A DNA stretch of 64,000 nucleotides from assembly GCF_016097555.1 (NCBI RefSeq), contig NW_024533043.1, forward strand, positions 1 through 64,000, read 5' to 3'. The position numbers and the translations under genes were made by a program. Source of the stretch: Gigantopelta aegis. Taxonomy: Eukaryota > Mollusca > Gastropoda > Neomphalida > Peltospiridae. The notes under the pieces are model-generated. The model saw only the letters and a list, made by a program, of their open reading frames with translations, was not told the origin of the DNA and searched no databases. Numbering within the stretch: position 1 is the first letter of the stretch; every line of letters begins with the position of its first letter. Below are positions 1-64,000 of the stretch, in pieces.

Positions 1-24
1 GGGGGGGGGGGGGGGGGGGGGGGG
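1..24. repeat. G homopolymer (24 G)
   Basis: The window opens with 24 consecutive G. Nothing nearby explains it. It may be real low-complexity DNA or a sequencing or assembly artefact at a contig edge. Confidence 0.9.
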
Positions 25-620
25 AAAAAATTAGGAATTAGCTTAGCAAATTGAGAGGAGGAAAGCTAATTGCGCTCCCTAAATAGACTATGTAGCTTAT
101 CAGGACTCATTTAACTACAAAACAACTTACTTTTAACCTTTTAGCAAAAATACTAGTAGTGATTATTTAAAGTTAGAAGGTGAATAAAACGCTTTTTAAT
201 ACAGTCTTCTTTCTCATACATTTAATCGTAAAATGTCAAAGCTTGTAGCTTCAAATTTCTTGTATGATTTTATTTCCCCGAACCTGGAAAGCAAGGTCAT
301 ATGAAGTTATTCATTATGGTTTATCCATCACTTTCAGCGCCATTAAGAGTTGATCTGTTCTTTAATGAAAGCATTACAGCAGTGGAACAGCAAAAGGAGT
401 GGGGCTTAATAATAACAAAGGTTTTTTTTGAGGTACTAAAGTTTTGTATAATAAGGTAATTCCTTCTTTTAAAATAAATAAATATTTTATAAATATTAAG
501 ATTGGAATTGTAATAATATTATGATTATATAAAAATATAATTGGTATTATATAATGTATAGATTATGTAAGCAAGTTAATTTTCTAAGCCTATAATAATC
601 GAGTAGTATTATATTATAAA
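25..620. other. AT-rich intergenic sequence, nothing recognised
   Basis: No coding pattern, repeat or promoter is recognised here. It lies downstream (3' side) of the first CUB gene copy, which is read on the minus strand. Confidence 0.5.
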
Positions 621-624
621 ATTT

Positions 625-1482
625 CGGTAACAGATCCAGATTCATCTGTCTCTCATTGTCATATCTTCATTTATAATAACTGGACATTTAAACTGTAACT
701 TGAATACAGCACTGTTGCATCTCTTTCACCAGAAATAACACTAGAAGTTGAAGGTGATTGGTATATTTTGTAAGCAATGATTTGTCACTATCCAGTAATT
801 GACGGATAGAATGTGTGTTTTGTATAGTCTATTATCTCAAAGAATAACATCTCTGCTTTATCAATCATAGATCCCGCCTCGGATATTTTAAACATGATGT
901 CTTAGATTGGCATGCTAATGTTGGAGATACATATTTCACTCTGAAATAGTTTACTACACCATATCGGGGATTTGGCTACCGAAATGCCCCTCGACCTATT
1001 ACAAAGCCATATGGAAGAAGGTTGGCCCATTTCACACTCTTTCTCTCTAGGGGTCTCTAGTTTGCATAATGCAGGACACGTGGGAGGGTACCAATGTTCT
1101 TCCTCCATAGAGTATCCTATAGCCCATAAAACCCATTTGAAGGAACTATTAAAGGAGAACACTATGATAATGAATTGCACGAAATGCTTCACAATTATTA
1201 ACTCACATTGTAGGTACTTCCATAGCTTGGTCATTGCACTATGACTAGAGACGACTGGAAGTTACAAGGCTGGGTAAGGTAACACTTTGGTCGTTCATTT
1301 CTGGGTCCTCTAACACACAGTTTTCCCAATTGGCTTTCATTTTATGTAGACATGTCATTTCTCTGAGAAGGATCTGCATAGAAGATCGGACCTTTGAAGA
1401 GGAGGCTGCATTTGTCACGCTGAACTCACAATACAACTATAAAACTGTAGCACAGAAAAGGCGTATGTTGTATTTTTGACAA
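625..1482 (-). CDS. Secreted CUB-domain protein, family 1, copy 1 (indel-rich)
   Basis: This is a two-exon copy of the family described at 12113-12953. Exon 1 (about 1482-1215) carries the signal-peptide core, the alanine/arginine segment (VRS..), the motif MTCLHK and NWE.CV. Exon 2 (about 1170-625) carries TCPALCKLETP, then GISVAKSP, then SEICISNISMP at the start of the CUB domain. The start codon position reads ATTGTC where other copies have ATGTC, and at least five single-base differences break the frame. Because conserved neighbours show similar indels, I read this as a probable gene with sequence errors. A decaying copy is the alternative. It is the first of four minus-strand units spaced about 2.4 kb apart. 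Confidence 0.7.
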
Positions 1483-1582
1483 TTATCTTGTTAATAAGAT
1501 AATATTCTTTTCTCCTTCGTTGACTATAAAACTAATTATTTTAAATTTGTTCTTAGTGTAATCTTCACTTGAGGAGTCACCC

Positions 1583-1731
1583 TATTTATACTTTCATCTA
1601 AGTTCCTAATCCACCACCAATGATATCATTTACCGTAAACTACTAAAACAGTAAGTCCCAATTATTAGTACTCTTTCTTAACGTCAGGTAAAACAGTAAG
1701 TCCCATTCTTAGTAACTAGATCATTACGTCA
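1583..1731 (-). promoter_or_regulatory. Promoter of CUB copy 1: TATA box and CRE-like site
   Basis: On the minus strand, TATAAATAGG lies at 1590-1581, about 100 bp upstream of the start. The site TGACGTAA (TTACGTCA on plus, 1724-1731) lies farther upstream. Both recur at matching places before most other family 1 copies, so they are likely functional promoter elements. The bZIP-type binding is inferred from the motif only. Confidence 0.6.
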
Positions 1732-2129
1732 GGTAATGGGTCATCAAGTCACTAGCTCAACATACCCATGTCCAAACATACATTAACAAGTCAAACAGTT
1801 GATTGGAATATCCTAAGTCTAGTGTCAAAACAAAATTTGTGATAGTTGTAAGTTGTCTCAAAGGACTAATGTGGGTCTTATACAGTATAGCATGATGTTT
1901 TGATGTTATGATGGTATTGTGTAGGGAGAATCGCTAGCACTTTAAAACACACTATTGAGTAACGTTTTATGGACACATTAGACGTTACTTACCAAAAAAT
2001 TATATTTCAATATCATACATGTGTTAAATATTAGATCAAGAATATTTTATCATACAATTTAAGGACTATAACAAAAGACATTAATAATACTGGGGGGTGG
2101 GGGGGTATTTGTTAAACGCAATAGGCTTA

Positions 2130-2640
2130 AGTATATTTAAAATCAGACTGTTGAATTGTATCACACATGCATTTGGACAGATGGGCTAGTGGGATCTAAT
2201 GACTTGAATGACAATACCTGACGTGATGAACTAGTTACTATAATAAATGAGACTTAATGTTTTGTAGTTTTAGTTTAATAATAGATCTTTGTATTGATTT
2301 TGAGGAGCTTAAATTTAGCTGGAACGGGTGAACTCACCAGTGAAATACACAATTGTGGTAATGTAAGAACTCGTCACTAATAAATTATAAATAGATACCT
2401 CTCAGTGTGAAGATATATCAATGCGAAAAGAGATTCGGTTGAGTGTTGTGCTTAGGTTGCAACATGGACCCAACATTACATTGAAAAATGAATGACAAAA
2501 ATATCTTGTGTTTGATACTAATTATATGGTAATTGGACACCATGACCTCTTAGAAGCTAAGGGACGTGTTATTACCTAGGGTGTCCTATTATCAATCCCA
2601 TAGTGTAAATTTGTCACACCTAGAAACCCAGTATTCAAAT
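2130..2640 (+). repeat. CUB-type promoter joined to an unrelated downstream sequence, copy a
   Basis: Here a plus-strand copy of the family 1 promoter (TGACGTGATGAACTAG at 2219, TATAAATAG near 2386) is followed not by the CUB first exon but by a different sequence. That sequence includes GTTGCAACATGGACC and a later stretch 'ATTCCATAGTGACATTCTG'-like. The same combination recurs at 9760-10000 and 10275-10490. No convincing long frame is seen in this copy. A short stretch of G (2092-2105) precedes it. Confidence 0.55.
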
Positions 2641-2914
2641 AAACTTGTGTCTAACTATTAATTATTAGTTTTAAGACTATTTCTCCAGTAGTAGTGGGCT
2701 CTATTATCTTCAACTTAAATAACATATATTGATTAACTAACCATATCCCATTAAATATACAAATATTGATAAATAAATACATAAATAATCCATATTTTAT
2801 AATCTATAAATTTTGTAAGAATGTAAATTAATTATAATTTCAGGTTCCATGTATTTGATATAGTACATTAGAGAAATAAAAAAACAATACATAGTGGATG
2901 GCATAGTTACTAAT

Positions 2915-3778
2915 TTATTCAGAATCCAGATCGGATCCAGATCCAAAACTTTTATTGATAATAACTGGGACATTCCCCCAAAACCTGTTCCCCTTGGTGT
3001 AACTTGAATCCAGCACCTGTTGCAGTCTCTTTCCATCAAAATAACACTAAGAGTTCTGAAGTGTGACTTGGTATATTTTGATAGGCAATGATTTGTCACT
3101 ACCAGTAAATTGACTCATAGACCTTTGTGCTTTTTTATAGGTCTATCATCACACCAGAATCACTTCTGTATCTCAATCTTCTGATCCCTCATCTGCATAT
3201 TTTAATATAACTATCTGTTGCCCTGGCATGCTAATGTTGTAAATACATATTTACTCTTGAAAATAGTTACTACAACCCATAATCCGGGGATTTGCTACAG
3301 ACAGATGCCTTGACTATTAATAAGTAGGTTTGTCCATTTTGACATCTCTCTCTCTTTGAGTTTCTTCTAGTTTGCATAGATGCAGGAATGGATACCAATG
3401 TTCCTCTCAATAGAGTACTCTTTAGCATAAAAACATTGAAGGAACTAGTAAAGAGAAAAATAGATGATATCGAAGAGAAGGACATGTCCCATTCTCTGAC
3501 TCACTTTTACAGGTACGTCCATTCTCTGGTATTGACACTATGACTAAGAGCTACTGGAAGGTCAGGTCCTGGGTAAGTGACCTTGGTCGTTCACTTCTTT
3601 CTCGGGTCCTCTAAACACAAGTCCTTCAATTTGCTTCATCTTTATGTAACAGGTCCATGTTCTGAAGCAAGCTTCTAGGCCCGCTCGACATTTTTGACCG
3701 CGGAGCGGCATTTGTCCCTGAAACTACAAATACAACTATAACTGTCGCCCAGAATTAGAGTCTGTTGTATAATGGACA
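2915..3778 (-). CDS. Secreted CUB-domain protein, family 1, copy 2 (indel-rich)
   Basis: This is the second unit of the left tandem array. An ATG is present at 3778-3776 (context GATTATGTCC) and the stop TAA lies at 2917-2915, just after the GSGS-type tail. Recognisable pieces are TTCGCA/TTC-rich exon 1 with a signal core, then exon 2 with Y...CSNYF-like sequence, the ITGSDKSL core of the CUB domain and a C-terminal CPVI. Several 1-2 base insertions split the frame. The exon 1 segment after the signal peptide is the most divergent of the four left copies, with GC-richer changes near 3680-3710, so this copy may be decaying. A TATA-like element (TATAAAAAGGG on minus, around 3875-3866) sits upstream. 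Confidence 0.65.
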
Positions 3779-3779
3779 T

Positions 3780-5210
3780 AATCTTGGTTTTAAGATATAT
3801 TACTTTTCTTTTGCTATAGAAAATATTCAATTTTTTTCTTGTTGTATCTTCACGTTGTGAACCACCCTTTTTATACTTTCCAGCTCAGTTCCTAAATCAA
3901 GACAATGATATCATTTACTAAAACTACTAAACAAATAAGTTCCATTCGTAATAACTAGTTCAGTCCATCAGGTATTGTCCAATTAGTCACTAGCACCACA
4001 AGACCTCTGGGTCCAAACATACCATGTGTTTTATACAAGTCAACAGTTGATTTTAATATACTAAGCATAGTGTCAAACCACTTTTGAGAACGGCCACTTG
4101 CTTGTTTAAGACTAATGTGGGGATTAGCAGGGATATCATCTGTTGCTTTATGATCGACATTATTTATGGAGAGTATCTAACACTTAAATCACTATGACTC
4201 TCGAAGATTTACCATAATAATAATACATTGAGTAATGTTTTATGGTACACTCAATCCAATAATATTTACCATACAAGTTAAGATTATAACGAAGAACATT
4301 AATATACTTCTGGATTCAAAATTACAATTTGAAATGCCCAGATAATAATTGATAGAAAGGACAATGGGTAGGTAGTAATGTTGAAAATGGATCAGCTTAT
4401 AAATTTACTTACATTGCATTAATTTTTCTTATCTAAGTTTAATCATGGGCATTTGAGTGCCAAAATTACCTATATACCAAGTAATTTATATAATATATTA
4501 TACTTATTTTCTTGGTGTCAATACTTTTATGCATCATTATAATTCATTTTAAATTTGAAGTAATGACATAATTGTATGATTTTTAATCTTAAATGATCCA
4601 AGGTGTTTCCGTCATGTCTTATGTCCATAAATTATGGCTATTATTTTAAAAGTGCTGACTCACATTGTGCTATTCATCTAACACAGTAGATTGTTAAAAA
4701 CAGAATAACTTATATTAATTAAATCTTAATTACACAAAGAGGATATAAAAAGAAGTATGGAATCTGATAATACTCTATCAAACATTCTTCCAATAAGAAT
4801 ATATTTATCCATTCTACTATATCTATTATAATGATTGCCAGGACCTTTGTAAACAACTCTTCTCTCTTCATTATTTTTTTGGTATCTTCCCCCTTTCCTA
4901 TGTCCCACCCCCTTTCCGACTTCATAGAAATTTTAAATTTAATTTCGCTTATATTCTAGTTAACATGAAAGACAATAGCTTGCGTCCTATTATTATTTGA
5001 TTATAATCACTAGTGCAAAAAACTTGACGTCCATGAATTTCTTTGTTTTATTTTCATTTTAAAAAGGTAAATTTATTCAAAAAATGATATCTAGAAATAT
5101 ACTATTATATAAAATTTGTAGATGTATAAAAATTATAATTCAGTACTATCTTTGATATTAGTACCATTAAGAGAAATAAAGAGCCCACACATAATAACAT
5201 AAATAGTTAA
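3780..5210. other. Intergenic spacer of the CUB tandem unit
   Basis: The segment nearest the gene (3780-4320) is the conserved upstream region shared by copies 1-4. The segment 4300-4700 resembles 6690-7150 in the next unit. The rest is AT-rich with no coding pattern that I can support. Confidence 0.5.
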
Positions 5211-5214
5211 CAAG

Positions 5215-6112
5215 TTATTCAGTACCAGATCAGATCCAGATCCATCATTGTTATTATCACCAGTATTAACTTTAATTTATTAATTAACTGGACATTCAAA
5301 CTGTAACTTGAATCCAGCACCTGTTGCATCTCTTTCACATCAGAATAAACACTAAGAAGTCTGAAGTGTGAATCGGATATTTTGTAGCATGATTTGTCAC
5401 TACCAGTAATTGATGATGAGCACATTGTGCTTTTTATAGTCTATTATCACAACAGAATCATTTTTTACTATATCAATCTCAGATCCCTCTCGATATTTGC
5501 GAACGTGGCATGTCTTTGCATGGCATGCTAATATTGTAAAATACATATTTCACTCTTGACATCATTGCTACAACCTATCTGGAGATTTGGCTACAGACAG
5601 AAATGCCTCGAACTATTGATAAAAGCCAGATTGAAGAAGGTTGCCAAATTCACACTCTTTCTTATAGAAACTATATCGTTCTTATAGTTTGCATAATGCA
5701 GGACAGGGTTGGGGTATGATGTTTCTTCTCAATAGAGTATCTTTTAGCATAAAAACATTTGAAAGAACTATTAAAGAGAAAAAACATGATAATGAAATTG
5801 AGAGATAATGTCACTATTATTAACTCACTCTTCCTACCCGGTACTCTTCCATGTAGCTGGTATTGCACTATGTACTAAAGCTACTGGAAGGGTTTAGGCC
5901 TGGGTAAGTGAACCTTGGTCGTTTCATCTTCTGGGTCTCTCAACACAAGTCTCCCAATTGACTCATTTTTATGTAGACAGGGTCATTTTTGGGAGAGGAC
6001 CATCTAGCAGGACGGACATTTTGAAGAGGAGCTGCATTTGTCCACTCCCCCCCAAACTACCAATACAACTAGAAATTGTAGCACAGAAAAGAGTATGTTG
6101 TATTGTTGACAT
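5215..6112 (-). CDS. Secreted CUB-domain protein, family 1, copy 3
   Basis: The start ATG is at 6112-6110 (context GATAATGTCAAC, the same as in the intact copies) and the stop TAA at 5217-5215. Exon 1 encodes the signal-peptide and LVV core, then an R-rich stretch and the CLHK motif. The intron uses a GTGAGTTAATAA-type donor near 5820. Exon 2 carries a CALCKL-like motif, GISV/AKSP, SEIC.YNISMPC and IVTGSDKSC, with a GSGSGTE-like tail. It is interrupted by several small insertions, for example a duplicated TCTG in the 'GIFV' segment. It is the third unit of the left array. Confidence 0.7.
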
Positions 6113-6205
6113 TATCTTGTTTATAAAGATATTATTTTCTCTGTTCTTTTGACTCTAGAATATTTCAATTTGTGTTCTTATTGTATCTTCACGTGAGAAT
6201 CAACC

Positions 6206-6317
6206 TATTTATACTTTCAAGCTAAAGTTTCTAAATTCAACATAAATGATATGCATTTAACTAAAATACTAGAAAAGCAGCAGTAAGTACCCATGTTAGT
6301 AATAGTTAATTACGTCA
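6206..6317 (-). promoter_or_regulatory. Promoter of CUB copy 3
   Basis: On the minus strand, TATAAATAGG reads from 6213 and the CRE-like TGACGTAA from 6317-6310. Spacing and flanks match the copies at 1.6, 8.6 and 12.0 kb. Confidence 0.6.
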
Positions 6318-6329
6318 GGTATCACCTTT

Positions 6330-7660
6330 TAAGTCACTAGCTCAAAAATAACCATGCAGTTCCAAACATACATGTGTTATACAAGTCAACAGTTGGTTTT
6401 AATATTACTAAGTCTAGTGTGAAAAAAATTTTGTGGAAGTTGTATGGTGTTCAAAGACTAAGTGGGTATTATCAGTGATATCATGATGGTGATTTATGAT
6501 GGTATTGTTTACTGGGAATCTTTAGAGCACTTTAAATCACTATTGACACAGAAAAAATTATATTGAATACATTCATTTTTATGTGTAATGTATTGATTTT
6601 TTGTGTTAAGAAGAACTTACCATGATAAACATGTTGAGCAAGGTTTTATATGACATCAATGACAATTTATACCATACAAGTTAAGATTATAAAGACATTA
6701 ATATACTTCTGAATTCAAATTACCAGTTTGAATTTGCAGATAATATTGATGGAATGACAATGGTAGTAGTGATGATGAAAATGGAATTAGCTTATTTTCT
6801 GTTGTCAATACTTTTATGCTGACATCTATAGTTTTTTAACATTTTGAATTAATGGACAATATATAAAACAAAATACTTTTATCCTGACTAGAAATGATAA
6901 TTGTCAGCAATGATGATGGAAGTAGATCAGGTTATAAATTTTACTCACATTGCATTAATTTTCTATTTAAGTTTTTTATTGTGGACATTGAGCGAGAAAA
7001 TAAATATTTATAAAAAATAATTGATATATCATATATATTACTTTTTTTGTGTTGTCAATACTTTTATGCGTTCGCTATAAAATTTTAAATAATGACTATC
7101 CCACCTCTTCACATGACTAGGGCTATTGTTTAAAAGTGCTTACTATTATATGTTATTGATCTAGCATAACATATTATTAAGATAAGAATAAGTTATATGA
7201 TTAATAATTAATAAAGATGTTTATAAAAACAATCATTGATCAAGAATCAAACATAATAAAATGTTTGGGTTATAGTGATTGTCAAATATTTGATTACCTA
7301 TGGACGATTGAAATTATAAAATAATTTCCATGAATGGTAAACTAAATTATAATTTGCTATCAATTTGTAATATGTCAATAATTACTGCTTAGTACTTGAA
7401 TATATATTGAAGACTAATTCCTATACCCAAATCTTAACATTAGTGTGTTTTTATATAGAACGTTACATCTATATTATTTGATTGATTATAATCAATTGTG
7501 CAGACCTACCTTGAGTCATTATTATATATTTCTTTTTAATAAGGAAACAAATGATATTTACTTTTAATATATATAAATACATATATAAATAAATAATAAT
7601 ATTTACAATAATATATCTATATTATTATGACTATATATCTATTAATATAATGACACAGTT
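6330..7660. other. Intergenic spacer of the CUB tandem unit
   Basis: The spacer carries the repeated upstream segment of the family and an internally repeated GATGATGAAAATGG.. block (around 6765 and 6900). The remainder, 7150-7660, is AT-rich with no recognisable gene. Confidence 0.45.
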
Positions 7661-7665
7661 AGAAG

Positions 7666-8531
7666 TTATTCAGTACCCAGATCCAGATCCAGATCATCAT
7701 TGTTATTATCACCAGTAAAACTTATTATAATAACTGGACATCAAACTGTAACTTGAATCCAGCACCTGTTGCATCTCTTTCATCAGAAATAACACTAAGA
7801 AGTATGAAGTGTGGAATTGGTATATTTTGTAGCAATGATTTGTCACTACCAGTAATTGACTGATAGACATTGTGCTTTTTATAGTCTATTATTCTCACTG
7901 AATCACCTTTGCTATATCAATCTCAGATCCCTCCTCTGATATTTTAACATGACTGTCATTGCATGGGCATGCTATGGTGTAGTTTATACATATTCACTCT
8001 TGAAATAGTTACTACAACCATATCGTGGGGATTTGGCTTACAGAAATGCCGTGATATGACAAAGCCAGACTGAAGAAGGGTGCCAATGTCACAGTCTGTT
8101 CTCTTTAGGTTCTTCTAGTGTGCATAATGGCAGGACACGGTTGGGGTATTGATGTTCTTCTCAATATGAGTATCTTTTAGCATAAAACATTTGAGGAAAC
8201 TATTAAAGAGAAAAACATGATAATGAAGTGAAGAAACTGTCCAATTAGTTAACTCACTTTACAGGTACTTCCATGCTGGTATTGCACTATGGACTAAGAG
8301 CTACTGGAAGGTTAAGACCTGGATAAGTGAACCTTGGTCGTTCATGGTTTGGGTCCCCTGCTCACATTCTCATTGCCATTTATGGGCTTCATCTTTTATG
8401 TTAGACATGGTCATTTTTTGAAGAAAGGCTTCTAGCAGATCGGACATTTTGAAGAGGAGCTGCAGTTGTCCACTGACTACAAATACAACTAGAATTGTAG
8501 CACAGAAAAGAGTATGTTGTATAGTTGACAA
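7666..8531 (-). CDS. Secreted CUB-domain protein, family 1, copy 4
   Basis: This is the fourth unit of the left array. The C-terminal half is well preserved: the CUB segment (8040-7690) reads through the SEI..I.. acidic turn, ITGSDKSLLQ and a CPVI end, with the GSGSGTE tail before TAA at 7668-7666. Exon 1 shows the signal core, PLQNVRSARSL-like residues and MTMSNIKDE-like noise. The start again reads ATTGTC in place of ATGTC. Frameshifts occur near 8000, 8090 and 8200. It is the left partner of the inversion: the next copies (10.5-13.9 kb) run on the opposite strand. Confidence 0.7.
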
Positions 8532-8626
8532 TATCTTGTTTTACAAAGATATATTTCTTTTCTTTCTTTTTACTATAGATATATTTCAATTTATGTTCTT
8601 GTTGTATCTTCATTTGAGAGTTAACC

Positions 8627-8697
8627 TATTTATACTTTCCAGCTAAGTTCCTAAACAACACAATGATATTATTTCATACAACTAGTTCATTACGTCA
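8627..8697 (-). promoter_or_regulatory. Promoter of CUB copy 4
   Basis: TATAAATAGGTTAA reads on the minus strand from 8634, and TGACGTAATGAACTAG from 8697. These two blocks are the most conserved non-coding parts of the family. Confidence 0.6.
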
Positions 8698-8974
8698 TTG
8701 GTAATTATTTGTATTCAAGTCACTAGCTCAACAATAGACATCTGTCCAAACATACATTAATAATACAAGTCAATAAGTGATGTTAATATACTAAATCTCC
8801 AAGTGTCAAAACAGAAATTTGAGAAAGTTGTAAGTCTTTTTGGGATATCATGATGTTGATTTACAATAACCATCATTTATGGTGAATTATCTTTTAAAAC
8901 CTATTGAATTAGAAGAACTTACATGATAATATTTGAGTAAAGTGAAATGTTGAGAAATTAAGAGAATGATGTAT

Positions 8975-9335
8975 ATGAGTTAATGTAAACTAGTACTGTA
9001 ATGCTAACTTGCACCCCAGACTCTTTGAGCTTTTATCTGATGTCCACCAGATTGCTATATAAATTAAAACAGTTAAATAAGGGTAATGACATATTATGAC
9101 ATTAATGTAAACTAGTAGTTTATGCCTGTTTAAACTTGCAACCAGACTCTTTGGCCCTTGATCCTGTGTACAACAATGCTATATAATCAAAACAGAAATT
9201 AGAGTTAATAATGCATTATGAGTTAATGTAACTAGTAATGTATACTGTTAATGTTCAGCCCAGAGTCTTTGAGATACGATGGATGTCTTGAGCCTTGATC
9301 TTGATATCAACAATGTATTGTTTTATGGACGGAAT
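8975..9335. repeat. Tandem repeat, about 120 bp x 3
   Basis: Three imperfect copies begin with GTTAATGTAAACTAGTA, include CCAGACTCTTTG, and end with GCTATATAA.TAAAACAG. They show substitutions and indels. No coding function is apparent. Confidence 0.75.
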
Positions 9336-9759
9336 TGGTACTTCAAAATTAGTATTGATTCAGATGATATTACCATGATAATATTTAAGTAAAGTTTTAT
9401 GCTACATTAATAACTATACAATATTTATACAACTGTACATAAAATACTATATACAACTGTCATAGTTATATCATATATATTTATTTCTATACTATGTATT
9501 AAATATTATAATAATTTATGTCATACAAGTTAAGATTATATAAAGACATTTTATAATTAATATACTGCATCTGTTGAACTTCAATAAGTATTATTTGTAA
9601 AGATAGATATGATTAATCATACAACTGATGATATTATATAAGAATCAAAATGTTATGATATCATATATATTTTGATGTTAATGAACTAGTATTACAATAA
9701 AAGGACTCAATGCTTTAGTAGTTAATGATGTCATGTATTGATTAATAACTTAGCTAAAA

Positions 9760-10000
9760 CAGTATTAATAGATTGACTTATCAGGTGAAGATATAATCAC
9801 TGTAAAAATAGATTGATTTTATTTTATGTTGCATACACACTCGCAATAACCATTGACAAGTGTTGTTTTTTACTATATGGAAATGAGAACTTCATGTACT
9901 TCAAACAAACATTTCTTAAAAAAGACATGTTATTTATGTAGACTGTTTCTATTTTAAATTCCATAGTGACATTCTGTCACATATAGACCCAGTCCAGGAA
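9760..10000 (+). repeat. CUB-type promoter joined to an unrelated downstream sequence, copy b
   Basis: The piece GATTGACTTATCAGGTGAAG matches the TATA-proximal part of CUB promoters. Downstream the sequence matches 10275-10490 and 2385-2640 (TTCATGTACTTCAA, CATGTTATTTATGTAG, CCATAGTGACATTCTG) and not a CUB exon. Confidence 0.5.
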
Positions 10001-10274
10001 TTCTTGTGTCTAACCATATTATAAAGACTATTCTGCCCCCCAATTCATGGGCTGATTTATATTCAAACTTAATAACTATTATTTTAGTTAAACTATCCAA
10101 TCAATTTTTAGTAATCTTTATCCAATAACTGGAAATATTTTCTGTAAAAAAAGGAAGAAAAATAGGAGTATATCTTTATAAACAAGTATTTTTTGACGGA
10201 CATAATGGTTTAGTAGTTTTAGTTAATAATGATATCATTGTGTTGATTTAGAAAATACTTGAATGACTATCAAT

Positions 10275-10490
10275 AAGTTGACTCTCAGATATGTCACTGT
10301 TAATGAGATTGGTTATTTATCCTATTATAGGTTGCATACAACGATTCCCAACTTGTATTGAATTAATTAGATTTACTATGGAATGGATATTCCATGTACT
10401 TCAACAAACCGGCTTTCTTAGAAAAGGACATGTTATTCATGTAGGACTGTCCTATTATAAATTCCATATGTGACATTCTGTTAAGCTATA
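10275..10490 (+). repeat. CUB-type promoter joined to an unrelated downstream sequence, copy c, with a 60-codon frame
   Basis: This is the clearest copy of the element at 2130 and 9760. A 60-codon open frame (10291-10473) starts MSLLMRLVIYPIIGC and contains FHVLQQTGFLRKGHVIHVG. The other two copies do not keep this frame, so coding potential is weak. It could be the first exon of a lost gene type that shared the CUB promoter, or a non-coding repeat. Confidence 0.35.
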
Positions 10491-10496
10491 ACTAGT

Positions 10497-10741
10497 GATT
10501 GACCTCTGTAGCAGAAAATTATTCTGTTGTGATAATCGACTATGAAAACACAATGTCTATGAGTCAATTAATGGTAGTGACAAAATCATTGCTAACAAAA
10601 ATACCACAATTCACACTTCAGACTTCTTAGTATCATTTATGAGTGAAAGAGATTCACAGTGCTTACTCATAGTTAAGTTTTGAATGTCCAGTTAATAATG
10701 AAGAGAATTGGTGATTATGGATCTGGATCTGGTTACTAAAT
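10497..10741 (+). pseudogene. Orphan CUB exon 2 fragment, family 1
   Basis: Only the C-terminal part of a family 1 CUB domain is present: the acidic-turn remnant, IIDYENTMSMS-like, ITGSDKIIA-like, HTSDFLVSF-like and a CPVNN-like end, followed by a GSGSGY tail. It lacks the signal-peptide exon and the N-terminal cysteines, and it follows directly on the promoter-relic element at 10275. The missing 5' half is too large to be sequence noise, so this is a true truncated copy. Confidence 0.7.
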
Positions 10742-10744
10742 AGT

Positions 10745-11550
10745 GAATAGATAAAACAGTAATTATGCACTTTTGATGATAATAGTTTATACACGAATTG
10801 TTTAAAGCACCCAAGTTTTCAAATTATAATTTTACATGCATTGTTATTATTTCTTGATTTTATTCAACCAGAAACCAAGCAGGTGTCATAGCTACATGCA
10901 ATTATTATAGTTAAATATAAATTAATAAACATCAAAATTAGTAGTAATTAATACTTATTATTAATTAAATAATTAATAAATATTTCTTCCGAATATTACT
11001 GACTCTTAATTAATATATCTTTACTTTTATCTTAATTATTAAAATTCATGTTTTAAACAATACACATCATTGATCAGATATATTGATAAACAATATCTGT
11101 AATGAATGACTAAGTGATATAGTATACATAGTGGTCATTTTAAAGTTATGCAAGTGGGAATAATGAACATGTTTGGTATACCCAGATGGACAAATCATTC
11201 ATTTAATTTTGAAATGACCTTATAAAATTATTTAATGAAGTATAAAAATATTTACACTTAAATCAACACAACAATATCAATAGCCAGAACATCATATGAA
11301 AGAGTGAGTATTTAAAAGTTATTTGGAAGGAAGACAACAAACTAGATGGTTAAACTTAACATGACCATCTGTCCAATGGTTGTTTTAAATAATGTCAAAA
11401 CAAACTTTTGAGAAAACAGAACAAAGTTATTTAAAGACTTAGTTAGGGAAGCAGGGAATTATAAAATGGTAGAATAACAAATAATACCATTTTAATTGCT
11501 ATATACTTGATTGATTAATTATATCTTACAAATAATACATATTGAAGTTT
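10745..11550. other. AT-rich intergenic sequence
   Basis: There is no gene that I can support. The segment near 11400-11550 begins to match, in inverted orientation, the upstream DNA of copy 4 (around 8820-9560). Confidence 0.45.
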
Positions 11551-11918
11551 AACAAATGCAGTTTATTAATGTCTTTGTTATAATCTTAACTTGTATGATA
11601 TAAATTATTATTGATCTAATATTTATATCATTGTATAGAATGAAATATAATTTTTTATAAGTAACTTCTTAATGTGTCATAAACAGTTTACTCAATAGTG
11701 TTTTAAAGTGCTAGAGATTCTCCATAAATAATACCATCATAAAATCAACATCATGATATCACTGATAATACCACATTAGTCTTTGAACAACTTACAACTT
11801 CCACAAAATTTGTTTTTGACACTAGACTTAGTATATATAAAATCAATGTTGACTTATATATTCATGTAGTGTTGGACAGATGGTCATTGTTGAGCTAGTG
11901 ACTTGAATGACAATTACC

Positions 11919-12020
11919 TGACGTAATGAACTAGTTACTAACAATGGGAATTATTGTTTAGTAGTTTTAGTTAAATATATCATTGTGTTGATTTAGGAAC
12001 TTAGCTGGAAAGTATAAATA
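11919..12020 (+). promoter_or_regulatory. Promoter of CUB copy 6: CRE-like site and TATA box
   Basis: TGACGTAA lies at 11919-11926 within ACCTGACGTAATGAACTAG, and TATAAATA at 12013-12020. The ATG follows about 95 bp after the TATA box. The whole block from about 11560 is an inverted copy of the DNA upstream of copy 4. Confidence 0.65.
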
Positions 12021-12112
12021 GGTTGAGTCTCAAGTGAAGATACAACAAGAACAAAATTGAAACATTTCAATAGCAAAAGAAGAGAAAAGAATATATCTTT
12101 ATAAACAAGATA

Positions 12113-12953
12113 ATGTCAACTAAACAACATACTCTTTTCTGTGCTACAAGTTCTAGTTGTATTTGTAGTTCAGTGGACAACTGCAGCTCCTCTTCAAAAT
12201 GTCCGATCTGCTAGAAGCCTTCTTCAAAAAATGACCTGTCTACACAAAGATGAAGCCAATTGGAAGACTTGTGTTAGAGGATCCAAAAATGAACGACCAA
12301 GGTTTCACTTACCCAGGCCTTAACCTCCAGTAGCTCTTAGTCATAGTGCAATACCAGCAATGGAAGTACCTGTAAAGTGAGTTAATAATGTGACATTCTC
12401 ACTTCATTATCATTTTTCCTCTTTAATAGTTCCTTCAAATGTTTTTTATGTTAGAAGATACTCTATTGAGAAGAATATTGGTACCCCAACGTGTCCTGCA
12501 TTATGCAAACTAGTAGGTCCTAAAGAGAAAGACTGTGAAATTGGCAACCTTCTTCAGTCTGGCTTTATCAATAGTCGAGGCATTTTGTAGTCAAATCCCC
12601 ACGATATGGTTGTAGTAACTATTTCAAGAGTGAAATATGTATCTACAACATTAGCATGCCATGCAAAGACAGTCATGTTAAAATATCAGAGGAAAGGATC
12701 TGAGATTGATATAGCAGAAGGTGATTCAGTTGAGATAATAGACTATAAAAAACACAATGTCTATCAGTCAATTACTGGTAGTGACAAATCATTGTTACAA
12801 AATATACCAATTCACACTTCAGACTTCTTAGTGTTATTTCTGAGTGAAAGAGATGCAACTCAAGGTGCTGGATTCAAGTTACAGTTTGAATGTCCAGTTA
12901 TTTTAAATAAAGTTGTTGAATCTGGATCTGGATCTGGATCTGGTACTGAATAA
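12113..12953 (+). CDS. Secreted CUB-domain protein, family 1, copy 6 (reference copy)
   Basis: This is the best preserved copy and the basis for the family description. Exon 1 (12113-12376) encodes a signal peptide (core LVVFVVQWTTAAP), an arginine-rich segment (NVRSARSLL), MTCLHKDEANWKTCVRG and, after one frame correction, YPGLNLP. It ends at a GTGAGT donor. A 53 bp intron follows. Exon 2 (12430-12953) carries TCPALCKL, KDCEIGNLLQ, then YGC, SEIC.YNIS.PC and a CUB-like domain with SEIDIAEGDSVEIIDYKKH, ITGSDKSLLQ, SDFLVLFLSE and GFKLQFECP, ending in a GSGSGSGTE tail. The predicted length is about 275 residues. Comparison with other copies indicates one extra base near 12150 and one missing near 12585. 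The product is likely extracellular. CUB domains bind proteins or glycans, but the ligand is unknown. Confidence 0.8.
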
Positions 12954-13187
12954 CTTATAACTATGTCATTATAATATGTGTTTCTTTATTTCTCTAATGT
13001 ACTAATATCAAATACATGACTGAATTATAATTAATTACATCTACAAATTTTATATATTATAAAAATATCGTATTATTTATTTATCATATTTGATACTATT
13101 ATTATTTCATTTTGCCTTAGTTAAATGATTTAAACAAAGAAATTAATGACTTTAAGTGTTTGCTGCAAAAGTGATTAGAATCAATAG

Positions 13188-13195
13188 TATAAATA
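13188..13195 (+). promoter_or_regulatory. TATA box of CUB copy 7
   Basis: TATAAATAGGTTGACTC matches the family promoter. The CRE-like part upstream is not recognisable here. Confidence 0.55.
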
Positions 13196-13290
13196 GGTTG
13201 ACTCTTCATGTGAAGATATAATAAGAACAAAATTGGAAAAAAACTCAATAGCAAAAGAAAAAAAAGAAATATATCTTCACAAATACAATA

Positions 13291-13864
13291 ATGTCAACTA
13301 AACAGAGATATTTCTTTTCTGTACTACAGTTCTAATTGTATTTGTGATTCAGTGGACAATTACAGTTCCTCTTAAAATATCAGACCTGCTAGAAGATTAC
13401 TTATGAAAATGACTTGTCTTCATAATAGTGTATTAGTGATGCTAAAAAAGAAAGACTGTGAGGCTTGTATATTCTACCCATTGCTGAATAATTACCATTC
13501 ATTTATCTAGGCCTTAACATTCCTTTAGGTCTTAGTCATAGTGTAGCAGTGGAAGTACTTGTAAAGTGATTCCAAATATAGTTGTTTCCGAATATATAGC
13601 CAATGTGGCTGAACATCATATACTTTTATTATTTTCATTAGTTTTTCACATGTTTTTACTGTTCAAAGATTCTCAAGTAGAAGATCATTGGCATTCCAAC
13701 CTGTCCCAGACTATTAGATATTAAAGCGAAACTGGTCAAATTGACAATCTACTTCAAACTGGTTTGTCAACACTCACTGCGTCTCTGTGGTTAAATCCCT
13801 ACGATATGGGTTGTAGTAATTATCTCAAAAGTGAAATATGTATCTACAACATTAGCATCCATTG
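13291..13864 (+). pseudogene. Truncated CUB gene, family 1, copy 7
   Basis: It starts with ATGTCAACTAAACAGAG and shows a degraded exon 1, a spacer, then exon 2 up to YGL/CSNYLKSEICIYNISI. The match stops in the first strand of the CUB domain, where the flanking repeat of the next tandem duplication (GTTGAGGTGTAAGAG) begins. The loss of the whole domain is structural and not noise. The internal sequence is also more diverged than other copies, so this is a genuine pseudogene left at a recombination breakpoint. Confidence 0.75.
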
Positions 13865-14515
13865 TTGAGGTGTAAGAGTTAAAAATTTTTATGCATAACA
13901 ATAAAATGTAATAGAAAATAATTAATTAATTAAAATTTAGTTAATTAGTTATATAATAAATAGTTCATAGTTAATTAATTAGATCGTTATAGTAGAAATA
14001 GTTATATAATAAATAGTTCATAATACCCTAAGTGATTTTATATACTCATGATGTACAGTTGTACACTATTACATGTGTCTTTGTTTTAGAACAATTGTAT
14101 CAACCACAGCTTGTTTCCTATGTTAGTTCATTTCCTTTTTTTACATAGATATTTGTTCAGTTTTTGCTAATTCTTTTTGTTTAAAATATTTATTGTATTT
14201 AAAATATAATTATTAAGAATAATAATTATAATATTTGTTATATGAGTTGATGAATACATATTTAATTATATAATAGATATATAATTAATTATGATTATAC
14301 TGTAAAAAAATTATAAAAAAATAAAATTAGAAAGTATTGTTCATTGTTTGACTGTAATGATTGCCAAAGTTTGCCATATCTATCATAATGTCTTGATTTC
14401 TGTGGAAATTAAAATAAGATAACAGATCTTCATCACTATATGGTAAAATTATAATCTGTATAATACACGTTCGTATGTAAGCAATCATCATTAAGTTTGT
14501 ATACACGAATACTGC

Positions 14516-15420
14516 TTACCTATTAAATCCATTACCAGATCCAGATCCATCATTGTCATCATCATTGTCATTATCTTTATTTATAATAACTGGACATTCA
14601 AACTGCAACTTGAATCCAGCACCTTGGGTTGAGTCTCTTTCACTCAGAAAATAACACTAAGAAGTCTGAAGTCTGAATTGGTATATTTTTGTAGCAATGA
14701 TTTGTCACTACCAGTAATTGATGGATAGACGTCATGTTTTTTATAGTCAATTATCACAACAGAATCATTTTCTGCTATATCAATTTCAGAACCTTTCTCT
14801 GATATTTTAATGTAACTGTCATTGCATGGCATGCTAATGTTGTAGATACATATTTCACTCTTGAAATAGTTACTACAACCATATCGTGGAGATTTGGCTA
14901 CAATGATGCCTTGATTAAGAAAGCTTGTATGAAGAAGGTTTCCAATTTTGCATTCATCAGATTCTTTAACGTTGTCCAATTTACACAGAGCTGGACAAGT
15001 AGAGATTTTAAGGCTCTCATCAGTGGCATATCTTCGAACAGCAAAGCATTTGAAAGAACTGTTGAAAGAAAGAATACATAAATATTAAAAGTAAAATTGA
15101 ACATTAGATACAATGTAAATAAATGGTGATTATTTTGTAACTCACTTCACTGGTATCTCCATTGCTGGTAACATACTGAGACTAAGAGATACTGGAATGT
15201 TGAGGCCTGGGTATAGGTAAGATGGTTTGGTCAGCGTTAGCTCCTCTAACACAAGTCTTCCATTCTTTCTTTTTAGCATCACTATTACGGAGGCAGGTTA
15301 TTTTCTGTATTAAGCTTTAGCAGCAGGTCGAACATTTTTAAGAGGAGCTGCAGTTGTCCACTGAACCATGGATACAACTAGAACTGCAATACAGCAAACA
15401 GTAGGTAATTTAATTGACAT
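14516..15420 (-). CDS. Secreted CUB-domain protein, family 1, copy 8
   Basis: Start ATG is at 15420-15418 (GGATGTCAATTAAATTACC) and a stop lies near 14518. Exon 1 has the signal core, an APLKNVRP-like stretch, MTCLRN and EWKTCVRGAN. After one frame correction it reads on into LNIPVSLS and the family's IPVK-type end before the GTGAGT donor. Exon 2 is clean over TCPALCKLDNVKE, ECKIGNLLHT, VAKSPRYGCSNYF, SEICIYNISMPC and the acidic turn to ITGSDKSLLQ. A frame break near 14650 precedes the C-terminal ECPVIINK, an Asp/Asn-rich linker and a GSG tail. It forms a separate subfamily with copies 9 and 10: the linker is acidic and the upstream TATA box is TATAAAAGG. Confidence 0.8.
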
Positions 15421-15506
15421 CCTTTTATTTGATGTATTCTCAGGATTTGTCTTTCTTGTTATTAGAAGACTTAAATTATAGTTGATTTACCATACTTCTC
15501 AACTCC

Positions 15507-15513
15507 TTTTATA
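15507..15513 (-). promoter_or_regulatory. TATA box of CUB copy 8
   Basis: TATAAAAGG reads on the minus strand about 90 bp upstream of the ATG. The same element is at 18303-18297 and 20472-20466. Confidence 0.6.
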
Positions 15514-15519
15514 CTGCCA

Positions 15520-16039
15520 AAGTTTACTACAGACGGCCCACATTTATTTCCACCTTGAAAGTCTGAAATCCCCACATGTATAGTGAAGATGATAATGAAC
15601 ATATCATGTTTCCTATTTTCTTGGTGATATAACAAGAGGATAGAGGGGGAGTAAATATTGCATATTCATTTTCCCCTGTATACGATACTATTATAGTGAG
15701 ATCAGCATTTCCTTAGTTTTTTTATCTCATGTACATATATGGCTTGGCTCGTGATAATGCCATGTCACAGTTATTTGTTGTTTTGATAGTAGCATTCTGT
15801 TTTTATATATTAGTGGCAATAGATATCACTGTTAGTAATTGTGGAAACATAAATGATGCCCCTAGGTAATTTGACTGTTTTAAGGCCATGATGTCATTAT
15901 GACATACACTTCTATATAAGATTGTTAATAGTATGTGTACATCATATTTTTTATATGAGAATATAGGTAAAGTTAATAGGAATAGCAAGTTTAAATTAGA
16001 GAATACACTTAAAGACTCAGTTCATGTAAATCATATGCT
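15520..16039. other. Upstream spacer of tandem unit 1
   Basis: Nearly the same sequence occurs at 18310-18828 in unit 2. No gene is recognised. Confidence 0.6.
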
Positions 16040-16044
16040 GTCTT

Positions 16045-16583
16045 CAAGCCCGTAGCCAGGGGGGAGGGCATTTGGGGCTTGAGCCCCCCCTTTGGCCAAA
16101 ATACACCCACACTTAATTACATTGATCAATGGGTGGAGCTGATGCACTGTTAGGCTTCTTAGCTACGCTACATGCACAAACCACAAACATAACTCACCAT
16201 TAGCACCTACAAACCACTGAATAAGACTCAATGGATCAGCTTGTTCCTATGATGCAATACTTTTTTCTTATTTTGTAACTATATATTATAATAGAATTTT
16301 AATTTAGCAGCTGTCCACTCAGCTATCCAGCAGCATAGAAACTAAGTACAGGTGTAACAGTATACTATGTTTGCTAGGAGGCATCCACGTCGCTTGCAAC
16401 TTGAGAAAATTATTAACAATTAGTATTATACATGTTTTAACTCTACATGGTATGAATCATTCTTTCTTTAATATGACAAAGTAAAGTCATGGGTGTGGAT
16501 ATGGATAGTCACTGATTAAGGGTGTGGTTTATTTTTTTACAAAAACCCCCCCCCCCTTTAAGAAAATCCTGGCTACGGGCCTG
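16045..16583. mobile_element. Non-autonomous DNA transposon (MITE-like), 539 bp
   Basis: The terminal inverted repeats are CAAGCCCGTAGCCAGG at the left and CCTGGCTACGGGCCTG at the right, with one mismatch between them. Subterminal runs of G (left) and C (right) extend the symmetry. The direct repeat GTCTT flanks the element (16040-16044 and 16584-16588). The sister duplication at 18829-18833 has a single GTCTT and no insert, so it preserves the empty site. There is no transposase frame, so the element must have been moved in trans. The superfamily is not assigned. Confidence 0.9.
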
Positions 16584-16589
16584 GTCTTG

Positions 16590-17302
16590 ATATAATGAAA
16601 ATAGAGAAGATTTATCTATATCTTAAACTTGTATTTGATTAAATGTTGCTATCATATGGGTAAGCCTTAGGTTTATAATTAACAGAGTGCTGGCAATATG
16701 CATATTCAATATTTAAGTTATGTTGAGGTGCAAGAGTTAAGAATTTCTATGCATAACAATAAAATGTAATAGAAAATAATTAATTAATTAAACATAGTTA
16801 TGTAGAAAAAAGTTATATAATAAAATAGTTCATAATATCCTAAGTGATTTTATATATCATGATGTACAGTTGTAGACTATTACATGTCTTTGTTTTAAAA
16901 CAATTGTATCAACCACAGCTTGTTTCCTACTGTTAGTTCATTTTCCCTTTTAATTTGCATAGACTTTTTACAATTTTTGTTAATTTTTTCTTTAAAAAAT
17001 TTAAATAAGATAACAATTATAATCTATTATATAAGTTGCATTGATCAAGTACATATTTCATAATATAATAGATATAAATGACACTGTAAAATATAATTAT
17101 AATTGTTATAAAGTATTGTTCATTGTTTGACTGTAATGATTGCCAAAGTTTGCCATATAGCTATTATAATTGTATCTGTGGAGATGAAAATAAGATAACA
17201 GATCTTTATAACTATATGGGAAAATTATCATTTGTTATAGTACAAATCACACTTGTTCTTATGTAACCAATCATTGTTAAGTTTGTATACATGATTACTG
17301 CT
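16590..17302. other. Spacer between CUB copies 8 and 9
   Basis: This is AT-rich duplicated sequence that matches 13865-14515. No gene is seen. Confidence 0.55.
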
Positions 17303-18212
17303 TAACCTATTAAAATCCAGTACCAGATCAGATCCATCATTGTCATCATCATTGTCATTGTCTTATTTATAATAACTGGACATTCAAACTGCAACTTGAA
17401 TCCAGCACCTTGAGTTGCATCTCTTTCACTCAGAAATAACACTAAGAAGTCTGAAGTATGAATTGGTATATTTTGTAGCAATGATTTGTCACTACCAGTA
17501 ATTGACTCATAGACTTTGTGCTTTTCATAGTCTATTATCACACAACAGAATCATTTTCTGCTATATCAATTTCAGAACCTTTCTCTGATATTTTAATGTA
17601 CTGTCATGCATGGCATGCTAATATGTAGATACATATTTCACTCTTGAAATAGTTACTACAACCATATCGTGGAGATTTGCCTTACAATGATGCCTTGGAC
17701 TAAGAAAGCTTGTATGAAGAAGGTTTCCAATTTTGCATTCATCAGATTCTTTTAACAGGTGTCCAATTACACAAAGCTGGGACAAGTAGAGATTAGAAGG
17801 GCTCTTTTCAGTGGCATATTTTCCGGACCCACCGCAAAGCATTTGAAATCACTGTTGAAAGAAAGAATACATAAATATTACAAAAGTAAAATTGAACATT
17901 AGATACAATGTAAATAAATGGTGATTATTTTGTAACTCAACTTCCCTGGTATCTCCATTGCTGTAATATACTGAGACTAAGAGATGCTGGAATGGTTGAG
18001 GCCTGGGTATAGGTAAGATGGTTGATCAGCATTAGTTCCTCTAACACAAGTCTTCCATTCTTTCTTTTTAGCATCACTATTACGGAGGCAGGTCATTTTC
18101 TGTAGTAAACTTCTAGCAGGTCGAACGTTTCAATAGGAGCTGCAGTTGTCCACTGAACCATGGATACAACTAGAACTGCAATACAACAAACAGTAGGTAA
18201 TTTAATTGACAT
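17303..18212 (-). CDS. Secreted CUB-domain protein, family 1, copy 9
   Basis: This is the sister of copy 8 by tandem duplication. Start ATG is at 18212-18210. Exon 1 contains the signal core, MTCLRN, EWKTCVRGTN and ADQPSYLYPGLNH. Exon 2 contains LCKLDTC-like, ECKIGNLLHTSFL, the SEIC-YNI core, and a clean C-terminal CUB half with ITGSDKSLLQNIPIHTSDF and GFKLQFECPVI, ending in an N/D-rich linker. Frame breaks at 17560, 17690 and 17830 are single-base and lie in positions that are intact in copy 8. The TATA box is at 18303-18297. Confidence 0.75.
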
Positions 18213-18309
18213 CCTTTTATTTGATGTATTCTCAGAATTTGTCTTTCTTGTTATTAGATTTTAAATTTTAGTGATTTACCTTACTTTCTCAACTCATTTT
18301 ATACTGTCA

Positions 18310-19493
18310 AAAGTTCTACTACAACGCCCACATTCATTTCCATCTTGAAAGTCTGAAACCCTAACATGTAAGTGAAGATGATAATGTACATATCATGTTT
18401 TCCTATTTTCTTGGCAATATAACAAGAGGATAGAGGGGGAGTAAATATTGCATATTCATTTTCCCCTGTATACGATATTATGATAGTGAGATCAGCATTT
18501 CCTTAGTTTTTTATCTTATGTACATATATGGCTTGGCTCAGTTGATAGTGCCATGTCACGGTTATTGTTGTTTTGATAGTAGCATTCTGTTTTTATATAT
18601 TAGTGGCAATAGATATCACTGTTAGTAATTGTGGAACCATAAATGATGCCCTAGGTAATTTTGACTGTTTTAAGGCCATGATGTCATTATGACATACACT
18701 TCTATATAAGATCGTTAATAATATGTGTACATCATATTTATATATGAGATATAGGTAAAAGTTAATAGGAATAGCAAGTTTAAGTTAGAGAATACACTTA
18801 AAGACTCAGTTCATGTAAATCATATGTTGTCTTGATATAATGAAAATAGAGAAGATTTATCTATATCTTAAACTTGTATTGGATGAAATGTGGCTATCAT
18901 ATGGGTAAGCCTTAGGTTTATAATTAACAGAGTGCTGGCAATATGCATATTCAATATTTAAGTTTTGTTGAGGTACAAGAGTTAAGAATTTCTATGCATA
19001 ACAATAAAATGTACTATAAAATAATTAATTAATTAAACATAGTTATGTAGAAATAGTTATATAATAAAATAGTTCATAATACCCTAAGTGATTTTATATA
19101 CTCATGATGTACAGTTGTACACTATTTCTTTAAAAAATTTAAATAAGATAAAAAATCTATTATATAAGTAAGTTATTATATAATTAAATAATCTATATAT
19201 AAGTTGATCAGTACATATTTCATAATATAATAGATATAAATGAAAACTGTAAAACATAATTATAATTGAATAAAATTATAAAAGTATTGTTCATTGTTTG
19301 ACTGTAATGACTGCCAAAGTTTGCCATATAGCTATTATTAATGTATTGATTCCTGTGGAGATGAAAATAAGATAACAGATCTTTATCAATATATGGGAAA
19401 AATTATCATTTGTTATAGTACAAATCACACTTGTTCTTATGTAAGCAATCATCATTAAATTTGTATACATGCATATTGCTTACCTATTCAAGC
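18310..19493. other. Spacer between CUB copies 9 and 10
   Basis: It comprises the duplicated upstream region of copy 9 (with the empty transposon site at 18829) followed by the downstream region of copy 10. No additional gene is visible. Confidence 0.55.
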
Positions 19494-20389
19494 ACAGTAC
19501 CAGATCCAGAGCCATCATCATTGTCATCATTATTGTCATTGTCTTTATTTATAATAACTGGAATTCAAACTGCAACTTGAATCCAGCACTGAGTTGCATC
19601 TCTTTCACTAGAAATAACACTAAGAAGTCTGAAGTGTGAATTGGTATATTTTGTAGCAATGATTTGTCACTACCAGTAATTGACTGATAGACATTGTGCT
19701 TTATAGTCTATTATCTCAACTGAATCACCTTCTGCTATATCAATCTCAGATCCCTTCTCTGATTATTTTAATATAACTGTCCTTTGCATGGCATGCTAAT
19801 GTTGTAGATACATATTTCGCTCCTGAAATAGTTACCCACTACCATATCGTGGGGATTGGCTACAGAGATGCCATGACTGTCAAGAAAGGTTGTATAAAGA
19901 AGACCTTCATAGAATTCATTAAGTTTATAATTAGTATCTCTCAGTTTACACAAAGCTGGACAGGTATGAACTTTAAGACTCTCGTCTTCGGCATATCTCT
20001 GAACTGTGAAACATCTGAAAGAAACTGTTGCAATTGAAAGAAAGAAAAATGCATTTATAATTATTTACTTGAAAAAGTGGACTATTATACTGAAAATCAA
20101 TGGTGATATATTAAACTCACTTCACAGGTATTTTCATTGCTTTTTTTTTTTTTTTTTTTTTTTTGGCAATGCACTGTTACTAAGAGATCTTGGAATGTCA
20201 AGGCCTGGGTATAGGGTAAGATGGGTGCTCAGCATTAGTTCCTCTAACACAAGTTTTCCAGTCTTTCTTATTTGCATCACCATTATTGAGACAGGTCATC
20301 TTTTTGCTAACATCTATTGCAGTCGTCCACTGTACCATGGATACAATTAGAACTGCAGCACAGCAAAGATTAGGTAATTTGGTTGACAT
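19494..20389 (-). CDS. Secreted CUB-domain protein, family 1, copy 10
   Basis: Start ATG is at 20389-20387 (MSTKLPNLCCAAVLIVSMVQ). Exon 1 has a signal peptide, TAIDVSKKMTCLNNGDAN and WKTCVRGTNAEHPSY. A run of 24 A on the coding strand (T on plus, 20141-20164) interrupts the end of exon 1 between residues that are adjacent in other copies. Exon 2 reads LCKLRDTNYKLNEF, a DSHGISVA segment, SEICIYNISMPC, then the CUB core SEIDIAEGDSVEI and ITGSDKSLLQ, and ends GSGTVLE. It is the most diverged of copies 8-10. The TATA box is at 20472-20466. Confidence 0.75.
20141..20164. repeat. T24 homopolymer in exon 1 of CUB copy 10
   Basis: Twenty-four T on the plus strand are inserted where copies 8 and 9 read a simple CCAGCAATG junction on the coding strand. 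It could be a real poly(A) insertion or an artefact. Confidence 0.85.
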
Positions 20390-20479
20390 TGTCTTGTTTT
20401 AATGGTTAGTAGCCTCTTTTGTTCTTAGTAGGTAGGTTGGTTGATTTTACTGCAGCTTCAGTTCCTTTTATACTGTACA

Positions 20480-20951
20480 ACCCCACACTTATTACACCTC
20501 AAGAAATTCCCCAAAGAATCCCCATTGATGTTGTAGTCATTGAGATGGGTATGTATATGGACAGTGAGTAATATTGATGTAGGAGAGGAAGTGAGCCATT
20601 AATTATTAGTATTGTAATCGTTAATTGTTTTTAAAGTCTACATTACGATGTGATTAGTAATTTCTCAGTTTTTGTAACTATTGTGCATATTAACATATTG
20701 TTACTTAGTAGATAATTATTATACTAATAAGTGTGGTTTGTTTATTTTATGCCGTCAGTTTCAGTCTGGCCAACAATCAGTGCCGGTTGATATTTTCAGA
20801 GTAGATATTGCTGCTAGTAATCAAGATGCATAAACTTGTCCCTTGATAGTTGACTGCAGTAAGGCCATGATGTCATTATGATCACTTAGAAACTACCAAA
20901 CTCATCATCATGTGAAAGGGCGTGTCACAATTAATTGCTGGGTGCAACAAA
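20480..20951. other. Intergenic region between the CUB array and TOLLIP
   Basis: No gene is recognised. The last ~60 bp before the TOLLIP ATG are less AT-rich and probably contain its promoter. There is no TATA box. The CUB array and TOLLIP are divergently oriented. Confidence 0.45.
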
Positions 20952-23900
20952 ATGGCGACTGTCGACGAAGGTCAGAAAGAACAAACCAAAACGAGATCGA
21001 GCTTTCTTAGGTCAACTCCCAAGTGATTTCTTACGTGTGGAGGAGTCACCTCGGAGTGAGCAACGTACCAATAATGGACAGAGGTACGCGAGCGCTCTGA
21101 TATATTAATTACCCATGAAAACAGAGATAGCATATTGAACTGTCATTACATATCAGAATGTCAGAATAGGCTGTGCTTGTGTTATTACAATCAATGTTTC
21201 AAGGCTTACTTGAATTTGTATATTATTAATGCATTTATACAATGCATTATTCATACAGGTGTTATCAATCACAATACATTAAATAAAGGCCTGTCTTCAC
21301 TGTATTTTTTATGCGCATTCGATCCGGATTAATGTGCATTCCTTGCGTCCACATTCAATGCGCATTAGACAAAACTGTTTTTCAAACCAGTTCAAAGTCA
21401 ATCCACTTCCGAAGGTGGTTTGAATCCAGTTCAAAGTGGTTTTGTTGATCTGTTACATCACTCACGTGACCATTACAAGTGTCAAAATGGCTACTGGCTT
21501 ATTAGTCTCTTTTGATAGTATTTTTTTTCTCTAGCCTCTCTCTCCATTATATTTATCCTACATAGCATCACAAAACGCCCAGAAAAGCATCAGCAAAACA
21601 ACTTGATATGAATTGGCCATCTTTATTTCACAAGTTATCCATGTGATGTTTATAGGCGGAGTTATGCAAGTGTTGGATGGCTGATGCGGATTCATTCATT
21701 GCGGGCTTTGCGGATTCATTTTGAATCCAGCTTGTTTTTTGATATGGTATAGACAGGCCTTTAGATAGGACTAAATCTAAAACTTAACCTATTAACATAT
21801 AATAAACCTGATTTCTAGAACTTAAATCTATTATTCATATTAAAATGTTATATTTTATTCAGCATTTAATATCTTTTATTTATCTAGGGATCATCCTCAT
21901 CTAGTACCCATGACATATACTCCACTTCCAACTCAGTTTTGGACATGGTGATGGGTTACGTTGCAGACTTAAAAGTAACAATAGCTCAAGTCAGTAATCA
22001 ACTATGACTTTGACCTTTGTATGTTTTATAATCATAAATTATTGCTTAGTCTCAGTTGAGGTGTCTTGTCATATCATCACTTTTACTAATCTTTAATTAT
22101 TACCATATTGGTATCTAATTAGTATGTTTATTGTTTGGATATGTAATATGTTTAGGATTTTTCCTCCTACTTTTCTTATGATTGGGATTGTCCCATGGAT
22201 ATTCCTACTTTTTTCTTGATGACATCATTTTAGGGTGTGTGATTCCATTATCACTGTAACAGGATCTTTAGTAAATAGTAGTAATGTTTGAACTTTGTAG
22301 TGTTACTTAGGGTATTTAGGACAGATTACACATTATGTCATCACTACTATGAACTTTAGACCAGTACTGACACATTGATCTGGGATAGCTGTCATTAGTA
22401 AGCCTCTATACTAGTGAACATTAGTACTTAACATAGTAACCTAGGATAGCTACCATTAATATTTTCTAGACTAGTGAACATCAGTGCTTATCATAGTAGG
22501 CTAGGATAGCTACCATTAGTAAGTTCTAGACTAGTAAACATCAATACTTACTACAGTAACCTAGGATAGCTACCTATTAGTAAGTTCTAGAATAGTAAAC
22601 ATCAATACTTACTACAGTAACCTAGGATAGCTACCATTAGTAATTTCTAGACTAGTTAACATCAATACTTACTACAGTAACCTAGGATAGCTACCATTAG
22701 TAAGATCTAGACTAGTAAATCAATACTTACTACAGTAACCTAGGATAGCTACCATTAGTAAGTTCTAGACTAGTAAACATCAATACTTACTACAGTAACC
22801 TAGGATAGCTACCATTAGTAAGTTCTAGACTAGTAAACATCAATACTTACTACAGTAACCTAGGATAGCTACTATTAGTAAGATCTAGACTAGTAAAAAT
22901 CAATACTTACTACAGTAACCTAGGATAGCTACTATTAGTAAGATCTATACTAGTAAACATCAATACTTACTACAGTAACTAGGATAGCTACCATTAGTAA
23001 GTTCTAGACTAGTAAACATCAATACTTACTACAGTAACCTAGGATAGCTACTATTAGTAAGATCTATAATAGTGAAGTGATATGTTCACAATGATAGATC
23101 TAGTAATTTCGTGTAGTTGACAGATATGTCTAACACAGACTTGCAATGTCGCTTATGAATAAGTCTGATCATAACAATATTCAGATGTACCTATTAGGTA
23201 TTGAATCAATGGATTACTCTTTTAGGTAATACAGACTGACTACATCTTGCTGCAAGTTTTATTTTTAGTCGTATGGGTTTTCATTATTGTAGGCGAAATT
23301 AGTCAAGAATTACGGCTTGACTCGCATGGATCCATATTGTAGAGTGAGAATTGGACACTCTGTCTATGAGACTCCCACTGATGTAAATGGGTCAAAAAAT
23401 CCTCGTTGGAATAAGGCTTTCTCATGTGAGTACAATGTACCCACACACAACACACACACACATACACTCTTTTGTGACACAATCATTTTCTTTAACTCTT
23501 AGCAATTTAGCACGAGGTGTTACCAGTATGTACATCGAGGTCTTCAATGAGGTAAATTTATTATTGTAGTCTATTTGCTATTAAAATACTATTGGACAAT
23601 GCTGGTATTAAGTATACTATATTATAATAGCTTAGTTGTGTATGTTTTCTAAATGTTTCCAAGCTATATCAAAATTGAATGCACATTTATAGTTTCTATC
23701 TTGTTCATGATTATATCACTACATTTAACTAATAGCATTATCTAAATGCTTCCTACTTGTTATGTTCCTCTTTCAATTTCTCTTGTTACCACAACTTCTC
23801 TTCCTCTATATAGCGTTACTTATCTCTTGACGATCGTATTGCTTGGGGTTATTATGAATTTCCTGAAGATATGTATAAAGGAGAGACTATAGAGGAATGG

Positions 23901-24419
23901 GTACCTTTAACAGAAAACAGGGAGATGAAAAAAGAAGGCAATGTTAATATGATCATGTCTTTGACGGTCAGTAACATTAACAATTGTGTTCATGATTAGT
24001 TACTTTGTTCATAGCCTTTGCAGCAAACATATCATCATCAACTCAGTGCTTATGGTGGCCATCCTGTAGTTCTAGGTGGCCAACCATCCTTAATCTGGCT
24101 ACCAATATCCTCAGGATTTGTACCCCAACAACCTGTTCTGTATCCTCAATATCCTGACCCAGTTGCTGTTCCTCAACAAGGACCACCACATCCCACAGGT
24201 GGACCAGGTAACCCTTATGTCCATACATCTATCCATTTAATTACTAATCTTTTTCCTATCAGTACCTCGACGTCCCATCACAGATGTAGGATGTGAAATC
24301 GATACAGGAGATGTTTCCTACAGTTGAGGAAGGTGTCATACGCTCAGTATTAGAGGCTGCAGGAGGTAAACGGGGGGGGACCAGCTGTCACAAATCTCCT
24401 CACAATGACTACAGATTAG
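20952..24419 (+). CDS. TOLLIP: Toll-interacting protein (C2 and CUE domains)
   Basis: TOLLIP is a cytosolic adaptor that dampens Toll/IL-1 receptor signalling and binds phosphoinositides and ubiquitin in endosomal sorting. Seven exons are inferred: 20952-21083 (MATVDEGQ, then [11 protein letters not shown], the family N-terminal motif), 21888-21989 (end of linker, [11 protein letters not shown]), 23293-23425 (C2: [37 protein letters not shown]), 23511-23551 (SMYIEVFNE), 23814-23966 ([16 protein letters not shown]), 24015-24207 (proline/glutamine-rich linker) and 24263-24419 ([22 protein letters not shown], ending TNLLTMTTD). Phases agree across exons 3-7. Single-base indels are needed in exon 1 (near 21000), exon 2, the start of exon 7 and a G run at 24372. 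These are probably sequence errors, as the gene is conserved in all domains. Confidence 0.93.
22376..23077. repeat. Tandem repeat, ~60 bp x about 12, in TOLLIP intron 2
   Basis: The unit is about 59-61 bp and contains CCTAGGATAGCTACCATTAG, TCTAGACTAGTAAACATCAA and TACTTACTACAGTAA. The first two or three copies are diverged and the central ones nearly identical, the pattern expected from unequal exchange. It contains no coding potential. Confidence 0.95.
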
Positions 24420-26525
24420 ACAGAACTTTGACTACTTGTTTACAAACACTGGTTATAATATTGATTGTATATTAATTGTATTTTTTTGATTATAGAGTAT
24501 TATAGTTTAATTAGTTGGATTCAGTTCCACTCTTTTTTTTGTAGGTCTTGTTTATTTAAGTTTGTGTGTGTCAATTAAAAAGTTAAAAAAATCATTTCTC
24601 TATAATGAATGACAACCTTCAGTTAGGTAATTGGAAGCATGGTTGCAATTGTTAGACATGACAACACATGTGACCATAATATAGAGTTATGATAGTATTG
24701 AACTGTTGATGTACACGTGCTGATATGTGCACTAAAAATTATGATCTAAATTTAATTTATGATATCTTAACAGACTTTTCATGTATCATATAGATACATT
24801 TTAGCTATTGACTTCTCACATAGATACATAACAATTGTTTCTGAACCTATGAGTTTAATAAAGGACAATATCTTCTATGTAAACACTAACTAATATATAT
24901 ATGGTTCCTTTAGTAATTTATCAGTGGTTTCACAATACAACAATTTTTCCCTTAGATAACTTGTGTATATACAGAGCATATGTACAAGTGGAAATGAATA
25001 ACAACTTTTTTTATCACTATATGTTATCAGGTAAAGATTAGTTTCCCTCTCTGTACCACATTTAACATATATATATGTGGAATGGATATTAAAATAACAA
25101 GGAAATACAAACTAGAAGGATATCCTGTTAGAGGTGCCAAACACCTTTTATGACAGTGTATCATTACTACAATTTGTATAGTAAAATATATTTTCCCTTT
25201 TACATCATTTATAGTAAATTTGTACAATCCTAACACTTGTATTTCAGATAAGATATGCTCACACAAGTGAAGAGTAAAATGTTCATAAATTACTAGTACA
25301 AGATATTAATTACCACATAACAATTTGGCTTAATTTTCATAAGACAATGTGTAGAGTTTCATTGGACTTTACACTAATAGTCCATACTAAATAAAAATAT
25401 TAAAGACAAACCATTATCATGACATTTAGTTACCACATCAAAAAAAAATGAATAACTAATAATTATTTTAACACTTTTCTATAGTATTATATGTCATTAT
25501 GAAGTGGACAATTTCAGTTCCACTGTTTTTATCAAGTTTTGTACAACACACTCAAAAAAAAATAACAACATGCAAATTTTTGAAAAAAACTTTGTTTCAT
25601 GTTCGTGAATGACTTGCAAATTTCCCATAAGAAAAACACCCAAACTAAAGCTTACATCATTATATGTAATTGATTTTTAAAAACTATATATAATATGATA
25701 TAGTAAAAAAAGTGTTAAAATTATTTGTTTGTCAGGTGATGAAAAGTACCATGTATGAAAAATAAGTAATTGATTTTATTATGAAATATTGCTTTTCTAG
25801 TTTTCTAAATAAACCTACCTAATTTTCTCACACATATATAATTGATAGAAATGTTTATTAAAATTTGTACATTTTTGCACATAAGATGACATCTTTACAC
25901 ATAATGCTGTAATGTAATACTAAAAAAACCCTCTTCTTGTGTGTCCTTACTATCAATGATTTGAATTTATTATAAGTAGCTATGAATATTGATATCATCA
26001 GGTGATTTTTTTTGTCTAATGTTTCTAATTCAACTTTAAACATTTTAAAACACTGGTCACTAGGTCCTTCTTTTGGGTAAAACATATAGTTATTATTAAA
26101 ATACCGTGTAGTTAAGGGATTATATAATACAAGGTAATCTTGTGTCTGTTTATATAATGGACTGTCATGTTACTTAGACATTTATTGATACCATATTATA
26201 ATAGCCAGAGCATCATATGCTGTAATGATGGCTATTTAGTGACATTTGATACTAGAAGTTTACAGTATCAGTGCCAACCTATATTGATTAGCAGAAGCCA
26301 TCACATATATGACATCATGGGTGTGAGTTATTATTTACAATTGAGAATTAGAGTAGCATGCAAGCACATGATAGGACTATTCAAGGGGAAAATTATGTCA
26401 ATGATTACAATCATGAATTTTTACTTTACTTTAAAATTTTAGATCTAATTTTGCACACACATGTCAGGGGGACTGTTCATGGGAAGATTATGTCAATAAT
26501 CATAATCATGAATTTCCCTCTCCTA
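24420..26525. other. TOLLIP 3' flank and upstream spacer of CUB family 2, unit 1
   Basis: The stretch from about 24950 (CCCTTAGATAA, then GTATATACAGAGCA) recurs at 33960-34260, and 25100-26525 recurs upstream of the other family 2 genes (27.6, 30.1, 34.3 kb). No gene is supported within it; open frames here are short and not shared between copies. Confidence 0.6.
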
Positions 26526-26530
26526 CTGAC

Positions 26531-26537
26531 TATATAA
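26531..26537 (+). promoter_or_regulatory. TATA box of family 2 CUB gene 1
   Basis: TATATAA lies about 65 bp before the ATG, in a conserved block with GGAATAAACTG and TTAGCTACAGATCAA. It is repeated at 28838-28844 and 31342-31348. Confidence 0.6.
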
Positions 26538-26601
26538 TTAACGGAATAAACTGGTTAGCTACAGATCAAACTTCCCTCTCAGAAAACCAATTGAAAAAAG
26601 G

Positions 26602-27313
26602 ATGTCTTTCACTGCAACTGGCTTTTTTTGTGCTGGCTAGTACAATAATTACTAATTATCATAAATCTACAATGGGGTTGTCCCTCAGTCGGCCCATGTA
26701 CTGTTAATGCAGGGCTGGTGGTTCAACTTCAACTTGGTATGATTCAATATGAATCTTACAATATTGTAGATAGTCAAGGAAATGTGTGTCCTACCAGTGG
26801 TACCATTCCCTAAAAAAGTATGTTAAAGTACTGTATATAATTATTATATATTTATTCTTCGCCCTCTAGGTGGGTACAGATGTTTCCAGCACAGACTCTG
26901 CTCAAACAATTGTAGACTTCGAACATGGATGGGAAATTCCACCTCTGAACAGTCCAGCATGCCAGCAGATAGTAATAATCCTACTACAGTAATACTTAAA
27001 AGACACCAAACTCCCCAAATCCATATCGCAAAAATGGATATTTGTGTGTACAACCATTTCATAAGTGGATGTCCCTAGTACTGTACGTGTTAACTTTGAT
27101 AAGTTCAACTTTTCCAGGAATAGCTAATTTCAAAAGATTCCTGCAACAGATTATGTCCAGTTTCTGATGGACAATTACATACCAACGATGTGGCCAATCA
27201 AAAACTGGAGAATATGTACTATTACCTTCATCTAACTTTTTAGTATGTTCTTCTCTGATAAACTTAGTAGACATTTGAGGACAAGGATTTCAATTGAGAA
27301 CTCATGTGGTTAA
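26602..27313 (+). CDS. Secreted CUB-domain protein, family 2, copy 1
   Basis: Exon 1 (26602-26817) starts MSFTATGFF and gives a signal peptide (F-V-LAST core). Its mature start has the pattern CPQSACTINAGWC, then DSQGNVCLP and TIPKK before a GTATGT donor. Exon 2 (from 26870) carries C..NCRLRTWSG, VKHPADS, DICVYNISLSGCP and a typical CUB domain: VRVNFDKFTFPG, CTDYVQFHDGQL, RCGNQTGEYVLLPSSNF and a final cysteine near TQCG, then TAA. The predicted length is about 205 residues. This copy has several single-base indels, and the consensus with the other three defines the frame. The exon layout and the cysteine-rich start resemble family 1, so the two families are probably related. A secreted product is expected; the ligand is unknown. 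Confidence 0.75.
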
Positions 27314-27319
27314 GTTATG

Positions 27320-28835
27320 CAAATACAGAATCGAACATATCTCCATCAAACTTTAAATTTATATATCAACAATATTTTTCCTTCATAATTATATACTTTT
27401 AGTTTAATTATTATACTTACTATTTGTATATTAAAACCTTATTTTATATAATTATTTTACATATAATATGTAGTATACTTCTCATTTTATTTTATTCAAT
27501 AAAAAGCTGACAATACCATGACATGTTGATGTCACAACACTCACTCATTTCTGACCCATCACCTTTATTATTAGTAGTAACTATTATTTGTATAAGTAAA
27601 CATGTATTTTCCTTTTTCATGATCTATACAGTAAATTGTACAGTCCTAACATTTAAATTTCAGATACTATATGCCCACGAACTAAAGAGTAAATGTTCAT
27701 AATTACTAGTACAAGATATTATATATCACATAACAATTTTGGCTTAATTTTCATAAGTCATGTGTAGTTTCATTGGACTCTACACTATAGTCATACTAAT
27801 AAAATATTAAGACAAAACCATTATCATATACAGTAGGTCTACATAAAAGAAAATATATTATAATTTTTTTAACATTTATATAATTGTAATTAGGTTAGTC
27901 ATAATGAAGGTCATTATGACTTGTTTGTTTGTTTTCTAGTAGTTCCCTGTTTATCAATTTTTTTTTGTACAAAACACTCAATATAATACAAATTTTAAAA
28001 AAAAACTATTCAGCTGTGAATGACTTGGAAATCCCCATGAATAACACCCAAATTAAAGCCACATCATTAATGTATTGATAAAATACTATATATATATATA
28101 TATATAATCTTATATATTAATAGTAGAAACTGTGTACGTTTTATTTTTCTCATTGATTTTAGTGGATGCAAAAGCACCATGTATTGAAACTTTCCCATTT
28201 GATTTATTATGAATAATTGAACTACCTACTTTTTCTCAATATATTAGGATGATAGAATCTTAGAAAATTTGTACATATGACATCTTGTGTTTTACATATA
28301 ATGTTGTAATATAATAAAACTCTTCTTGTCTGTGTCTTATTATCAATCTTTAATATCACCTTAAGTAGTTATGAATATTGTATCATCAGGTGTTATTTTT
28401 TTCATTTGTTTTCAAATTTCACTCTAACCGTTTAATACACTGGTCCCACTAGTCCTTTCCTCTTTGTAATCATATTGTTTATCTCAAAGAACCTTAAATA
28501 TTCGTAGTAAGGGATTATTCCTTATAAGGTAATATTGTGTCCCTGTTATAATACTGGACGGTAATGTCCCCCCACTTAGCCATTTCATTTGATTACTATA
28601 TTAATAGACCGTTGCATCATATGCTTGTTTCTATATGTCTACATTGGAGACTAGAAATGTAGTTAGCACCAAACTATAGTGATTAGCCAGAGCTGTAATT
28701 ATACTCATCATGGGTGTTAGTAATAAATTTTTAGATTTTAATTTTGCCACACGCATGTCAGGGACTGACCCTGTTTCATGGGGAAGAGAATTATTCGTCA
28801 ATAATCATAGCTCAAGGAATTTCCTCCTCCTATAA
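27320..28835. other. Spacer of CUB family 2, unit 2
   Basis: This is conserved upstream DNA of the unit plus an AT-rich 3' flank. It includes a (TA)n run at 28087-28107. No gene is seen. Confidence 0.55.
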
Positions 28836-28837
28836 CA

Positions 28838-28844
28838 TATATAA
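28838..28844 (+). promoter_or_regulatory. TATA box of family 2 CUB gene 2
   Basis: TATATAAGACTGAATAACTG lies in the conserved promoter block, about 70 bp upstream of the start. Confidence 0.55.
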
Positions 28845-28908
28845 GACTGAATAACTGCTTAGCTCTTACATATCAATTTAGGCTCTAGGAAAACCAAGTG
28901 AAAAAAGG

Positions 28909-29617
28909 ATTGTCCTTTCACAGCAACTGGCTTTTTTGTGCTGGCTAGTACAATATTACTAGTTTCATCAAATACTACAATGGGTTTGTTCCTCAGTCGG
29001 CATGTACCGTTAATGCAGGCTCCGGGTGTTCACTTCAACTGGTTATGTGATGCAAATGATCTACAATTGTAGATTAGTCAAGGCAAAGTGTGCCTACAGG
29101 TGTACAATTCCCAAAAGTATGTCCATTACTCCATATAAATAATATATATTTATCTTCTTCCTATAATAGTCCGAATACAGTTATGTTTTCAAGCATAGAT
29201 TCCTGTTCCAAACAATTGGTAGACTTCGAACATGGAGTGGAACCCACCTCTTGACAGTCAAACATCCAGCACTGATAGTTAATAATCCTACTACAGGTAT
29301 ACTTAAAGACCAAAAAATTCCCAAGTCCCATATCGTAAAAATGATATTTGTGTGTACAACATTTCATTAACGTGGATGTCCTAGTACTGTAGTGTTTAAC
29401 TTTGATAAGTTTCACTTTTCCAGGAATAGCTAATTCACAGATTCTTGGCCACAGATTATGTCCAGTTTCATGATGGACAATTACATACCAAACGATGTTG
29501 GCAATCAAACTGAGAATATGTACTATTTACTTCATCTAACTTTTTTTAGTATTGTTCTTCTCTGATAACTTAGAACAACAAAGATATCGGATTCAATTTG
29601 AGAACTCAATGTGGTTA
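28909..29617 (+). CDS. Secreted CUB-domain protein, family 2, copy 2 (indel-rich)
   Basis: The start context reads GGATTGTCC where copies 1 and 3 have GGATGTC, so the ATG is disrupted by one inserted T, either noise or loss. Exon 1 runs to 29116 and exon 2 from 29170. Landmarks are the FFVLAST signal core, PQSACTVNAG, DSQGKVC, then RLRTWSG, VKHPA, DICVYNISL and the CUB core with VQFHDGQLHTK and GNQTENM-like, ending in GFNLRTQCG before TAA. This copy has the highest density of inserted bases among the four. Confidence 0.65.
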
Positions 29618-29619
29618 AG

Positions 29620-31335
29620 TTAGATATGCAACTACAGAAAGCTAGCAAATCTTCCAGCAAACTTTATATTATCACAAAACATTTTTCTTCATAGTTATCT
29701 CTTTTAGGTTTTATTATTATACTTACTATTTGTATAATTAAAAACTATATTTTAGATAATTTTTTCACATAATATATATGTATGTTTACATTTTTTTTTA
29801 CAATAATGAACATTCATGAAAAAGAACATATGATATTTTCTGACAATAACATGACATATTGATGCCAACAACACTCACTCATTAAGACATACCCTCATCA
29901 TGACAGTAGTCCAAATTAAAAGAAAATATACTATATAATTATTTAACACCTATAAAAACTATAGTTAGCTTTATTATAATGATGTCATTATGAATTGTTG
30001 TTGTTTTTGTTACATATTAGTTCAAAAGAAACACACACCAAGAGGTGCCAACAACACCCATTTATTCAGACAGTTATCATTACTATAAATTTGAGTTTTT
30101 TAGATATTTTTCCCTTTTGCATCATTTATAGTAAAATGCTACAGTCCTAACACTTACATTTACAAGTGAAGAGTAATATATTCATAATTTCTAGTACAAG
30201 ATATTAATTATCACATAACACAATTTTGGTTTAAATCTGATAAGATAAGTGTATTTCATTGGACTTTACTTTTATAGTCTACTAATAAAATATAAGACAA
30301 ACCCTTATCATGACGGTAAGTCCACATGTAAACAGAAACGGTATACTATCATTATTTAACACCTATAAAACTATAATTAACATATAGTCCATAATGATGT
30401 CATTATGAATTTGTTCATATTTTTTGTGGTTTTTTGTTCCACTGTTTTTTTATGCAAAACACTCAAAATAAATAACAAAATAACTTTTTTTTTAAAACTT
30501 TTCATGAATGGACTTGCAAAATCCCATAGAAAACACCCAAAACTAAAGCTACATCATTATATGTAATTGATAAAAACTATATATATTATATATAGTAAAA
30601 AATGTTAAAATTATTTGTTTGTCATTGATTGTCAGGTTGATAAAAAAGTACCATGTATTGAAAAAATAATGAACTTTCCATTGATTTTCTTATGAATATT
30701 GGATTTCTATAGTTTCTAAATAAATTACCTAATTTTCTCACACATATATAACTGATAGAAATTTTTTAATTAAATAGCAATAAGATGACATCTTCTTTAC
30801 AATAAGGCCTGTAATGTAATACTAAAAACCCTCTTTTTTGTGGGTCTTACTATCAAGGATTTGAATATCAAATTTAAGTTAGCGCTAGCTGCTACCCTGA
30901 ATGAATTAGCTTATGAATGAATATTGATATCATCAGGTGTTATTTTGTCTATTCTTTCTAATTTCATCACTCCAACAGTTTAAAACACTGGTCACTAAGT
31001 CCTTCTCTTTGTAAAACATATTTATTATTCTAAAAAAGTAGTTAAGCGGATTATACAATTATAAAGTAATCTTTAATATACTGACTGTCATGTCACTTAT
31101 ATTAGACATTTTATTGATACTATATTGTAATAGCCAGTGCATCATATGTTTCTATATAGTAAACATTTGATACTAGAATGTATTAACACCAGCCTATATT
31201 GATTTAGCAGAGCTGTAATTATGACATCATGGGTGTTAGTAATAAAATTATCTAATTTTTGCACACACAGTGTCAGGGACTGTTCATGGGAAAAATTATG
31301 TCAATAATCATAACTCGCATGAATTTTCCTCTCCT
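29620..31335. other. Spacer of CUB family 2, unit 3
   Basis: The spacer includes a short additional copy of the upstream region (29905-30050) before the full one starting near 30050. No gene is seen. Confidence 0.5.
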
Positions 31336-31341
31336 ACAGAT

Positions 31342-31348
31342 TATATAA
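31342..31348 (+). promoter_or_regulatory. TATA box of family 2 CUB gene 3
   Basis: TATATAAGAATGGAATAAAC occurs in the conserved promoter block, about 70 bp before the ATG. Confidence 0.55.
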
Positions 31349-31415
31349 GAATGGAATAAACTGCTTTAGCTACAGAATCAACTTACTTCTCAGAAAACAA
31401 ACTTGAAAAAAAAGG

Positions 31416-32160
31416 ATGTCTTCTATTACAAATGGCCTTTTTTGTGCTGGCTAGTAAATATTACTAATTTATCATAAATACCTACATGGCGTGTCCTCAG
31501 TCAGCATGTACCATTTAATGCAGGCTGGTGTTCAACTTCAACGGTTATGATGCAAACGATCTTACAATTGTAGATAGTCAAAGAAATGTGTGCCTACCAG
31601 TGTGGTACCCCATTCCTAAAAAAAGTATGTTGTTAATTACTGTTATATATAATTAATGATATTTTATCTTCTTCCTCTATAGGATACAGATTGTTTCAAG
31701 CACAGACTCTTGCTCAAAAATTGTAGACTTCGAACATGGAGTGGAACCCACCTCCTGACAGTCAAACATCCAGCAGATAGTATAATCCTATCCTACAGTA
31801 TACTTAAAGACACCAAAATGAAGGTCATCCCAAGTCCATATCGTAAAAAAATCTTAGGGGGAATATTAGTTGTGTGTACAACAGGGTATTTCATTAAGTG
31901 GATGTCCTAGTACTGTACGTGTTCCAACTTTGATAAGTTCACTTTCCCATGAAATACGGAAAATTCAACAGATTATTGCACAGATTATGTCCAGTTTCAT
32001 GATGGGACACATTACATACCAAACAAACGATGTGGCAATCAAACTGGGAGTAAAATATGTACTATTACCATCATCTAACTTTTTTAGTATTGTTCTTCTT
32101 TCTGATAAACTTAGAACATCTGAAGATATCGGATTCAATTTGAGAACTCAATGTGGTTAA
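31416..32160 (+). CDS. Secreted CUB-domain protein, family 2, copy 3
   Basis: ATG at 31416 gives MSSITNGLF, or the family signal peptide after one correction. Exon 1 reads MACPQSACTI, INAGWCSTST and DSQRNVCLP, and ends at 31624. Exon 2 starts at 31683: C.KNCRLRTWSGTHLLTVKH, PADSI, PSPYRK, CVYNISLSGCP after correction, and the CUB region STDYCTDYVQFHDG-like. Near the C-terminus it reads clearly as LLPSSNFFSIVLLSDKLRT and EDIGFNLRTQCG, then TAA. This copy shows best the end of the CUB domain, with the final cysteine. An insertion of about 12 bases near 31825 (AATGAAGGTCAT) is unique to it. Confidence 0.75.
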
Positions 32161-32164
32161 CTTA

Positions 32165-32635
32165 TATATGCACTACAGAAGCGATCATATCTTCCAACAA
32201 ACTTAATATATCAAGAAACAAATTTTCCTTCATAATTATATACTTTTAGTTTAGTTATTTATACTTACTATTGTCTATAATTATAAACTTTATTTTTATA
32301 ATTATTTTACATATATATGTATTATACATCTCATTATTTATTCAATAATAAAATCAATTACATATAATAACAGTCATGAAAAGGAATAATATGATGATAA
32401 CAACTTATAGAGGAACGATATTGTTGGTACATCAAACACCCAATCACTTCTTGCTGTTATCTCTACTATTTGTTTTAAATATAATCGTAACTTCTTCAGT
32501 ATAATTTATACCATAAATAGCATAAGATATCTAGTACAGTTCAAGCCTACATATGAAGGATAATTACCAATATGAAGATATGCCATCGTGTAAATTATCC
32601 TATCACTAATACATGTATTGATTACCAATCATATC
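32165..32635. other. AT-rich intergenic sequence
   Basis: This is the 3' flank of copy 3, with no recognisable gene. Confidence 0.45.
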
Positions 32636-32639
32636 ACCA

Positions 32640-33215
32640 AAATTTTCCGCACCAAAAGATGAGGGACTGCCTGTTGTTGAGAAATTATGAGGAATGCTGA
32701 TGGCTGTTCTTGAGCATCAGTCTATTGACCAATATCACTAAGAGTCCAGGAGCTACCTGAATGCTTTACATGTTGTCATCTCTGAGATTGTGGATGGATG
32801 ATTTCAATTGTTTTGTATTGCTGTTCGGTTTTCCATAGGTTTTCTCCTTTTTATGTAGACCCCCATACTGTTCACATCACTGTAGAACTGACTTTAAGTT
32901 ATGCTACACATGTATGGTCTTTAGCTACAGATTATAGTGAAGGCCCCATTTACTATAGCACATGGTTTGGCGATCAATGATATTGTTCACAAGGCCACTA
33001 ACTTAGTTCAGTTCATATTTTCATATAGACGGGTAACCTTCAGCTGGTCTATCATTCAGATGAAGTGCCTCCCAATGGCATCACAACAGCGTCTGTGAAA
33101 GAATTGGAAAGTTGTTTAATGTGGGGATGCAACTTGGTTCCTAGAGACATATACCCTGTAATATGGTTGCTAGTGCACTATGGAAGCAGAAAAGTAGCTA
33201 TCATTAGAGAGTAGA
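32640..33215 (+). pseudogene. Unidentified coding-like exons, probably fragment of a gene
   Basis: Three stretches have low stop density and protein-like composition: about 32655-32800 (MAVLEHQSIDQYH), 32838-32980 (VHITVELTLSYATHVWSL then PIYYSTWFGDQ) and 33030-33212 (LQLVYHSDEVPPNG, SVKELESCLMWGCNLVPRD, YPVIWLLVHYG). Possible acceptors precede the second and third. I do not recognise the protein. The segment sits outside the CUB tandem unit and next to the TOLLIP fragment, so it may be a remnant moved in the same rearrangement. Confidence 0.35.
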
Positions 33216-33319
33216 AGATAGAAATACTCTCATTTTTTTTAACACCACCCACTTCTTTCTTTTTTCCCTGGCAATAGAGGACACCTAGGAGTTTTGGGAC
33301 GGGACCATCAAGAACATCC

Positions 33320-33740
33320 TTACAGTATTTACATACATTTTCAATGAGATAAATTTATTTATTGAGTTTACTGTGCTATTAAAATAATCCCGGGACATTG
33401 ACTGGTATTAATATACTATAGTATAATAGCAATTAGTTGTGTGGGTTTGCCAATATTTCCAAACTATATCATATTAAATTGAATACACAATTTACAGTTC
33501 TATCTTGTTCATGATCATATCCCTTACATTTAACTCAATGAAATTATCTAGCTGTGTTCCTATGTTAATGTTCCTCCTTTCAAATTTCTTCTTTTGTTAC
33601 TATAAACTTCTCGCTTCTCTATATCCTTCTATTTGTTGTTATAGTGTTACTTATCTCTTGACAATTTCGTATGCTTGGGGTTCTTGTGAATTTTCTCTGA
33701 AGATATGTATAAAAGGAGAAGAATATAGGATAAATTAGAA
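33320..33740 (+). pseudogene. Partial TOLLIP duplicate (exon 4-intron 4-exon 5 region)
   Basis: The sequence follows TOLLIP 23525-23890 along the end of exon 4 (TCAATGAGATAAATT), intron 4 and the first half of exon 5 (TTACTTATCTCTTGACAATT, TATGCTTGGGGTT, GAAGATATGTATAAA). It includes intron, so it is a DNA-level duplication and not a retrocopy. It has no other TOLLIP exons in order and shows many changes. It cannot make a C2 domain. Confidence 0.85.
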
Positions 33741-33744
33741 ACAT

Positions 33745-35690
33745 AGCTTGTAAAAATTGTTGAGACAGACAATGACCAACACACGGACGGACATGGCTGA
33801 CCAGCTATAATAGTACTGAACTGTTTTGAAACCCACACATGATGGACATTATTGAATATAAATGAATGAATAACATTATCTTAATTATGATATTTTCACT
33901 TGAAATATCATAATAGTGCATTTAGCTATCAATATGTATGAATAATAACTATTTATTTCCCTTAGATAAAATTGTGTATAGACAGAGCAGATGTACAAGT
34001 GGAATATGAATAACAACCATTTTTATCACTATATGTTATTAGAGAAAAGACTAGTTTCCCTCTCTGTACAAGTTTAGTTGACATATATATTATTTCTATT
34101 ACTATGTTTTTAGAAAAGACTAGTTCCCCCTCTCTGTACATAGTGTTCCTATAACATTATTTCTATTACTATGTGTTTATTAGAAAAGACTAGTTTCCCC
34201 TCTCTGTACATAGTTACATATAGCATTATGGAGGATGGATATTAAAAATAACAAGAGAACTACACACCAAGAGGTGCCAACAACACCCATTAAATTCAGG
34301 ACAGTTATCATTACTATAATTTAGTAATATTTCCTTTTGCATCATTATAGGTAAAATGTACAGGTCCTTAACACTTACGTTTTTTCAAAAGTTGAAGAGT
34401 AAATATTCATAATTACTAGTACAAGAATAATAATTACCATTGTTTACCCACATAACAATTTTTGGCTTAAATTTGATAAGTACAATGTGTAGTTTCATTC
34501 CACTTGACACTATAGTCCCATACTAATACAAATATTAAGATCAAACCCCTTATCATGAACAGTAGTCCACATTAAAAGACAATATACTATAATTATTTAA
34601 CACCTATAAAACTTAAATTAACATAGTCATAATGATGTCATTATGAAATTTGTTTATTTTTTGGGATCTTTGTTCTCACACTGTTTACCAATGTTTTTTT
34701 ATGCAAACACTCAAAAATAAAACAAATATACATTTTTAAAAAAATCTTTGTTTTCAGTTTGTGAATGACTTGCAAATCCCCATAGAAAAACACCCAAACT
34801 AAAGTACATTCATTATATGTAATTTGATAAAAACTATATATTATATAATATAAAAAAAAAATGTAAAATTATTTGTTTGTCAGGTGATGAAAAAGTACCA
34901 TGTATGAAAAAATTAACTTTTCCATTGATTATTAGAATATTGATTCTTAGTTTTCTAAATAAATACCTATTTTTCCTCACACATATATAACTGATAGAAA
35001 TTTTTTATTAAATTTGCCACATAAGATGGACATTCTTTTACACGTAATGTTTGTAATGTAATACTAAAAACCCTCTTTTTTGTGCGTCCTTACTAGTCAA
35101 GCGCTTTGAATATTATTATAAGTAAGCTTATGTGAATATTGATATCATCAGGTGATATTATTTGTCTATTGTTTCTAATTTCAGCTCAACAGTTTTTAAA
35201 ACACTGGTCACTAGTCCTCCCTTTTTTTGTAACCCATATTATTATCTGAAAGATGCATCATATACTATGGTATTAAGGGATTATATAAATACAGGTAATC
35301 CTGTGTCCTGTTATTATACTGGACTGTATGTCAACTTAGATATTTCCATTGATACTATATAGTGTAATAGCCAGAGTTATCTTTGGTGTGTTTTTAATAA
35401 TGCTTTATAGAGCTATATGACATATGATACTAGAAAATTCTATAATATCAATGCCAAACCTATACAATCCCAGTACTAATAATTGCCATTAATTAACAAT
35501 AATCCAGCCTTGATGGACATCCAAAGATCATGATTGTTTTTGTCTAAGCGGACATATCATGTAAGACCCAAGGCTTATCCCTAGGGGAACATGTAATAAG
35601 GTGGCAGGAGCAATATAGATTCTATAAAGACAGAAAAGGCCAGAGGTATATTTTCAGAAAAATACGATTACTTACTTAGAAAAAAAATGT
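33745..35690. other. TOLLIP-downstream duplicate and spacer of CUB family 2, unit 4
   Basis: From 33960 the sequence matches TOLLIP's 3' flank (24950 onward), then the standard family 2 upstream region to about 35400. A short block TAGAAAAGACTAGTTTCCC..CTCTCTGTACATAG repeats three times at 34045-34215. No gene is seen. Confidence 0.55.
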
Positions 35691-35696
35691 TTGACT

Positions 35697-36428
35697 ACTC
35701 CAACTAGTTGTTTTGGTGGTAAATAGTGCTCTTGGATAGCAATACTTAATTTTTCAGTGTCATGCACTCAGTCCAGCATGTACCATTAATGCAGGCTGGT
35801 GTTCGCCTTCATCTGGGTAATGATTGCAAATTAGTGCGCTTACGATTGTGATACTCGTCAAGGAAAGTGTTGTGTCTACCGGGTTGGTACTATTCCCAAA
35901 AAAGTATTTCAATTTACTCCATATAAATAATGAATATATTTTATCTCTCTCCTCTATAGTGAAAAATACAGAAATGTTTTAAGCATAGACGTCGTGTTAA
36001 AACATTTGTAGACTTCGAACAGGAAGCGGAAACCCACTCTTACAGTCCAAACATCCAGCAGATAGTAAACTAAGCCTACAAGTATTACTTAAGAACACCA
36101 AAATGCCAAACCCTTATCGCAAAAATGATATTTGTTGGTTACAAATATTCATTAAGTTGGCTGCCCCAAGACTGGTACCGTGTTAACTTGATAAAGCTTT
36201 TGTCACTTTTCCAGGAATAGCTAATTCAACAGATTTTGGCCTTATTATGTTCCCCGTTGCATGATGGACAATTACATACCAAACTTGTGTTGGCAATCAA
36301 ACCTTGGAGAATATTAACTATTACCATCATCTTAACTTTTTAGTATTGTTCGTCCTCTGGAATAAACTTTTAGAACCAACTAAAGATTATCGGATTTCAA
36401 TTTGGAAACTCAATGTTTTCAAATAAAT
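35697..36428 (+). pseudogene. CUB-domain gene, family 2, copy 4 (diverged)
   Basis: The cysteine-rich segment (SACTINAGVR-like), GTIPKK with a GTATTT donor (non-standard in place of GTATGT), the exon 2 landmarks and the CUB core are all recognisable. The first exon upstream of the cysteines does not match the family signal peptide, and the conserved TATA block is missing. The end reads ETQCFQINN in place of TQCG-stop. Missing promoter, altered signal region and altered donor together suggest a non-functional copy even allowing for noise. Confidence 0.6.
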
Positions 36429-36429
36429 A

Positions 36430-37195
36430 ATATAACATATGCTCTCAAATGTCATCATTCCATATGTAATTATGATTTTTAAAAATTTATGAGATACATT
36501 ATTTTTTCTAATGTTTTTTTTTTATTATTAAAATCACACATTCCTAACGTTTTTAGGTAAAATCCCTCATCATTGGATATTATACTACTATAAAGAATTT
36601 TATTCAAATTACCAATATCTATCAGTAGGTCAATCTCCACAATGTTCCAATTTCCTAATGTCAATTAACAAAATGGTTACTGAGTGGTTTGACGTGCATT
36701 TTTTGTTAAGCTAAGATAAACTATCGTCCCCTTGGCCTGGCCACTGGTTTTTTCCTCAACTCAAACCAGAGTTAAAAATTTGAGATAAATGTATTCAACC
36801 TGTCCGTAGCAAGATAGGGGTACAGTATATGCATTTGGGTTACTGCCAATTAATGTAGCAATCGTTATGCTTTTATCCACACCTTGAATTTATTAGTTTT
36901 ATTTATTAAGTTGTCCTCTAGCAGCCAAAATTGAATTCTACATTTTTTCCATAGAATAGACTCTAATCAATATGATTCTTGCACCACCACGTTGAGTAAC
37001 AGATAATAAGCATACACAGAATCCAATGTAAAGAATGTGGTAAATTACAATTGCATGGACCACAAGAATTCATATAAGTATAGTGAGTGGTGTGTTTAGG
37101 CTACATTAGAACCTGCACAATTTGCCAATCTTCATATTTTTCTTTACAGAAGTAGTAAAGAGTAACCAGACTGAAGAGACAACCAATTGCAATTC
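36430..37195. other. Intergenic region before the NIDO-sushi gene
   Basis: No gene or repeat is recognised. A T-rich stretch lies at 36505-36530. Confidence 0.45.
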
Positions 37196-37198
37196 ATT

Positions 37199-40100
37199 AT
37201 GTCTAGTGTATTAATTCTAGCACTGCTTGTGCTATTTTTGTATGAGAGCTCAGGCAATACCTTGACAGGGATTGCTTGAATTTGGTACGGGGACCATGAC
37301 TCTTCTTTGCCAATGGTGATGATGAAACGTCGAGCGTGTTCTTGCAAATAAATTTTGGCTTCTATGATCTAACTACATTAATCTTTTTGAAGTTTACATA
37401 AGAACTACAAACACACATATATATTTATCTTTGCATTATTACATTCTATCAGATATCTACTAATGGAGCCATTTCACTAGGAGATGAGCTGTCAACAGTT
37501 GTAACTGTTCCATTCCCCCTTTCAAATGACGAACCCCTCATTGCTCCCTTTTTTGCTGATGTAGACCCTCGTGGTAATGGTACAGTCTGGTATCGTGGTT
37601 AGCACTACCCAGTCAAGATATTGCCTTTGCTGAAGGACAAATTAGACATGCTTTTTTGCAGCAGCTACTCAACATTCACTCCAACAACAGTTGTTGTCGT
37701 TACCTGGGATGTGTGGGTATTATAGGAGAAATACTGATAAGGTAAGTAGTAGTCTGTTTTATTGTTATATATATTTAGTCAATTTATGAAAATATGCTTT
37801 CCTTTAGTGGACTATAGCATGAGAGTTTATTTAATTTATAAATAGTTGTATCAATTAGGTGTTGACTACAATATAAATCATATTTACTAATCTTAATTAG
37901 TTATGGATGTATTTTTACTTGACAGACCAATACATTTCAATGTATTCTAGCCTGGAATAACTACATGTCATTCACTATAGTCCCTTATGTTGAAGACCTT
38001 CAATGGGACAACTGGAGATATCAATGGTGGGGAACGAAATGGGTCTTGGAGGAGAACGAAGCTCAAGTGGATTTAACTCTGGTGGCCGGAAGCCATTTTT
38101 TCTTTACCAGAAATCACAAACACCTAAGGTCTTGATGTTGGATACAACAAGTAATGTTTCGATTACCTGGTGTGTGGTTTTCAAGTAGATGGCTCCAATC
38201 TCAACATATCTGAGCAAGTAAGTCATTGAATATTTCTTTACATTACTGGAAGTAGATGTTTTAAAATTGCTATTGTCAGAACCAATAGTCAAGGTCACTA
38301 GGGTTGTAGTGTTTCTTGTTCAAAACTGGAATGATATTGTTTGGTTCTTGTTCTAATTAAGACAAAAACTGTGTTATAATTCTTGTTGCCTTTTGATAAT
38401 AATAGACTTGAAATGAGTGGAACCATTTTCAATAGGTAAATTTCCTGAAATGTTTTTATTGTTGTTTGTATAACTTGGATTGTATAGGAACAGACAAGGA
38501 AATAACTACAGTTACTACTGTACATGCATTAGTATGTTCAACATTAAATTCCAATAAATATCCAACATGGTATCCACGCCAACCTATAGGAAAATTACCT
38601 TATGTGAGAATTAGACGGTAGCTATCCATACTCATTGTCTCCCACATGTTCATTAATTTTTTTATTAAATATTTCACTTACAATTTTCAGTATTGAGTGC
38701 ATAGTCAAATTCAACTCATCATTCATAGAATCATAATTTGCCAATGAGCATGAAATTGATAGTAACTACAAATAAGAAATATGTAAATATTTACATTCAT
38801 TCCTCTTTTAATCTCTCTGTGTATAGTCCCCCATTGATGTGGTACTCTGACATAAACAGTAATTCCACTGTCATAGCTCCAAATACTACATTTTGAAACA
38901 GAGCAGTCTATATTCCTGTCCGTGTGGGTTTTACACTTCGTGGAGACTCTGTTAGAACATGTCAAATTGATGGACAGTGGTCTGGGAATGCCCCAATTGC
39001 ACAGGTCAGTGGACAATATATATATATATATATATATATAGATATATATATAATAGTTTAAGTCTAATATCATCTTTAATATTCAGCTGCTGAGTTGTGG
39101 AATGCCTGACACTCCTGACACCCACTGGTTTAACTGTTACAACACCATGTCCAACTAAATATAAGGAGTTGCTACATATTCCTGCTCTCCAATTGGATAT
39201 GTACTGGTTGTACAGCAAATCGAACCTGCAATCTAACAGTATGTGGTCTGAGAGGCACCCACATCCTGTGAATGTAAGTTGATCATAGCTTACTTTTCAC
39301 ATGGACTGACTGTTACATAATCCCATTCAAGTATCAATAGATTCATAGTTCTCCAATTAGCTTAATAAAACTGAATTTCAGCAACACCAACAATATCCTA
39401 TTACTGTATTAATATTCCCATCTTTTCATTAGTGATGAAAATGCAGTAAGGCTGATTTGATTCCAGTAATACATCTGTTCTCGCTATTAAGCTCCCATAG
39501 TGACATATAACAGTACGGCTGTGTATTCCTGTCTGCCAGGATACGCTGTAAGAAATAATGTCAGTCGAACATGTCAAGCTAATGGTGATTGGACAGGAGC
39601 AGCCTCTACTTGGAAAGTTAGTGAATCTGTCCATCCATCCATCCTTCCATCCATCATCTACCATTCATCCATTCATTCATCCATCTATCCATCCATCCAT
39701 CATCTACCATTCATCCATTCAATTCATCCATCCATTCATCCATTCATCCACCATCCCATCCTTCCATCCATCATCTACCATTCATCTATTTATTATTTAT
39801 TTATCATCAATCCTCCATTTCTTGGTTTACATCTATGTGCTTTCATGTAGTATTAACTGTGGTCCACCTGATCTGCCTACAGCTAACTCAACTGGACTTA
39901 TTGTAACTAATACTAGCACATTTCTTGATGGGATAGCTACATATAGTTGTTCTATTGGATATAATTTTGTAGGAAGTAACACTAGAGTTTGTGAGGAGGA
40001 ACAGGGTTGGAGCGGGAGAACCACCTCAATGCCATCGTAAAATAAAAACTTGACCAAAAATATAATTAAGCTCTAGCTCAGTGCTAATTTTCCTTCATTG

Positions 40101-42527
40101 TTAAAGTATTAACAACACCAGAAATGCAGGAAATATGTGATGAGAATAATTAGAATGAAGGAGAAACATTTCTATTTTTGCTTAGCAAAGTTTGTATACA
40201 TTGTAATTATCTGCTAGTATTTTCCTCATAGCTTAAGAAAATGAAAATTAATTAACTAATTATGGCAACAGTTAATCTTCATTCCTACTACTGATTGTAG
40301 AACATATTGTATCTAGTCTAACTTAATTATTATCCACAAGTAATAAACAATATCTTCTTTGGCTATAGTGGTAGACTGTGGTAGTCCTCCTCTTCATGCC
40401 ACAAACAGAGTCAGTCAGTGTCTGCTCCCAGTACTATATTCAATCAAATTGCCACATACTCCTGTGCCGTGGGATTCACTCTTCAGGGCCCAGGCCACAA
40501 GAAGATGCCTGAAAATGGGTCTGGAGTGGAGATGCTCCGCTCTGTCTAGGTAAGTTGGTTATTATGTAGTGATATGTTTGTATTACATTGAAGGTTAGAA
40601 CCATTCAATATATCCTTGTTATATATACTGTGTATATACATAATATATATATATATACAGTATATATGTATAATAAATAATATCTATATATATATATAAT
40701 TAATATATATTAATATATATGTATGTATGTATGTATGTATGTTGTGTGTATGTAGTATGTGTGTATGCATGTGTTATATATATATGTTAATTGCATTCTT
40801 ATATGCACAATGTTTAGCTAACTAAATGTAATCGCTTTGATATCTAAATCCATTGTGGGAGCTACTTAATATGATATATTAATATTACGTGTTATCATAT
40901 ATTGGTTAACAAATTGAATTGTTTCTTTTTAGTTGTTGATGTGTGTAAACCTGATTTTCCATCGTCTGGTACAGCTGGAGGACTTACAGTGATTTATGAT
41001 CTCACTGAATATAATGCGACAGCTACATATTATTGTAATATTACTGGGTATGAATTAAATGGAGAGAATGAAAGAGAGTGTTTGGTAAATGGGAATTGGT
41101 CAGGAGAACCTCCTGGTGTCAATGTAAGATTATTTTTTTATTTACTATTATCACTAGCTTTTGGTTAGTGACCCCAAACCTACTGTAATACCAACCTTAC
41201 TGTTTAATTTATTTTATTTTGATCTTAGTGATTGACTGTGGTGAGCCTGAATCTGCAAACTTCACTATGGAGACCGATATTGAAGTAACAACAACATCTA
41301 CCACATATAATAGTGTAGCAACTGTACACTTGTGTTGAGGAAGGAACGAGGGATTGGTTGAGAAAGTGAAAGGATATGTGGAGCTGATGGAAACTGGACA
41401 GGAGATTCACCAATGGACTGTGAATGTAAGTGAAGTATAAATATTTATAAATGTATTAACAGCATTATTTTTTATTGTAGTTTATTGACTGTGGACAGCC
41501 AGACCTTCCTTCTGCTGAGGTTTTGGAGCTGGCTGGAATTGTTTTATGACAATACTACATTCAACAATAGTGTCTATTACAACTGCTCGGATGAGGGCAC
41601 TCACTCTTGTAGGAGAAGAGGAGAATATGCCAAGTTGATGGAACCTGGAGTGGAGAAGCACCATACTGTCGAGTAAGATGAGAATACAAAGACAAGTTTG
41701 ATAATACTATCCATACTGCATATGATTATCTTTGTTGTGTTGATCACTTCAATAAAGAGAGCATTTGGTAATACAAGTACTTTCAATTACTCCATGTTAG
41801 TATATGTTAATTTGATATACCATATATGGTGTTAATCTAGATGATAGTACTGCTTTATGAGTTATGTTCTCCTTTCCTTATTGTGTTGACCACTTCAATA
41901 GACATTTGGTAATACAAGTACTTTCCATGTTGGTATATGTAACTTGATAATACCATATATGGTGTTAATCTAGATGATAGTACTATCAATACTGCTTATG
42001 AGTTTGTTTCCTTTCCTTATTTGTGTTGATCACTTCAGTAGACCAAATAGTAGTTCTTATTAATCTCTCTATTTGTTTCTAAAGGACGCTCTCATTCATT
42101 TGTTATTGGTCTCAGTATTGGAGTTACTTTCGCTGTTATAATTCTCCTGTTGTTAATACTTCTTATAATCTTTTGGTTTTGTTTTCGTGTTTGTAGAAAG
42201 AAAGATCATTCAGAGAATAAAAAACACATGATCCTGAACAGCCGCTATAATAATGAGTAAGATATGTTGTTGTATATTGTTAGTGATACTTTATATGGTC
42301 ATTTTTAGCAAACAAAAAATATAAATAACATGTCAGTGACGAAGAGGAAAATGGTGGGATTGAAGAAAGTAATGGTGATGTTGGTTGAGAAAGATCCATT
42401 TGCTGACTTTGATCTAGAGGAATACCCAAATGTTGACTATCGTCTCCATTATACTGGCTCAGACACAGAGAGTCTTGCTAGTGCACATTCTTTTAGGAGG
42501 AAAAAAAATCTAAGTCCTCTACTGTAG
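37199..42527 (+). CDS. NIDO and multi-sushi (CCP) transmembrane receptor-like protein
   Basis: About 14 exons are inferred. Exon 1 (37199-37391): signal peptide MSSVLILALLVLFLYESSG, then NGDDETSSVFLQINFGFYD, the start of a NIDO domain. Exon 2 (37453-37741): ISTNGAISLGDELST, APFFADVDPRGNGTVWYR, FTPTTVVVVTWD. Exon 3 (37926-38217): NTFQCILA, AQV.FNSGG, LDTTSNV. Exon 4 (38488-38617) is unassigned. Sushi modules follow in 38827-39004, 39087-39273, ~39467-39616, 39851-40036, 40369-40549, 40933-41123, 41229-41425 and 41481-41672, each with CG.P, Y.C, GY and W.G-P signatures. Exon 13 (42085-42256) has a transmembrane helix (LSIGVTFAVIILLLLILLII) and CRKK. Exon 14 (42337-42527) is an acidic tail with DPFADFDLEEYP. 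NIDO plus sushi suggests adhesion or recognition at the cell surface. Small frame breaks occur in exons 1-3, 6, 9, 11 and 12. Confidence 0.8.
39013..39055. repeat. (TA)n microsatellite in an intron
   Basis: An AT dinucleotide run lies in the intron after the first sushi exon. Confidence 0.9.
39619..39800. repeat. (CCAT)n microsatellite in an intron
   Basis: Long imperfect CATC/CATT repeat between the third and fourth sushi exons. It stays open in two frames by chance because the unit has no stop codon, and should not be read as protein. Confidence 0.95.
40615..40790. repeat. (TA)n and (GTAT)n microsatellites in an intron
   Basis: Compound TA and GTATGTAT repeats occur in the intron between the sushi exons at 40549 and 40933. 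Confidence 0.9.
41690..42050. repeat. Intronic tandem repeat, ~130 bp x about 3
   Basis: Imperfect units contain TTATTTGTGTTGATCACTTC, TTGGTAATACAAGTACTTTC, ACCATATATGGTGTTAATC and TAGATGATAGTACT. They lie in the intron just before the transmembrane exon. Confidence 0.85.
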
Positions 42528-42707
42528 AAAAAAAAACAACAGCAAGTCTTTATGCCATTTCAGTTTTTACATAGTTATAACTATAATGAAATTAATTAAT
42601 TAACTTTTATTGTGCTAGTTTTTTGCATAAATTTTTTAATCAAAACACAAAACACAATCAATATATATTCTTAAAATATAAATAAAATCTTAAACAGAAT
42701 TTATTTT

Positions 42708-44517
42708 TTAGAAAAATCTCTGTCTTGCCACTTTCTCTTTTCTCTTCTAACATGTTTTTGGTATTGTTTTTTTCGTTTCTCTCTTTTCTCTTCTTTGACA
42801 GCTTGTTTATGTGCTTACGTAACTCAGCTCGTTCCTTTCTTTGATTATCACCCTTAGAGGGTGTGCTTCACTTGAATTTGTCATCATCGTTATCAGAATT
42901 TCTCTATATTTGACAAATTGCCAGAGTTTTCATCGGAATCACTAAGAGGTGGAGTGGTCTCCTTCTTTTGATATATGGTCAGTGGGAGTATCAAGTAATA
43001 ACTGAGGAACAGTCTGAGCCCCAGACAGATCAGGTCTCAGTCCAGTCACAGTCTGATAAGCTATATCTAAAGGCTGACCACTCTGTATTTGATTGACATC
43101 TTTTCAAAGCTAGGAACTTCACCAGTGATCGTGGAATAAAAATGTTCTGAAATCAGCTTCCGAAACTTCATCTTCAACTGACTTAGATGAAAAATCTCTT
43201 GAAGTGGCCTTTTCTTGAACACGTTCTAAATATTCCTCCAAGTTATCTTCTGTGATAGTGGGGTCAGTAATTAATTCAAATAATTCTCTAACATCCATAA
43301 CATGCACATATTTCTTACGGAAAATTCCGTGATATTAGTACAGTCTTTACGAAGGAACTCTAAGGCTTGCTTTGGGTGATCATGCTCAACCGATTGAGAT
43401 ACATCGATAATATAAGGTGTTTTGTTACCATAAAGAATGTTGTACTCACTCAAATCAGCATGCACAAGTCTGCAATGATGGTATAACTTACGCATCATCA
43501 AGATACATTCTAGATATTTTTCACGTGCTTTACTATCACTAAGATCAATGTCTTTTAATTTAGGATATGGCCACCATTGTTACCTAAAAACTTCATCACC
43601 AATACATGACTACGCAGTATGATAGGTTTGAGGACAAGTATACCGTGTTGGTACAATCGCGACAAATTACGCATCTCTTTCTCTGCCCAGAGACGAACCA
43701 TCTTTCGTGGATTATGGCGAGAATAGCCATGTCTGAAACGGAATTCACCGGTCACATATTTGTCTCTGTCCTTGAAAACTAAAATAGATGTTTTATAGAC
43801 TTTTATTGCACAATCTCCTTCAGGACTTGTTGCGTGATACAACTTTGGCTTCTTTCCTGTACTGACACACCCATTTATCTCTGATATGTAGCCTCGACTG
43901 AGGAGTTTTTAAACATATCATTCTGGTCCGAGGGTCAAGAACTTGTTCAGTAGTTGCACGATCTGATTTTTATCCTTGGAACGTATCCGCCTCAATTCAG
44001 TTTTTACGACACAGACCTTCCAAGCTGTTAACACTAGATGTTGATAAAACTGGAGCTTCATAAGTACCTAGATTGATTTTGTTTTCAAATTTTTTTTAGT
44101 ACTTTTGAAGATGGGTCAAAGTTCTTTACAGTAGGTTTATTTGGATTTGATGTGTTTGGCCAGCCTTTGCAGCATTATATTTCTTAGTGAAATCAGCTGA
44201 AAAGGGAGAGAAATAAAGGCAAGTAAATAAAAATAGCACATTGATCCATAATATGCAACTGAACATCTGATTTGCAATAACTATAAGAAAAAGGGAAGCA
44301 AATTTATAATAGAGTAATATAATGTGGTCGTTGATTATATGTCTGACCCAAATATTAATAGTTTAACGAGTAATCTCAACATAATATTCATATTCATTAT
44401 AGCAGATAACGATAAAACAGATATAGGTACTTACTAGTCTCATCTTCCCAGTCCCAATTAACGTCTTCTTCATCATCGCTTGGCCAATTATCATCAACGC
44501 GTATTTCTTTCTTCCAT
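42708..44517 (-). CDS. RIOK1: RIO-type serine/threonine kinase 1
   Basis: RIOK1 is an atypical kinase/ATPase needed for late maturation of the small ribosomal subunit in the cytoplasm. Start ATG is at 44517-44515 in exon 1, which is acidic ([14 protein letters not shown]) and ends at a GTAAGT donor (44434). Exon 2 starts at 44196 and runs to TAA at 42710-42708. Landmarks in order: [26 protein letters not shown] (nucleotide loop), [67 protein letters not shown] (catalytic loop), [14 protein letters not shown] (metal-binding motif), [29 protein letters not shown], then a basic C-terminal tail. About ten one-base shifts are needed to join these pieces, which is unlikely for a conserved essential gene and argues for sequence error. 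Confidence 0.93.
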
Positions 44518-44688
44518 GGTCACCACGTGTTTGAGCCACACCCACTTATATAGCAAGATTATTGCGCATGCGTGTAAATTTGAACAGTTTTGCGGGACCG
44601 GGATCTAATGTGTGTGAGTGCTAAGTGGTGTCTTGTTTCAAATTTGTAACAGAACTCTTGTGTATTCATTAAAGTATTTCTGATCAAC
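44518..44688. promoter_or_regulatory. Short divergent (bidirectional) promoter region
   Basis: About 170 bp separate the RIOK1 start from the ATG of the plus-strand exon. The region is GC-richer than its surroundings (TGCGCATGCGTG, GCGGGACCGGGA) and has no TATA box, as expected for a housekeeping bidirectional promoter. The palindrome TGCGCATGCG near 44564 resembles an NRF-1-type site. That reading is inference. Confidence 0.5.
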
Positions 44689-44940
44689 ATGGCAGCTGCT
44701 CCACCGACTCCAGGTTATTGTGGTGGTTCAAATTCAAGATCTTGTTCACGTAGACTGAAAAGTCCGTTGAATCATGGCATCAAATAGAAATAGGGTCAAC
44801 CCATTGTTGTCATGGCAACAAGCAAATGAACCTATTAAGAAGAGATTATTTGACTCACATGATGACATACCAGAAGAGTCAGAATTATGGCGACTTGATG
44901 TTCAGAGTCAATACCAATGGAAAGCCCCACAAGTCCTTTT
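44689..44940 (+). CDS. First exon of an unidentified gene divergent to RIOK1
   Basis: From ATG at 44689: MAAAPPTPGYCGGSNSRSCS then RRLKSPLNH, and, in another frame from 44774, MASNRNRVNPLLSWQ, EPIKKRLFDSHDD and SELWRLDVQSQYQWKAPQ, up to a GTGAGT donor at 44941. Either a base is missing near 44770 or the second ATG is the true start. I do not recognise the protein. No following exon can be supported in the next 1.6 kb before the minus-strand deaminase array. The gene may have long introns, be truncated, or continue where I cannot see it. Confidence 0.5.
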
Positions 44941-44941
44941 G

Positions 44942-46590
44942 TGAGTTTTAACCCTTTACATTACATAAGATAATTATGTCACTGTCTTGCATAGTCAATC
45001 CCTGGCTAGTCCTGCCCCAGCCTATAACACCCTATATCAAAAAATAGTCTGGTACCTTTGCTTGGTTTTCTTGGGACAGAAGCTTAAATATTGTATTATT
45101 GATAATTTATATGCCATGTCCCTGTTTTCCTACCAGTCTAAAATAGTATCTCTAGTTTTAGATGATGATAACTTATTCACTTACCAAGATTTAAATTGAA
45201 TGATTTCATTTGGATTAGCAATGCCATGTCATTTTGCTATGACCAATGAGATTACTCAATTTAAATTTTTGGTATATAATATTGTTATTATTATCTAAAG
45301 CCAAGTTACTATGTTTAGACTTGGCAGGAAACAGGACATAGGCAGATAAACATCATATTGCGACATTTAAGACTTCCTGTCTCAAGAAAATCAAGTAAAG
45401 ATACCAGACTACTTTTTACCATAGGCTAGTGTAAGACTAGCCCCTACCTATATGACAATATCATTATAATCTCATTGAACCAACCACATTTCAAAGATGT
45501 GTTTTGCTCCTTAAAATGACTGTAAGATTATCAGTATGTGGTGTGAACTTTACTTGTACAGTTGGACTACTTCTCTTGTATATCCTTATAATGAGTTGTC
45601 CTTAATTCAGTGGTTAATTTATATGTATGGTTTTATAGGATTATTCTTTGTGTGTCCTTATTATGGAGTTGTCCTTAATTCAGTGGTTAATTTATGTATA
45701 TTGGTTTATAGGACTATTTCTCTTGTTTATCCTTATTATGAATTGTCCTTAATTTTAGACCGTCTGTAATTATAAGGTTTGTAATAGTAATGTTTTCTCC
45801 TTTATCCTTTCTTATGTGTAATTCAAGACAGGATGATGTGATAAGGTCATAGTTTACTATTGAATTCCATTGATGTACTTGTTTTTGTGTTGTATGATGA
45901 CATAGCCTTGTGTGATATCTATTACCGAAAAAGTCATTTGCTGTTTTATCATTTCACAGAAACAAATTGAGAGACATATTCATGAAATATTATTTCTAAA
46001 GCCACTGTTGTTGTTGTCATGAGTTTTTTTAAGCAACCTTTTTTTGATCCATTGATATTCTAAATGTCATCATATGATTCAATAAGTATCCTTCAACCGA
46101 AGAAAACTCCTTCTAAAGCTCTTTATTATAATATATAGCATTGAATATTTTAAATATCAGGTTATTGAACTCTGGTATAAATTCAGTATTATGGTTTTGG
46201 TAATATTTTTTGATGGTCAGCTCTTGGTTATGGAGACCAATTATACAAAATGGCTGACAAAGGTTTACTTCTTGTGATGACAAGTACAAATTATTATAAA
46301 TTTGTTGTTTGGTTTGGTAAGGATAGTCTTGTTTCTATACTAGATTTTTTGTGGTAAATTTTTGAATAACCCAGATCATGTTAGTAATGTTGTTATAATC
46401 TATTATTCTACTATTACTCCTATTGACATGCGTGTGCGTGTTTGTGATGGTTACAATTTTATAGTGGTTCATTGAACAAAGTCATTACATTACATATATA
46501 TTTCCAATAAATTAATGATCTTACATAGAACAAATAATAATGAAATATTATGAGAAAAATACATTTAATTTTTTTTTTTGTTTGAAGTAG
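44942..46590. other. Non-coding region with a ~75 bp triple repeat
   Basis: At about 45560-45770 a unit with CTCTTGTATATCCTTATAAT, GAGTTGTCCTTAATTCAGTG and TTATAGGACTATT repeats three times. Outside this, no gene is recognised. The region is either intron of the gene starting at 44689 or intergenic. Confidence 0.5.
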
Positions 46591-46592
46591 TG

Positions 46593-47414
46593 TTATTTTT
46601 GCTTGTGCTTCCAACCTTTGTAAGTATTCTGCTGTTCTGGTATTTGATCTATGTATATGTTATGTAACTTCTCCCAGACTTTGATCTTAAAACCGGCTTT
46701 AATAAGATTTACAAGACCTTGATCATCATCTCTATCACTGAGGTGCCATATTTGTCCAACGTATAGGGTAGGTTTATGATGGTTTTTAAAATACTCGACT
46801 AGAGCTTTTGAGCAGTTTGCACATGATGTATTCTTAATCCCATAAGTTGTAATATTTTGAGGATTAGATTGACCTTTCATAAACATCACTTCAGCATGTG
46901 GGTCCTCCAGGAGTATTAATATAGATCTGTATAAGAAAAAAAATTCTTTTAATTTTAATGTTTAAAAGCTTAGCTTATGAATTTAGTTAATACTACTTAC
47001 ACACTGCAGCTAAATAGCTACCACAGTGGCTGTTTTACCTTGCCAGTGTTAGTCAGTAGTAGTGTTCCAGTTTCTTCACACTTGCTCTCATTGCAACATC
47101 ATATTCCTTATTATTATCTCCATCATCAATTGACTCCAGTGGTGGTTCAAACTCTGATGCGACTGTATAATATATGTTAGTTTTGAGAACTTGGTATTGC
47201 AAGCCGCCATTGTTTAAATCACCAATTTCTACATTAACATTTGTCATTTTCTTTGTTTTTATATGAACTGCTTCAATACTTGATACAACTGCCTTGTTCT
47301 TTCTTGATGTCTTCTTGCAAAGGCATACACAACAGGAAACAGATGCATAGTGCAAAAAATGACAGCTGATAATACAGCTAAGGTTATCAATAGAGCAAAA
47401 TATAGAGTCTCCAT
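46593..47414 (-). CDS. AID/APOBEC-like deaminase, membrane-anchored, first of the array
   Basis: Exon 1 (47414-47039) encodes METLYFALLITLAVLSAVIF, a membrane helix or uncleaved signal, then SVSCCVCLCKKTSRKNK (clustered cysteines plus basic residues), an acidic stretch (PPLESIDDGDNN) and AMRASVKK. Exon 2 (46926-46593) carries the deaminase: LLEDPHAEVMF (HxE), 21 residues, then NTSCANC, TLYVGQIWHL, GLVNLIKAGFKIKVWE and a basic tail. The usual SPCxxC reads TSCxxC here, so the proline next to the first zinc cysteine is serine. A T run at 47355-47360 shifts the frame in exon 1. AADs convert cytosine to uracil in nucleic acids; the target here is unknown. This gene resembles type A and lies outside the repeating block. 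Confidence 0.82.
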
Positions 47415-48009
47415 TTTGAGTCTAATGGAATAAACACCTTACTAGTTCTTCTGATCTAGTAGACAGAATGACTTAGTATATCCTTTTATAATCTGTTCAT
47501 GCTGAGCAGGTAGAAACTATATACTGCTTTATTATAGTATGTTATTTACTAACTTTACTATATGAATAGTCCTATGATATTTTCCCTACATGTTTACTGC
47601 ATTACCTCATAGTGCTATTCTAGGACAGTTACTATTAATTGCTTTTGTTGGTTAATTGTATTCATTGTGTATTTTATTCATTGCTATATATACAGTAGTA
47701 CGTCATGAAGTGTTAATAGATTTAGGTTAACTTTGCTATTGAGACTAATACATGTGCTGTCAAGTTTATGATAACTTGTTATTTGTTTGTGTGTGTGGTG
47801 TTATTTTTGTGACTAGCCATCTGGTGTTGTTGTTATAATATAAATACATTACATATGATGACATCATAATGAAAGGATAGATTTTGCTATTCTTGCTCTT
47901 GAATATTATAATAAAAATTCATCGGGTATGAAGTTTACTGACATGTTAATTGTTAAAATTTGTAAGTAACAAACAACTGATGTGAATTAAAATGCATTTT
48001 ATGGATGTC

Positions 48010-48350
48010 CTTCATGTGTTGTTTATTTTATATATCATAACAATATGATAGAAAATTCATAAATCTCCAAACATCTAATTTGAAGCGGCTGTTCACTAAT
48101 TTGTGTAATGCCCTATTATTATCATATCTAAGGTCAGAAATCTCTTTGATACTGATGGTTAGTTTCAGTTTTGAAAGAAATATTTTAGTTGTCACATGTC
48201 ACACTATGTACATGTTGAAATCTTATATTGGTAAAGTTAGATCTGTTTTAAGAATCCATCATACTTGTTCAGAATGTACAAACTGATTGTTTTTATAGAC
48301 TTCTCTAGTGTTAATAACAAGATAGATGTGAGATTGATTGTGTACACACT
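48010..48350 (-). pseudogene. Degenerate type B/B' deaminase
   Basis: On the minus strand the segment aligns with the type B' gene at 61673-62178: NLTSILLLT.EKS-like, the NNQFVH-like segment, and C-terminal parts (ALRELVND-like) in broken frames. Both HAE and PCxxC are destroyed by substitutions and not only by indels. A CTATAAATAGTAAC upstream motif follows at 48362-48405. Confidence 0.65.
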
Positions 48351-48507
48351 AAAAAGTTAAATCTATAAATAGCAACATGCTGAAAATTAAGTCTATAAAT
48401 AGTAACACACTAATTACAATTAGAGGAAATCCTGTCAATTAGTTTATATTATTTCTTAATAAGATTATGAATAACATGTCATGGGATACATAATTTTTAA
48501 TCACAAC

Positions 48508-48510
<3 letters not shown>

Positions 48511-48547
<37 letters not shown>

Positions 48548-48553
48548 ACACAC
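48511..48553. repeat. (CA)n microsatellite
   Basis: About twenty CA units with one interruption. Confidence 0.95.
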
Positions 48554-48699
48554 ATTGACTTAGTAACAATATTTCATTACTTGTGACCAACTATTCACTT
48601 ATGATATTATTAATGAGTTATAAACTCACTTTAGATACACAATGGACAAAAACTAACCACATAAAGTTACTCTTAATAATTATATTTATAATTCTTTTT

Positions 48700-48880
48700 T
48701 CTTGCTTGTTCTTTAAGTTATATAAGTAGTTTGTAGTCTTGGGACTTGATCCGTATTTCCTGTTTTGAAATGTTTCCCATTCCTTTTGATCTTAAAACCT
48801 GCTCTCATAACATGTATGAGTTCTCATCTGTATTAGGGTGCCATATTTTTTAATTCATCAATGATGTGTACTAGTCATTA
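48700..48880 (-). pseudogene. C-terminal fragment of a type A deaminase
   Basis: Only the last part of a type A gene is visible: IWHPNTDEN-like, a MRAGFKIK-like segment and the C-terminal helix remnants. The catalytic part is absent. Confidence 0.6.
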
Positions 48881-48979
48881 ATTCCTGGTTATGGAGGGAA
48901 GGAGGGGGGGGGTAACCACAATAACACCTAGACAAAGCCATATAAGTTTCTATAAACTTTTTTGTTTATCACAATGGGT

Positions 48980-49115
48980 CATCAGTTTTAGTTTTACTTT
49001 AGATCTGTTTTGTCTTATATAACAATTCATCAATACTTGTCAGGATGCACAAACTGATTGTTTTTTATAGACGACTTTAGTGCTAGTAACAAGATAGATG
49101 TGAGATTGATTATGC
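48980..49115 (-). pseudogene. Short type B deaminase fragment
   Basis: This is a partial match to the segment around the HAE motif and the preceding NLTSILLL.. stretch of type B' genes. It is followed upstream by two CTATAAATAGTAA motifs (about 49130 and 49158). Confidence 0.55.
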
Positions 49116-49401
49116 GCATTAAATATTAAATTTATAAATAGTAATGTACTGAACGTTAAGTCTATAAATAGTAACACACTAATGACAATGAGAGGGAATC
49201 CTGTCAATCATTTTATTAATTCTCTCTCAGTAAAATTATGAATAATTTGTCACAGCATTCATAATTTTGATTACACCACACAATGGGCAGTAATAAAATA
49301 TTCATTACTTGTGACCTTCTTTAACTGTGTATAATGATTTATTAATAAGTTGGAAGAAAGCTAAATAGTAAATACATAAAAGGCATTCTTAATAATAATA
49401 A

Positions 49402-50166
49402 TTAGAGTTCTTTATGTTGTTTCTTATTCATTTTTTCCCATAATTTTCTTAGGTAATCTTTAGTCCTGGTATCTGAACCATACATCATATCATGTAATGG
49501 TCTCCCACACTTCGATTTTAAAGCCTGCTTTAATAAGATTTATGAGTCCTTGATCATCATTTTTATCATTGAAGTGCCATATTCGTCCAACATAAATGGT
49601 CGGTTTGTGATGATTTTTTTTTAAAATAGTCAAGAAGTGCTCCTGAACCATGAACACATGGCGAATTCTTGATCCACAGCTCTTTGATAAGATTTCGATT
49701 GATAGATTTGTCATTTATAAACTGATTTCAGCGTGTGTTCCTCTAGGAGTGTTAAGATATTCCTGTAAAAATAAACAAAGTAATACTGAAGTCACAAATA
49801 GAATATCGCACTAGTGGTTTTATAGGAATTTGCTGAATATTTTTAAAGCTACAGTAGTTATACAACTTTGTTTGAGTACTTTTCTGGCTATTTTTAGATC
49901 CTTCTGGAATTACACACTTTGTTGTGTATTAAATTGATCCCCACTTCCTAACCCAAAACACTTAATAATATACAACAAAGTTTGACTTCTTGCTGGACGT
50001 ACAGGTACTATTACCCTTTTTTATTATGTACTATTTACTTTGCCAGTGTTGGGTCAGTAAAAGTGTTCCGTGAGAGTTATTAGCTTTTTTTTGCTGCATC
50101 ATAATCATTATTACTGACTCCTGTTATTATTGTTGTCAGTAAAATAAGTAAACATAAGATCTTCAT
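49402..50166 (-). CDS. AID/APOBEC-like deaminase type A', predicted secreted
   Basis: Exon 1 (50166-50039) encodes MKILCLLILLTTIITGVSNN, a typical cleavable signal peptide, then DYDAAKK and GTLLLT. Exon 2 (49762-49402) encodes the deaminase: HAEIS, then LWIKNSPC followed by VHGS, KPTIYVGRIWHFND, GLINLIKAGFKIEVWE, YDMMYGSD and a lysine-rich tail before TAA. The second zinc cysteine of PCxxC reads glycine, which would damage zinc binding if real. One base is missing just after HAEIS. Later blocks hold only exon 1-like remnants of this type, so this may be the only full A' gene in the window. Confidence 0.78.
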
Positions 50167-50392
50167 GTTGAGTTTGCTAGAATAAAAGTATATAATAATT
50201 TTACACAAGTTTATAGTTCTATTCTACGTATAAAAACTACAGTGATAATTTTATATTTATTATACTAATATTGTGGACAAATACGTTTTAATAGTATAAA
50301 GGTTTACTTTTAGGAGCTTGATTAAGTTTAGAAACTCTCCCCTTGCAATTTTAGTTCATTTTGTCTCTTGTTAATTACACTATAAAATACCT

Positions 50393-50402
50393 GGAAATTC
50401 CC
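50393..50402. promoter_or_regulatory. kB-like site upstream of type A' gene (block 1)
   Basis: GGAAATTCCC lies in a region matching the perfect palindromes at 56262-56280 and 62815-62845. Here the flanking arms are imperfect (TACCT / ACGGTA). Confidence 0.5.
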
Positions 50403-50607
50403 ACGGTAATTTTTGGTGCAGGGTCAATTGTTGATATAGTTTTTAATTATATTCACTGAGATGACTGTTTTTTATGATACCATTGACTGTATCTGTATTC
50501 TTGACTAGATTATCATAGTTTATAATGTTATTAATGATTTTTAGTATCAAAGTATAAATTAATTTAAATATTATTATTCAAACATAAAACAATTAGATAT
50601 TATATAT

Positions 50608-51433
50608 CAATAATGACCTTCTCTTGTTTGTGTTTCTAATTTACGCAAGTATTTGCAGTCATTTGATCTGATCCATACATCATGGTATGTAATGTTTCCC
50701 ATACTTTGATTTTAAACCTGCTTTCATAGGTTTACGAGTCCTTCATCATCTTTTATGACATAAAGATGCCATATTCGTCCAACATATATAGTAGGTTTAC
50801 GATATAAGTTAAAATATTCAAGAAGTGCTCTTGAACAATCTGCACATGGTGAATTCTTGATCCATAGAGTTGTGATATGATTTGGCTTGTTAGATCTGTC
50901 ATTTATAAACTTGATTTCAGCATGCACTTCTCCAGGATTATTAAGATATTCCTATATAGTGAAAAGAAATCCATGACTATATGAAATATCGTACTTAAAC
51001 AGTAAATCAATACAAATGCGTTGTCATAGTTAATTGTTGGCTACTGTAAGAGGTACAAATTTAATTGGAGATCACTATCATTTGCATTTTTTGTTTACCT
51101 TGTCAGTATTGGTCCATAAAAGTGTTCCATACTCTTTGTCACTCTCATTGCAACTCATACTCCTTTTTAGCTTTGCTGTTAGTTGAATGTAATAGTGGTT
51201 CAATGTCTGTTGTAGAAACTGAAGAATCAGAACTACTATCTTCTAAATCAGTATTTTTAATGACCCATTGCTTTGGTTTTAACTTTCTCTGTGTTGACAG
51301 GATGGCCTGCTTCAATATCAGGTTTTACTTGGTATTTCTTTTGTGTGTTCTGCTGGTGGTGACACCAACAACAGGCACAACAGCAGACAATAATACTACC
51401 TATTATAATTAGTAAAATATATATGGTCACCAT
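50608..51433 (-). CDS. AID/APOBEC-like deaminase type A, membrane anchor with cysteine cluster (block 1)
   Basis: Exon 1 (51433-51099) starts MVTIYILLIIIGSIIVCCCA and continues CCWCHHQQNTQKKY: a membrane helix followed directly by six cysteines. After a linker rich in S/D/E (EDSSSDSSVSTTDIEPLL) comes EYGTLLWTNTDK. Exon 2 (50951-50608) has a complete catalytic set: MHAEIKF, LWIKNSPCADCSRALLEYF, KPTIYVGRIWHLY, EGLVNL and, after one shift, a C-terminal KLETQTREGHY. HAE to PC spacing is 22 residues. A 5' UTR intron is likely (acceptor TATTTCCAG just before the ATG, donor GTAAGC near 51603) and the promoter TATA box is at 51680-51673. Cysteines beside a membrane helix are often palmitoylated; this is inference. 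Confidence 0.85.
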
Positions 51434-51672
51434 CTTGTGTCTACTGGAAATAGAAATATATTAGTAGTAAACTTATAGGTCAAGTATTTTATAATGAGAT
51501 TATATGAAGGAGTTTATGACAGCTATACCACTATTATTAGTATAGAATACATTATATTATATAACATTATTATAATACATACTATATACAATGTTGCTTA
51601 CTTTTGGTGTTTCTTGGTCTCAGTAAGAATTTATAAACTTTCCACTAAAGAGTACATTGTCACTGATTGTGT

Positions 51673-51680
51673 TATTTATA
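51673..51680 (-). promoter_or_regulatory. TATA box of the type A deaminase gene (block 1)
   Basis: TATAAATAACAC on the minus strand. The same element precedes the type A gene of block 2 (57617-57610) and the chimeric type C copy (54009-54002). Confidence 0.55.
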
Positions 51681-51719
51681 CTCTTCAGTTGTTGCTGACT
51701 GCGTAGATTGCTCAATATT

Positions 51720-52385
51720 TTTTTAGTTGTTTGCTGTATCAGCTCTTTAATATTATAGTTCTTTATTAATGATTTGTATTAGTCTCAATTCCTGTTCTTG
51801 TGAGTAACCGCAATAACATGAACTATAGACAAAGCCATATAAGTTTCTATAAACTTTTTTGTTTAGTAATTCTATCACTTAGAATTTAATTAAACTCATT
51901 TCTAAGTAGCTCTTGTTCTGATAGACAGATTTATTAGGTTATATCTATACTTACGAACTGTGAGTCACTTCACTAATGCTTGCTCCATGTCTGGTTGTGA
52001 CATGTATATGTTAATATTTAGGGTTTCTTTCTCTTCAGTTATTGTTTCTTGAGGTAAGTTTTCTTGATTAGTTATGTGACAGTATCTTATACCTAGTAAA
52101 GATGGTGTATTTTTGCGTGTGAGAGTTCAATGTTAAATTGATTGTGGTTATGTTACTAAAATCTGATTAGTTATCTATACTCGCTAACTAAGTGCTGAGT
52201 CAACCAGATTGTTTGCCACACATAGGAGAAGGTCTTTATATTTGGTTTATTTTTGCCAGACTTTGTCCCACCCATTTTTATTAGATAATGTAACAAGGAT
52301 ATGAATTGTTTTAATTAAAACTAATAACGCATATTATAGATATATTCCAATGTTCGTTTAGTTTTTATACTATAACAATATAATA
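51720..52385. other. Spacer between type A and type B genes
   Basis: This is non-coding DNA, closely repeated at 57720-58400 in block 2. Confidence 0.6.
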
Positions 52386-52391
52386 GAAAAA

Positions 52392-52875
52392 TCATAAGTC
52401 TCCACTCACTATATTAAAACCATCATTTACTAACTCTCTTAATGCCCTACAGTTATCATTTCCAAAATCATAAATCCTTCCGACACTGATAGTTGGGTTT
52501 GACTCGGCAATTTTGAAAGAATTGTTTTAATTGGCCCTAGCACACTGTGTACATGGTGACTCTTTATCCAAATATGAGTAACTTTTAGATCTGTCTTTAT
52601 TTCTATAATCATCCATAAATGCTTCCTCAGCATGAACAAAGTGGTGATTTTTGTAGATCTCTCTAGTGTTAGTAACAGATAGACATGAATCCATCAAGTT
52701 TAGCAGAGATAGCTGTACACAGTAGTGTCCACTTTAGCAATATCCACTTGACTATATACCATATCACCACTGTCAATATTATAATGATGATAAACACTAC
52801 TAACACTAGAGAAATAATTGGATAACATATATACTGTACTGTATAATGATAATACTTACTACTAATATCAGCCAT
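52392..52875 (-). CDS. AID/APOBEC-like deaminase type B (block 1)
   Basis: It starts MADISS with a tiny first exon (16 coding bases) and a short intron ending TTTCTCTAG. The second exon gives LVVFIIIIILTVVIWYIV (membrane helix), LLKWTLLCTAISAKLDGF, then HAEEAFM in another frame, KVTHIWIK and a disrupted SPCTQC segment, and ends near DGFNIV. It is the duplicate of the intact gene at 58406-58933 and differs by several single-base shifts, so its frame breaks may be sequence errors. Confidence 0.75.
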
Positions 52876-53027
52876 TACGTCAACTCACTTTGTATGTTTT
52901 CCTATTCTGTTATGATCCAATCAGATTTCTTGGTAGTTTTTTTCTTTGAATGATTGTTTATATTATGTGTATACTGTATGTAGTGTAATGTCCTATTTTT
53001 AAACTATTGGGTTCCCAAGAATTGAAA

Positions 53028-53050
53028 TCTATAAATAGTAACATACTAAT
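53028..53050. promoter_or_regulatory. Recurrent CTATAAATAGTAACA upstream motif
   Basis: The motif 'TCTATAAATAGTAACA(C)ACTAAT' followed by a GGGA.. block occurs about 130-160 bp upstream of type B and B' starts here, at 55631, 59070 and 62323, and at remnants at 48362, 48391, 49130, 49158, 54573 and 61268. On the minus strand it reads as a weak TATA element. Confidence 0.5.
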
Positions 53051-53229
53051 TAAAGGGACCTTCTCTTTAAAAGAATGCCATGAATTAATTCAGTAATTAT
53101 TTCCCATTGAAATAATAATATTCATTATTTCAGAAAATTAGATCACTAGTCCATTTAAAATTTTTTATATATGTTCAGGCTGAAATAACAAGTTTCTGAG
53201 AGTCCTTTAGTAATATATACATGATAACT

Positions 53230-53700
53230 GGAATGATTTCTATTGCTAGTAATACTTCTTCCTTGGAGTATCCCAGACTTCTAGGTAAATCCTTCCTTTT
53301 CTCAAATTTCTTAAACCTTGACAATTATACCTATTATCTCCTTCTATCATATCTTTCCAATTATAAATTAGTATTTAATGCATCTCGTAGAAAAATGATT
53401 GATGAGACAGCTTGAACAGTCACCACATGGAGATTCTTGATCCAAATATTATGAATATCACTAGCAGATATATGTGTTCTTTGAATCATTACCTCCCTCA
53501 GCATGTTTATGAGGCTCACTTCAATAAATGTGACCAGTGTGTTAATACGAAGAAGCAGTACCTTCAGTTGTAAAAGCCATTTTAGCTGCTTCTTCTAGTG
53601 AACAGATAGAACCAGTTGAAAGATAACATGGCCTTGTTTTTTGCACATATCTAGGTAGACGAGAAGCGCACATCTTAAATGATATTATATATAATACACA
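53230..53700 (-). pseudogene. Type C deaminase copy with lost N-terminal exon and altered 3' end (block 1)
   Basis: The sequence matches the type C gene at 59534-60203 over the deaminase exon: the SLEEAAKMAFTTEGT segment, HAE-like (H-AE in broken frame), ISASDIHNIWIKNLHVVTVQ with the frame shifted across SPC, and a CLINHFSTRC-like stretch. Two structural losses set it apart. About 260 bp corresponding to 59312-59575, which holds the C-terminal end, are missing. The membrane-helix exon upstream is also gone, replaced at about 53770 by sequence of the type A 5' end (AAGATG with TATA box at 54009). The gene is therefore chimeric or dead. Confidence 0.75.
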
Positions 53701-53769
53701 ATTAGTATTATATATGACTATTGTACCATAGATAATTCTTTACTCTATTATCTATGGTCGTTCATAGTA

Positions 53770-54280
53770 AAATATCTCTCATCTTCTGTCTATTTTGAAT
53801 AGAAATATATTAGTAATAAACTTATAGGTCAAGATTTATAATAAAGATTATGGAAAGTATTCTAGTATAGAATACATTATATTTACGTAACATTATTATA
53901 ATACATACTATATACAATGTTGCTACATTTTTTGGTGTTTTCTTGATCTCAGTAAGAATTTATAAACTTTCCACTATAGAGTGCATCGTCACTGATTGTG
54001 TTATTTATACTCTTCACTTGTTGCTGACTGCATGTATAATTAGATTGCTCAATATATGATACTTGCTTTTTTAAAGTGATTATGTAACTCAATATAGTTG
54101 AGGTAGCAATTAAGTTATTATAGTTGTTGTATCATCTCTTTAATCTATTTTGTACTAGTCATTATTTTCCTGTGTATGGAGGAGGATAACTGCAATAATA
54201 CTAGCAATAGACAAAGCCATATAAGTTGAATGTAAACAATTTGTTTTTTCGCTTATTAATACTATCACACTATTCATCAG
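53770..54280. other. Type A-like promoter fused upstream of type C copy
   Basis: 53790-54130 matches 51440-51720 and 57380-57720 (5' UTR intron, exon and TATA region of type A). The rest is spacer with no gene. Confidence 0.65.
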
Positions 54281-54284
54281 TTTT

Positions 54285-54720
54285 AGTTATTAAAAAGATA
54301 TTACTATGGTTACACAATTTAGAGAAGAGTTAATGGCTCACATTAATACAGTTGACCCAAACATCACCCATGACATAACACCTTTTGTATTTGATTCATC
54401 CTCGTTTATTGATAAGGACATAAATTTATTATGTTAAAATATGTTGTGGATGTATTTCATTTGTTGTCACTAAAACATACTAAAATGGGGGTGTATAACA
54501 ATCCCTCACTAACTTTTTTATAATGCTCTATTGCTATCATTTCTAAAGCCAAAGTAGGTTGATAGAATCGACGTTTATAAATAGTACACACTAATGAAAG
54601 GGACCTCCCCTTTAGAGGAATTCCAGTAACTCTCCCACTAAGAGTGGTATTCTTAATTTTTATAATTTTGAACAATATTAGATATTCATAAGTTTAGAGA
54701 GCAAACATTTCCTGGGAGTG
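54285..54720 (-). pseudogene. Short type B C-terminal remnant and spacer
   Basis: About 54485-54560 matches the C-terminal end of type B genes (ALRELVND/GNDN region) in a degraded form, followed by the TATAAATAG motif. A second copy is at 61180-61300 in block 2. It has no catalytic part. Confidence 0.5.
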
Positions 54721-54982
54721 GTTTAGTGAGCCAACAAATAGAGTTCTGTTAATAGAAACATTTTGACAACCAAAAAACATTTAGACAGCTGAAACATAGC
54801 TCTTGAAATTTTGCCATTTATATTGACTTATGTCATTTAAGAAGACCTCTGTACATGTCTACATTTGTCTTATAGTTTTTTCTTTGGATAATTTGAAAAA
54901 GTATGATTATCAACCAATTGATATTATCAACTAGAAATGCATATTATGGATATAATTCAAATGTCTTTCAGTAGTTTTGTCA

Positions 54983-55498
54983 TTACAATGCATTAAGAAA
55001 TGCATAGATAAATGTCCATACTTCTAACTTAAAGCCATCATTTACTAACTCTCGCAGTGCCCTATTGTTATCATTTCCAAAGTCATAATCCTTCCAACAC
55101 TGATAGTTGGTTTGGCTCGACAGTTTTTTGAAAGAATTGCTTCAAATCCCAAGCACACTGCATACATGGTGAACTCTTTATCCAAATATGAGTGACTTTA
55201 GATCTGTTTTTATCTCTATAAGCATTCATTAATACTTGCTCAGCATGAACAAACTGATTGTTTTTGTAGACTTCTCTTGTGTAGTAACAAGATAGACGTG
55301 AGATTTGTTACGTCTAGCAAAGATAGCTGTACAAATTAGTGTCCACTTTAGTAACAGCCAGCATATTGTAATCTTTAGTCCATATAAGATTACCAATAGT
55401 ATGATTATTAGAACAATATATCTAGCATCAAATGAAATAATTTATATATACCATGGAATATATTATACTTACTACTAATATCAGCCATGGTCTTAGCC
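54983..55498 (-). CDS. AID/APOBEC-like deaminase type B' (block 1)
   Basis: The first exon is MADIS (ATG at 55498-55496) with a GTAAGT donor. Exon 2 begins after ATGCTAG and reads ILF/LLVILLVIL (membrane helix), YGLKITICWLLLKW, then TNLTSIL/LLHKRS, NNQFVHAEQVLMNAY, SHIWIKSSPCMQC after correction, KPTISVGRIYDFGNDN and GFKLEVWTFIYAFLNAL before TAA. The catalytic residues HAE and PCMQC can all be located. It has three or four single-base frame breaks. It is nearly identical in layout to 61673-62178. Confidence 0.75.
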
Positions 55499-55689
55499 TT
55501 TGTAAGTTTCCTAGTCCGTTGCTAATGATTTAAGCAACAATTTCTCTGGTAGGTGTTATTTCTTCTTTCTAGTTATGACTTTATCATACAGTATAAAACT
55601 TGTAGTAATCTATATTTTAAATTGAATTAAAGTCTATAAATAGTAACACTAATGACACTAACTCGAGGGACTCCTTTTTAAAGAATCTC

Positions 55690-56062
55690 CTCATTTCATT
55701 AATTCTCTTTCGCTAAGATTACAAATACTGTAATATTTAGAATTTGATTCCTTAAAGATATTCATAATTTCAGTGAGATAGGCTCCTATAGAAGTCTTTC
55801 AGTGTTGTACTTAAAACATTTTATCATTGTTTCTGGGTAATTTTAGCCAATTGTCTTCACATTCATGAGATTCTTGCTTTGTTAGTAATCCAAGCATTTT
55901 CCTAATAGTTTTCTTTATTGGGATGGTTGTTAGAATGTCGATATTGGAGTGTTATTAATTATTAGCCCTTCTTGCTGCATCATGTACATTATTACTGACT
56001 TCTATTATTATTATTGTCAATAAAGTAGCTATAAACATAGGATCTTGATGTTGAGTTTGTTG
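55690..56062 (-). pseudogene. Type A' first-exon remnant (block 2)
   Basis: About 56062-55960 matches exon 1 of the secreted type A' gene (ILCL-like, LLTIIIIEVSNN), but the ATG reads ATC and no A' deaminase exon follows. The sequence farther 3' (55690-55950) matches the 108-codon frame at 62450-62776 in pieces. Confidence 0.65.
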
Positions 56063-56261
56063 GAATAAAAGTAATAACATAATTATGACTAATTATGTTT
56101 TTATTCTATATATAAAAACTACAGTCAAAAATTTACTACTATATCAAACAAAATACTGTTTAAATAATGTAATGGTTACTTTTGAGAGGTTATTGAAATT
56201 TGGAAATTCTCCCCTTGCAGTATTAGTTCAGTTTGTCTCTTGTTAATTACAATATAAAAAT

Positions 56262-56280
56262 ACCTGGGAAATTCCCAGGT
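56262..56280. promoter_or_regulatory. Palindrome with kB-type core (block 2)
   Basis: ACCTGGGAAATTCCCAGGT is a perfect 19 bp palindrome around a central A. The core GGGAAATTCCC (56266-56276) fits the NF-kB consensus GGGRNNYYCC with an extra centre base. Confidence 0.65.
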
Positions 56281-56519
56281 GTTTTTTGTGCAGAGTTATT
56301 GTTGATATAGTTTTAATTATATTCATTGGAGATGACTGTTTCTCTACTGACAATACTTTTATTTCCACGTACTAGATTATGTTAGTTGTGATACATTGAT
56401 TGTATTTGTATTCTTGACTAGATTATTATAGTTTATAACGTCATTAATGAGTTTTGGTTTCAAGTTATAAATTAATTTAATATTTATTATTCAAACATAA
56501 AACAATTATATATTATATA

Positions 56520-57368
56520 TTAATAATAAGCTCCTCTTGCTTGTGTTTCTAATTTATGCAAGTGATCTACAGTCTCGTTATATATAATCGATACTTTAGT
56601 TTTATTGTATTGTTTTCCCATACTTTGATCTTTAAACCTGCTTTCATAAGATTTATGAGTCCTTGATCATCGTTTATGTTATCAAAAGCGCCATATTTTT
56701 TCCAACATAAATTGTCGGTTTTGTGATGATCTTCAAAATATTTATGAAGTGCTCTTGAGCATTTATCACATGGTGAATTCTTGATCCATAGAGTTGTAAT
56801 GTCATTTGGATTGTTAGATCTGTCTTTATAAACATGATTTCAGCATGTCGTTTTTCCGGAGTGTTTAAGATATTCCTGTATTATTAAAGGTTATACTTTG
56901 ATACTGATAACTATAGATTAATAGAATAAAACAATGCAAATTTTAATGTGTTGACTCTGAGTCTCTTGTACTCACTCGATATAAGACATTGACAGATGTA
57001 GTAGATAAATTATCTATGTTTTAGTTAGTTTATTACTAGTGAAACGATTATGTGTCATAATTAATTGTTATGCTGCTGTTAGAGGTAAAACTTAAGATCA
57101 CTATCACATACATTTAACCTTTTTTACCTTATCAGTATCAGTCCTTAAAAGTGTTCCTTTCCGTTTCTTAGCTCTCATTGCAGCATCATGCTCCTTAGTT
57201 CTGTCATCAGTTGAATCTAATAGTGGTTCAATGCCTGTTGTAGTAAAACTGACAAATAAGAACTACTGTCTTCTAAATCAGTAATTTTAATGGCCTGTTG
57301 TAATGGGTTTGATTTCCCTCTGTGTTAATAGGATGTAAATTAATAAATTGTAAATTATCTGTCTCCAT
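56520..57368 (-). CDS. AID/APOBEC-like deaminase type A without membrane helix (block 2)
   Basis: ATG at 57368-57366 starts METDNLQFINLHPINTEGNQ. Compared with the block 1 gene, about 85 bases encoding the helix and cysteine cluster are absent, and HPINTE joins directly to the linker. Exon 1 ends at 57127. Exon 2 (56875-56520) has HAEIMFIK, DITTLWIKNSPCDKCSRAL, HHKT, GLMNLMKAGL-like and a C-terminal TQARGAYY before TAA. HAE and PCDKC are intact. Small shifts remain near 57250, 56820 and 56690. Without the helix the product would be cytosolic or nuclear. Confidence 0.75.
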
Positions 57369-57609
57369 CTTGTTTCTATTGGAATAAAAAATATATTAGT
57401 AGTAAACTTATAGGTCGAGTATTTATAATGAAGATTATATGAAGGACTTTATGACAGCTATACCACTATTGTTAGTAAAGAATACATTATATTTATATAA
57501 CATTATTATAATACATACTATATACAATGTTGCTTACTTTTGGTGTTTTCTTGGTCTCAGTAAGAATTTATAAACTTTCCACTATAGAGTGCATCGTCAC
57601 TGATTGTGT

Positions 57610-57617
57610 TATTTATA
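57610..57617 (-). promoter_or_regulatory. TATA box of the type A deaminase gene (block 2)
   Basis: TATAAATAACAC on the minus strand, in the same position relative to the 5' UTR intron as in block 1. Confidence 0.55.
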
Positions 57618-57719
57618 CTCTTCAGTTATTGCTGACTGCATGTGTATTAGATTGCTCAATACATGATACTTAAAGTGATTATGTAACTCAATATAGTTGA
57701 GGTGGCAAATATTTTTATT

Positions 57720-58400
57720 AGCTGTTTGCTGTATCATCTCTTTATAAAATATTTATAATTCTTCATTAATAATTTGTACTAGTCATCAATTCCTGTTCTT
57801 GTGAGTAACCATGAGCTATAGACAAAGCCATATAAGTTTCTATAAACTTTTTGTTTAGTAATTCTATCACTTAGATTTATTTTTAACTCATTTCTAAGTA
57901 GCTTTTTGTTCTGATAGACAGGTTTTATTTGGTTATTCTATCTATGCTTATGAAATGTTCTTGTATTGTTGTACGAATACCTTATTTTGTTGTGAGTCAT
58001 TGCCTATCCCATGTCTAGTTGTGACATGTATTTGTTAATATTAGATTTTTTTCTTTATTTTCTGTTTATCTAATTAAGTTTTCTTGAGTTAGTTATGTGA
58101 CAGTATTGTTTATGTATCTTTTACACCTAGTAAGATGTTGTATTTGTGTGTGTGAGAGTTCAATGTTAAATTGATTGTGGTTATGTTACTAAAATCTGAT
58201 TAGTTATCTATACTCGCTAACTAAGTGCTGAGTCAACCAGATTGTTTGCCACACATAGGAGAAGGTCTTTATATTTGGTTTATGTTTGCCAGACTTTGTC
58301 CCACCCATTTTTATTAAATAACGTAACAAGGATATGAATTGTTTAATATTATTTAACTAATAACGCATATTATAGATATATTCCAAATGTCGTTTAGTTT
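57720..58400. other. Spacer between type A and type B genes (block 2)
   Basis: Non-coding; near copy of 51720-52385. Confidence 0.6.
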
Positions 58401-58405
58401 TTATA

Positions 58406-58930
58406 CTATAACAATATAATATAAAAAACCATAAGTCTCCACTCAACTATCTTAAAACCATCATTTACTAACTCTCGTAATGCCCTACAGTTATCATTTC
58501 CAAAATCATAAATCCTTCCAACACTGATAGTTGGTTTGACTCGACAATTTTGAAAGAATTGCTTTAATTTCCTAGCACACTGTGTACATGGTGAACTCTT
58601 TATCCAAATATGAGTAACTTTAGATCTGTCTTTATTTCTATAATCATCCATAAATGCTTCCTCAGCATGAACAAAGTGGTGATTTTTGTAGATCTCTCTA
58701 GTGTTAGTAACAAGATAGACATGAAATCCATCAAGCTTAGCAGAGATAGCTGTACACACTAGTGTCCACTTTAGCAATAGCCAAATTATTCTCTCAACTA
58801 CATACCATATCACGACTGTCAATAATGGTATAATAATGATGATAAACACTACTAACACTAGAGAAATAAATTTGTTAACATATATACTGTACATGTATAT
58901 GATGTAATACTTACTACTAATATCAGCCAT
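58406..58930 (-). CDS. AID/APOBEC-like deaminase type B, intact reference (block 2)
   Basis: The frame is open from ATG to stop. The first coding exon is MADIS(S). A 57-base intron (GTAAGTATTACATC...TTTCTCTAG) follows, and it is itself in frame and stop-free. After it come LVVFIIIIIPLLTVVIWYVV (membrane helix), IIWLLLKWTLVCTAISAKLD, VYLVTNTREIYKNHHF, HAEEAFMDDY, 23 residues between HAE and PC, THIWIKSSPCTQCARKLKQF, KPTISVGRIYDFGNDN and ALRELVNDGFKIVEW. The predicted size is about 155 residues with the intron removed. All zinc ligands and the catalytic glutamate are present. The single deaminase domain is compact, with a shorter HAE-PC spacing than vertebrate AID. Membrane orientation is not known. 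Confidence 0.88.
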   Translation of the reverse strand: MADISSKYYIIYMYSIYVNKFISLVLVVFIIIIIPLLTVVIWYVVERIIWLLLKWTLVCTAISAKLDGFHVYLVTNTREIYKNHHFVHAEEAFMDDYRNKDRSKVTHIWIKSSPCTQCARKLKQFFQNCRVKPTISVGRIYDFGNDNCRALRELVNDGFKIVEWRLMVFYIILL

Positions 58931-59069
58931 TACGTTATCTTGCTTTGTATATTTTCTATTCTGTTATGGTCCAATCAGATTTCTTGGTAGGTTTTTTTCT
59001 TTGAGTGATTGTTTATATTATGTGTATTGCAATGTCTATTTTTAAACTATGTAGGTCCTAAGAATTGAA

Positions 59070-59095
59070 ATCTATAAGTAGTAACATACTAATTA
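59070..59095. promoter_or_regulatory. Recurrent CTATAAGTAGTAACA motif upstream of type B (block 2)
   Basis: This is the block 2 counterpart of 53028-53050, with one substitution in the TATA-like part, about 140 bp upstream of the start. Confidence 0.45.
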
Positions 59096-59533
59096 AAGGG
59101 ACCTTTGATTTCTCTTTAAAAGAATTCCATGAATTAGTTCAGTAATTATTTCCTATTGAAATTATAATATTCATTATTTCTGAAAATTAGATCACTAGTC
59201 CATTTAAAATATTCTTATAATATGTTCGGAAATAACAAGTTTCTGAGAGTCTTTTAGTAATATATCCCACGGCAACTGGAATGATTTCTATTGCTAGTAC
59301 ATTTCTTCAAACACTTAATACAGCTGCAATATAACACTTAAAGTTGCGCCTTTTTTATGTTGAGATATTTCATGTAATGAAAACTCTATTATCAACAAAA
59401 ATACAATTGATTATATACAACAAATGGGATACTCATTCTTTTTTAGCCAAACCTAACTTAACAATCAAACTTAATAGTATTTCTTTATTTACTAATAGTA
59501 ATTGTTATCTCCTTCATTACTACTGTTTACTAG

Positions 59534-60203
59534 TTAGAGATCAGCAAGGTAATTCCTGGTCTGTTGAATGTTATGGTTCTTTGGAGTATCCCAGACTTGT
59601 AGGGTGAACCCTTTCATTCTCAAATTTCTTAAACCTCGACGATTATTTCCATTATCTCCTTCCCATATCTTTCCAATATAAATAGTAGGTTTAGTGCGTC
59701 TCATAGAAAAATGATCAATAAGACAGCTTGAACAGTCAGCACATGGAGAGTTCTTGATCCAAATACTATGAATATCGCTAGCAGATGTTTGTCTAATGAA
59801 TACTCTCTCAGCATGTTCATAAGGCTCACTCCAATAAATATGACCAGTGTTAATACGAAGAAGAGTACCCTCAGTTGTAAAAGCCATTTCAGCTGCTTTT
59901 TCTAGTGAACAGGTAGAACCAGTTTGAAACATAACGTGGCCTTGTTTCTTGTATATATCTGGGTGGCCTTGTTTTCTTGCACATATCTGGCAAGAGAGAA
60001 GCGCACATCTGAAAATGTTATCACAATTAGTATTATATATGACTATTTTACCATAGGTAATTCTTTACTCTATTATCTATGGTCGTTCATAGATGTCTTT
60101 CTTTACCTTGGACCAATGTAATTGGGTTCCTGGCATAACTGACAAAAAATATAAAAAGGATTACTACCAACAGAATAACTAGGACGAATACAATATAGAG
60201 CAT
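59534..60203 (-). CDS. AID/APOBEC-like deaminase type C, membrane helix and cysteines (block 2)
   Basis: Exon 1 (60203-60107) encodes MLYIVFVLVILLVVILFIFF then VSYARNPITL, an N-terminal membrane helix. An in-frame start at 60226 is blocked by a stop, so 60203 is chosen. Exon 2 (60008-59534) begins CALLSCQICARKQGHP and includes a short internal duplication (GHPDIYKKQGHV). It continues MFQTGSTCSLEKAAEMAF, TEGTLLRINTG, EPYEHAERVFI, SIWIKNSPCADCSSCLIDHF, KPTIYIGKIWEGDNG, GLRNLRMKGFTLQVWD and a C-terminal RNYLADL. The catalytic set is complete and the frame is open across the whole exon. It is the clearest type C gene. Confidence 0.87.
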
Positions 60204-60229
60204 TCTTCTGGAGTTTTGTGATCCATGTT

Positions 60230-61180
60230 AAGTTCACTATAAGGCAATCCTGTTAGAATGAAAGATAAGTAGAATGAGAAGACAATGGGTTTACCTCTTT
60301 TAAACTCTTGTTAGCATACACAGGGGTGCTAATTGTTATGTGGGATTGTACTGGGAAGTTTTATCTATAGAAGATAGCAATGACTGGAATCTCCCCTTTT
60401 TGGTTTGATAATTCTTAGTAATGTGTACCAACTGTCACTGACATTATGAATATATTAATTCATCTAATTCCTTGAAGTATGGTAATGTTAATAAATATTG
60501 ACAAGGTTCATTTGTAAGTGTATTTTTTATATACATATAATTCACTACATGTAATCCTGAAATACAATTGTAAATATCTTGACATATGCAGTTATTTAAA
60601 AGGGCAACCATAATATATAAATATTGTGTTTTATTTGTAATTGTATCTGAATATATTGCTTTCTATCGGTATTAGAATTATTTGTTTGAAGTTTAACAAG
60701 TTGAAATTTCATTTGGTCATTCAATTGTGGTTTTATTAAAGATATGTATTGTTTATTAAGTTATTTCATGTTTCAATTCATTTTAATTTTTATTTTACAC
60801 TGGTTATCTACAGACAAAATACAATGGTGGAAACTAATAGCATTGGTTTTTAGCTTGTTGAAGGGATAAATTTGGCAAATTTTTTTCATTATAGCACCCT
60901 CACGATTATTCCGTTAAAAATACAACGTATTGTATTTTTATACATACTGTGTATTGCATTCTCTATTTTTAAACTATGTAGGTCGTAAGAATAAAAGATA
61001 TAACTATGGTTGCACAATTTAGAGTAGAGTCATGGCTCACATTAATACAGTTAATCCAAATGTCACCCAAGAGATAATTTGTATTTGTAGTTTATTGATA
61101 AGGGCATACATTTATTATGTTAAGTAGAAATAGATGTTATGGATGTATTTTTTTTTTTTGTGTCACTAAAAAGCGTTAAA
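60230..61180. other. Spacer between type C and type B' genes (block 2)
   Basis: The first ~750 bp have no counterpart that I recognise in block 1. From about 60990 the sequence matches 54285 onward. No gene is seen. Confidence 0.45.
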
Positions 61181-61672
61181 ATGGGGTGTATAACAATCCC
61201 TCACTAACTTTTTATAATGTTTTATTGCTATCATTTTTAAAGCCAAAGTAGGTTCATAGAATCGAAGTTTATAAATAGTAACACACTAATGAAAGGAACC
61301 TCCCCTTTAGAGGAATTCCAGTAAACTCCTCCACTAAGAGTGGTATTCTTAATTTTTATAATTTTGAACAATATTAGATATTCATAAGTTTAGAGAGCAA
61401 ACAATTTCCTGGGAGTGGTTTAGTGAGAACAAATAGAGTTTTATTAATAGGAACATTTTGACAAGACATTTAGACAGCTGAAACATAGTTCTTGAAATTG
61501 TGCCATTTATATTGACTTATGTCATTTAAGAAGAGACCTCTGTACATGTCTACATTTGCCTTAAGTTTTTTCTTTTGATAATAAAAAAGTATAAATTATC
61601 AACCAATCAATATTATCAACTAGAAATGCATATTATGGATATAATTCAAATGTCTTTCAGTAGTTTTTGTCA

Positions 61673-62178
61673 TTACAATGCATTAAGAAATGCATAAATT
61701 GTCCACACTTCTAACTTAAAACCATCATTTACTAACTCTCGTTAATGCCCTATTATTATCATTTCCAAAGTCATAAATCCTTCCAACACTGATAGTTGGT
61801 TTGGCTCGACAGTTTTGAAAGAATTGCTTCAAATCCCAAGCACACTGCATACATGGTGAACTCTTTATCCAAATATGAGTGACTTAGATCTGGGTTTTTA
61901 TCTCTATAAGCATTCATTAATACTTGCTCAGCATGAACAAACTGATTGTTTTTTGTAGACTTCTCTTGTGTTAGTAACAAGATAGACGTGAGATTTGTCA
62001 CATCTAGCAGAGATAGCTGTATAACTAGTTTCCACTTGAGTAACAGCCAGCATATTGTAATCTTTAGTCCATATAAGATTACCAATAGTATGACTAGTAA
62101 GAACAATATATCTAGCATCAAATGAAATAATTATTTATACAATGGAATATATTATACTTTACTACTAATATCAGCCAT
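61673..62178 (-). CDS. AID/APOBEC-like deaminase type B' (block 2)
   Basis: First exon MADIS (ATG 62178-62176; donor reads GTAAAG, perhaps an inserted A in GTAAG). Exon 2: ILFLLVILLVILYGL (membrane helix), KITICWLLLKWKLV, LDVTNLTSILLLTQEKS, NNQFVHAEQVLMNAYRDKN, then SHIWIKSSPCMQC after one correction, ISVGRIYDFGNDN, and GFKLEVWTIYAFLNAL before TAA. It retains HAE and PCMQC. It is the partner of 54983-55498 in the other block and differs mainly by single-base shifts. Confidence 0.8.
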
Positions 62179-62449
62179 GGTCTTAGCCTTTGTAAGTTTC
62201 CTAGTCAGTTGCTAATGGATTAAGCAACAATTTCTCTGGTAGTGTTATTTTCTTGTTAGTTTATGACTTTATCATACAGTATAATAACTTGTAGTAATAT
62301 CTATTTTTAAATTGAATTAAAGTCTATAAATAGTAACACTAATGACCATAATTTTAGGGGCCTCCTCTTTAGAGGATTTCATTTCATTAATTCTCTCACA
62401 TTTGGATTAAAATTACTGTAAAATTTAAAATTTGATCTGTTAAAGATAT

Positions 62450-62776
62450 TCATAATTTCAGAGTGAATAAGTTCCTGAAGTCCTTCAGTGTTGTGTGCCG
62501 TATTTTAATAAAATTACTTGGAACATTTTCGTCATTGTTTTTCTGGCTAACTTTAGCCAATGTCTTTCCATTTATGACTTTCTTACTTTGGTAAGTGATC
62601 CAAGCAGATTTCCTATAGTTTTCTTTATAGGATAGTTTGTTTAGAGAGTGTCTATATTGGGATGTATAATTATTAGCTCTTCTTGTAGTATTAAGTTCAT
62701 TATTACTGACTTCTTTTATTTTATCAGTAAAAATATTAAACATAGGCTCTTCGTGTTGAGTTTTGTTAGAATACAA
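62450..62776 (-). pseudogene. Type A' first-exon remnant read into a 108-codon frame (block 3)
   Basis: The frame starts MYSNKTQHEEPMFNIFTDKI and includes EVSNNELNTTRRANN, which corresponds to the end of the type A' signal exon read out of its original register at the start. The rest (KSAWITYQSKKVING, VPSNFIKIRHTT) has no deaminase motif. The copy at 55690-56062 does not keep the frame, so this is more likely a remnant than a new gene. Confidence 0.45.
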
Positions 62777-62814
62777 AGTAATAAGACAATTAAGACTAGT
62801 TATATTCTACATAT

Positions 62815-62845
62815 AAAATCACCTGGGAAATTCCCAGGTGATTTT
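62815..62845. promoter_or_regulatory. Perfect 31 bp palindrome with kB-type core (block 3)
   Basis: The 15 bp arms AAAATCACCTGGGAA and TTCCCAGGTGATTTT flank a central A. The core GGGAAATTCCC is at 62825-62835. Positional equivalents are at 56262-56280 and 50393-50402. A DNA hairpin role is possible, and a kB-type protein site is the other reading. Confidence 0.7.
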
Positions 62846-63062
62846 TGTGTCAGTCATTGTAGCTTTAATTATATTCATTGGAGATGACTGTTTGCCATGA
62901 TACTTTCATTTCCTTGTACTGGATTATGTGTTTGTGATACATTAACTGTATTTGATATTCTTGACTAGATTATTGGTGTTGATGGAAATTAATAAGTTTT
63001 AGTAAAGTATAAATTAGTTTAAATATTATTGTTCAAACACAAAACAATTACGATATTGTATA

Positions 63063-63951
63063 TCAATAATGACCTTCTCTTGTTTGTGTTTATAATTTAT
63101 GCAAGTAATTTGCAGTCATTTGATCTGATCCATACATCATGGTATGTAATGTTTCCCATACTGTGATTTTAAAACCTGCTTTCATAAGGTGTACGAGTCC
63201 TTGATCATCATTTATATCATAAAGATGCCATATTCGAGTCCAATATATAGTAGGTTTTACGACATGAGTAAAATATTCAAGAAAGTGCTCTGAACACTCT
63301 GCACATGGTGAGTTCTTGATCCACAGAGCTTTGATATGATTTGGTTTGTTCAATGGGTCATTTTATAAACATGAGTTCAGCATGTGGTCCTCCTGGAGTA
63401 TTAAGATATACGGGGTCATAATAATCCTATATAATGAAAGAAATCCATGCTAGATGAAATATTGTACTTAAACAGCAAATTAATGTATTTAATCCTCTAG
63501 TAAATTAGTACAATTGTGTTGTCTTCATTAATTGTCAGTTATTGTAAAAGGTACAAACTTAATAGATATCTATCATTTGCTTTTATTTTTTGTTCACCAG
63601 GTCCGTATTGATCCATAAAAGTGTTTCCATGCTCTTTGTCAGCTTTCGTTGCAATAGCATGCTCTTCTTAGCTTTGCCATCCGTTTGAATCTAATAGTGG
63701 TTCAATGTCTGTTGTATGTGAATCTGAGTACTGTCCTTCTAAATCAGGTGATTTCAATATCCCATTGTTTTGGTTTGACTTTCTCTGTGTTTGATAGGAT
63801 GACCTGCTTCAATATCATGTAGTACTTTGTTTTTCTTGTGTGTGTTCTGGTGGTAGGACACCAACAGCACAACAACAGAGACAATATAAACAATAATGCT
63901 AACTATTGCAATAGTAAAAGGACTAAATATATGGTCTCCATCTTGTATCTA
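63063..63951 (-). CDS. AID/APOBEC-like deaminase type A (block 3)
   Basis: ATG at 63951-63949 starts METIYLVLLLL, and after corrections this gives a membrane helix and a CCCW-like cysteine cluster, then TRKTKY, DIEAGHPI and an acidic/serine linker to a GTLLW-like segment (63640-63600). Exon 2 (about 63425-63063) has GPHAELMFIK, NHIKALWIKNSPCAECSEHFLEYF, KPTIYWTRIWHLYD, GLVHLMKAGFKITVWETLH, YGSDQMTANYLHKL and TREGHY before the stop. It has a full catalytic set. The gene's upstream region runs toward the window edge. Confidence 0.82.
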
Positions 63952-64000
63952 TTGGGAATATAAATATATTAGTAAAGACTTATAGGTCAAGTATTTATAA

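Follow-up and report, generated by a model that had tools for sequence, protein, structure and literature searches.

AID/APOBEC enzymes, whose human members mutate antibody genes or edit DNA and RNA against viruses, endanger the cell that produces them, and the means by which animals confine them are an open question. A cluster of AID/APOBEC-like deaminase (AAD) genes occupying the last 18 kb of the 64-kb window (the whole stretch of DNA analysed) leads back to this question: which kind of AAD is encoded here, are the copies intact, and where in the cell would their products act?

An array of deaminase genes in repeated blocks

A frameshift-tolerant search of the minus strand between 44.5 and 64 kb recovered 12 AAD-domain copies (A63, B62, C59, B58, A56, B55, C53, B52, A50, A49, B48 and A46), all on that strand, and two fragments, one B-like and one A-like, i.e., 14 pieces where the first-pass annotation had counted about 13 loci; its assignment of a single deaminase domain to each copy was correct. 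In a tblastn search of the whole window with three of the copies, matches were confined to approximately 46.6-63.4 kb. The span originally given, 46593..63951, proved slightly short, since the repeat block of A63 runs to the window edge at 64000, and the array may thus extend past this position. Its neighbours in the window, RIOK1 and Sushi domains, fit an animal genome, from which the cluster probably comes. The copies fall into three subfamilies (A, B and C), and the repeating unit is an A-B-C-B block of approximately 6 kb; these repeated blocks support expansion by tandem segmental (multi-gene block) duplication, in line with the expansion proposed earlier. The features are as follows:

63598..63941, minus strand: A63 exon 1; ATG, hydrophobic segment (KD19 3.04, one open frame), KKNK, linker with TTDIEPLLDS; frameshifted
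63077..63426, minus strand: A63 exon 2; deaminase core, HAE / SPCAEC; PF18767 1.2e-21
61688..62178, minus strand: B62; deaminase behind a hydrophobic N-terminus (KD19 of the open piece 2.93); frameshifted; strong conservation of the domain between B62 and B55
60107..60203, minus strand: C59 exon 1; MLYIVFVLVILLVVILFIFFVSYARNPITLVQ, predicted membrane anchor; KD19 3.62
59537..60008, minus strand: C59 exon 2; open deaminase ORF (HAE, SPCADC); PF18771 2.8e-19
58409..58930, minus strand: B58; intact 174-codon ORF, hydrophobic helix (KD19 3.31), then deaminase (HAE, SPCTQC); PF18767 1.7e-16
57128..57368, minus strand: A56 exon 1; deletion of the anchor segment, linker in frame into GTLLRTDTDK
56604..56875, minus strand: A56 exon 2; deaminase core; PF18767 5.9e-15
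55950..56050, minus strand: orphan first exon akin to that of A49 (another lies near 62.75 kb)
54995..55488, minus strand: B55; deaminase behind a hydrophobic N-terminus (KD19 of the open piece 2.90); frameshifted
53233..53624, minus strand: C53; decayed copy, in-frame stops; dN/dS 0.85 vs. C59
52373..52875, minus strand: B52; hydrophobic N-terminus (KD19 3.67) and deaminase; frameshifted
51099..51433, minus strand: A50 exon 1; MVTIYILLIIIGSIIVCCCACCWCHHQQNTQKK..., frameshift, linker with TTDIEPLLHS; donor GTAAAC; KD19 2.90
50621..50951, minus strand: A50 exon 2; deaminase core, HAE / SPCADC; PF18767 1.9e-21
50039..50166, minus strand: A49 exon 1; MKILCLLILLTTIITGVSNN..., signal-peptide-like; KD19 1.84, unexceptional
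49423..49762, minus strand: A49 exon 2; deaminase core with SPCVHG, in which the second zinc Cys is gone
48995..49195, minus strand: B-type fragment, 5' half, hydrophobic
48699..48849, minus strand: A-type fragment, 3' half
48038..48492, minus strand: B48; divergent copy of type B with HSE and a stop within the Cys motif
47039..47414, minus strand: A46 exon 1; hydrophobic stretch at the start, open from the ATG (KD19 2.44), frameshift, CCVCLCKKTSRKNK, linker of ~80 residues
46596..46926, minus strand: A46 exon 2; deaminase core, HAE / TSCANC; PF18767 2.5e-26

No Rfam match was obtained at gathering level in the whole window. A prokaryotic or viral origin is without support, since the 93 (viral contigs) and 77 (genomic contigs) pattern matches to a three-sequence alignment yielded no confirmed relative.

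Profiles, zinc motif and predicted fold

Best Pfam E-values in the three longest ORFs (B58, C59 and A46) ranged from 1.7e-16 to 2.5e-26, which excludes a chance match and, together with the 12 copies and two fragments, confirms the minus-strand AAD array. The best-scoring models were AID or APOBEC3. An AAD profile exceeded its curated cut-off in all three long ORFs and in six of ten shorter pieces, which passed at least one such cut-off; the other four (52536-52676, 48052-48171, 53374-53439 and 54995-55087) stayed below every one. Candidates from the wider superfamily remained under their cut-offs: XOO_2897-deam for B58 and the B55 piece, MafB19-deam for the A50 piece, and dCMP_cyt_deam_1 for B58, C59 and the A50 and B55 pieces. 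NCBIfam gave weak matches for B58 (0.0039 and 0.007, far under the cut-offs) and none for C59 and A46. The profile search advised in the first-pass annotation thus put AID and APOBEC3 first, and its advice to use error-corrected proteins was right.

The predicted folds matched AID/APOBECs in 50 of 50 and 49 of 50 cases among the PDB entries listed, with RibG as the single non-AAD row among the 50 listed for B58; in the Foldseek list for C59, the entry 3g8q (archaeal tRNA C-to-U deaminase) stands among APOBECs, at ranks 31 and 49. In the predicted C59 model, the element order b1-b2-a2-b3-a3-b4-a4-b5 and a superposition reaching residue 132 suggest a parallel beta4-beta5 arrangement. Profiles and predicted fold together support the AAD identity originally assigned.

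After frame correction, HAE is kept in 11 of the 12 copies (B48 has HSE). WIK(N/S)SPCxxC occurs in nine; the longer form with a leading I, formerly regarded as shared, holds for six, while L takes its place in A63, A56 and A50 and the motif is altered in A46 (GIKNTSCANC), A49 (WIKNSPCVHG, without the second Cys) and B48 (ISTCT-stop-C). Taken together, the HxE and the two zinc Cys are retained in 10/12 copies after the same correction, with SC replacing PC in A46.

Predicted N-terminal anchors and the secreted alternative

The earlier description captured the deaminase domains and missed the N-termini, the predicted anchor exons among them. First exons are predicted in all five A copies and in C59, and the A63 one ends at a donor GT at 63597 (GTGAAC). 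A 28-bp tandem duplication at the 5' end of C59 exon 2 makes its frame join to exon 1 uncertain, and upstream of C53 nothing matched the anchor exon of C59. A transmembrane segment is predicted in four B copies, C59 and three A copies; A56 has lost its anchor. A hydropathy control of 283 segments is independent for two copies whose segment is part of the deaminase ORF (B58 and B52), and not for the A and C anchor exons, which were chosen by hydropathy from three-frame translations; the A46 value was reached by 3/283 control segments.

Could these N-termini be signal peptides, and the proteins secreted or luminal deaminases resembling the sponge SNAD set? The first exon of A49, judged by eye, combines a K-start with a short hydrophobic stretch and a G-V-S site, and the SNAD4 model PF18750 scored above its cut-off for A46, B58 and C59. 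According to excerpts of PMC11004436, a signal peptide is the hallmark of SNADs, SNAD4 occurs only in sponges, and six of 38 analysed fish SNAD1 proteins have a membrane-anchored N-terminal region. SNADs and the array resemble each other in an AAD domain joined to secretory or membrane N-termini, which in the array are predicted ones. However, AID, APOBEC3 and APOBEC4_like each outscored PF18750 in all three long ORFs, and SNAD4 was the best match in none of the ten shorter pieces and thus in 0/13 sequences tested. Further, the three-Cys C-terminal cluster that the same excerpts call characteristic of SNADs is missing in the four C-termini checked (A46, A63, B58 and C59), which have no Cys after beta5, the C-termini of the other copies being uncertain from frameshifts. 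The hydrophobic runs of A, B and C, delimited by eye, span 21-27 residues, those of A and C have no positive N-flank, and the N-termini are mostly anchor-like. We therefore consider a secreted, SNAD-like array rather unlikely. What is said here of the sponge AADs of Krishnan et al. comes from excerpts of PMC11004436 and PMC8201067; apart from the fish SNAD1 remark, the literature listings and excerpts consulted mentioned no membrane-anchored sponge AADs, and the word "sponge" is absent from the texts of PMC13402138 and PMC13428168.

The reading that we hold to be probable, if barely so, is that of a cluster of classical-type AADs with predicted membrane anchors acting as cytosolic innate-immune mutators. 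Eight copies (four B, C59, three A) are predicted to carry one N-terminal transmembrane segment followed by the single deaminase domain. In A and C, the charge pattern, with none or negative residues before the segment and Lys/Arg after it, predicts a domain that would face the cytosol; the B topology is ambiguous from charges. The acidic-dileucine-like DIEPLL motif of the A-type linkers could send these proteins to endosomes. Cytosine editing of foreign nucleic acid (RNA, cDNA or DNA of viruses or retroelements) would most likely take place at membranes, the anchor would hold the mutator off the nucleus, and the role would presumably be antiviral. An extended version, in which tethered, cytosol-facing A and C enzymes and secreted, A49-like ones share one array through exchangeable first exons and deaminate at the endosomal or surface membranes through which foreign nucleic acid comes in, sparing the genome in the nucleus, is less likely than not.

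Catalytic residues

The Trp of SWSPC contacts the target base in polynucleotide-editing AID/APOBECs. At this position B copies have Ser (aligned to APOBEC3G), C and most A copies Asn, and A46 Thr-Ser (KNTSC), and DNA deamination is therefore not assured. In APOBEC2 itself the motif reads SSSPC, and no clear deaminase activity is known for it. The replaced Trp, and APOBEC2 as top Foldseek match of the C59 model (VIA-align puts APOBEC3s first), would fit APOBEC2-like proteins with the right fold and a structural or RNA-binding rather than mutator role; such a role is nonetheless unlikely, given the zinc ligands kept in most copies and the B loop 7, RIYD, which in the alignment is the same as in APOBEC3G domain 2.

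Frameshifts and selection

Many frameshifts in the array look like sequence errors, since RIOK1 is shifted likewise and the B62/B55 domain is conserved. RIOK1 switches frame eight times within one exon (segments chosen by reading of translations); three pieces in three different frames, the only ones confirmed in this way, match human RIO1 in order. It does not appear to be an intronless processed pseudogene, as a likely intron (GTAAGT...TTTTCAG) lies near its 5' end, the remainder being read as one exon. The B62 and B55 deaminase domains show no nonsynonymous change in 80 codons at a flank divergence of 11.6%, and purifying selection acts on the B deaminase domains of recent duplicates. Codons 1-60, the B N-terminus, are by comparison little constrained, with pN/pS at 1.28 in B62/B55 and at 0.54-0.70 in the five other pairs.

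With gapped codons left out, dN/dS was 0.85 for C59/C53, 0.67 for A50/A63 and 0.44-0.54 for B48 pairs. Divergence faster than in adjacent non-coding DNA was seen only in C59/C53 and in exon 1 of A50/A63 (78/315 sites vs. 21/140 in the intron). The arms race invoked in the first-pass annotation is at most plausible, with purifying selection on the B domains and fast divergence limited to these two cases.

Gaps of 1-2 nt in B pairs numbered 21 per 1009 coding and 38 per 2579 other columns. B48 is a probable pseudogene, C53 and A49 look decayed or altered, and the A46 exon 2 frame is open with a C-terminus unlike that of other copies. That most copies are dead, with real frameshifts and stops, is quite improbable: long undisturbed deaminase ORFs are limited to B58 and the C59 deaminase exon, and C53 and B48 contain in-frame stops, but the shifted RIOK1, the unchanged B62/B55 domain and the rarity of long non-triplet gaps in coding sequence (0/26 vs. 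12/60 non-coding in two B pairs, p=0.015; 3/47 vs. 15/75 elsewhere once A50/A63 and the C pairs are included, p=0.064) argue against it.

Relation to known deaminases

The array shares with classical AID/APOBECs (AID, APOBEC1-4) the HxE...(P/S)CxxC motif, one deaminase domain, the modelled fold and the best Pfam matches; it differs in its predicted N-terminal membrane segments, the Ser/Asn in place of the SWSPC Trp and a short C-terminus, most so in B. As given in excerpts of PMC8962628, lamprey CDA1L1 has expanded to a similar number (up to 14 proteins), and HSV-1 particles are deaminated and restricted; that expansion belongs to another lineage, no membrane anchor is mentioned in the abstract, and the duplicated unit here is a multi-gene block.

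If the anchored, classical-type reading is true, related catalytic domains with a varied anchor, linker or signal-peptide-like start would constitute a natural experiment on targeting. The secreted-looking first exon of A49 stands on an A-subfamily domain while three other A members look anchored, and the published line that sets SNADs, as secreted, apart from classical AADs, as intracellular, would therefore be blurred.

Tandem duplication of the deaminase array

Frameshift-tolerant alignment of the minus strand between 44.5 and 64 kb, with three long ORFs of the array as queries, recovered 12 copies of a single deaminase domain together with two fragments, close to the roughly 13 loci counted in the first-pass annotation. 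Outside the array, tblastn gave no match anywhere in the whole window. The copies, named by subfamily and approximate kb position, comprise subfamilies A (A63, A56, A50, A49, A46), B (B62, B58, B55, B52, B48) and C (C59, C53). Support in a small protein tree was 0.993 for B and 0.991 for C, and the placement of A49 was weak (0.458).

Self-comparison of the window paired 54293-56117 with 60993-62818 (86%), 51405-53261 with 57343-59308 (84%), 53259-53767 with 59577-60092 (81%) and 50471-51494 with 62931-64000 (80%), a block duplication that bears out the tandem expansion proposed in that annotation. In the 5' to 3' direction of the minus strand, the copies follow one another as A63-B62-C59-B58, A56-B55-C53-B52 and A50-A49-fragments-B48-A46, with matching copies spaced by 5.9 to 6.7 kb; therefore, A-B-C-B is a multi-gene unit duplicated in tandem. 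The 46-50 kb region is the older, eroded end of the array.

Other features of the window
615-20389, both strands: separate repeated family of many copies, ~66-96% identical, encoding e.g. KGSEIDIAE(G/N)DSVxIIDYKKHxVYxSITGSDKSLLQ; Pfam match in neither of two ORFs tested
22383-23073: minisatellite, 60-bp unit, 11.5 copies
24946-36416: third tandem family, ~2.4 kb units, roughly four copies, ~70-80% identity; Pfam match in neither of two ORFs tested
39491-41165, plus strand: exons encoding Sushi (CCP) repeats, adjoining a TCCA microsatellite
42700-44520, minus strand: RIOK1, mostly one exon; three pieces match human RIO1

Hydrophobic N-termini

Array copies encode hydrophobic N-termini, within or upstream of the deaminase ORF, which were absent from the first-pass annotation. 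Inside the single ORF of B58, a 25-residue hydrophobic segment follows MADISSKYYIIYMYSIYVNK, and structure prediction modelled this N-terminus as a single helix (2-66). Exon 1 of C59 reads MLYIVFVLVILLVVILFIFFVSYARNPITLVQ and ends at a GTAAAG donor. In A50, exon 1 has one open stretch (MVTIYILLIIIGSIIVCCCACCWCHHQQNTQKKYQ); its linker, TDLEDSSSDSSVSTTDIEPLLHS, is reached after frameshifts, its end is GTLLWTNTDK at a GTAAAC donor, and the start of exon 2 (EYLNNPGEVHAE) matches B (VTNTREIYKNHHFVHAE) and C (INTGHIYWSEPYEHAE). This reading of A-type exon 1 is supported by A56, where the linker is in frame into GTLLRTDTDK; the hydrophobic segment of A56 is lost. A49 begins with the signal-peptide-like MKILCLLILLTTIITGVSNN. 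Two orphan first exons, kin to that of A49, lie on the minus strand at 55950-56050 and ~62720-62800, and no matching second exon was recognised downstream.

To allow for the AT-rich genome, the hydropathy score KD19 was also determined for 283 control segments, Met-started and outside the array; a value of 3.0 was reached by 0/283 and 2.8 by 1/283. Scores were 3.31 for B58, 3.67 for B52, 3.62 for C59 and 2.90 for A50, the control not being independent for A and C since their exons were chosen by hydrophobic frame. Open pieces of B62 and B55 scored 2.93 and 2.90, A46 (2.44) was matched by three controls, and A49 (1.84) was not exceptional. Codon-level constraint on the B N-terminus was little (pN/pS 0.54-1.28, six pairs).

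By the positive-inside rule, flanking charges indicate the side of the membrane; they put the A and C domains, as a prediction, in the cytosol, with the A63 and A46 values being readings across a frameshift, and are ambiguous for B. A Cys cluster (CCVCLC, CCCACCWC) adjoins the hydrophobic segment and would presumably suit palmitoylation. A63 and A50 carry DIEPLL (GIEPLL in A56, EFEPPL in A46), which we take to resemble an acidic-dileucine sorting signal.

Frameshifts: sequence errors or decay

Most array copies contain frameshifts, and three observations favour sequence errors over gene death. Firstly, RIOK1 (~42.7-44.5 kb) shows the same style of frameshift, with eight frame changes inside one exon (segments as read by eye) and three pieces in three different frames matching human RIO1 in order (chain positions 30-141, 144-225 and 228-281), which makes it a useful gauge of indel errors in the window. 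Secondly, in two B pairs, the density of 1-2 nt gaps was at least as high in coding (21/1009 columns) as in other sequence (38/2579), while longer non-triplet gaps numbered 0/26 in coding sequence vs. 12/60 outside (p=0.015; 3/47 vs. 15/75, p=0.064, with A50/A63 and C pairs added). Thirdly, divergence was lower in coding sequence than outside for B62/B55 (3.5% vs. 11.6%) and B58/B52 (4.8% vs. 9.3%); the deaminase domain had no nonsynonymous change in 80 codons in the former (pS 0.109) and pN 0.015 with pS 0.082 in the latter. However, gene death is favoured by a C59/C53 dN/dS of 0.85, the lack of an exon 1 upstream of C53 in blastn with the C59 upstream region, in-frame stops in B48, loss of a zinc Cys in A49 and a domain ratio of 0.43-0.95 across B subtypes.

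Exon 1 of A50 (51099-51433) and A63 (63598-63941) differed at 78/315 sites, more than the intron (21/140), exon 2 (41/327) or flanks (6/60 and 18/144); diversifying selection, conversion or frameshift-related misalignment are possible causes. Exon 2 of C53 (53233-53624) and C59 (59537-59932) differed at 70/380 sites, compared with just 10/128 in the upstream stretch, reflecting either change faster than plain neutral decay or frameshift-related misalignment.

Catalytic motifs, known systems and proposed role

HxE and both Cys are retained in 10/12 copies, so zinc-dependent deamination is possible, judging from sequence. When aligned with APOBEC3G domain 2, loop 7 of B is likewise RIYD, and the SWSPC Trp is Ser in B; it is Asn in most A copies and C. 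This replacement may alter the substrate or abolish DNA activity.

According to PMC11004436, AID/APOBEC-like deaminases (AADs) split early into classical members and secreted SNADs, SNAD4 is so far known solely in sponges, a three-Cys C-terminal cluster seems characteristic of SNADs, and the N-terminal region is membrane-anchored in 6/38 fish SNAD1 proteins analysed. PMC8201067 presents SNADs as the sole AID-like enzymes in multicellular eukaryotes for which a secretion sequence is predicted. AAD expansion as such is already known, because the lamprey CDA1L1 set described in PMC8962628 comprises up to 14 proteins, reported to deaminate and to restrict HSV-1. Within the literature covered, anchored, unanchored and secreted-looking (predicted) starts within one classical-type array are a new variant. 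The most likely role, in our judgement, would be innate defence, in which foreign nucleic acid would be edited at membranes and the membrane anchor would act as a safety device for the deaminase.
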